Below, piece after piece: positions 1 through 36,334 of a stretch of DNA of 36,334 bases; position 1 is the stretch's first letter, and the number at the start of each line of letters is the position of its first letter. Source of the stretch: an uncultured Bacillota bacterium (GTDB taxonomy: Bacteria; Bacillota_I; Bacilli_A; Erysipelotrichales; Coprobacillaceae); contig CASETM010000096.1 of the NCBI GenBank assembly GCA_949290865.1, positions 1 through 36,334 on the forward strand. Direction: 5' to 3'. A program made the position numbers and the translations under genes. The notes below the pieces were generated by a model, which saw only the letters and a list, made by a program, of their open reading frames with translations, was not told the origin of the DNA and did no database searches.

Positions 1-57
1 CGTTATAATTATTTTCATAATTAGATTGTTTTGTGGTTATCATGATCTAATTATATC

Positions 58-105
58 AAAAAAGACAATGCCTATCAGTATAATACTGACAGCATTGTCT
101 TTTTT
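58..105 (-). terminator. Intrinsic terminator of the pyruvate formate-lyase operon
   Basis: GACAATGC at 64-71 pairs with GCATTGTC at 92-99. The stem is extended by A/T runs on both sides, and an inner TCAGTA/TACTGA stem caps it. On the minus strand the hairpin runs into a T-tract about 50 bases after the stop of the 80-aa glycyl-radical gene. The flanking A and T runs make it potentially bidirectional. Confidence 0.85.
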
Positions 106-151
106 TAGGCCTGTATTAATGTTTTATTTCGTTACAGCCCCTTTTAAATAA

Positions 152-394
152 TTACATAGATTCGTGGAAAGTTCTTGAAATGACATCATCCTGCTGTTCT
201 TTTGTTAATTTAACAAAGTTTACAGCATATCCAGAAACACGAATTGTTAACTGTGGATATTTTTCTGGATGTTTTTGTGCATCAATTAAAGTTTCTCTGT
301 TTAAAACGTTAACATTTAAATGATGTCCACCTTTTTCTGCATAAGCATCTAACATTCCTACTAAGTTATCTACTTGTTGTTCACTTGTAGCCAT
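152..394 (-). CDS. Stand-alone glycyl-radical domain protein (GrcA/YfiD-like C-terminal piece of pyruvate formate-lyase)
   Basis: This 80-residue protein corresponds to the C-terminal domain of pyruvate formate-lyase. It contains the glycyl-radical fingerprint RVSGYAV at 52-58 (radical Gly55), preceded by [13 protein letters not shown] and PEKYPQLT and followed by LTKEQQ and the RTF C-terminal motif, all as in full-length PFL. In known systems a PFL activase (radical SAM) installs the radical on this glycine. YfiD of E. coli is a separate protein of this type that repairs cleaved PFL. Here the main PFL gene upstream lacks the domain, so this protein is probably an obligatory partner rather than a spare part (inference). 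A strong AAGGAGAG ribosome site lies just ahead of the ATG. It is the last gene of a three-gene operon and is followed by a terminator. No activase gene is visible in the window. Confidence 0.9.
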
Positions 395-411
395 AATAAT
401 CTCTCCTTTTC

Positions 412-618
412 TTAATATAAATCGTCATCTTCCATTGGAAGGTTAGGAATCTTACAGCATGTATCGCCTAAATCGCAATCCATCTGCTGCTGAATTTTCA
501 CTTCTTCCATTTCAATAGAAGTTTCATCATTGACTGTCACATTAATATGTCCTGACCCTTGTGCCATATGACCATCTAACATGGCAATCAAGGCATCAAT
601 TTCTTTTTGATCTGCCAT
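412..618 (-). CDS. Small cysteine-containing protein resembling a degenerate glycyl-radical domain
   Basis: The protein has 68 residues. Residues 5-36 ([13 protein letters not shown], then [16 protein letters not shown]) align with the start of the neighbouring 80-aa glycyl-radical domain ([13 protein letters not shown], then [17 protein letters not shown]). After that the similarity ends: the RVSGYAV radical loop is missing, replaced by an acidic tail with Cys48, Cys54, Cys55 and a terminal MEDDDLY. The ATG lies two bases after the stop of the PFL body, with AAAGGTG as ribosome site, so translation is probably coupled. It cannot carry a glycyl radical. A structural subunit, an activase-docking decoy or a metal/redox site are possible, but none is shown by the sequence. 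It could also be a decaying duplicate, although its intact frame and good ribosome site argue against that. Confidence 0.75.
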
Positions 619-620
619 TA

Positions 621-2684
621 TTATTCACCTTTGATTGATTCGATATCTAATTCTCCAGAGAATACTTCTAAGTCTTTTCCTAATGCATTAGGAATAACTG
701 TAAATGTGTTTGAGATACCATCTTGAGCATCTTTGAATGGTAATTTAGCAACTGAAGATAATGAAGAAATTGCTCCATGACTATCTCTACCATGCATTGG
801 GTTAGCACCTGGTGCAAATGGCTGACCAGCTTTTCTTCCATCTGGAGTATTTCCTGTTGCTTTACCATAAACAACGTTTGAAGTAATTGTTAAGATAGAT
901 GTTGTTGGATATGAATCTCTGTAAGTATGATGAGAACGAACCATAGCCATGAAAGTTTCTACTAACCATGTTGCGATTTCATCTACTCTATCATCATCGT
1001 TACCATATTTAGGGAAATCACCTTCAACTTCGTAATCAACAACGATACCATCTTCATCTCTGATACATTTTACTTTTGCATATTTGATAGCTGATAATGA
1101 GTCAGCAACAACTGATAAACCAGCGATACCTGTAGCGAAATATCTTCTTACTTCTCTATCATGTAATGCCATCTGAATTCTTTCATAAGCATATTTGTCA
1201 TGCATATAGTGGATGATATTTAAGGCATTAACATAAACTTTTGCTAACCATTGCATCATATCAACATATTTAGATACAACATCATCGTAATCTAAATAGT
1301 CACCTTCAACTGGACGGTATTTTGGTCCAACCTGTTTTTTAGTCTTTTCATCAACACCACCGTTGATTGCATATAATAAACATTTAGCCAGGTTTGCACG
1401 AGCTCCGAAGAACTGCATTTCTTTACCAACTCTCATTGATGATACACAGCATGCAATTGCATAGTCATCACCATGAGTGACTCTCATTAAGTCATCATTT
1501 TCATATTGAATTGATGAAGTTTCGATAGAAAGTTTTGCACAGAAAGCTTTAAAGTTTTTAGGTAAACGAGTTGACCATAAAACTGTTAAGTTTGGTTCAG
1601 GTGCAGCACCTAAGTTTTGTAATGTATGCAGGTATCTGAATGATGTCTTAGTAACCATATGTCTACCGTCAACACCTACACCACCAATTGATTCAGTAAC
1701 CCAAGTTGGATCACCAGCGAAAATAGAATTATATTCTGGAGTTCTTGCGAATTTAACAATTCTTAATTTCATAATGAAATGATCGATAAATTCCTGGATC
1801 TGTTCTTCAGTAAATACACCATTTTTTAAGTCTCTTTCTACATAAATATCAATGAATGTAGAAGTACGTCCTAATGACATTGCAGCACCGTTTTGTTCTT
1901 TAACAGCACCTAAATATCCAAAATAAGTCCATTGGATAGCTTCTTGCGCATTTTTAGCAGGTTTAGAAATGTCACAACCATATTTAGCTGCCATTTCTTT
2001 TAATTCACCTAAAGCTCTGATTTGTTCAGATAATTCTTCACGTAACTGGATAACTTTTGAAGTCATTCTTGTCTGTGAAGTTGCTAACTGATTTTTCTTA
2101 TCTTCAATTAACTTATCAACACCGTATAAAGCAACTCTTCTGTAGTCACCAATAATACGTCCACGTCCATAACCATCAGGTAATCCTGTAATAACGTGTG
2201 AAGAACGGCAAGCTCTGATTTCTGGTGTGTAAACATCGAATACACCTTGATTATGAGTTTTTCTGTATTCTCTGAAAATATAAGAAATTTCTGGATCTAC
2301 TTTGTATCCATTTGTTTCACATGCCTGTTCAGCAATACGAATTCCACCAAATGGCTGTAAAGATCTTTTGAATGGTTTGTCAGTCTGAACACCAACGATT
2401 TTTTCTTTAGATCTGTCTAAATATCCAGCATCATGTGAAGTTAAAGTAGATACGACTTTCGTATCCATATCCCAAACTCCACCTCTTTCTCTTTCTTCTT
2501 TTGTTAATTCCATAACTTGTGCCCATAAGTCTTTTGTGTCTTGAGTTGGCCCAGCTAAGAAAGAGTCATCTCCATCATATGGAGTGTAATTCAATTGGAT
2601 AAAGTCTCTTAAGTTTACTTCTTTATTCCATTTTCCTGCCTGGAATCCTTCCCAGGCGTCATTCCATTTTTCTTTGAAAGTCAT
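621..2684 (-). CDS. pflB: Pyruvate formate-lyase catalytic body lacking the glycyl-radical domain
   Basis: Pyruvate formate-lyase converts pyruvate and CoA to acetyl-CoA and formate in anaerobic metabolism. The catalytic cysteine pair is visible as IACCVSSM (Cys412, Cys413), and typical PFL stretches include [23 protein letters not shown] and the substrate-loop region [20 protein letters not shown]. The protein stops at residue 687, soon after [20 protein letters not shown], where E. coli-type PFL (about 760 aa) would continue into the linker and radical domain. Gly-radical functions are instead encoded 3' by the 80-aa gene. This is not a simple frameshift: each downstream piece has its own ATG and ribosome site, and an extra gene lies between. 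The start is preceded by GGGGGAAAG. An extended -10 promoter (TG-A-TATAAT) lies 34 bases upstream of the ATG. Confidence 0.95.
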
Positions 2685-2717
2685 TTTCTTTCCCCCTGTA
2701 CATAATTATTCGCCAAT

Positions 2718-2746
2718 ATTATATCACTTGCCATTTACTTAAACAA
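2718..2746 (-). promoter_or_regulatory. Promoter of the pfl operon
   Basis: On the minus strand TTGTTT (2746-2741) is followed by a 17-base spacer and TATAAT (2723-2718). The spacer ends in TGA, giving an extended -10. It sits 34 bases before the PFL start codon. Confidence 0.65.
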
Positions 2747-2923
2747 TGATAATCTTGCATAAAATATAGTTTTTCATTCCTAATCTGTCTATGCATTAAT
2801 ACTATACCAACTTCATCATTTGAAATCTAATCATTTGCTCATTTCATGAATTATTTTTATTTCTACTAGATTTTTACATAGAATTATTATATATTAATAA
2901 TAACGTTTTAAGGAGGCGTTTTC

Positions 2924-3607
2924 ATGAGCCAAACAAAGAATTTTATCGATGAAATCGAAAACACAAAAAAACAGCTGATAGCTATAATAAATAGCACTGT
3001 TGAAGAACAATCACTGCAGCTGAATTCACAACTAATTCAAAACCTGGCAACACACCTTGCTGTTGCCTTGATCAGACTCAAAACAAACAGCTATATTCCT
3101 TTAAGTCAAGGACAGATCAGCTATTACAAAAATAATGAAAATTACATGCTTGCTTCAACTTTATGTCAAGAAATAGCCTCTCACTTTGATGTTCAGTTTC
3201 CCGAATCAGAACAGGCTTTAATTTCCATGTACTTATCAAAAGTGAAAGTTCTTGATGTTGAATTCAATTCCAGCCTGGATCTGCTGGATAATGACATTCT
3301 CGTCATCCTGGAAAACACCGTTAACAGTATTGCCATCAAGCATGATCAGGATTTTCGCAACGATGACAAATTGTTAACCGCCTTAGGCTTGCATCTTTCC
3401 CCAGCCATTGACAGACTATTAAACGATGATCAAATCGACAATCCGCTTTTGGATAAAATAAAAGCAAGATACCCTAACGCCTATGATATGGCACAGATTT
3501 TAAATGACGTTGTTGAAAATGTATATCATAATCGTTTTACCGATGAAGAAGCTGCTTATTTCGCATTACATTTTGCTTTAGCAATGAAACATAATAAAAA
3601 AAGGTAA
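2924..3607 (+). CDS. Solo dual-PRD protein (PTS regulation domains without an effector domain)
   Basis: The 227-residue protein is built from two PRD-like modules, the phosphorylation-controlled domains of BglG/LicT antiterminators and LicR/MtlR activators. PRD1 shows LATHLAVALIRL (His44) and PRD2 shows GLHLSPAIDRL (His157) and YFALHFALAM (His216). The position expected to hold the second PRD1 histidine (ISMYLSKVKV) has Tyr103. There is no N-terminal RNA-binding CAT domain, no HTH and no EIIA/EIIB domain. AAGGAGGCG immediately precedes the ATG, so the start is firm and a missing N-terminus is unlikely. It is divergent from the pfl operon. It may sense PTS flux and act through a protein partner (inference); its target is unknown. 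Confidence 0.75.
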   Translation: MSQTKNFIDEIENTKKQLIAIINSTVEEQSLQLNSQLIQNLATHLAVALIRLKTNSYIPLSQGQISYYKNNENYMLASTLCQEIASHFDVQFPESEQALISMYLSKVKVLDVEFNSSLDLLDNDILVILENTVNSIAIKHDQDFRNDDKLLTALGLHLSPAIDRLLNDDQIDNPLLDKIKARYPNAYDMAQILNDVVENVYHNRFTDEEAAYFALHFALAMKHNKKR

Positions 3608-3626
3608 ATTCGTTTTACCTTTTTTC
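3596..3626. terminator. Bidirectional terminator between the PRD gene and deoC
   Basis: GGTAAA (3603-3608) pairs with TTTACC (3614-3619), flanked by runs of A and T. The hairpin overlaps the stop codons of both converging genes. Confidence 0.8.
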
Positions 3627-4262
3627 TTTTATCAGCTCACATCCAGCACTAGTACCGATTCGCTCAGCTCCAGCAGCAACAATTTTTACCATATCTTCAT
3701 ATGTTCTGACACCACCAGCAGCCTTGACTTTCATTTTATCCTGAACCGTTGCTTTCATCAGCTGAACATCTTCAACAGTTGCTCCTCTGATTGAAAAGCC
3801 TGTGCTCGTTTTCACAAAATCCGCTTTTGCTTCCAGACAAAGCTGACAGCCTCTAACAATTTCTTCTTTACTCAACAGACATGTTTCCAGTATAACCTTG
3901 ACCGTTTTCCCGTTAGCCGCTTTGACGACCGCTTTAATATCATTAACAACAGTTTTATCATCACCGTCTTTTAAAGCACCAATATTGATGACCATATCAA
4001 TTTCATCAGCCCCGTTACTGATTGCATCTGCCGTTTCAAAAGCTTTAACAGCTGTAGTATTGGCACCTAAAGGAAAACCAACGACCGTACAAACCTTGAC
4101 ATCACTGTCTTTTAAATACTGCGCAGCATAATGAACATAGCAAGGATGTATACATACTGATGCAAAATCATAGGCCCTGGCCTCATCAAGAACTCTTGTA
4201 ATATCCGCCTTTCTGGCATCAGCTTTTAAGATCGTATGATCGATCATCTTATGATATTTCAT
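3615..4262 (-). CDS. deoC: Deoxyribose-phosphate aldolase
   Basis: The enzyme cleaves 2-deoxyribose 5-phosphate to acetaldehyde and glyceraldehyde 3-phosphate in deoxynucleoside catabolism. The class I aldolase signature is complete: DEIDMV with Asp89, the Schiff-base lysine in FVKTSTGFS (Lys151) and the relay lysine in [10 protein letters not shown] (Lys180). The length, 215 aa from the chosen start, is normal for bacterial DeoC. The ATG at 4262 was chosen because GGAGAAGAGG lies ahead of it; an in-frame ATG at 4280 has no ribosome site. The gene overlaps the 3' end of the murE-like gene by 14 bases and is the last gene of that operon. Confidence 0.95.
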
Positions 4263-5706
4263 CTTCCTCTTCTCCTTCATAAATTCTTTTCATCGCCTGA
4301 ATGGCAATTTCCTTGTCGCCAGGATAATATTCCTGACCCACTTCTAAAGAGATGAATTTTTCCTGTCCTTTTCCTAAAAGCAAGACAATATCACCAGGGC
4401 AGGCCTGTTCAATCGCCTGTTCCACCGCAATTTCTCTTTTGGGAATGATAATACTTGGAATATCTGTTATTTCTTCCTGTATTTCTTGACAGATTTCTTC
4501 AACGTTGCCACCTCTGTTATCAACTTCTGTCAAGATTGCATGATCAAGATACTGATTAGCCAGCTTCCCCAACGCTCTTCTACGTTTGATGTGTCTTTTA
4601 CAAGGCGCCCCTAAAACAGCAATGATCTTACCTTTTGCGACCTGATGAACAAATTCAAACACTTTTTTATGATCGCGGGTATGCTGACAGTAGTCAACGA
4701 TGATCGTAATCTTATGATCATTGGGAATCAATTCCATTCTTCCTGAAATAGGTTCAAGATGATTGATCGCATCAACGATCATCCGATCATCAAATCCTAA
4801 TCCTATCAAAACCCCTACCGTTGCCAAGACATTATAAATATTAAATTGCGTGATGATCGGACAGTCAACATGATAGACATTGCCTTTAAGCTGCAGATCA
4901 AATTCACTATGATCGATAGACAGTTTAATATTTTTGGCCATGATCTCACTTTCATTTTCGATACCATAGCTGATCGTTCTTGCTTTGGTGGCCTTTTTGA
5001 ATTCTTCATAAACCGCTTCATCTTTATTCAAAACTGCCAGAGAATGGCTGGAAAGCATTTCAAACAGTTTTCTTTTACTTTCGATATATTTCTCAATGGT
5101 TCCATGAAAATCAAGATGTTCTTCACCAACATTAGTCAAAACAGCCGTATTAAAATCAACACCGTCGATCCTTTTTAACGCCAGACCATGACTGCTGGCT
5201 TCCATAGCCACCACTTTAATACCTCTTTTTACCATATCTGCCATTTTTGACTGTACATAAATAGTTTCCGGAGTCGTATAAGGACACTGTTCCTTGACAC
5301 TGTCATACTCTAAAGAAATCGTGCCGATATAGGCAGCCTTGCAGTAATGATCCATGATCTTTTTGACCATTGAAGCGACCACTGTTTTCCCACTTGTTCC
5401 CGTCACAGCAATCGTATGCATCTTTTTGCTGGGATAATCATAAAAGATATTTGAAACCCTGTTCAGCTCATCCAACGGATCAGCAACCTGGATATAAATG
5501 ATCCCATCTTTATGTTCCAGCTCTTTAGAATGCACGATGACCTTGGCACCCTGAAAGATTGCATCGTTTACATAGCGATGACCATCAACGCTCAATCCTT
5601 CGATACAGAAGAAAATCGAATAAGGTTTCACATAGCGAGAATCACTATGAATCGAATAGATTTTCATATCATTATCAATATCAAATAATTCATTTAATCT
5701 TTTCAT
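4249..5706 (-). CDS. MurE-like Mur ligase (UDP-MurNAc-peptide ligase family), divergent
   Basis: The 485-aa protein has the three-domain plan of MurE. The ATP loop is TGTSGKT at 102-108, followed by AMEASSHGL, the metal-binding [12 protein letters not shown], the carbamylated-lysine region SKRKLF, FNIYNV and ISGRMELI. Two motifs differ from canonical MurE. The usual VDYAHTPD is VDYCQHTRD, and the DNPR-type amino-acid selectivity motif is replaced by [11 protein letters not shown]-dependent ligation of an amino acid to a UDP-MurNAc peptide is therefore likely, but neither the amino acid added nor a role as the main cell-wall MurE can be taken for granted. The ATG directly follows the mtaB stop codon (TAGATG), so the two genes are probably translationally coupled. 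Confidence 0.8.
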
Positions 5707-6990
5707 CTAAATCACTCTTCCAGTTAAGACATCATCATATGAATCAATTATAACATTCTTTATTTGCCCTATCAAACTGTCATCACTTTTCACTTTGATC
5801 AGCAGATAATTATCACCATGACCAACATAATAGCCATCTTCTGCTTTTTCAAACAGCACTCTTAACACCTTGCCAATCTGACTTTTGGCATAGGCATCAT
5901 GCAGTTCATGAGACAGGGCAATGAGACGATTGACACGTTCATGTTTGACTTTTTCATCAATCTGATCTTTCATCTTAGCTGCTGGTGTTCCCTTTCGCGG
6001 TGAATAAGGGAAAACATGAAGCTGAGTAAATCCGACTTTTTGAATAAAATCATATGTTTTTTCAAATTCTTCTTCACTTTCGCCAGGAAAACCAACGATC
6101 ACATCAGTCGTAAAAACGATATCTGGAATTTTTTCTCTGATCAGCTGCAGCTTATCAAAATAACTTTGACAGTTGTATTTGCGGTTCATACGCTTTAATG
6201 TTTCATCACAGCCAGACTGCAAAGGCACATGCAGATGATCAACAATGACTTGGGAAGAAGCAATCAAATCGATCATCTTTTCTGGAATCTGACTTGTTTC
6301 AATCGAAGAAATACGTAAACGTTTCAGTCCTTCGATCTTTGTCAAATCAACCAGCAAATCATAAAAACCATAATGATCAAGATCTTCCCCATAGCCTGCC
6401 GTATGAATTCCGGTCAGTACAATTTCATAATAACCCTGCTGTACCAGTTCTCGGGCCTGATTCAAAACACTTTCAGGATTTCTGGAACGAACCCTGCCTC
6501 TGGCATAGGGAATAATGCAGTATGAACAGAAATTATTGCAGCCATCCTGAATTTTCAAAAACGCACGGGTATTGGAAAAATGATCGATGTTCAGATCTTC
6601 AAAAGTTCTGAGCTTCATGACATCGCGCACTTTCACAATTCTTTGTCCATTTTGACGATACTGTTCAACCAGATCGACGATTTCATGACGAAACTGCGTT
6701 CCCAATATCACACTGACGCCATCAATGGCTTCGATTTCTTCAGGCGCCACCTGTGAATAGCAGCCCACGACGCAAATGACCGCATCGGGATTTTTTCTGA
6801 TGGCTTTTCTGATCATCTGACGTGATTTACTGTCACCGGTATTGGTGACCGTACATGTATTGATCACATAGACATCCGCCTGTTCTTTAAATGATACCTC
6901 TTCATAGCCTCTTTGTTCAAACAGTCTTAACATGGCTTGAGATTCATATGTATTGACTTTACATCCTAATGTATGAATAGCAACTTTCAT
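5707..6990 (-). CDS. mtaB: tRNA t6A37 methylthiotransferase
   Basis: MtaB adds a methylthio group to N6-threonylcarbamoyladenosine at tRNA position 37. The 427-aa sequence has the methylthiotransferase layout. The N-terminal cluster cysteines are Cys10 (HTLGCKVN), Cys46 (INTCTVT) and Cys77 (VVGCYSQ). The radical-SAM CxxxCxxC is CNNFCSYC at 151-158. A TRAM-like C-terminal portion is recognisable around GKVLRVLFEK. The start is preceded by TAGGTGAAG. It lies between the unknown 247-aa gene and murE-like in a tight minus-strand operon. Confidence 0.95.
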   Translation of the reverse strand: MKVAIHTLGCKVNTYESQAMLRLFEQRGYEEVSFKEQADVYVINTCTVTNTGDSKSRQMIRKAIRKNPDAVICVVGCYSQVAPEEIEAIDGVSVILGTQFRHEIVDLVEQYRQNGQRIVKVRDVMKLRTFEDLNIDHFSNTRAFLKIQDGCNNFCSYCIIPYARGRVRSRNPESVLNQARELVQQGYYEIVLTGIHTAGYGEDLDHYGFYDLLVDLTKIEGLKRLRISSIETSQIPEKMIDLIASSQVIVDHLHVPLQSGCDETLKRMNRKYNCQSYFDKLQLIREKIPDIVFTTDVIVGFPGESEEEFEKTYDFIQKVGFTQLHVFPYSPRKGTPAAKMKDQIDEKVKHERVNRLIALSHELHDAYAKSQIGKVLRVLFEKAEDGYYVGHGDNYLLIKVKSDDSLIGQIKNVIIDSYDDVLTGRVI

Positions 6991-6998
6991 AACTTCAC

Positions 6999-7742
6999 CT
7001 ACTTCAATTTCTTTTTGATCTTTTTATATGTTTTTTCTTTGATATAGCCTTCTTGCCACAGTCGCTCAAGAAAGGCTTCTTTATCCTGACAGAAAATCTC
7101 GATCAGTTCAAACACTTTGATCAGATCGATATTCCCCTGATAGTATTTATCACACAGACAGATTTCATCATGGAGTTTATATTCCTGTTTATAGAAAATA
7201 AAAATTTTTTTAAACTCATCATGATAAAAATAATAATAATCTTCATCTTCTCCTAAAGGATGACACGATGAAAAAGCCGCAATCATCGGTTTATAGCCAT
7301 ATAATTCAAAAGGTTTATCAATCTCACGAGGATACTCTCTGATATAGAGCTGATGCTGTTTTAAGACCAGCATCATATAATTATGACAATAGCGTTCATT
7401 GATGAACTGTTCTAAATAAGGTATGTAAATTTCCTGAAAATGTTTCAGTTCTTTTAAAACTTCTTCCAGTTCACCATTAAAGATCTGCTGTTTCTCTTCA
7501 TAATTGAGATATTTTAAAACATCCTGCGTTTCATGATAAAACTGATAATAGATATTATCGATCCGGTTTTTATTTTCGATACCATGAAAAATAATTTCAT
7601 ATTTCAGCAAATCCTCAACCGATTTGATCTGACAGTCAAAGCCGTCGGCTTTGATGATATCTTTATGTTCCATCATTTCATGATATAACTGACTTTTATT
7701 GTATGGCAGATCATAGCCATATTTCTTCAACAGCTTTAACAT
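6999..7742 (-). CDS. Protein of unknown function in the rsmE-mtaB operon
   Basis: This 247-aa soluble protein was not recognised. It is rich in Tyr, Glu, Lys and Phe, and has no signal peptide or transmembrane segment. It is largely helical-looking and has a very basic C-terminus (KTYKKIKKKLK). Its ATG overlaps the rsmE stop region by seven bases, and AGAGGTGG precedes it, so it is a genuine translated gene coupled to rsmE. It may be a lineage-specific partner of the RNA-modification genes, but that rests on position alone. Confidence 0.7.
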   Translation of the reverse strand: MLKLLKKYGYDLPYNKSQLYHEMMEHKDIIKADGFDCQIKSVEDLLKYEIIFHGIENKNRIDNIYYQFYHETQDVLKYLNYEEKQQIFNGELEEVLKELKHFQEIYIPYLEQFINERYCHNYMMLVLKQHQLYIREYPREIDKPFELYGYKPMIAAFSSCHPLGEDEDYYYFYHDEFKKIFIFYKQEYKLHDEICLCDKYYQGNIDLIKVFELIEIFCQDKEAFLERLWQEGYIKEKTYKKIKKKLK

Positions 7743-8479
7743 TTTGCCACCTCTCTAGAATAACCAATGACACTTAACAGATACAATGGTGCTGTCTCAC
7801 TGCGCAGGATCCTTTTCCCTAAAGAACAGCATTTGACACCAAGTGCATTAAGTTCCTTAATTTCTGATTCTTCAAAACCGCCTTCACAGCCAACGATCAC
7901 CACGATATGCTGACCACTTTGCAGCTGTTGCAGGCTTTCATATAGCTGACCATGGTGTTGACTTTTAGCAGTTTCTTCATAAGCAACCAGATTAACATCT
8001 CCCAAACAAGAACCAATATCTTTGATAGTTACGATTCCTTTGATATCAGGAATACGATTACGCCCCGACTGTTCACTGGCCTCTTTAAGTATTTTGTGAT
8101 AGCGCGGCAGTTTTTTAGCAAACTTATCTTTCGTCATCTTAACCACACAGCGCTTGCTTTGCAAGGCAATAATATGGCTCACCCCCAGCTCACAGGCTTT
8201 CTGTAAGACCAGTTCAAACTTGTCACCTTTAGGCAAAGCGTAGATCAGTGTCACTTCGACATCCAGTTCATTATCGATATCCAGGGCCTTTTCAGCTTTG
8301 ATCATGCCCTGCTGAATATCTGCGATCGTACAAAGATATTGGATATGGTTCGTATCGATACAGATGATCGTATCACCGTTATGATACCTCATCACATTTT
8401 TTAGATGATGCTGATCATGTTCCTCTAAGATAAACTGCTTTTCTGGCATTAACAGCTCATTAACAAAATATTTCTGCAT
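7736..8479 (-). CDS. rsmE: 16S rRNA (uracil-1498 N3) methyltransferase
   Basis: RsmE methylates U1498 of 16S rRNA in the assembled small subunit. It is a SPOUT methyltransferase: the C-terminal knot carries IVGCEGGF (family form GPEGGF) and the diagnostic LRSETAPLYLLS near the end. The N-terminal PUA-like part includes HHLKNVMR. GAGGTG at 8488-8483 is the ribosome site, so ATG 8479 (247 aa) is preferred over an in-frame GTG at 8488 that lies inside that site. It starts the downstream operon of minus-strand genes. Confidence 0.93.
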   Translation of the reverse strand: MQKYFVNELLMPEKQFILEEHDQHHLKNVMRYHNGDTIICIDTNHIQYLCTIADIQQGMIKAEKALDIDNELDVEVTLIYALPKGDKFELVLQKACELGVSHIIALQSKRCVVKMTKDKFAKKLPRYHKILKEASEQSGRNRIPDIKGIVTIKDIGSCLGDVNLVAYEETAKSQHHGQLYESLQQLQSGQHIVVIVGCEGGFEESEIKELNALGVKCCSLGKRILRSETAPLYLLSVIGYSREVAKC

Positions 8480-8539
8480 AATGGTCACCTCGTTTTATCA
8501 TTTTATCATATTTTTACAATTCTTAAAGAAAAACCACTT

Positions 8540-9313
8540 TCACAAATGAAAATGGTCAATGATTTCATCAATCTTCCTGTATAATCTATCATGTTTATAA
8601 ACGATCTGTCTATCTTCTTTTTCAAAAATGACATTCAGACAATGCCCCAGATAAAAAATACAGGAAAGGACATACATCGATAAATACAGGGCAAACAGCA
8701 CTCCAAAAGACCCATAAAATCTTTCATAAGATGTAAAATGATCGATATACCATAAAAACAGATACCCCATCATGATGATTGCCCCACTGACCGCACCAGC
8801 ACCAATGATGCCATAATACCATCTCTTCTTTTCAAATGACAATAAGCGATAAAACAGATAAAAGACTACAAACACCAGTAAAAAAGTCAAAGAGTAAAGC
8901 TGAAACAGCCGAAAAACGATACCCACGACAAACAGACAGATCATAAAAAAAAGAAACGAAAAAAATGCCTTGATCCTAACGATCCATAAAGAAAGTTCAT
9001 ACTTCTCTTCTTTCATCATCAGCAGCATAAACGAATAAAACACCTTACTGGAAATAAATCCAGCAAACAGAAAAGAAGAAATCATCGTTACCATATTTTC
9101 CTGCTGCTGACCAGAGAGATAATCCAGATAGCCATTTATAAAAGCATCAGGCAGCAGCTGATAAAAAAAAGCAAAAACCGGCTTATCCATATAAAAATAA
9201 TAGATTATCAGCATCACTGGCATAACTGCTAAAAGCAGACAGTAGCTTAATGAATAACGAAACAGCGCTCCTTCATAACTGAAATATTTTTCTTTTAATC
9301 GTATGAACTTCAT
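8540..9313 (-). CDS. YihY/BrkB-like multi-pass membrane protein
   Basis: The 257-aa protein has about six hydrophobic segments. Its C-terminal pattern, YGSFGVLFALYLSMYV followed by FYLGHCLNV, matches the YihY/virulence factor BrkB family. The family's substrate is not established, and older RNase BN labels are incorrect. No clear ribosome site is seen before ATG 9313. It lies between clpB and rsmE on the same strand, with a terminator separating it from clpB. Confidence 0.75.
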   Translation of the reverse strand: MKFIRLKEKYFSYEGALFRYSLSYCLLLAVMPVMLIIYYFYMDKPVFAFFYQLLPDAFINGYLDYLSGQQQENMVTMISSFLFAGFISSKVFYSFMLLMMKEEKYELSLWIVRIKAFFSFLFFMICLFVVGIVFRLFQLYSLTFLLVFVVFYLFYRLLSFEKKRWYYGIIGAGAVSGAIIMMGYLFLWYIDHFTSYERFYGSFGVLFALYLSMYVLSCIFYLGHCLNVIFEKEDRQIVYKHDRLYRKIDEIIDHFHL

Positions 9314-9349
9314 ATCTTTATGATATCCAAATCAATCGTTCACATACAA

Positions 9350-9376
9350 AAAAAGAAGCTATTTCTAGCTTCTTAA
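9350..9376 (-). terminator. Terminator of clpB
   Basis: AAGAAGCTA and its partner TAGCTTCTT (9353-9374) form a stem that includes the clpB stop codon. On the minus strand it is followed by a run of Ts. Confidence 0.8.
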
Positions 9377-11929
9377 AATAAATTCGCCCTGATAATCAAC
9401 AGTCACATGACTTCCTGATTGAATTGTTCCTTTGATCATTTCTTTCGCCAGCTTTGTTTCAATATGTGACTGAATAAAACGCTTCAGTGGTCTTGCTCCA
9501 TAGATTGGATCAAAGCCTTCATTTTGAATTGTCTGATAAGCATTTTCTGTCAGTTCAATCGTAATTTTCTTATCAGCCAGACGGTCTACCAGCTGTCTGA
9601 TAAATTTATCAATGATTTTTCTGACAACAGTATGATCTAATGAGTTAAACATCACAATTTCATCAATACGATTCAAAAATTCCGGTTTAAAATGTCCTTT
9701 CAGCTGATCCATGACTAAATCCTGATTTTCTTTGGTATTGCCATTTAACAGATATTCAGAACCCATATTGCTGGTCATGATAATGATCGTATTTTTAAAG
9801 CTGACGGTATTGCCTTTGCTGTCCGTAATACGGCCATCATCTAAAACCTGTAACAGGATGTTGAAAACATCAGGATGTGCTTTTTCGATTTCATCTAACA
9901 GCACGATGCTGTAAGGATGTCTTCTGACAGCTTCACTCAATTGACCACCTTCTTCATAACCAACATAACCTGGAGGCGCTCCTACCAGACGTGACACACT
10001 GAATTTTTCCATGTATTCAGACATATCGATACGTACGATATTTCTTTCTGAATCAAACAGCTGTTCTGCCAAAGCTTTGGCCACTTCGGTTTTTCCAACT
10101 CCAGTTGGTCCTAAGAACAAGAAGGAACCGATTGGTCGATCTTCATCATTGATTCCGGCACGACTTCTCAAGATTGCATCTGTTACTTTACTGATAGCAT
10201 CATCCTGACCGATGACACGGAGTTTTAACGTTTCATCCATAGCTAACAGTTTTTCTCTTTCTGATTCCATCAGTTTGTTCATTGGAATACCAGTCCATCT
10301 GGCGATAACTTCTGAAACACTGTCTACAGTCACTTTTTCCTGCAGCAAAGGACTATCTACTTCTTTTGACTGCAGCTGTTCGATTTCCTGTTTGATCTTT
10401 GGCAGTGATTCATATTTAATACGTGAAGCTTTTTCTAAATCACCATCGTTTTGATATTTTTCCTGTAAAGCTTCTAAACGCATTCTTTCGTTTTTCAGTT
10501 CTTTGACATGATCTAATGATGTTTTTTCTTCTTTCCATTTGGCTTTTAAAGCTGTTTCTCTTTCCGTTAAAGAAGCAATCTTTTCTTTGATTTCATCTAA
10601 ACGTTTTTCATTATCTTCATTGCTATCTTCTTTTTCGATCGAAATTCTTTCCATTTCCAGACGATTCTTTTCTCTGGTAATAGCATCCAGTTCTTCGGGC
10701 AATGAATCAATTTCCATACGAATTGAAGCACAGGCTTCATCGATCAAATCGATTGCCTTGTCTGGCAGGAATCGATCAGTAATATATCTTTGTGACAGAT
10801 TAACAGCTCCAATAATCGCACTGTCAGTAATCTGAACACCATGATGTCTTTCAAAAGAATCTTTCAGACCACGTAAGATAGCAATACTGTCATCGATATC
10901 AGGTTCATCGACCTGAACCTTCTGGAATCGTCTTTCCAAAGCCGCATCTTTTTCCACATACTGACGATATTCATCTAACGTAGTCGCTCCAATACAGTGC
11001 AGTTCACCACGGGCCAGCATTGGTTTTAACAAATTGGCCGCATCCATGGCACCATCTGTTTTTCCAGCACCAACCAGCTGATGGATTTCATCAATGAACA
11101 GAATGATATTTCCTTCAGCTTTTTTGATTTCACCCAAAACAGCTTTCAGCCTTTCTTCAAATTCACCACGGTATTTGGCTCCAGCTACTAAAGCTCCCAG
11201 ATCCAGTTCATACAGTGTTTTATTCTGCAGGGAAATAGGAACATCATTTTTAAAAATACGCCACGCCAGGCCTTCAACAATAGCGGTTTTCCCAACCCCT
11301 GGTTCACCGATCAGAATCGGATTGTTTTTAGTTTTTCTTGATAAGATCTGAATCACACGTCTGATTTCATCATCACGACCGATAACAGGATCAAGTTTAC
11401 CATCTTTGACATCCTTGGTCAGATCACGACCATATTTTTCTAAAACTTCATAAGTGTTTTCAGGATTTGGATTATTCACCATATGATCACCTCGCATTTC
11501 TAAGATTGCTTTTTTGGTATCCTTAGGATTCAACTGCATCTGTGTCAGTAAATCCCTGACCCATGTTTCATTTATTTCAAATAAAGCCATGATCAGATGT
11601 TCAACTGAAACATATTCATCTTTAAACTTTGTCATCTGACCATTTGCTTTTGCTAACAAATCATTTAAACCATAACTGATTCTTAAACTGTTGATATCAA
11701 CATTATCTAAAGTTGGTTTTTGACTCAAACGATTTTCAATCGTTCTTTTCATGCCATTGATATCTTTTTGCAGCTTGGATAAGACACGCGGAAATATACC
11801 ACTGCCATCATTCAGTAAAACATCAAGAACATGTTCAATATCAACGACCTGATGTTTATGATTCAACGCCAGCTGACTGGCCCCCGATATAGCTTCCTGC
11901 ATCTTTGCTGTAAATTTTTCAAAATCCAT
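9365..11929 (-). CDS. clpB: ATP-dependent disaggregase ClpB
   Basis: ClpB extracts proteins from aggregates together with DnaK. The full-length 854-aa protein is present. The Clp N-domain covers about 1-145. NBD1 has [10 protein letters not shown] and [14 protein letters not shown], the coiled-coil middle domain spans about 400-530, and NBD2 has [14 protein letters not shown] and [10 protein letters not shown]. The C-terminal domain has [10 protein letters not shown]. Upstream are two CIRCE operators and a SigA-type promoter, so it is probably repressed by HrcA. An internal ribosome site ahead of Met150 suggests a second, N-domain-less product. Confidence 0.97.
11480..11493 (-). promoter_or_regulatory. 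Internal ribosome site and start (Met150) inside clpB
   Basis: GAGGTGATC at 11493-11485 is a nine-base match to the anti-Shine-Dalgarno. It is placed seven bases (measured from GAGG) before an in-frame ATG at 11482-11480. This start would remove the N-domain, just as the known internal start at residue 149 does in E. coli ClpB. Confidence 0.7.
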
Positions 11930-11941
11930 AGTATCACCCCT

Positions 11942-11968
11942 TTAGCACTCCTTTATCCTTAGTGCTAA
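11942..11968. promoter_or_regulatory. CIRCE operator 1 (HrcA site)
   Basis: TTAGCACTC, nine bases, then TAGTGCTAA: one mismatch from the CIRCE consensus TTAGCACTC-N9-GAGTGCTAA. It lies at the expected transcription start of clpB, just before its ribosome site. Confidence 0.9.
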
Positions 11969-11972
11969 TTAT

Positions 11973-12000
11973 ATTATAACCATATTTTTAGCACTGTCAA
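11973..12000 (-). promoter_or_regulatory. SigA-type promoter of clpB
   Basis: On the minus strand TTGACA (12000-11995), a 16-base spacer and TATAAT (11978-11973). The -35 box lies inside CIRCE 2 and the -10 box lies between the two operators. Confidence 0.85.
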
Positions 12001-12014
12001 CAACTGAGTGCTAA
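11988..12014. promoter_or_regulatory. CIRCE operator 2 (HrcA site)
   Basis: TTAGCACTG, nine bases, then GAGTGCTAA: one mismatch from consensus. It overlaps the clpB -35 box and is 46 bp from operator 1. Confidence 0.9.
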
Positions 12015-12134
12015 TATTTTTTATTTTTTTCTTCTAACCTTAATAATTGTTACTATAGATATGATCAGTATATTTTTCATTAATCTATTTTTATAAAAGC
12101 TAGCTGTTTTTATTACTAGAAAATCGTGCAAAAA

Positions 12135-12178
12135 TAAAAATCTCTTTAAAATCATAAACCTCATGACTTTAAAGAGAT
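12135..12178 (-). terminator. Terminator after the HD-GYP gene
   Basis: ATCTCTTTAAAATCAT (12140-12155) pairs with ATGACTTTAAAGAGAT (12163-12178), with one G-T type mismatch. It is followed on the minus strand by a T-rich tract. Confidence 0.85.
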
Positions 12179-12180
12179 CG

Positions 12181-14697
12181 TTATTTATTCATTGTAAACT
12201 GGTCAGCCATTTTGATCTGGCCGGTTTCAAAACCTTTAACAAACAGAGAAACCAGTTTAGGATCAAACTGACGTCCCGCTTCTTCTTTTAATATTTGCAA
12301 TGACCTTGCCGCCGTCATCTTTTCCTTATAGCATCTTTTGCTGGTCATCGCATCAAATGAATCCGCAATACAAAGAATACGGGCAAACAAAGGAATATCT
12401 TCGCCCTGAATCCGACGGGGATAGCCTTTACCATCATAACGTTCATGATGTCCCAGCACTGCTGGAATAACATAATCAAGTGACGGCAGATGTCTGATGA
12501 TTTCAATTGATGCCTCAACATGATTTTTCATCTGTTCATATTCTTCTGGTGTCAGCAAACCATTTTTATTCAATATCGATTCTGGAATGCTGATCTTACC
12601 AATATCATGCAGCAAAGCTGCCTGACGAATGATTTCAATAACATCTTTATCGTATCCCATCATGGCTGCCAGGCTGGTCGCATAATAGGCAACATTGTGA
12701 GAATGTGAAAACGTGTAATGATCTTTAGCATCGATCGCTGCCATCAAGGCAAAGATCGTTGCTTCATATTCCTGATAGATATCTTTGGAATTTTTTTCTT
12801 CTGTTTCTTCAATCGTATGCTGTAAAACCGTATCAAATATCTGAATACCATTTTTTCCTTTATGTTTGACATGATAGACAGCCATATCCGCATGACTCAC
12901 CAGTTCACTCACTGTAGTTGAGCCAAATGGGTAAGAACTGATTCCCGCACTGACAGTAATCGTTTTAACTTTATATTCTCCCTTTTCTTTTTTATTCATA
13001 CCTGCAATCTGATCACAGATCGACTGTACCAGGTTTTTAGCCGTAAAAACATCGTATTTTGGTAGTACGATAGCGAATTCTTTTCCACTGTAACGGGCAA
13101 CAACACCCTGATCGGAAACAGTTGTGGAAATGATCTGAGCAATATTTTTTAAAGCGATATCACCCTGATTCATTCCATAAAGCTGATTATACAATTTAAA
13201 ATCATCAAGATTCAAAATCGCAAAGGCCAATGTTTCTTCTTTATTTTCATTGAAAATCTGCTCTAATACTTCAGCAAAATATTTTCTGTTTAACAGTCCT
13301 GTAAGCTCATCTGTTCTTGCTTCCGTATAGACTCTTTCATACAGCTGAGCATTTTGAATAGCCATTGAAACAATACTGGCAACAGATGAAATCATCAGCA
13401 GATCTTTATATTGAATCTTATTTTTATTTTCTCCAGAAAGCAATACCATCCCAATGAGTTCCTGATCATTTTTTAAGGCAACAAAATGGGTAATATTTAA
13501 TCGTTTTAGCTGTTCTTTTTCACTTTCCCAAATAGAACGGTATTCCACCATCAAAGCCAGATCCTTCATCGAAATAAAACTTTCCTGTAATAAAATAGAA
13601 ACGATTGGATTATCTTTTTTGATAGTAAAAGAAAGATCAAATAAAGCCTGATTTGAAAAACATGCTTCATAATCTTCATCTTTTTTCAGACAGATGTAGA
13701 TATTAGTATGAGCATTGATCGTTAAGATCATATCAACAAAGTAATTGAGGATTTCATCAATCATTAATGTATTAGAAATACGATTGCTGAACTCTTTAAT
13801 TTTTTCTGCATAATCTGTTTCCTCTTTAATAAACACATGATTAATAACAATATTCCATAACTGAGAAACAACAAAAAACGCTAAAATAAAAAATATGCTA
13901 AAACAAATATAATAATGAATTGTATCTTCCAAAAAAAACAAATCACAGATTCTTAAAATAAATGGTGATATATTATAAAACAATATCGACGTAAGAATTA
14001 ATCCTAACCCATAGTAAACGGTGCGTGATCCTAAAAGTTTTAGTTCAAAAAGATGTTTCTTCACCACCGCTTTTAACATAAACGTCGCGTTAACAACTCC
14101 ACTTAAAATATCAATAGGAAATGTTTTAAATATTGGCAGCATGACTAAGATATGCCCTAACACCAATGCAAATACACCTTGCAATATTGGATTAATATTA
14201 TGTCTGGCACTAGGATTGATCTTATAAAAATCTTTTAAGATCTTGAAACAATGACATAAAATTGCTGCCACAGCGATAAATATAACCCCTGCACTATATG
14301 TCATATGATATTCAAACAGAACCCGACCACTCTGTTCAACAATTTCCGGATAGTGAATAAATATTCCTGTTTCAACATTGATGATAAACAGCAGTGATAA
14401 AACAACAAGATATAGAATATTGCCTGTTTTATCTTCGCTGTTGGTAAATGCTTTAATAAATAGAAAGAAAGTATAAGGCATCAGCAGTAAACCACCAATA
14501 GAAAGATGAAACCAAAATATATAGGATGGTGATGCCTGTGCTCTCATTAGCACTGATCCTAAAGTCCAGATCAGCATGGAAAACAAGACAGCCAGAAAGC
14601 CACTGATAATACGGTTTTTCTTACTCGCTAAAAAAACAAGAATCAAAAATACATAACAAAAAACAGCAATCATTGATACATATTCATAACTATTCAT
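12181..14697 (-). CDS. Membrane GAF-GGDEF-HD-GYP protein, probable cyclic-dinucleotide phosphodiesterase
   Basis: The 838-aa protein has an N-terminal block of eight or so membrane helices (about 1-285), a GAF-like region (about 290-450), a GGDEF domain and a C-terminal HD-GYP domain. The GGDEF active-site loop reads SGKEF (537-541), so cyclase activity is doubtful. The HD-GYP domain keeps HDIGK (His697, Asp698) and HHERYDGKGYP (750-760), the metal-binding and GYP motifs of c-di-GMP phosphodiesterases. The DELTGLLNRKYF start of the GGDEF domain is intact, so nucleotide binding may persist as a regulatory input. The ATG follows AAAGGAGGATAAC. It is 33 bases downstream of the GH3 gene in the same transcription unit. 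Confidence 0.9.
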   Translation of the reverse strand: MNSYEYVSMIAVFCYVFLILVFLASKKNRIISGFLAVLFSMLIWTLGSVLMRAQASPSYIFWFHLSIGGLLLMPYTFFLFIKAFTNSEDKTGNILYLVVLSLLFIINVETGIFIHYPEIVEQSGRVLFEYHMTYSAGVIFIAVAAILCHCFKILKDFYKINPSARHNINPILQGVFALVLGHILVMLPIFKTFPIDILSGVVNATFMLKAVVKKHLFELKLLGSRTVYYGLGLILTSILFYNISPFILRICDLFFLEDTIHYYICFSIFFILAFFVVSQLWNIVINHVFIKEETDYAEKIKEFSNRISNTLMIDEILNYFVDMILTINAHTNIYICLKKDEDYEACFSNQALFDLSFTIKKDNPIVSILLQESFISMKDLALMVEYRSIWESEKEQLKRLNITHFVALKNDQELIGMVLLSGENKNKIQYKDLLMISSVASIVSMAIQNAQLYERVYTEARTDELTGLLNRKYFAEVLEQIFNENKEETLAFAILNLDDFKLYNQLYGMNQGDIALKNIAQIISTTVSDQGVVARYSGKEFAIVLPKYDVFTAKNLVQSICDQIAGMNKKEKGEYKVKTITVSAGISSYPFGSTTVSELVSHADMAVYHVKHKGKNGIQIFDTVLQHTIEETEEKNSKDIYQEYEATIFALMAAIDAKDHYTFSHSHNVAYYATSLAAMMGYDKDVIEIIRQAALLHDIGKISIPESILNKNGLLTPEEYEQMKNHVEASIEIIRHLPSLDYVIPAVLGHHERYDGKGYPRRIQGEDIPLFARILCIADSFDAMTSKRCYKEKMTAARSLQILKEEAGRQFDPKLVSLFVKGFETGQIKMADQFTMNK

Positions 14698-14730
14698 TTT
14701 GTTATCCTCCTTTTGAAATTTCTTGTCTAT

Positions 14731-16350
14731 TTATTTTTCATATTGAAAATCCAGAATATGAAGCAGCTTTTCAACTTCATACTGATTTGGATTCATATGT
14801 CTGATCTTTTGATGATAAGTTTCTTCATAGGCGGCAAAGCTGCCACATCTTAAGATACTGACATGAAGGGGATCCATTCCCAGAATTTTTTTCAGATCAC
14901 GATAATCCTGATCGATATATTTAAAATAAGCCGTTAACAAATCTCTTAATACTTCCGTATTAACCGCCGAGTGAATCATTTCTTCCCGTTCTATCTCAAT
15001 ATAGAGATGAAGAAATGGTCGATTATTTTCGTTATATTCCTTCAATGCGATCCAGTTAATGACAGGTGTCTTAGCCAGCTGAATCACATTTCTAATACCA
15101 TTTTCCGAAATTCTGGTAAAACCCGCAATATCGATAATCGTTGGAACACGATCAATATATTTAAACCGCGGAATAACGGTTCCATCTTCTTTATTTTTAA
15201 GCCCAACACAGCGATACATATCACCGACACGATATCTGGCAAATGCACCACCTTTTAGTAACGTTAAAACAATTTCATAATTATGGTTTGGTAATACTTC
15301 ATCCATCAGATATGTTTGTGGTACATATGATGGATCATCCATATTTTTATACATTTCAGCTTCAGGAATAAATTCATAAAAACACGAATCAGGGAAAAAA
15401 TACATCCCATCTCGCGTCCAGGTTTCACAGCCAATGAGGCTTGGTTCTGTTCCCGCAAATATTTCCATCGGTCTAATGCCCCACAATTCTTCCAGATCAT
15501 CTTTATAACATTCATTATCGGTTCCCGCAACCATAAAGCCTTTTAAGTGAAAAAGATCTTTAGGTTTTAAAGGTCGATTTTCTTTTTTACACTGCTTTTT
15601 AGCACGCAAGATTCTTAATAGCATTTTTGGTTTATACTGAAACAGCTCTTTTAAACCAATACCGCCCCCTCCTTGCGAAAGAGAAGCTAAACTTTGACTT
15701 ACAGCATAAGTGACACTGCCTAAACCAAAGAAATATTCGACATCCTTTTTAAGAGCCAATTTAAAACCTAATTTGTTTCTTTGGCTAAAAGACATATTCA
15801 CTGCTTCCTTAACTTCAGGTAAAAACTGAATATCAATTTCTTCTTTTAACAGCAACGGCAAAATTCCTGTTGCATAAGGTAATGGTGCTAATCCATATAA
15901 AATCTTATCGGTATTTTCAACATTAAATTTTCCTAAAGCATTGCTTGTCGCCAAAAGCAAACAGGCAATGACATTATTACGATAAGCATCGAGCATACTT
16001 CTGGTATATGGTGCCAGCTTTAAAGGATGTTTACCGCCTTCCCAGGTCGTTTGAATCCAGATCACGGGATTTCCTGGTAACTGTTTGGTCTGTTTTCTTA
16101 GTAAAATATCAGCATAATCATCATATGTTGTTAAAGGCATCATCTGTCTGAATTCGTCGATCGTCTGCGGCTTTTTACCCTTTAACAGACTTTGACCAAG
16201 TTCACAGTTAGAAAAAAGTCTGATCTGTTCTTCCATCAAACGTTTTTGAATCACCATATATTCATCCATCGTTAAATGCAAAAAGCCACAATACTTTTTC
16301 CAGATCTGTTCATATTCTCCTTTTTTCAGCATTTCTTTAAGAATCATCAT
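14731..16350 (-). CDS. GH3-family acyl-adenylate-forming enzyme
   Basis: The 539-aa protein resembles the GH3 auxin-responsive family, ANL-type enzymes that adenylate carboxylic acids. Recognisable parts are FRQMMPLTTYDDYADIL near the N-terminus, MEIFAGTEPSLIG in the middle, FYEFIPE, and the YEIVLTLLKGGAFARYRVGD region followed by IDRVPTIIDIAGFTRISE. The phosphate-binding loop reads TTWEGGKHPLK instead of the family's Ser/Thr/Gly-rich loop, so catalysis may be changed. The start codon overlaps the last base of the preceding gene's stop (TAATG), with AAAGGAG upstream, implying translational coupling. The substrate is unknown. A lipid-anchored or lipid-linked substrate is plausible from its methyltransferase-like partner, but that is only inference. 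Confidence 0.75.
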   Translation of the reverse strand: MMILKEMLKKGEYEQIWKKYCGFLHLTMDEYMVIQKRLMEEQIRLFSNCELGQSLLKGKKPQTIDEFRQMMPLTTYDDYADILLRKQTKQLPGNPVIWIQTTWEGGKHPLKLAPYTRSMLDAYRNNVIACLLLATSNALGKFNVENTDKILYGLAPLPYATGILPLLLKEEIDIQFLPEVKEAVNMSFSQRNKLGFKLALKKDVEYFFGLGSVTYAVSQSLASLSQGGGGIGLKELFQYKPKMLLRILRAKKQCKKENRPLKPKDLFHLKGFMVAGTDNECYKDDLEELWGIRPMEIFAGTEPSLIGCETWTRDGMYFFPDSCFYEFIPEAEMYKNMDDPSYVPQTYLMDEVLPNHNYEIVLTLLKGGAFARYRVGDMYRCVGLKNKEDGTVIPRFKYIDRVPTIIDIAGFTRISENGIRNVIQLAKTPVINWIALKEYNENNRPFLHLYIEIEREEMIHSAVNTEVLRDLLTAYFKYIDQDYRDLKKILGMDPLHVSILRCGSFAAYEETYHQKIRHMNPNQYEVEKLLHILDFQYEK

Positions 16351-16916
16351 TATTCTCCTTTATGAAAGGTCTTTAAACATTCTCTTATACTTTTCATATT
16401 GGGAAACAAAAAAGGAGCTTGCTTTTTATATTCACCATAATTAATAAAAGTACGAGGAAAAATGAAAAGATCCTGCAAAATAACATATAAAATATTATAA
16501 CCACTCATCAGCAAAACATAAATCAATGTCTGCTTTGTAGGAAACATTCCATATAGACAAAAAAAGCCTAAAACAAACCATATAACTCCCGGATGACGAC
16601 ACAAAGCATACATTCCTTTAGTATAAGCCTGTCGTAACTGATTAACCTGTAAATAGGCTTCATCAACGTCAAAACAAAAAAATAGTGTATAAATTAATAA
16701 TCCACAAAAAAGGAGCCCTAAAAAAACGAAAAGAAAAAACCACCCATTGATGATCACATCATTGATCTGATTACTGATCTCTAAAACCAATGACAATACT
16801 ACCAGCATACTGCCTAAAGCAAAAAGATATCTGGCTAAACTTTGTGGTTTCCATATTGAGCAGAAATCATAAATGAAATAACATATAAATCCTAATGAAC
16901 CAACAAATATAGACAT
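16350..16916 (-). CDS. ICMT/PEMT-like small membrane methyltransferase
   Basis: This 188-aa (from the chosen start) integral membrane protein has about five hydrophobic segments. GMYALCRHPGVIW matches the RHP-containing cofactor motif of the isoprenylcysteine/phospholipid methyltransferase superfamily, and the YGEYKKQAPFLFPN tail matches that superfamily's C-terminal Y-x2-Y-x4-P-x3-P pattern. The start at 16916 was chosen because the longer reading frame (to 16979) would add a charged 21-residue N-terminus with no ribosome site, and the promoter's extended -10 lies inside it. AAAAAGGAG is upstream. The substrate is unknown. It leads an operon with the GH3-like enzyme and the HD-GYP protein. 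Confidence 0.65.
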   Translation of the reverse strand: MSIFVGSLGFICYFIYDFCSIWKPQSLARYLFALGSMLVVLSLVLEISNQINDVIINGWFFLFVFLGLLFCGLLIYTLFFCFDVDEAYLQVNQLRQAYTKGMYALCRHPGVIWFVLGFFCLYGMFPTKQTLIYVLLMSGYNILYVILQDLFIFPRTFINYGEYKKQAPFLFPNMKSIRECLKTFHKGE

Positions 16917-16947
16917 TATGTTCCTATTATCTCCTTTTTCTGATGTT

Positions 16948-16956
16948 ATTATATCA
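16948..16956 (-). promoter_or_regulatory. Extended -10 promoter of the ICMT-GH3-HD-GYP operon
   Basis: TGATATAAT on the minus strand (TATAAT at 16953-16948). It lies just ahead of the AAAAAGGAG ribosome site and supports the 16916 start of the methyltransferase-like gene. The -35 element is weak. Confidence 0.55.
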
Positions 16957-17034
16957 CGCTCAATTGAAAAAGAAACCATATTTTCCGTTATTTACTTAAA
17001 ATAATTTGGCTTTTTTACAAGATTTTACATACAT

Positions 17035-17057
17035 TTTATGATGATTTTCATCATAAA
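17035..17057. promoter_or_regulatory. Palindrome upstream of the pilus-like operon
   Basis: TTTATGATGA and TCATCATAAA form a perfect 10-bp inverted repeat around TTT. It is followed by AATAATGATAATTATTTC, which resembles a Fur-family box. It could be an operator or a weak hairpin. The region is AT-rich, so chance is possible. Confidence 0.3.
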
Positions 17058-17123
17058 TAATGATAATTATTTCATTAAAAGAAACATACCAGCAAAAATA
17101 TTTTCATAGCCAAAAAAAATGAG

Positions 17124-17129
17124 TATAAT
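17124..17129 (+). promoter_or_regulatory. -10 box of the pilus-like operon
   Basis: TATAAT 26 bases before the TTG start of the transglutaminase-like lipoprotein. The matching -35 (TTTTCA at 17101-17106) is poor. Confidence 0.5.
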
Positions 17130-17154
17130 AAAAAAAGAAACGAGGTGAGAAATC

Positions 17155-18093
17155 TTGCAGTTATACCAAAAACTCATCTGTTGCTTTCTCATCATTTTTT
17201 TTATGACTGGATGTTCAAAAAATGATGATCAGCAACAAACAAAAAAAGGAACAAGAGATAATACCCCTGTTATTTTAGAACCATTAGCCAATGGTACAAC
17301 AACTATTGGAAATGATAAAATTATTTTCAATTTATCTAACAGCCATCAAGGTTACACCGTTGTAACCTATAATGGTGATAATCCTAAAGTGAAAGTCAGA
17401 ATTAAAAACCCTCATAGCGAGGAGCTATATACCTATGATATTCACGATGGATACAATGTATTTCCTTTAACCGGTGGTAATGGAACATATACCTTTACCG
17501 CTTATGAAAATATTGAAGGAACCAAATACTCTCAGCTATACAATGGTACATTTGATATTCAGATTGAAAATAATTACATTACATATCTATATCCTAATCA
17601 GTATGTTAACTATAATAAAGATACAAAAGCTATTCAAACAGCTCAGAATTTAGCTAAAAGTGCTAACAACGATCTAGATGTTGTTACCAGTGTCTATGAA
17701 TATGTCATTGATACTATTAGCTACGATGATGATAAAGCACAAAAAGCTAAAGATGGTCTCATGGCTGGTTATCTACCTGATGTCGATGCTATTTTAGAAA
17801 AAAAGAAAGGAATCTGTTTTGATTACGCTGCAGTCATGGCCACCATGCTAAGAACGCAAAACATCCCTACTCGTATGGAAATCGGCTATGCAACAATCGA
17901 TAACGAAGCTATCTATCATGCCTGGATCAGCGTTTATATTAAAGATGTTGGCTGGATTGATGATTTGATTCATTTTGATGGTAAAAACTGGTCAATGATG
18001 GATCCAACACTCATATCAGATAGTCATAATAGCTCTAGCATACGCGAAGTTATCAAAAATAAAAATAACTATACAACAAAATATTTATATTAG
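17155..18093 (+). CDS. Lipoprotein with transglutaminase-like (cysteine protease fold) domain
   Basis: The 312-aa protein starts at a TTG with GAGGTGA just upstream; no suitable ATG is nearby. Residues 1-20 are a lipoprotein signal ending in FMTGC (lipidated Cys20). After a beta-rich segment (about 40-140) comes a transglutaminase-like domain with the triad Cys221 (GICFDYAA), His255 (YHAWISVYI) and Asp283 (MDPTL). Such domains cut or crosslink peptides at the cell surface. It is the first gene of the pilus-like operon, 11 bases before the PilC-like gene. It may process or attach the operon's exported products (inference). Confidence 0.85.
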   Translation: MQLYQKLICCFLIIFFMTGCSKNDDQQQTKKGTRDNTPVILEPLANGTTTIGNDKIIFNLSNSHQGYTVVTYNGDNPKVKVRIKNPHSEELYTYDIHDGYNVFPLTGGNGTYTFTAYENIEGTKYSQLYNGTFDIQIENNYITYLYPNQYVNYNKDTKAIQTAQNLAKSANNDLDVVTSVYEYVIDTISYDDDKAQKAKDGLMAGYLPDVDAILEKKKGICFDYAAVMATMLRTQNIPTRMEIGYATIDNEAIYHAWISVYIKDVGWIDDLIHFDGKNWSMMDPTLISDSHNSSSIREVIKNKNNYTTKYLY

Positions 18094-18104
18094 AGGTATC
18101 AACA

Positions 18105-19142
18105 ATGAAAAAAAACGAACTAACAAATCAGGAGATAGCTAATTTTACATCTTCGATGGCTTTAATCCTGCATTCTGGTATATCACCCTATGAAGGTGTC
18201 CTTATTCTAAGTGAAGACAATGAAGATAACAAGATGAAAAACATCTTACCTATAATCAGTGAACATTTATCCTATGGCGAAAGCTTTTACGATTCATTAA
18301 CTGCATGTGAGGTTTTTCCTGATTATCTTTTAAACATGGTTCAAATCGGTGAACTGTCAGGTAAACTGGAAGAAGTGATGCAATCTTTAAGTATTCACTA
18401 TCAAAGGCGCCATGATAATAGTGAAATGATCAAAAGCGCACTTACCTATCCTTTCATCATGATTATCATGATGTTTGTTGTCATGATTGTCTTGATGACT
18501 CAGGTACTTCCTATCTTCAATCAGGTTTTTGAACAGCTAGGTGCATCGATGACAGGTTTTTCTAAAATTGTTTTAGACTTAGGCATATTCATGTCTCATT
18601 ATGCTTATGTATTTTTAGCTATATTTATCTTGATCATCATCGCTATCATTTATTTGATAAAAAACAACCAAGGAAAAAAATCATTATATCACTTTTTAAC
18701 CCGTTGGCGTTTAACAAGAAAAACAGCATTACAGCTGGCATTATCACAGTTTACCAGTGGAATGTCGATTGCCTTAAGCAGTGGTTTAGATGTTGAACAA
18801 AGTCTGGATATGGCCAAAACCTTAATTACTCATCCTGAACTGTCACAAAAACTGGAAGAGGTCAAAGCCTCTTTAACTGATCAGGATCTATCTACGGCTC
18901 TGGTTGATAAAAAAATTATTACCGGCATGCATGCCAAACTACTGAAACTGGGAAATAAAACGGGACATATCGATACCATCATGAAAGATATCGCAGATCA
19001 GTATGATCAGGAAACAAATGAAAGAATACTCCATCTCATTAGTATTATTGAACCAACATTAGTAGCAATCCTCTCTATTTTTGTTGGACTCATTCTTTTA
19101 AGTGTTATGCTTCCTTTAATAGGAATCATGTCGAGTTTGTAA
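18105..19142 (+). CDS. PilC/GspF/ComGB-like inner-membrane platform protein
   Basis: The 345-aa protein has the two-repeat type II secretion F domain, each copy with a helical cytoplasmic part and membrane segments. FTSSMALILHSGISPYEGV and ALSQFTSGMSIALSSGLDVEQ are the two repeat starts, and PLIGIMSSL closes the protein. Family members anchor the motor ATPase to the membrane and organise pilin assembly. Hydrophobic segments are near 122-145, 155-185 and 315-342. It is followed after one base by the next gene. Confidence 0.9.
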   Translation: MKKNELTNQEIANFTSSMALILHSGISPYEGVLILSEDNEDNKMKNILPIISEHLSYGESFYDSLTACEVFPDYLLNMVQIGELSGKLEEVMQSLSIHYQRRHDNSEMIKSALTYPFIMIIMMFVVMIVLMTQVLPIFNQVFEQLGASMTGFSKIVLDLGIFMSHYAYVFLAIFILIIIAIIYLIKNNQGKKSLYHFLTRWRLTRKTALQLALSQFTSGMSIALSSGLDVEQSLDMAKTLITHPELSQKLEEVKASLTDQDLSTALVDKKIITGMHAKLLKLGNKTGHIDTIMKDIADQYDQETNERILHLISIIEPTLVAILSIFVGLILLSVMLPLIGIMSSL

Positions 19143-19143
19143 A

Positions 19144-19440
19144 ATGAAATATATCGTTAGATATTGGTTTTCAATTCTTTCATTTGTGATCATCATGATC
19201 ATATTATCACTAGCATTTCACTCTTTTGAAAAAAATACAATTTCCCAGCAAAAAGAAAGTTTGGAAAAAGCATTGAAAAGAGGCATCATGCAAACATATG
19301 CGCTAGAAGGCAGATATCCTGCTTCTTTAGATGAACTGATCAGTGATTATCAGATTACTTACAATAAACAGCAGTTTATCGTTAAATATGAAATTGTTGC
19401 CAGCAATATAATGCCAAGCATCACGATCATTGAAAAATAA
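19144..19440 (+). CDS. Small single-pass, pseudopilin-like protein
   Basis: The 98-aa protein has one N-terminal membrane helix (about 8-28) followed by an amphipathic helix and a small extracytoplasmic part. ALEGRYPASLDELISDY resembles the YP-S-L-L segment found after the N-terminal helix of many pilins and pseudopilins. The N-terminus lacks a clear prepilin cleavage site with Glu at +5. It begins one base after the PilC-like stop codon. A minor pilin-like role is inferred mainly from context. Confidence 0.65.
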   Translation: MKYIVRYWFSILSFVIIMIILSLAFHSFEKNTISQQKESLEKALKRGIMQTYALEGRYPASLDELISDYQITYNKQQFIVKYEIVASNIMPSITIIEK

Positions 19441-19452
19441 AAGGAGGTCATC

Positions 19453-19929
19453 ATGAAAAGAAATAATCAGCACTCGATTGATTTTGTTTTTGTCTTGCTT
19501 CTGTTTTGTTTACTATCAATGTGTTCCCTAGCCGTTGTCTATATCGGTTCACAGGTATACACTGCAACAGTTAACACCATGGAAAATCATTACAGTATGA
19601 CAACAGCCAATGATTATATTTTAGAAAAAACCAGACAGAATCTGGCTTATCAACAAATCGAAATTCAAACTATCGATGATATTGATGTATTATGTTTACA
19701 TGAATCATATGACCAAAATCAATATACAACCTATATTTATGTTTATCAGGGGCAGTTAAGAGAACTGTTGATTTCTCATGACATCACTTTTCAAAAAGAA
19801 AATGGTGAGGCCATCATGAAAGCAGACAAAATGTCATTAAATATAAAAGATCAGCTTTTATCCATAACTTTGACCATTAACGATCAAAGCCAGACATCCT
19901 ATGTAGCATTGTGGGGTGGTTTATCATGA
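19453..19929 (+). CDS. DUF4860-like single-pass protein of the pilus-like operon
   Basis: The 158-aa protein has a cytoplasmic start, one membrane helix (about 10-32) and a beta-rich extracellular domain. It resembles DUF4860 proteins found beside type II/IV pilus-like genes in Bacillota. The ATG follows AAAGGAGGTCATC. Its stop codon overlaps the next start (ATGA). The function is unknown; a minor pilin-like or assembly role is inferred. Confidence 0.65.
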   Translation: MKRNNQHSIDFVFVLLLFCLLSMCSLAVVYIGSQVYTATVNTMENHYSMTTANDYILEKTRQNLAYQQIEIQTIDDIDVLCLHESYDQNQYTTYIYVYQGQLRELLISHDITFQKENGEAIMKADKMSLNIKDQLLSITLTINDQSQTSYVALWGGLS

Positions 19930-20288
19930 GACATAGTAAATCCGCTTTATTTTTAATGGAACTGATTGTTGCAATCATGTTTTTTGCCCTAGCCAGTGCT
20001 ATTTGTATCCAAATGTTCGTCCAAGCCAGAATCATCAATGATCAAAGTATTCAGCAAGAACAGGCTATGCGTATTTCCAGTGAAATCATCGAACGTTATA
20101 AAAGCAATCAAACCATCAGTGAAAAACTCTATTTCGATGAAAACGGAAAAAATATAGATCAAAACAATCATATTTATCAGGCAACAACAAAAATCAATCA
20201 AAACACATTGACTATTCATATTTATTATGAAAATGAAAAGATCTTTTCAACCAGCTATTATCACTATACACAAAGAAACTTGAGGTAA
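19926..20288 (+). CDS. Type IV prepilin-like protein
   Basis: The protein has 120 aa from the ATG that overlaps the previous stop codon; a GTG at 19911 is less likely because GGGGTGG sits between the two. The N-terminus reads SKSALFLMELIVAIMFF. Cutting after the alanine puts Leu at +1 and Glu at +5, as in type IV prepilins, followed by a long hydrophobic helix. The -1 residue is Ala rather than Gly, which is less common. No prepilin peptidase is in the window, so one must be elsewhere if processing occurs. Confidence 0.7.
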   Translation: MRHSKSALFLMELIVAIMFFALASAICIQMFVQARIINDQSIQQEQAMRISSEIIERYKSNQTISEKLYFDENGKNIDQNNHIYQATTKINQNTLTIHIYYENEKIFSTSYYHYTQRNLR

Positions 20289-20292
20289 TAAC

Positions 20293-20748
20293 ATGAAAGA
20301 AAGAAAATTGACCATTAATATAGGAATCATCTCATTTCTTGTCATCTTTATTATTCTTTCTCTCGTCACATTTTCCATTCTTTCATTATCCAGTGCTAAA
20401 GCTAATGAAAGAAGTAGCGAAAAAAGTATAGAACATCATGAAATCTATTACTCATTATCAAGTCAGGGAGAAAAAAAACTTAAAGAAATAGACGATCAGT
20501 TATATTACATATATCAAACAACATCATCAAGTGAAGAATACTTTCAAAATATCAATAGTTTAACTTCACTAATAAAAAATAGCACATTAAATCAGCATAT
20601 CTTTTCATTTCAGCTCAAAAAAGAAAATATGATTTTATCTATAGAATTAGAAATTCTTTATCCCGGAGAAACTTTATACCGTATCCAAACCTGGAAAGTT
20701 TCACCTGATGATCAATGGAATATGGATCAAGGCATTGATCTGTTATAG
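20293..20748 (+). CDS. Single-pass protein of the pilus-like operon, unknown family
   Basis: The 151-aa protein has a basic start, one membrane helix (about 10-33) and an extracytoplasmic part rich in Ser, Glu and Lys. It sits between the prepilin-like gene and the ATPase gene with spacings of 4 and 9 bases. No family was recognised. Its topology matches the other small pilus-like proteins. Confidence 0.65.
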   Translation: MKERKLTINIGIISFLVIFIILSLVTFSILSLSSAKANERSSEKSIEHHEIYYSLSSQGEKKLKEIDDQLYYIYQTTSSSEEYFQNINSLTSLIKNSTLNQHIFSFQLKKENMILSIELEILYPGETLYRIQTWKVSPDDQWNMDQGIDLL

Positions 20749-20757
20749 GAGGTTATT

Positions 20758-21822
20758 ATGAATATTCATGAAATATTAGAAAAATCAGTAGCTAAAAATG
20801 CTTCTGATATCTTTATCGTTGCTGGTCAGCCAGTCACCATTAAGGTTTTCAATCAGCTTCTCCCTTTAGATGAAACACGCTTGCTGCCAGATGACACTAA
20901 TCAATTAATCCAAGATATCTATACATTATCACAAGAAAGAAACAATAAGCTGCTTGTGGAAAAAGGTGACGATGACTTTTCCTTTTCAATTAGAGGATTA
21001 TCACGTTTTCGTGTCAGCACTTATAAACAGCGTGGATCGTATGCAGCAGTTATTCGTGTGATTTCTTTTGAACTGCCCCACCCTGAAGAAATCGGCATTT
21101 CGCAAGATATCATTGAACTGGCCAATATAAAAAAAGGACTGATCCTCGTTACGGGACCAGCCGGCAGTGGTAAAAGTACAACACAGGCATGTATGATTGA
21201 TTATATCAACAAAACCCAATCTAAACATATTATTACACTTGAAGATCCTATCGAACATCTTCATTCACATAACAAAAGTATCGTTTCCCAACGTGAAATA
21301 TCGATCGATAGCGAATCATATATAGAAGCACTCAGAGCCGCTTTAAGACAGGCTCCTGACGTTATTTTATTAGGAGAGATGAGAGACTACGAAACCATTA
21401 ATACAGCGCTAACAGCGGCAGAAACAGGCCATGTCGTTATCTCAACATTACACACCATTGGCGCTGCTACAACAATTGACAGAATTATTGATGTCTTCCC
21501 TGCTAATCAGCAGCATCAAATCAGACTGCAATTAGCTATGACCTTAGAAACTGTTATTTCACAACAGCTAGTACCAACGACTGATGGTAAACTGATACCA
21601 GTATTTGAAATCATGAAATCAACACCAGCTATCAAAAATCTCATCAGAGAAAATAAAATCCATCAAATTGATGGCATCATCGCTTCCAGTGCAAATAATC
21701 AAATGATTTCCATGGATAACAGTCTACTCAATCTTGTTCAACAAAATATCATCACTAAAGATACAGCCTTATTTTATGCATCTAATCAAGAACTAATGAA
21801 AAGAAAATTAAACATCAGGTAG
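20758..21822 (+). CDS. PilT-family secretion/retraction ATPase
   Basis: The 354-aa protein is of the PilT subgroup of type II/IV secretion ATPases: a short N-terminal domain, then the RecA-like core. Walker A is GPAGSGKST (133-141), the Asp box is ITLEDPIEH (Glu162, Asp163), Walker B is DVILLGEMRD (201-210), and the His box is HVVISTLHT (His225, His232). There is no N1 domain or zinc tetracysteine as in PilB/GspE. It is the only motor ATPase in the operon, so it may power assembly, retraction or both. GGAGG precedes the ATG. Confidence 0.88.
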   Translation: MNIHEILEKSVAKNASDIFIVAGQPVTIKVFNQLLPLDETRLLPDDTNQLIQDIYTLSQERNNKLLVEKGDDDFSFSIRGLSRFRVSTYKQRGSYAAVIRVISFELPHPEEIGISQDIIELANIKKGLILVTGPAGSGKSTTQACMIDYINKTQSKHIITLEDPIEHLHSHNKSIVSQREISIDSESYIEALRAALRQAPDVILLGEMRDYETINTALTAAETGHVVISTLHTIGAATTIDRIIDVFPANQQHQIRLQLAMTLETVISQQLVPTTDGKLIPVFEIMKSTPAIKNLIRENKIHQIDGIIASSANNQMISMDNSLLNLVQQNIITKDTALFYASNQELMKRKLNIR

Positions 21823-21833
21823 ACCTGATGTTT
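21810..21833. terminator. Bidirectional terminator between pilT-like and sipW-like genes
   Basis: AACATCAGG pairs with CCTGATGTT around TAGA. The pilT-like stop codon is in the loop and the opposing sipW-like stop is in the stem. T-rich sequence follows on the plus strand. Confidence 0.85.
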
Positions 21834-22321
21834 TTATTTTTCAGATAATCAGCTAAAATCCAGCAGAAAATCGCAACCGCAAAAGCAATCACAATACCAG
21901 CAATCCCATTAACAGAATAAATCAAAATAGATAATTCTCCAAGATAGGGCAAACTAAAAACTGTAATTCCCAATAATCTGTCAAAAGAAACAGGAGAACT
22001 ATCTACCGCATCATTATTATCCCCTTTTGTCACAAAAGCTCTTTCATCCAATAAAACTTCTACAACACGATGTGTCGCTACAACCTCACTTTTAGCATCC
22101 ATCTTAAAAGTGATAATATCACCAACTTCAACATCCTCAGCAGTAATATCTTTTACATAAATGACACTCCCACTAGCAATCTCCGGTTCCATACTTTGAC
22201 TCAAAATCCCATAAATTTCATAACCAAACAGCTTAGGTACAGTCAAAGGCAATAACACCACAATAACGCAAACAACAATTCCTATTCCTATTCCATTTAA
22301 ACATTTAATCAAATACTTCAT
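21815..22321 (-). CDS. SipW-type signal peptidase I (copy 1)
   Basis: The 168-aa membrane protein is an ER/SipW-type signal peptidase with a Ser-His dyad rather than Ser-Lys: LSQSMEPEI (Ser43), ATHRVVEV (His84) and KGDNNDAVD. It has an N-terminal membrane helix (about 10-30) and a C-terminal one (about 135-160). In Bacillus, SipW processes TasA and similar fibre proteins. Here it lies directly downstream of two genes encoding such proteins, separated from them by a 28-bp palindromic terminator, so its expression is probably low or from readthrough. Confidence 0.9.
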   Translation of the reverse strand: MKYLIKCLNGIGIGIVVCVIVVLLPLTVPKLFGYEIYGILSQSMEPEIASGSVIYVKDITAEDVEVGDIITFKMDAKSEVVATHRVVEVLLDERAFVTKGDNNDAVDSSPVSFDRLLGITVFSLPYLGELSILIYSVNGIAGIVIAFAVAIFCWILADYLKNKNIRST

Positions 22322-22337
22322 ACTTTTCCTCTTACAA

Positions 22338-22365
22338 AAAAGTCAATTCATATGAATTGACTTTT
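22338..22365 (-). terminator. Perfect 28-bp palindromic terminator/attenuator before sipW copy 1
   Basis: A perfect palindrome centred on CATATG (AAAAGTCAATT arms), ending in six Ts on the minus strand. It lies between a TasA-like gene and its signal peptidase gene. Confidence 0.85.
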
Positions 22366-22371
22366 ATTATA

Positions 22372-22977
22372 TTATTCTTGTGAACCAGATGGATTGTATG
22401 TTTCAATAGTTACATCATTCCATCCAATAATTTGTCCAGCATTATTTGTTTCTGGTGTAAAATTATCAGCTTGAACTGCTTCTGCTGAAACATCAATAGT
22501 AAATGTTACATTAGCTATTTCATTACCCCAACTTGAAGGAATTGTTACTTTATTGAAGAATTCAATTTCTTGAGCTTCAACGTTTTTTTCTACTTTTGTT
22601 TGATAATAGTAATAACCATCTTCTGCTTTTACCCAATTAGTTCTATTTATATCAATATTAGGTTCTAAATCCGCAATTTGAGCATCATTTAATCCAGTAT
22701 ATTCAATTTTAGCTCTTAAATAAAGTGATTCAGAACCAGCTGTAACTGTAATGGTTGGGTCCTTAACAATTTCCTGTCCTGGTTTAACATCATCAATTTC
22801 TCCATCAGGATTATCATCATCCCAATCTGGTTCATCTAAATCAATATCTACATTACCCATAGTAATAGTATTTGTTTTTTCATCACTGTCAGTAAAGTAC
22901 GCAAGTGTTGCACCAACACCTAAAGCTGCAACTAACGCTAAACTTACAATTAAAGTTCCCAATTTTTTATTTTTCAT
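22372..22977 (-). CDS. TasA/camelysin-like protein with SipW-type signal (201 aa)
   Basis: The N-terminus has the SipW-dependent signal: basic start, hydrophobic core, then GATLAYFTDSDEKTNTITMG and an acidic strand. The mature part is beta-rich with many Asp residues (EPDWDDDNPDGEIDD), as in calcium- or metal-linked fibre or matrix proteins of the TasA/CalY type. It is a paralogue of the 222-aa gene immediately upstream, with 25 bases between them. It is presumably exported and matured by one of the two SipW-type peptidases here. Whether it forms fibres is not shown by the sequence. Confidence 0.85.
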   Translation of the reverse strand: MKNKKLGTLIVSLALVAALGVGATLAYFTDSDEKTNTITMGNVDIDLDEPDWDDDNPDGEIDDVKPGQEIVKDPTITVTAGSESLYLRAKIEYTGLNDAQIADLEPNIDINRTNWVKAEDGYYYYQTKVEKNVEAQEIEFFNKVTIPSSWGNEIANVTFTIDVSAEAVQADNFTPETNNAGQIIGWNDVTIETYNPSGSQE

Positions 22978-23002
22978 ATTTAATTCCCCTACTTTCTAAA
23001 CA

Positions 23003-23671
23003 CTATTCTGTTGGAGTTTGTTGTGTTGTAAAATCCGTTAATCCACTAATCACTTTTTCTAAAGCAAATTCTTCATCAGTTTTACCTTCAGGTGCGTCTA
23101 ATCCATCTGCTTGTATAGATGCAGCTCTAATCAACAATTGACCTAAATTTCTTTTTGAATGTTCACTATCATGTTCTATTGTTTCAGCAATTGTAACTTC
23201 AGTAAATAATGCTGGTAATTGAATACCTTCTTTGTAAACTCCTCTTCCTGTGTCATCATTATCTGTAGTACTATTATCTACAATAGCTTTATATCTGTAA
23301 ATACTAATTTCAGCCCCATCATCACTTACTTTAATCCAATTTTGATCATCATAAACATATGAAATATTGTCGTTTTCCTTTACAGCCATAAAAACATATT
23401 GTCTAACATTTGCATTTGCCACAGTAACTGTTGGATCCTTATCATATGGCATACCAGGAATTACATCATTATATTCATTATGATCGATACGAGCTCCATC
23501 AGTATCAGTCATATCTTGTTCATCAAGATAAATAGTTGTTTTGTCACTTAGATTAAACGTGTTAGTTACGTTTGTAGTTTGATCAGTTAAATATGCTAAT
23601 GTAGCCCCTACTCCAATTGCACCAACAAGCGCTAAACTTCCTAATGTTGTTACCAATTTTTTCTTATTCAT
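23003..23671 (-). CDS. TasA/camelysin-like protein with SipW-type signal (222 aa)
   Basis: Same design as its downstream neighbour: a MNKKK start, a hydrophobic core and a GATLAYLTDQTTNVTNTF cleavage region, then a beta-rich secreted domain with DPTVTVANANVRQYVFM (the typical DPxVTVxN strand of TasA-like proteins). GGAGGAG-type ribosome site in front. It is the first gene after a SARP-type promoter whose -10 box is TAAAAT at 23740-23735. Likely the major secreted product of this promoter. Confidence 0.85.
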   Translation of the reverse strand: MNKKKLVTTLGSLALVGAIGVGATLAYLTDQTTNVTNTFNLSDKTTIYLDEQDMTDTDGARIDHNEYNDVIPGMPYDKDPTVTVANANVRQYVFMAVKENDNISYVYDDQNWIKVSDDGAEISIYRYKAIVDNSTTDNDDTGRGVYKEGIQLPALFTEVTIAETIEHDSEHSKRNLGQLLIRAASIQADGLDAPEGKTDEEFALEKVISGLTDFTTQQTPTE

Positions 23672-23734
23672 TTTTCTCTCCTCCGTAAAAATTATTTTTA
23701 TTTGTTTAAATAAGTTAACTTAATTTACAATTAC

Positions 23735-23768
23735 ATTTTATTCTATGCAAGTAACACAGTGGTCACAT
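23735..23768 (-). promoter_or_regulatory. SARP-type promoter of the tasA-like pair
   Basis: Read on the minus strand: ATGTGAC (23768-23762), four bases, GTGTTAC (23757-23751), ten bases, then TAAAAT (23740-23735). This is the same geometry as three other promoters in the locus; the second heptamer is the most divergent of the set. Confidence 0.65.
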
Positions 23769-23832
23769 ATATAACTATTTTTCTAAAATATTCAAAACTA
23801 TGTATTTTTTAATTATCAAATTTTTTTACGTT

Positions 23833-24315
23833 TTATTCTTTTTCTTTCAAAATACCAGGTAACATATTTACTGTAATTAATACCGCTACAATAATACACA
23901 CTGCAACGATTGCAAGTGGTGTTCTAGAATAAATAGCCATATATCCTAAATAAGGAACAGTAAATATTACTTTACCAACTATTTGACTATTTTGAACTTC
24001 TGAACCATCTACGTTATCATTAGCATCTCCTTTGGTAATTAATGTATTGTTATCTGTATTTATCGAATTAACTCTATGTGTCACCATTGTATTTTCAGAC
24101 AATTTATAACTTACTACATCACCAACTTCTAGATCCTCGAACTCTACACTCTTTGTATAAACCAGTGAGCCAACTGGAATATTTGGCTCCATACTTCCAC
24201 TAATAACTGAGAAAGTCTTAAATCCAACAAAATTAGGTACAAATAACAATAATACCAATATCAATAAAAATACAAATAATAAACGGCTAATCCAATTACA
24301 TATTTTTTCTATCAT
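23833..24315 (-). CDS. SipW-type signal peptidase I (copy 2)
   Basis: The 160-aa membrane protein has a Ser-His dyad: VISGSMEPNI (Ser41), MVTHRVNSI (His80) and KGDANDNVD, with an N-terminal and a C-terminal membrane helix. It is a paralogue of the copy at 21815. It lies just downstream of the 267-aa SipW-signal-like protein and the VWA protein, behind a hairpin terminator. Having one peptidase per operon suggests different substrate preferences (inference). AGGAGG precedes the ATG. Confidence 0.9.
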   Translation of the reverse strand: MIEKICNWISRLLFVFLLILVLLLFVPNFVGFKTFSVISGSMEPNIPVGSLVYTKSVEFEDLEVGDVVSYKLSENTMVTHRVNSINTDNNTLITKGDANDNVDGSEVQNSQIVGKVIFTVPYLGYMAIYSRTPLAIVAVCIIVAVLITVNMLPGILKEKE

Positions 24316-24337
24316 AAATACCTCCTATTATTTAAAA

Positions 24338-24362
24338 AATAGAGGTTCATTGAACCTCTATT
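24338..24362 (-). terminator. Hairpin terminator/attenuator before sipW copy 2
   Basis: AATAGAGGTTC pairs with GAACCTCTATT, and six Ts follow on the minus strand. It overlaps the stop codon of the 267-aa gene. Confidence 0.8.
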
Positions 24363-25161
24363 CATTTGAACTATTAGCAGCATCCTTAGTATTTGTTTTA
24401 AAATATTGCCAAATATGTTCTGTATCCTCAACAATAGGTGTTTCTTCAAATGCATCTATAATGCCATTATTATTGCTATCAGCATTGGAAATAGTATCAC
24501 CATCATTTAAAACTACCGGTACAGATTCTTGATATAGAGAAATTTGAATATTTTCTAATTCAGCAAACTCTAACTTTTGGTCATCAGTTGCTAGATTATA
24601 ACTAATATATTGTATTTCTCCATTTACTTCAACTTTTAAAAGAATTCTATCAAACAAAGGTTGTGTCACATCTAAAGTACTATTATCATCTTTAGCTTTT
24701 AACACTTTTTTATAGTAATAATAACAAGAATAATGATCTTCTCCATCTTGTATTATTGGTTGCCAATATTGCTTTGAAAATTCATCCTTTGCATATTCGC
24801 CACATTGTGAAAAACTGTTTTCCTCGCCTTCAGCTAATAATCCATTAAAATTATCACTTCCTACCGCATATCCTGTATCGATTCCAGCTAAAGCAAACTT
24901 ACTAAAATCACCTGATATATTTAATCTTATTCTAACCATCACATCTGTAATATCAGTATTTTCTACAAACGGAGCTTTAGTGAGAGTAGTATTATGATTA
25001 TTTTCTTCTATTTCAGTATCAATACTTTTCATACTGAATGAGTTAATAACTGTACTACTATAATCTTGTAAAAAAGCTATAGTTGTTGCTGATACCATCA
25101 CAAGAAGTATCATAAGAGAGATAATTCTTGTTCTTTTAGACAATTTTTTAATAAATTTCAT
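24358..25161 (-). CDS. Secreted protein with a diverged SipW-type signal (267 aa)
   Basis: The N-terminal hydrophobic segment ends in ATTIAFLQDYSSTVINSF and an acidic strand, which lines up with the GATLAYFTD-NTF pattern of TasA-like proteins but has changed residues at the usual AY-TD positions. The mature region is beta-rich and ends in a low-complexity polar tail (YFKTNTKDAANSSNE). It lies 12 bases downstream of the giant VWA gene and upstream of SipW copy 2. It may be a subunit or adaptor of the VWA protein. It could not be placed in a named family. Confidence 0.7.
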   Translation of the reverse strand: MKFIKKLSKRTRIISLMILLVMVSATTIAFLQDYSSTVINSFSMKSIDTEIEENNHNTTLTKAPFVENTDITDVMVRIRLNISGDFSKFALAGIDTGYAVGSDNFNGLLAEGEENSFSQCGEYAKDEFSKQYWQPIIQDGEDHYSCYYYYKKVLKAKDDNSTLDVTQPLFDRILLKVEVNGEIQYISYNLATDDQKLEFAELENIQISLYQESVPVVLNDGDTISNADSNNNGIIDAFEETPIVEDTEHIWQYFKTNTKDAANSSNE

Positions 25162-25173
25162 AGCTTATCCCTC

Positions 25174-28100
25174 CTATTCTTCAATATTACCAACTTCTAC
25201 AAAATGATCATGTTTACCAGTAATAGTAATACTTCCGTCATCATTAATGTTAAATGTATTTATAACAATATCGGTATCACTTTGGTCCTTATCATTGATA
25301 TTGGTATTTTTAAAAGTAATTTTAACGTTTCTACAATCAGTATAAACTTTATTATCATATGCAGTTCCTATCTGACAAATTACTGAATTATCTTGAATAG
25401 TATAACCTGCTGCGTATTCAATGCTTGAATCTATATTTTCTTCAGTCAAAGTTGATAACTGATATCTTATTGAATCTAATTCTGTAACAGTATAATTACC
25501 TTTTTCTAACCCATCAATTGTAGCAACAAATTGTTTAGCATCAGAATCTTTTTCAAATCTAACTGACCTATATTCATTAACAGGTGTACCAGCATCAGAT
25601 GTTCCTACTATATGGAATGTAAATATTGGATCTCCTTGTGTATCATTATTAGTCATTTCATCTATTTCTTTATAGATTGTAATTGATCCAGAAACAACAT
25701 CTACAACATATACACCATATTTACTTCGAGCAGTAGCAAAATCATCAATTTTATTGTTATTTTGATCTAAACCTTCACCAACTTGTTTACTATCCTGATC
25801 CATATCATTAGTAGCATAAATAGTTTTCAATAGAACATTATCTTTATCATCTGTATTTGATAAAGAGTCTTGACTAGAAATTTCTACATTCTTTAATTTA
25901 ACTTGCAGATAATAAACTTTATCATTTGTTGGTTTTTCAGCATTTATATCATTGATTTTAGAGTTTTCTAAAGCAGATAATCCGTCTGAAGCACTGTACC
26001 ATGTAAATTCAAAATCATCTTTAGTTAATTCAGTGCCATCTGGTGCAATACTGAGAGTTTCACCTTTTGAATTTTTGAACTGATTAAATAACCTATCCTC
26101 AATACTTTCACTATCCCCAGTATTTACAGATAAACTTTCACCTAAGAATATTGTATCATCTGCATTACCTACGACAAAATCAACTTTAACATTAACTTCT
26201 GGTTGATTGAATTCTTTATGAATAGTTCCTACATTAATACCTGATCCACTTCCATTTGTGGTTACGTCATTTCCACCGATATAATCATCTTTGGCTTTTA
26301 CATAAATTGTTTGATGCCAACCAGTCAATCCATCAACTGAATACGATAAATTGACATCTTCCCAAATTATATAATATTCCTCTTTTGTCTTATCATATCC
26401 AATTGTTCCACCAGCAAATTTATCACTTGGATTCAATTTTTCTCCATCTTCATCAGTTATAATAAATCTGCTATCAATATAGTCAATAATATCTGCATTA
26501 GTTATTTGATAAATAATTTTTCCAAAAATTTCACTAAATTCATTGATCAATTCATCAGAATTTTTACCAATATATACTAACTTACTTGTATTATCAATTG
26601 GATCATTAGATACCCATTGCTTTAAACTAGTAACTCCTGCGTTATCTTGTCCATTATCTAATTGAGCAAATATACCCGCACCGAATAATAAATTTACATA
26701 TTCTGATTTCATAGTATTAGCAATATCAGTAACATCGTCAACAGTATAGTATTCATTAGTGGTATTAGTTTTCAAATTTTTTTCAGATAAATCACCATCC
26801 GTGAATAATATTGCGTAAGTATTTTCCTTACTAATATTATTATTTTGATCAGATTGAGCATCAGCAATAATCTGATTAGCTTTTTCTATAGCTGCATATT
26901 GATTAGTTCCACCATATAATTTTGTATTTACATTGTTAATGATAGCATCAGCAGTAATATTTTTAACATTCTCAAAATCACTAAAGTTTTTTACACCTGC
27001 AGCAAACTGAACATATGCAATATTTGATTCTGGAGAAACTGAAATCATATTTTTTATAAAGTAATCTAAAGCTATATACAATGCTTCTAATTTTGTTTTA
27101 TCTACTTCAGAATTTCTAGTATATATAGTCTCATTTGCTAACACGCTACCTTGAACTGAAATTTTTCCATCTTTATATTCATCTTTTTGGAAAACTTTTT
27201 TACCATTACTGTCAGACTTAACGGTATACCATCCAGGACTTAATTTTTCTGTTTTATTTGTTCCAACAGGAACTGCTTTAGTGCCATCAGTATAAGCAAT
27301 AGGTTTATACTCATACGAATCTCCTTCTCCTAAACGATAAACATAATAAGTATATTCCCATTCTTTAATTGTACCCAAACCGTTATTTTTTCCTAATGTC
27401 TCATTATCTTTCGCAGTATTACTATCATTTAATGCTTGCAAATTAGTATGCGTACCAGTTGGAGCAGTAACAAACCATGGCATACTTCCTGAAACATCTA
27501 ACATTAACATGATGTTTGCCACTTTATTTTTAGGCATTATTTTATGTGAAGCATATAAATCAATCTTATACGTTCTTTCATCCCAATCTTTTAATTCAAC
27601 AGATTTTTTAGCTTGCAAATCATTATCAGAGAGTTTTCTTAAAACAATTTTCCCATGATTAGTAAATTTCTCGTTGATAATGCCATCGCCATCTGGATCA
27701 TAATCTTTTCTAATTGAAGGTTCATTTTTAGTAATAATTGTTTCTGCCCAAAAATCACCAGCAGGTTCATTACCTCCATTATTATTTAACTTATTAATAG
27801 GTGTAAATACAATCCATGAATTATCATCATATTCAATTTCAATACGCATAAAAGCTTGTTTTTTTTGACCACTACCTTTCACTGCATACCAATAAAAATA
27901 TAAATTTTTAATTTTTAATTCATCCCATTGTAAATTCAATCTATCTTTTACATCAATATAGTAATAATTATTATCACTTTTTTCAGGTGTTCCATCGATA
28001 TAGTTACCAGGTCCTTTTTGATAATCAGAAGGATGATCTATCTTATTTTCACCCTGATTACCAATTGAAAAAAGAATGGTTTTTCCTTTTACTCCAGATG

Positions 28101-28965
28101 GTATTTCAATATTTTGCACATTAACAATACCACCCATTCCTGTTTCACTATTATTCCAGTTAATCGCATCATATCCATAGGTTGTTTTATCTATTGAACT
28201 TCCCCATTCATAATAATAAAAATTGTCTTCTGCTGGGATAAATTGGCTATTTGCATCTTTTGTTTCATAAGTTCCTTCGTTTACATCACTATTAACTCTT
28301 ACATAGAAAGTTGCTTCAACATCGAATGCTATTCCTTTTAGTTCATCAGCCCCAATTTGATTAGTATATTTGAAACCATCCGAATGTTCTTTATCGAAAC
28401 CAGTAACATTATTAGCTTCAATTATTAATTCAACTTTCCCATTATTTTCAGTAAAACTTACATTACTAACTCCTATTTTAGTAGTTGCTTCCATTTTATA
28501 TAGATCATCGTTTTCTATAACATGGAAGTTTTTATCAATTTCTTCAGTAATAGATAAACTAGTACCTGCTTTCAATGGATTTTTCCAAATATTATTTTCT
28601 TTTTCATTATCTTCATTGACGTATCTGTATTTAAATCCTAAAGCTTGGAAAGTAATTTCATACAAACCATCTTGTCCTTCGACTTTTTTTATAATTTTAT
28701 TTGTCCATACCTGACCTTCTGTGGCATCAGATGTTAAATTACTTCCTTTATCATCAGTACTCATTTCAAAATCAGGTTTATCTCCTTTATAGTTGCTATT
28801 TCCAACTATACCATCACTTTCTACAACTAGATTATTAGTAAAATAATTTTCACTTCTTGTACTTGAATCATCTACAGCTTCTACTGTTTGGGTTATAAAG
28901 CACCCTGATAGTATCATTGCTGTAGCTACTACTATTTTACATAATCTATTTTTTATCCTTTTCAT
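25174..28965 (-). CDS. Large secreted VWA-domain surface protein with Cna-B/SpaA-like domain
   Basis: The 1263-aa protein has a signal peptide with a possible lipobox (ILSGC, Cys22) or signal peptidase I site (VEA before VDD). The N-terminal 450 residues are beta-rich. A VWA domain starts near 480 with the MIDAS motif DVSGS (490-494), and a prealbumin/Cna-B-like fold lies at about 1092-1222 (GSITIYKEI, then GLEKGNYTVTELD). VWA domains bind ligands through a metal ion, as in pilus-tip adhesins. There is no C-terminal sorting signal or membrane anchor, so attachment would be by lipidation or by partner proteins. It is the first gene behind a SARP-type promoter. Confidence 0.85.
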   Translation of the reverse strand: MKRIKNRLCKIVVATAMILSGCFITQTVEAVDDSSTRSENYFTNNLVVESDGIVGNSNYKGDKPDFEMSTDDKGSNLTSDATEGQVWTNKIIKKVEGQDGLYEITFQALGFKYRYVNEDNEKENNIWKNPLKAGTSLSITEEIDKNFHVIENDDLYKMEATTKIGVSNVSFTENNGKVELIIEANNVTGFDKEHSDGFKYTNQIGADELKGIAFDVEATFYVRVNSDVNEGTYETKDANSQFIPAEDNFYYYEWGSSIDKTTYGYDAINWNNSETGMGGIVNVQNIEIPSGVKGKTILFSIGNQGENKIDHPSDYQKGPGNYIDGTPEKSDNNYYYIDVKDRLNLQWDELKIKNLYFYWYAVKGSGQKKQAFMRIEIEYDDNSWIVFTPINKLNNNGGNEPAGDFWAETIITKNEPSIRKDYDPDGDGIINEKFTNHGKIVLRKLSDNDLQAKKSVELKDWDERTYKIDLYASHKIMPKNKVANIMLMLDVSGSMPWFVTAPTGTHTNLQALNDSNTAKDNETLGKNNGLGTIKEWEYTYYVYRLGEGDSYEYKPIAYTDGTKAVPVGTNKTEKLSPGWYTVKSDSNGKKVFQKDEYKDGKISVQGSVLANETIYTRNSEVDKTKLEALYIALDYFIKNMISVSPESNIAYVQFAAGVKNFSDFENVKNITADAIINNVNTKLYGGTNQYAAIEKANQIIADAQSDQNNNISKENTYAILFTDGDLSEKNLKTNTTNEYYTVDDVTDIANTMKSEYVNLLFGAGIFAQLDNGQDNAGVTSLKQWVSNDPIDNTSKLVYIGKNSDELINEFSEIFGKIIYQITNADIIDYIDSRFIITDEDGEKLNPSDKFAGGTIGYDKTKEEYYIIWEDVNLSYSVDGLTGWHQTIYVKAKDDYIGGNDVTTNGSGSGINVGTIHKEFNQPEVNVKVDFVVGNADDTIFLGESLSVNTGDSESIEDRLFNQFKNSKGETLSIAPDGTELTKDDFEFTWYSASDGLSALENSKINDINAEKPTNDKVYYLQVKLKNVEISSQDSLSNTDDKDNVLLKTIYATNDMDQDSKQVGEGLDQNNNKIDDFATARSKYGVYVVDVVSGSITIYKEIDEMTNNDTQGDPIFTFHIVGTSDAGTPVNEYRSVRFEKDSDAKQFVATIDGLEKGNYTVTELDSIRYQLSTLTEENIDSSIEYAAGYTIQDNSVICQIGTAYDNKVYTDCRNVKITFKNTNINDKDQSDTDIVINTFNINDDGSITITGKHDHFVEVGNIEE

Positions 28966-29037
28966 AGTCTACCTCCTATCTTAGATCAATGAAAACATCT
29001 TTTTATTTATTTAACTAATATCTATCTTACAATACAT

Positions 29038-29071
29038 ATATTACCTTGTAAGAGTCACATAGAAGTCACAA
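29038..29071 (-). promoter_or_regulatory. SARP-type promoter of the VWA operon
   Basis: Read on the minus strand: TTGTGAC (29071-29065), four bases, ATGTGAC (29060-29054), ten bases, TAATAT (29043-29038). It drives the VWA gene starting at 28965. Confidence 0.75.
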
Positions 29072-29131
29072 AGTAATTAAACTCTATTATTTTTGATAAA
29101 TTTGTCATTTTTGTGACTTATTTATGTGAAT

Positions 29132-29168
29132 AAAGCTATAAAGATCTGTATTTAATTCTTTATAGCTT
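29132..29168 (-). terminator. Terminator after the Gly/Ala-rich surface protein gene
   Basis: AAGCTATAAAG pairs with CTTTATAGCTT (11-bp perfect stem, 15-base loop). On the minus strand it is followed by a short T-rich tract. It closes the upstream operon before the next SARP-type promoter. Confidence 0.65.
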
Positions 29169-29179
29169 ATTCATTATAT

Positions 29180-30028
29180 TTATGCTTTTTTCTTTTTAGT
29201 TAATAAATAAGCAATTAATGCAATGATAGCTACAGCTCCTACACCACCAGCTACATAAACCATGTTAGTTGATTCTTTCGCTCCGGCTTGTGCGACATCA
29301 TTATCTGCGATATTTTCTTCATTGCTTCCTGCTTGAGGAACATCTCCATCTGCAATATCTTCTGTTGTTTCTCCAGCTCCAGCAGCTGCACCAGCACCAC
29401 CAGCGGCTGCTCCAGCTCCAGCAGCACCTGCTCCTCCTGCTGCACCGCCAGGTCCATAAGTAACATTACCTTGGGCATCGATATAAACGATCTGTTCAAT
29501 AACTGGTCCCTGTGTTGCATCTTCTAATGGTGTATAAATAAATTCTATTTCTACATTATCCTGAGATACTGTTAAACGCTTCTGCAAAGCATCAGGCTGA
29601 TATCCTTCAATTGATTTAGCCTGAACTACTTCTTCTGTTCCTAAATCTGTTGTATAAATTGTTGGTGTTTCAATTTCTACGCCATTAATATCCACATATT
29701 TTACTGTAAATTCTACAGCATTAACAATTTTTGTATATTTATAAACAAAAACTGTTTTACCATCAATAACTGTACCAGCATTAAAAGTATTAGTAATACG
29801 ATATCCTTCATAAGTTCCTGATACTGGTGCAGGTACATAATCTAATCCTGTGCCTGCCTCTACTTTATATGTTACTGACGTTGAACCATCAGCAAACGTT
29901 CCATGCGATCCAGCTTTAAACGTAACTTCATATTGTCTACCTTGTGCAAAAGTCGGAATCACAGTAGCAGGTATCATTAAGGTCATAAACAATAATGCTA
30001 CACATAATTTTTTAAATAATACCTTCAT
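29180..30028 (-). CDS. Surface protein with Gly/Ala-rich linker and C-terminal membrane anchor
   Basis: The 282-aa protein has a signal peptide (cut near TFAQG), a MucBP-like repeat region (VKYVDINGVEIETPTIYT, about 108-168), and a Gly/Ala-only stretch at 192-219 made of GGA/GAA units. A short duplicated motif, IADGDVPQAG (225-234) and IADNDVAQAG (240-249), has a 15-residue period. It ends with a membrane helix and KKKKA. There is no LPXTG; the tail is a diverged sorting signal or a simple membrane anchor. It lies four bases downstream of the 232-aa gene in the first SARP-type operon. Confidence 0.8.
   Translation of the reverse strand: MKVLFKKLCVALLFMTLMIPATVIPTFAQGRQYEVTFKAGSHGTFADGSTSVTYKVEAGTGLDYVPAPVSGTYEGYRITNTFNAGTVIDGKTVFVYKYTKIVNAVEFTVKYVDINGVEIETPTIYTTDLGTEEVVQAKSIEGYQPDALQKRLTVSQDNVEIEFIYTPLEDATQGPVIEQIVYIDAQGNVTYGPGGAAGGAGAAGAGAAAGGAGAAAGAGETTEDIADGDVPQAGSNEENIADNDVAQAGAKESTNMVYVAGGVGAVAIIALIAYLLTKKKKA
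29372..29455 (-). repeat. Gly/Ala codon repeat tract in the surface protein gene
   Basis: A GC-richer stretch of GGN and GCN codons in an otherwise AT-rich gene, encoding 28 residues of Gly and Ala (after YGP). Tracts like this change length by slippage in other systems. Confidence 0.7.
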
Positions 30029-30031
30029 TTT

Positions 30032-30730
30032 TTATTCTCCTTCCTTTGCCTGTCTTTTTTTTCTGGTAACAATTAATCCAACGATGACTACAACTGCTCC
30101 CACCAATCCTAAAACATATGGTGCTAAAGTTGTATAATCACCAGTTCTGACTGCCTGAACAAACTTTTTAACGATTGTTGGTTCAGGAGTCACAGGATCA
30201 TCATATTGAACACTAAAAACAAATTGTAATTGTGTTGCAGCATCCTGATAAACATTACCCATTGAATCACCATCAATACCAATTGACATCGTAATAACGC
30301 TCGATTCATTTTCATTCAATGTAGCAATCAGCATGTTTTCTCCCATGCTTTGATTACTTAAATCAACCAGTGTTCCTTCATCTCCAATGGTTCCATCATA
30401 GAAGACTTCACCATCTCTGGCAAAACTGATATCATAAACCGCATGATTATTGGTATCTGTCAAATCTCTTAAAACTTCAGTATTTAAATAGAACTTCAGT
30501 TCACGTTTATCATTATTAACTAATGTGAAAGTTTCACTTCTGGTTTCTCCAGGAAACATTCCTTCAAAATTTTCTGTCAGATCATCCTGATCAGTATTGA
30601 AATCAAAATAATTGGCTGCATCGCCATCAAAACTAATAAGAGGTGATTCATCATATGCATGAACCGGAGCAACACTGCCCATCATAGCCATACATAATCC
30701 TGTTGCTATTAAAATTTTCTTTTTCATCAT
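30032..30730 (-). CDS. Secreted protein with C-terminal sorting-signal-like anchor (232 aa)
   Basis: The start at 30730 follows AGGAGGGAGAAA; a longer reading frame to 30787 has no ribosome site. It has a signal peptide (cut near VHAYD) and a beta-rich domain with FPGETRSETFTLVNND, a pattern typical of SipW-dependent/camelysin-like cell-wall proteins. The C-terminus reads AVRTGDYTTLAPYV, a hydrophobic helix and TRKKRQAKEGE, which looks like a variant of an LPXTG sorting signal (VRTGD in place of LPxTG). No sortase is in the window. It overlaps no other gene and sits between the TasA-like 225-aa protein and the Gly/Ala-rich protein. Confidence 0.75.
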   Translation of the reverse strand: MMKKKILIATGLCMAMMGSVAPVHAYDESPLISFDGDAANYFDFNTDQDDLTENFEGMFPGETRSETFTLVNNDKRELKFYLNTEVLRDLTDTNNHAVYDISFARDGEVFYDGTIGDEGTLVDLSNQSMGENMLIATLNENESSVITMSIGIDGDSMGNVYQDAATQLQFVFSVQYDDPVTPEPTIVKKFVQAVRTGDYTTLAPYVLGLVGAVVVIVGLIVTRKKRQAKEGE

Positions 30731-30743
30731 TTTCTCCCTCCTA

Positions 30744-31418
30744 TTATTCAACTTGAGAAATATTGCCATTTGCATCAAAAGTGACATCCATACCCCATTC
30801 AGCTAAGATTGCATCTTTAGCCGCTACAGTTTGGATAGCATCAACTTCTACATCAACATTTAATTTCAGTGTTGAATAGAATTCTCTATCCTTAATATCA
30901 CCAATTACGATATTATCAATAGCATGGCTTGTTCCTTCTCCGGCTTTGACTGGCATCTTATAATACATATAAACAACTTCTTTATTTTCATCTCTTGCAT
31001 CAATGATCCAATTACCCATTTGAGTCCAATTATCAGCTTTTTCTATTTTTTCTCCATTGAGCTGTAAACCGATTTCTCCTGCTTCAGCATCAAAATTCTT
31101 TGTTCCATCTATCTGGTTTTCCCAGTAACGTGTCAATGTGATACGAATATAAGAATCGTAATCTCCAGTATTATACGCATAGACTGGATAATAGTAATCG
31201 TCTCCTGGCATTCCACCTTCTACATCTATGATATTATTTTTGATATGAGCATATTGTTCTGTTTCATCCAAATCCAAAAGAAGTTCTACACCTAAATTTC
31301 CTACAGAAATTGGTGTCTGTGTATCTGTCTCAGCTCTAAAATAAGCTAACGAACCACCAATTACCGCAACAACAAGCAATGTTGCTGCTAATCCCATGAG
31401 TTTTAATTTCTTTTTCAT
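30744..31418 (-). CDS. TasA/camelysin-like protein with SipW-type signal (225 aa)
   Basis: The start at 31418 was chosen because AGAGGTGG lies seven bases ahead; the longer frame to 31478 would run through the promoter. The N-terminus has a SipW-type signal (GGSLAYFRAETDTQTPISVG, then an acidic strand), and the mature part is beta-rich with a GGMPGDDYYYPVYAYN strand like other TasA-like proteins. It is the first gene of a three-gene operon whose promoter carries the best SARP-type repeats. Confidence 0.82.
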   Translation of the reverse strand: MKKKLKLMGLAATLLVVAVIGGSLAYFRAETDTQTPISVGNLGVELLLDLDETEQYAHIKNNIIDVEGGMPGDDYYYPVYAYNTGDYDSYIRITLTRYWENQIDGTKNFDAEAGEIGLQLNGEKIEKADNWTQMGNWIIDARDENKEVVYMYYKMPVKAGEGTSHAIDNIVIGDIKDREFYSTLKLNVDVEVDAIQTVAAKDAILAEWGMDVTFDANGNISQVE

Positions 31419-31457
31419 AGCCATTCCACCTCTTATATTACGTTTATTTTCTCTTTT

Positions 31458-31491
31458 AGTATAAACCCATGATGTCACATAAAAGTCACAT
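31458..31491 (-). promoter_or_regulatory. SARP-type promoter of the first surface-protein operon
   Basis: Read on the minus strand: ATGTGAC (31491-31485), four bases, ATGTGAC (31480-31474), ten bases, TATACT (31463-31458). Two identical heptamers at an 11-bp period replace the -35 region. Confidence 0.8.
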
Positions 31492-31613
31492 CACTTGTTT
31501 TTTTCTTTAATTTAGAGATTATATGAAATTAACTAAATCCCTTAAAATATTTTTATATATTCCAAAAATACTGATTTTTTCGCAGTTTATTTCTTGATTT
31601 TATATTAAATCGC

Positions 31614-31642
31614 TTGTTAAATTTGGCCAAAGCCTTTAAAAT
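31614..31642 (+). promoter_or_regulatory. Promoter of the SARP-like regulator
   Basis: TTGTTA (31614-31619), a 17-base spacer, TAAAAT (31637-31642). The spacer holds the perfect palindrome TTTGGCCAAA (31622-31631), a possible operator. It lacks the ATGTGAC repeats, so the regulator is probably not self-activated through them. Confidence 0.5.
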
Positions 31643-31706
31643 ATTATATATATCTTTATTAATAGCATTACAATTTGATTAATGAAGGGGGGAGCATTAT
31701 CAATTT

Positions 31707-32900
31707 ATGGATAATACGATATATGTAACGATGTTTCAGAAGTTTTCGTTTTCATATAGAGATAAAGTCATCGATAGTGATACAATCAAATCTGACAAAC
31801 TAATCAAATTATTTGGTTATCTGTTAATGAATACCAACAGAGCTGTACCATCAAGTGAATTAATTGATTTTCTTTGGTTCTATGAAGAAATCGATAATCC
31901 AATCGGGGCTTTAAAAAATCTTGTTTATCGATTACGTGCTATATTAAAAAAACAGTTTCTATTAAACAATTTTATCGTAACAGGAAAAGGGGCATATTCA
32001 ATCAATTCAGAATATATAATCAAAACCGATGTTTCTGAATTTGAATACTATAATGATCTGATCATTGATGATCAGGATGATCATCTGGAAAACTATGATC
32101 ATCTTATTGAAAAATATAAAGGAAAATTCCTCACTGAAATAAAGGGAGATCATAATATTTTATCAAAAAGCACTTATTATCATTCAATCTTTATCGATAG
32201 AATAATCGAGTACGCAGATATATTAGAAGAAAAACAGGAATACGAAAAAATGGAAGCTATAGCCCGTCAGGCCATAAGCATCGATAATCTGGAAGAAGAC
32301 GTCTATGAAATACTGATCAAATCAGTCTATTTCCAACATCAATATAAAAAAGCTCATGAGCTCTATAAATCAACAACTGATATGCTTTATCAGACACTAG
32401 GTATCAAACCATCTGAATCCCTACTGGAATTATATGATCTTATTAAAAAAGAAGATCATGAAGAAGGAACCGATATCTCAGATGTTCAGCATGAACTCAT
32501 CGAAGAAAAACCAGATAGTGCCTTTTTATGCGAATATGGAACATTTAGAGAAATCTATATCATGCAATCTCGTATGATCGGTCGTTTAGGCATCTGCTCA
32601 CATTTATGTCTGATCACACTCATAGACAACTCTAAATCTCCGGAAGAAAGAGAAAATAATAAAGCACTGCATGAAAAAAACATGCAGAAAATTCAGCAGG
32701 CCTTATTATCAGGTCTAAGAATTGGCGATGTCATCTCGCGTCTAAGCATCAATCAGTACGTTGTACTGTTACCAGCATGTAATTATGAAAACTCACTTCA
32801 TGTTATTGACCGTGTTCTTAGAAAAATAAGATATTCATTGAGTCATACACCATTTCTGATTAATTTATCTATCGAAGAAGTCTTACCTAAGGAATCATAA
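31707..32900 (+). CDS. SARP-like transcriptional activator (winged HTH, BTAD, degenerate GGDEF-like domain)
   Basis: The 397-aa protein begins with an OmpR-type winged helix (about 1-100; PSSELIDFLWFYEE and GALKNLVYRLRAILKK). A bacterial transcriptional activator domain of TPR-like helices follows (about 108-250; ending TLGIKPSESLLELYDLI), as in SARP/AfsR/DnrI regulators. The C-terminal part (about 270-397) has GDVISRLSINQYVVLLPAC, which looks like a GGDEF-fold remnant lacking the active loop. It is divergent from the surface-protein operons whose promoters carry heptamer repeats with SARP-like spacing, so it is the obvious activator candidate. Its stop overlaps the next start (TAATG). The signal sensed is unknown. 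Confidence 0.85.
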   Translation: MDNTIYVTMFQKFSFSYRDKVIDSDTIKSDKLIKLFGYLLMNTNRAVPSSELIDFLWFYEEIDNPIGALKNLVYRLRAILKKQFLLNNFIVTGKGAYSINSEYIIKTDVSEFEYYNDLIIDDQDDHLENYDHLIEKYKGKFLTEIKGDHNILSKSTYYHSIFIDRIIEYADILEEKQEYEKMEAIARQAISIDNLEEDVYEILIKSVYFQHQYKKAHELYKSTTDMLYQTLGIKPSESLLELYDLIKKEDHEEGTDISDVQHELIEEKPDSAFLCEYGTFREIYIMQSRMIGRLGICSHLCLITLIDNSKSPEERENNKALHEKNMQKIQQALLSGLRIGDVISRLSINQYVVLLPACNYENSLHVIDRVLRKIRYSLSHTPFLINLSIEEVLPKES

Positions 32901-33334
32901 TGGATAAATACATTAGAAGTATGCCATTCAATATGATGCATTTATGCATCGATGATTACATTGATTATCAGATCATTGGATCATTATACAATACCTCATC
33001 AGAAATGATGAAGTTTAGTGATATCAGTGATATCATATTGGAAATGGAACATATATTTAACAGAAATGGAAATCCTCAGTCTTCACAATTAACACGTAGT
33101 TTTCAAAAACAGGAACCAGCCGGGATCTATCAAAACAAACCGATACTTAAATGGCCCTATGAAGAACTGCTCGTTCACCAGGGAAAACTTTTAACTTTAG
33201 ATATCGTTGTCAAATCCCGCCGTCAGTCATCATGGCAAGGTATTATTTTCTATGAGAATCAGGAAATTGAATTTCCTACCATCTTAGATATGATCAAATC
33301 TATAACTCATATATTAAATAAACACAAATTCTAA
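32900..33334 (+). CDS. Small protein coupled to the SARP-like regulator, unknown function (144 aa)
   Basis: Soluble, without signal or membrane segment. Its start overlaps the regulator's stop by one base, implying a linked role. The C-terminal third (WQGIIFYENQEIEFPTILDMIKSI) resembles the whole of the 57-aa protein encoded downstream (WQGTIEWIEKNEKQSFRSALEMIKLI). This is therefore an N-terminal extension fused to the same small domain. No enzyme motif was seen. Confidence 0.7.
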   Translation: MDKYIRSMPFNMMHLCIDDYIDYQIIGSLYNTSSEMMKFSDISDIILEMEHIFNRNGNPQSSQLTRSFQKQEPAGIYQNKPILKWPYEELLVHQGKLLTLDIVVKSRRQSSWQGIIFYENQEIEFPTILDMIKSITHILNKHKF

Positions 33335-33347
33335 AATTTTGTGAATA

Positions 33348-33381
33348 ATATGACTTTCATGTGACCATATTAATATATACT
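33348..33381 (+). promoter_or_regulatory. SARP-type promoter of the 57-aa gene
   Basis: ATATGAC (33348-33354), four bases, ATGTGAC (33359-33365), ten bases, TATACT (33376-33381), on the plus strand. Same geometry as the three minus-strand promoters of the locus. Confidence 0.75.
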
Positions 33382-33406
33382 AGTTATAGAGGATGGGTGA
33401 AAATTT

Positions 33407-33580
33407 ATGAAACAGAACAAACACAAAAGAAATAATAGCTTTCTTGTTGTAATCAAAGAAACCCAAAACAATACTTGGCAGGGAACTATTGAATGGATCG
33501 AAAAAAATGAAAAACAGTCTTTTCGCAGTGCCCTGGAAATGATCAAACTCATAGATTCAGCCATTGATGATAAATCCTAA
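33407..33580 (+). CDS. 57-aa small protein with WQG domain, member of the SARP-type regulon
   Basis: The translation is 57 residues: MKQNKHKRNNSFLVVIKE, then NNTWQGTIEWIEKNEKQSF, then RSALEMIKLIDSAIDDKS. It has a good GGATGGGTG-type ribosome site and its own promoter, followed by a terminator. It resembles the C-terminal domain of the 144-aa protein upstream. Very short, so easily missed by gene callers. The function is unknown; a binding partner or feedback regulator of the SARP-like activator is possible. Confidence 0.75.
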   Translation: MKQNKHKRNNSFLVVIKETQNNTWQGTIEWIEKNEKQSFRSALEMIKLIDSAIDDKS

Positions 33581-33609
33581 AAAAAAGTCATACTCAATAT
33601 GACTTTTTT
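33581..33609. terminator. Bidirectional terminator between the 57-aa gene and the EAL gene
   Basis: AAAAAAGTCATA pairs with TATGACTTTTTT around CTCAA. It serves both converging genes. Confidence 0.85.
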
Positions 33610-35518
33610 ATTTTTTCATTTTCATAAACTGTAAATAATTGCTGGCATTCAATGGCTTTGAAAAATAAAACCCCTGTATATAATCAACACCCAGTTTTTC
33701 CAGTTCCTGATACTGCATCACATTTTCGACCCCTTCAACAACGATCTTAAACTGCAGATGATGCAACAGACGAATCAATGTATCTATCAAATGATAATTA
33801 TTGCTGTTATAAGGGAAGCCCTGTATCAATGAACGATCAATTTTAATACAGTTCAGTGGAAATTTGATAATACTGGCAACATTAGAATAGCCAGTCCCAA
33901 AATCATCAAGACAGAACTGAATACCGATATCATTCAAACGATGAATAACATCAAACATTTTATCTTCCTGGCTGGATAATATCTGTTCTGTCACTTCTAT
34001 TCTTAATCGATGAGGATCAATATCATAAGTTTCAATAATCGATTGAATCTTTTCAACAATATTTTCATTTTCCAGCTGCTGCATCGATAAATTCACCGAA
34101 ACACACTGTGGCTGATCAGGATGAGCCTGTAAAAAGGCACATACCTTTTCAATCACAAACCAGCTGATATCATCCATCATCTGATGACTTTGAGCAATAG
34201 GTATAAAATCATGCGGTGCAATGATCTTATCTCCATCTACCAGACGTAACAGAGCTTCAGCAAAAGCAAACTGCTGTTTTTTAATATCATAAATCGGCTG
34301 AAGCCATACCTGCAGACTGTTTTTAGCGATGGCCTGCTGCAATAAAGCTAAAATCCGTTTTTCCTGACTGATCTGATGCAATACACCATCATCAAATTCA
34401 ACAATACGATTTTCCGTTTTAGCTAAAGCCATCGTATATTCCAGCTGTTCAATAAACTGATCACTATTATATCCTGAAAGATATGTTATATAGGCCATAT
34501 CAACATGAATCATCAGATCTTTACTTTGAATCTGCCATGGCATTTCAAAACGTTTAACGATCTGATCGATCAGTAAATGTGTCTGTATATCATCACGATA
34601 TGGAACCATTAAAGCAATCTCAATATTACGATAACGAAAAGCCATACCTTCCACCACTAACTGATCTAAATAATGAGCAATTTCATATAAAAAGATATCT
34701 CCCATATTATGACCATAATTCTTATTTACTTCTTTCAGTCTCTTTAAAGACACCAAAACAATAACAAACTGCTGATGATCATTAATTCTTAACTGAATTT
34801 CTTTAATAAAACTGCGACGGTTCCCTATTTTGGTCAAAGCATCAATATCAGAATGTGAACTGAAAAGATTCATCCACAAAATAATATTAAATACTGCCAT
34901 GATCGATCCATTCATATAAAAATCTGGATAAATCATCTGATACACTGTCATCAAAATAACACTGACCGGCAATGTTTTTAACAGCTGGATCGAAGAACTG
35001 TCCAGACATTTTCTTTTCTGATAAGAAAACCATAACAGTAAACCAATTTCCAGATAAATAAAGAAATATCCTATACTGTTCCATGGACCTCTGACATATT
35101 CAAAATGATATGTAAATGAAAACAAGATTCCAGTAAAAAGATTAGCCACAACGATCAGGTTATATACTGCAGCCAGAAAAAACAATATGATCTTAATTTT
35201 AAACATATAGCTTTTATCATAATTATGCTCTAATATAACCAGCAAAGCACAATACGTCATAAAGACTGCCGTCATATTGATCAGCATAAAATAAATGCTG
35301 TTCAATATGACATTGACGATGACCGGCAAATGATGAGAATACGTAATAGAACAGACACAGATCATATTTAAAACCACGCTGCCAACCGTCAGTAAAAGAC
35401 ATATCATATATTTTTTTAAATGTTCAATATAACGCCATTTCTTCTGCGTCACATTAGCCAAGAGCACCAAGCTGATGATCAGCGAAAAAAGCTCTGAAAT
35501 TAATGATGAATCTAACAT
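33608..35518 (-). CDS. Membrane protein with degenerate GGDEF and intact EAL domain
   Basis: The 636-aa protein has about seven membrane helices (1-225), a GGDEF domain whose active loop is degenerate (FRYRNIEIALMVPY in place of GGDEF), and an EAL c-di-GMP phosphodiesterase domain. The EAL domain keeps FAEALLRL (Glu421), VSVNLSMQQL, LRIEVTEQIL, LDDFGTGYSN (Asp538, Asp539), IKIDRSL, VVEGVEN and GFYFSKPL. Hydrolysis of c-di-GMP is therefore likely. The minus-strand promoter TATAAT (35549-35544) lies ahead of a GAGGGGAAGAG ribosome site. It converges on the SARP-regulator operon. Confidence 0.92.
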   Translation of the reverse strand: MLDSSLISELFSLIISLVLLANVTQKKWRYIEHLKKYMICLLLTVGSVVLNMICVCSITYSHHLPVIVNVILNSIYFMLINMTAVFMTYCALLVILEHNYDKSYMFKIKIILFFLAAVYNLIVVANLFTGILFSFTYHFEYVRGPWNSIGYFFIYLEIGLLLWFSYQKRKCLDSSSIQLLKTLPVSVILMTVYQMIYPDFYMNGSIMAVFNIILWMNLFSSHSDIDALTKIGNRRSFIKEIQLRINDHQQFVIVLVSLKRLKEVNKNYGHNMGDIFLYEIAHYLDQLVVEGMAFRYRNIEIALMVPYRDDIQTHLLIDQIVKRFEMPWQIQSKDLMIHVDMAYITYLSGYNSDQFIEQLEYTMALAKTENRIVEFDDGVLHQISQEKRILALLQQAIAKNSLQVWLQPIYDIKKQQFAFAEALLRLVDGDKIIAPHDFIPIAQSHQMMDDISWFVIEKVCAFLQAHPDQPQCVSVNLSMQQLENENIVEKIQSIIETYDIDPHRLRIEVTEQILSSQEDKMFDVIHRLNDIGIQFCLDDFGTGYSNVASIIKFPLNCIKIDRSLIQGFPYNSNNYHLIDTLIRLLHHLQFKIVVEGVENVMQYQELEKLGVDYIQGFYFSKPLNASNYLQFMKMKK

Positions 35519-35634
35519 AACTCTTCCCCTCTATAATAGCTTCATTATAACACAAATATTAAAAAAACCGCTGATTATCGAATAAAAAAGCACAAAAAAG
35601 CAGGAAGAACAGTAAATCTTGGCTAATCAAATAA

Positions 35635-35684
35635 TTTAGGGGTCTAAACTTTAGGGGGCTACTTTAGGGGAGAACTTTAGGGGG
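35635..35684. repeat. Four TTTAGGGG repeats at the left end of the ISL3-like element
   Basis: TTTAGGGG occurs at 35635, 35650, 35663 and 35676 (starts), spaced 15, 13 and 13 bases. The last three are ACTTTAGGGG(G). The first lies at the probable left terminus near GGGGTCT. They may be transposase-binding sites. The true terminus was not proven. Confidence 0.65.
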
Positions 35685-35708
35685 ATGACACCCAAATAAA
35701 ATACAGTG

Positions 35709-35742
35709 AAAAACAACAGCTCAATGAATGGGCTGTTGTTTT
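35709..35742 (+). terminator. Hairpin between the IS end and the transposase gene
   Basis: AAAACAACAGC pairs with GCTGTTGTTTT, followed by a short T-rich stretch. It would limit transcription entering the transposase from outside. Confidence 0.65.
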
Positions 35743-35798
35743 ATCAATAGCTCGTTTATCATAGGTATTGTCTAGATACTATGAAAGTGAGGAACTAT

Positions 35799-36334
35799 AT
35801 GAATAATGATATCATGAATTTTTTAAACATTGAAGATAAAGACATCATCATCACTAAGATTGTGACTGACGGCAATACTAAAGAAATTCATCTTGAAAAG
35901 CCTCTTAAGGTTGAATTCTGCCCAGCATGTTCTTCCAGGATGCATTCCAAAGGAAAATATGTCAGAAAGATCAATCATCCTATCCTTCAGGATGGCTTTC
36001 AGCTGAAGCTTATTGTGACACAAAGAAAGTGGAGGTGTACCAATCCACAATGCAATCTTTACTTCAACGACCAGTTTAACTTCATCAGCAAATACAGACA
36101 GTCTTCCAACATCACTCCCTATCTGATTCTAAGTGAGATGAAAAACATACATGTAACAACAGCAGATGCAGCCAGAAGATACAGTATTTCCGATACTGCT
36201 GTTCACTATATATTTCTCCAGTATCTGGATATCAGACGTCTTCCTCTTCCAGAAATCATTTCTGTTGATGAGGTATTTCTGGACATCGACTACAGGCATC
36301 GCTATGCACTGGTCATGATGGATTTCAGAACTTC
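35799..36334 (+). CDS. ISL3-family transposase (5' part; continues past the window)
   Basis: An open frame of 178 codons from ATG 35799 (GAGG upstream) to the window end without a stop. The N-terminal zinc finger has CPAC (41-44) and WRCTNPQC (Cys80, Cys85), followed by a helix-turn-helix segment (TTADAARRYSISDTAVHYIF) and the first catalytic Asp of the DDE domain, SVDEVFLD (Asp157). This matches ISL3 transposases. The remaining catalytic residues are beyond the window. Confidence 0.9.
   Translation, partial: MNNDIMNFLNIEDKDIIITKIVTDGNTKEIHLEKPLKVEFCPACSSRMHSKGKYVRKINHPILQDGFQLKLIVTQRKWRCTNPQCNLYFNDQFNFISKYRQSSNITPYLILSEMKNIHVTTADAARRYSISDTAVHYIFLQYLDIRRLPLPEIISVDEVFLDIDYRHRYALVMMDFRT

Follow-up and report, generated by a model that had tools for sequence, protein, structure and literature searches.

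The closest described counterparts of the regulator and promoters considered here are the "SARP" regulators of Streptomyces (AfsR, ActII-ORF4 and DnrI), which share with the present regulator an OmpR-type winged helix followed by a BTAD domain, and whose target promoters, like those described below, have direct repeats with a period of 11 bp (or 22 bp) that cover the −35 region, immediately before the −10 box. SARPs have been studied almost solely as antibiotic switches of actinobacteria, whereas the present locus belongs to a Firmicute and differs in its inferred targets, which are surface and matrix genes rather than antibiotic genes, in its TGTGAC half-site, in the degenerate GGDEF domain at the C-terminus of its regulator, and in its partner genes for proteins of 57 and 144 aa. 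A literature search, which covered only part of the literature, found no SARP or BTAD protein in Firmicutes or together with SipW or TasA. EmbR of Mycobacterium is a small SARP that carries a further, sensory domain at its C-terminus (PMC10936776); it combines a winged helix and BTAD with an FHA domain where the 397-aa regulator has a GGDEF-like one, and its profile match to the regulator is weak (E 0.66).

Other systems resemble the locus in single respects. PhoB has the same OmpR-type winged helix, and its pho box likewise consists of two heptamers with a 4-nt spacer, but it has a receiver domain, which the regulator lacks, and its heptamer is CTGTCAT rather than ATGTGAC. Targets of the same kind, a SipW peptidase with TasA/BsaA matrix proteins, are found in sipW-bsaA of Clostridium perfringens and in tapA-sipW-tasA of B. 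subtilis; the former is under the two-component control of BsaR/BsaS, another class of regulator, and the latter is controlled by SinR and others. PopA and other degenerate GGDEF receptors of c-di-GMP resemble the regulator in having lost the GGDEF signature while keeping RxxD, but in the present case the degenerate domain is fused to a SARP, and binding of c-di-GMP has not been shown.

The window, that is, the whole stretch of 36,334 nucleotides that was analysed, contains four promoters for which an earlier note had described a pair of heptamers followed, after a gap of ten bases, by a −10 box. On re-reading the sequence every base was found as claimed:

31458..31491, minus strand: site 1, ATGTGAC-TTTT-ATGTGAC-N10-TATACT, promoter of the TasA-like operon
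29038..29071, minus strand: site 2, TTGTGAC-TTCT-ATGTGAC-N10-TAATAT, promoter of the operon of the VWA giant
23735..23768, minus strand: site 3, ATGTGAC-CACT-GTGTTAC-N10-TAAAAT, promoter of the operon of SipW-dependent proteins
33348..33381, plus strand: site 4, ATATGAC-TTTC-ATGTGAC-N10-TATACT, promoter of the 57-aa protein (p57)

Each site is followed at 25–72 bp by a start codon that has a ribosome-binding site. A −35-like hexamer at 15–19 bp is absent from all four promoters, which for this reason look activator-dependent; the regulator gene's own promoter is without such a site. The 3′ repeat of SARP promoters is described as lying 8 bp from the −10 box, while the distance here is 10 bp when counted from the end of the heptamer and 6 bp if the repeat unit is taken to be 11 bp, so that the figure varies with the limits chosen for the repeat. 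Linkers and flanks vary among the four sites, all of which lie within 10 kb.

The genes downstream of sites 1 to 3, together with one neighbour, are as follows:

30744..31424, minus strand: TasA-like protein with a SipW-type signal sequence (BsaA-like), first gene after site 1; TIGR04090 E 6.4e-7, below cut-off
30032..30787, minus strand: 251-aa secreted protein with a C-terminal membrane anchor, second gene after site 1; no family
29180..30028, minus strand: 282-aa MucBP surface protein, third gene after site 1; MucBP 26.9 bits, cut-off 23
25174..28965, minus strand: 1263-aa VWA surface protein, first gene after site 2; VWA_2 E 3.4e-9
24358..25161, minus strand: 267-aa secreted protein, second gene after site 2; no family
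23833..24315, minus strand: SipW-like signal peptidase of 160 aa, end of the site-2 operon; Peptidase_S26 E 1.1e-5
23003..23671, minus strand: 222-aa protein of SipW-dependent type, first gene after site 3; TIGR04088 above cut-off
22372..22977, minus strand: 201-aa SipW-dependent TasA/BsaA-like protein, second gene after site 3; TIGR04088 E 1.8e-11, Peptidase_M73 38.9 bits
21815..22321, minus strand: second SipW-like signal peptidase, 168 aa, third gene after site 3; Peptidase_S26 E 8.8e-6
33608..35518, minus strand: neighbouring protein with a degenerate GGDEF and a complete-looking EAL domain; EAL E 1.9e-63

The TasA-like gene had been listed as a 244-aa open reading frame with a GTG start, which overlaps site 1; translation probably begins instead at the ATG at 31424 (226 aa).

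The regulator and the two small proteins that accompany it are encoded between and beside these promoters:

31707..32900, plus strand: 397-aa SARP-type regulator, with OmpR-type winged helix, BTAD and C-terminal degenerate GGDEF (LRIGDVISRLSINQY)
32900..33334, plus strand: 144-aa protein, translated after the regulator and conserved beside it
33407..33580, plus strand: p57, a 57-aa protein (...TWQGxIxW...FRSALEMIKLIDSA) with its own site 4

That the gene between the promoters encodes a SARP-like regulator, as had been proposed, is supported by its BTAD match (31.3 bits, cut-off 22.1; BTAD is present in 18 of 18 homologs) and by a collinear match of the regulator profile to the AfsR structure 8hvr (4.8e-6). 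Trans_reg_C is matched by 17 of the 18 homologs, the regulator of the window itself scoring 23.2 bits, under the cut-off of 26.2. When the DNA-contact residues of AfsR (PMC10936776) are used as a reference, W74, R92 and R94 are matched by W57, R75 and R77 of the regulator, R87 is replaced by K70, and T88, S91 and K95 differ (N71, Y74 and A78). The regulator is present in a single copy in the genome. A single-sequence prediction of its structure was too poor (pLDDT 39) and was not used.

If the sites form a regulon, then the repeats should not be common away from such genes. The full pattern ATGTGAC-N4-ATGTGAC-N10-TANNNT was searched, with a reversed control, in the 2.33-Mb genome, and its four best matches (0, 1, 1 and 2 mismatches) were exactly sites 1–4, the only sites in the genome with at most 2 mismatches. 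At 3 mismatches there were 7 matches elsewhere, against 4 in the reversed control. With up to 0, 1 and 2 mismatches allowed, the means over twenty Markov genomes of equal size were 0, 0.05 and 1.05 matches, and the counts in the real genome 1, 3 and 4. The repeat pair without the −10 box cannot be used on its own, since at 3 mismatches its 10 occurrences in the window are not unusual against 6.8 expected.

The distribution of the pattern was surveyed in 316 genomes of the order, 87 with a homolog of the regulator and 229 without. The strict pattern gave 23 matches in 15 genomes, against 1 match for the reversed control, and all 15 of these genomes have a relative of the regulator, while none of the 229 genomes without a homolog has a strict site. 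The repeats thus track the regulator in relatives, where the earlier note had allowed that they might be lost while the regulator is kept; the association is significant by Fisher's test within the family (2e-5) and the order (1.5e-9), phylogeny being ignored. Of the genomes whose homologs are only distant, however, most lack a strict site (72 of the 87 homolog-bearing genomes). Around the regulators, 25 pairs of TGTGAY occur at a period of 11 bp, while no other gap has more than 4; in 19 of the 25 a TATNNT lies exactly 10 bp away. Among 44 distinct sites compared, TGTGA is near-invariant in both halves and the 10-bp distance to the −10 box is kept in most.

The coupling extends to single genera and to unlinked sites. 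Within one genus, G008 and G010, in which the regulator is intact, carry sites (G010 solely at p57, with one mismatch), while strict sites are missing in G007 (in-frame TGA in the regulator), G009 (regulator decayed) and G006 (regulator absent); they are also missing in G001–G004, set beside G000 and G005. In G018, a genome in one contig, the regulator is unlinked to its targets, the sites lying 0.13 to 2.4 Mb away, and unlinked sites in other genomes, among them G019, are like those of G018 mostly upstream of secreted surface proteins, the repeats thus not being common away from such genes. No such site was found at the four SipW-type proteins of G036, which lie near a different regulator group, or at the one SipW-type protein of G028, where no regulator homolog was detected. 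A search of genome contigs for related loci returned only a 99% relative, [Clostridium] spiroforme.

Orthologous promoters were compared as well: at the TasA-like, VWA, SipW-dependent and 57-aa targets the site is retained in other genera and, for part of them, also in a second family. Counterparts of site 1 precede orthologous TasA-like genes in G008, G027, G243 and G218; those of site 2 precede VWA relatives in G008 and G243; the TGTTAC variant of the second repeat of site 3 recurs in its counterparts in G027 and G008; and site 4 is kept at p57, with 0–1 mismatches, in G005, G008, G010, G027, G018, G019 and G254. The pattern is retained in at least nine genera despite diverged flanks, and in G039 (TATAAC-N5-TATAAC) and G218 (CGTTAC-N5-TGTTAC) the half-sites have drifted while the geometry is intact.

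These observations bear on which protein acts at the sites, and how. An OmpR/PhoB-type two-component response regulator might bind the repeats, with the BTAD gene merely linked to the cluster; because the pho box has a matching layout, a pair of heptamers 4 nt apart (PMC3131613), repeat geometry alone is not specific to SARPs. This is nevertheless considered improbable, since the occurrence of the sites parallels that of the BTAD gene, gene loss included, even where gene and targets are unlinked (G018), the regulator cassette carries the p57 site in seven other genomes, and the 397-aa regulator has no receiver domain. It is more doubtful still that the 397-aa protein occupies the sites as a repressor of the operons: their overlap with the core promoter would suit a repressor too, but no promoter has a −35 hexamer at a usable distance, and the mostly constant 10 bp to the −10 box is expected for contact with sigma and would be unneeded by a repressor. 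The TGTGA core is identical to the half-site of Crp/Fnr-type regulators, but their sites are inverted rather than direct repeats at an 11-bp period, and the present sites track the BTAD gene, so that this assignment is scarcely credible. Chance, or the functionless shared ancestry of recently duplicated promoters, which four sites inside 10 kb might suggest, can be set aside, given the differing flanks and linkers, the conservation in orthologous promoters of at least nine genera with diverged flanks, and a geometry that outlives half-site drift (G039, G218).

The reading that remains, and that is held with considerable confidence on the strength of sequence comparison, is that the 397-aa protein activates, in the manner of a SARP, a four-unit regulon of matrix and surface-protein genes. 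The positions, geometry and conservation of the sites and their presence/absence coupling with the regulator are directly observed; direct binding, activation rather than repression, and the matrix function are inferred, with no binding, footprint or expression data behind them. Against it stand the lack of strict sites in most genomes with distant homologs, the SipW-type proteins of G036 and G028 that have no such site, the unmatched AfsR contacts T88, S91 and K95, a spacing of 10 bp from the heptamer end where 8 bp is described for SARPs, and the regulator promoter without a site. The earlier proposal of such a regulon is supported, the link of the sites to the 397-aa protein resting on co-occurrence and gene neighbourhood, without binding or activation having been shown. 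The term "SARP-type" is used, rather than SARP in its historical sense, because the genome is that of a Firmicute and the targets are surface proteins.

In the mechanism proposed, two protomers of the regulator would sit side by side on the two 11-bp direct repeats with their TGTGAC core, in the place of a −35 element, and would recruit sigma-A RNA polymerase to the −10 box fixed 10 bp downstream. Four units would be activated: the operon of the TasA-like and MucBP proteins, that of the VWA giant and a SipW peptidase, that of the two SipW-dependent proteins and the second SipW peptidase, and the gene for the 57-aa protein. Their products may build and secrete a proteinaceous matrix together with surface adhesins. 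A SARP-type protein would then appear to run protein-matrix and adhesin genes of gut Firmicutes and, since the promoter code is strict (an 11-bp period and 10 bp to the −10 box), its regulons could be read straight from genomes. More speculatively, the degenerate GGDEF may sense c-di-GMP and the 57-aa protein may feed back on the regulator.

The degenerate GGDEF at the C-terminus of the regulator was unexpected and had escaped the earlier note. Pfam finds only Trans_reg_C, BTAD and GGDEF in the regulator, and no receiver domain; GGDEF is matched in 11 of the 18 homologs. The GG(D/E)EF active-site motif is absent, SINQY/SxNQF standing in its place, and a diguanylate cyclase, which requires that motif, was rejected. 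In the I-site-like RxxD, R338 and D341 are invariant in 8 close homologs, and D341 in 18 of 18. The neighbouring EAL protein (33608..35518) has all of the EALLR, DDFG, KID and EGVE motifs and is likely a c-di-GMP phosphodiesterase, its membership in the regulon not being shown; EAL phosphodiesterase genes lie near the regulator in several genomes. A tentative extension, regarded as possible but short of probable, is that the RxxD-bearing GGDEF reads c-di-GMP, its binding being conjectural, and gates the SARP-type activator of TasA/SipW genes, with EAL genes nearby, while p57 and the 144-aa protein, which would share one new domain, form a co-travelling feedback module. The attached domain would tie SARPs to second-messenger signalling.

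No Pfam or NCBIfam family was found for p57, nor any match when it was searched in plasmids; its predicted structure, a beta-beta-alpha fold, is weak (pLDDT 72, pTM 0.34). The C-terminus of the 144-aa protein resembles p57, the p57 profile match being weak; this likeness had likewise been missed.

The earlier note had described, ahead of four transcription units in the window (the TasA-like operon behind site 1, the operon of the giant VWA protein, the SipW-dependent operon and p57, a 57-aa protein), a pair of heptamer repeats with particular linkers, followed by exactly 10 bases and then TATACT, TAATAT, TAAAAT or TATACT, and both the repeat pairs and the boxes can be read base for base in the sequence. 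Taken on its own and at up to 3 mismatches, the repeat pair is not above chance in the window (10 matches against 6.8 expected). When the full pattern including the -10 box is sought in the genome of 2,327,802 bases, in which the window is contig C96, the top four matches (0, 1, 1 and 2 mismatches) are the four window sites; the remaining seven all have 3 mismatches, and the reversed pattern used as a control gives 4. Markov genomes of the same size average 0 matches without mismatches, 0.05 with up to one and 1.05 with up to two, compared with 1, 3 and 4 observed. No -35-like hexamer was found 15-19 bp out in the four promoters.

Among the first 150 matches listed for TGTGAC pairs in 43 genomes of the family Coprobacillaceae, 26 have an 11-bp period and any other gap accounts for at most 10. 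TGTGAY pairs in 957 kb surrounding genes for the 397-aa SARP-like regulator, which in the window lies between the sites, number 25 at the 11-bp period and at most four at any other, and 19 of the 25 are followed by TATNNT exactly 10 bp on, with at most two at any other distance. Four of these 19 pairs stem from a single stretch (G008 contig C28) picked for its sites, and the genome G005 contributes to the count though nearly identical to the window; without both, about 14 pairs remain at exactly 10 bp, far above other distances. Across 44 distinct sites TGTGA is nearly invariant in each half, its C is present in 36 and 39, and the linkers are free. One p57 promoter (L132, G100 contig C68, about position 13640) carries TGTGAC-N6-TGTGAC, a 12-bp period one base longer than elsewhere, and has a -10-like box at the usual 10-bp distance.

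The strict form of the site, TGTGAYNNNNRTGTGAY-N10-TATNNT, was searched across 316 genomes of the order and gave 23 matches in 15 of them (reversed control, 1 match). A regulator homolog is present in 87 of the genomes, which include all 15, and the 229 without one have no match (Fisher p = 1.5e-9); within the family the figures are 15/25 and 0/18 (p = 2e-5). These values ignore shared ancestry, a limit that contrasts within genera ease. In genus g1, regulator and sites are both present in G000 and G005 and both missing in G001-G003, and G004 (72% complete) has only a partial regulator match of 69 residues. In genus g2 the regulator is intact in G008 and G010, and both genomes carry sites (G010 only at p57, with one mismatch); no strict-form site occurs in G007, G009 or G006, in which the regulator has one in-frame TGA, is decayed or is absent, respectively. 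G012 and G021, which lack the regulator, each have one TGTGAC pair with an 11-bp period and no -10 box at 10 bp.

The regulator gene is the only one of its kind in the genome. Its product has an N-terminal OmpR-type winged helix (a Trans_reg_C match slightly under the cut-off for the window member), a BTAD match above the cut-off and, at the C-terminus, a weak match to GGDEF, and has no receiver domain; among 18 homologs these models match 17, 18 and 11, respectively. A profile from eight close homologs matches Streptomyces AfsR across winged helix and BTAD (8hvr, E 4.8e-6) and GGDEF structures across the C-terminus. The DNA-contacting AfsR residues W74, R92 and R94 (PMC10936776) align with W57, R75 and R77; T88, S91 and K95 differ. 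The AfsR box comprises 22 bp in two 11-bp repeats from -40 to -19 (PMC10936776); if the -10 box here starts at -12, the first heptamer starts at -40 and the register agrees within about one base.

The regulator satisfies the SARP domain and promoter-repeat criteria and, by inference from sequence, works like a SARP, but it lies outside the historical sense of the term, a Streptomyces antibiotic regulator. The best reading of the observed geometry, conservation and co-occurrence is that a regulator dimer would sit on the two repeats, replace the -35 element and touch sigma, as shown for AfsR, which would account for the fixed 10-bp distance and the absent -35; binding and activation are inferred. 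The pho box has the same geometry (PMC3131613), and geometry alone is therefore no proof of a SARP link. In C. perfringens, sipW-bsaA is driven by a two-component system (PMC7395162). No SARP in Firmicutes was found in the part of the literature searched.

The site is kept ahead of TasA-like orthologs in G027 (54% identity) and G008 (40%) and, in another family, G243 (40%) and G218 (36%), in the promoters of the VWA proteins of G008 and G243, and ahead of the G027 ortholog (44%) of the 222-aa SipW-dependent protein and a similar G008 protein, both of which preserve its unusual TGTTAC second repeat. The p57 site is kept in seven other genomes. In the p57 promoters of G039 (TATAAC twice) and G218 (CGTTAC and TGTTAC) the half-sites have drifted with the geometry unchanged, which suggests that spacing is under selection. 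G018 is a single 3.2-Mb contig, and its sites are scattered over the chromosome ahead of secreted-protein genes, whose products have Flg_new repeats, DUF7601 and signal peptides; in G019 one precedes a gene for a collagen-binding-domain protein. Distant paralogous BTAD regulators (24-30% identity, two other groups) lie close to sites with TGTGAT halves. The genes behind these sites code for secreted proteins some 610-630 aa long, of which L070, the only one scanned, matches no Pfam family. The loci are:

L068, in G032
L064, in G033
L070, in G035
L072, in G036
L081, in G039
L077, in G041

A BTAD regulator gene of G031 (contig C6, L123:3769-4926) has a site in its own promoter, making autoregulation or a cascade possible. 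SipW-type proteins without this site occur at G036:C1:787745-791259 and G028:C97:42641; those of G036 lie close to a BTAD regulator whose group differs in its recognition helix, so they may depend on another repeat. In G005 ([Clostridium] spiroforme An567; L065 / L017) an in-frame stop splits the 144-aa protein encoded directly after the regulator; the sequence departs from the window past the -10 box of site 1 and no SipW-type signal was found in the genome, so the TasA-like operon seems to have been lost.

In the regulator C-terminal domain SINQY or similar replaces the catalytic GG(D/E)EF, and the RxxD motif five residues ahead (R338, D341) is invariant in eight close homologs, D341 being kept in all 18. 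Degenerate GGDEF domains that retain the I-site are known c-di-GMP receptors, e.g. PopA (PMC5052742); canonical GGDEF proteins are encoded elsewhere in the genome, and close to the cassette of the regulator and its small proteins there are EAL proteins in the window, G008, G010, G027, G018, G007 and G009. For these reasons c-di-GMP is a possible signal for the regulator, on evidence that is suggestive only. An 838-aa window protein (12181-14697) has a GGDEF-like domain with ARYSGKEF in place of GGDEF and, behind it, an HD-GYP-like domain (HDIGK, HHERYDGKGYP), and may be a second c-di-GMP phosphodiesterase.

p57 (33407-33580) is similar to the C-terminal region of the 144-aa protein (32900-33334), the two having in common a small domain, xWQGxI...F(R)SxLE(M/L)IKxI, for which there is no Pfam or NCBIfam model. 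A sample of 392 genomes from across the phylum gave matches to it in 6, all of them members of this family, and certain genomes from a second family match it as well. p57 accompanies the regulator across genomes and has its own site, which fits an inferred feedback role. A further window operon (17155-21822) encodes type II secretion/ComG-like proteins F and E and several small pilin-like proteins.
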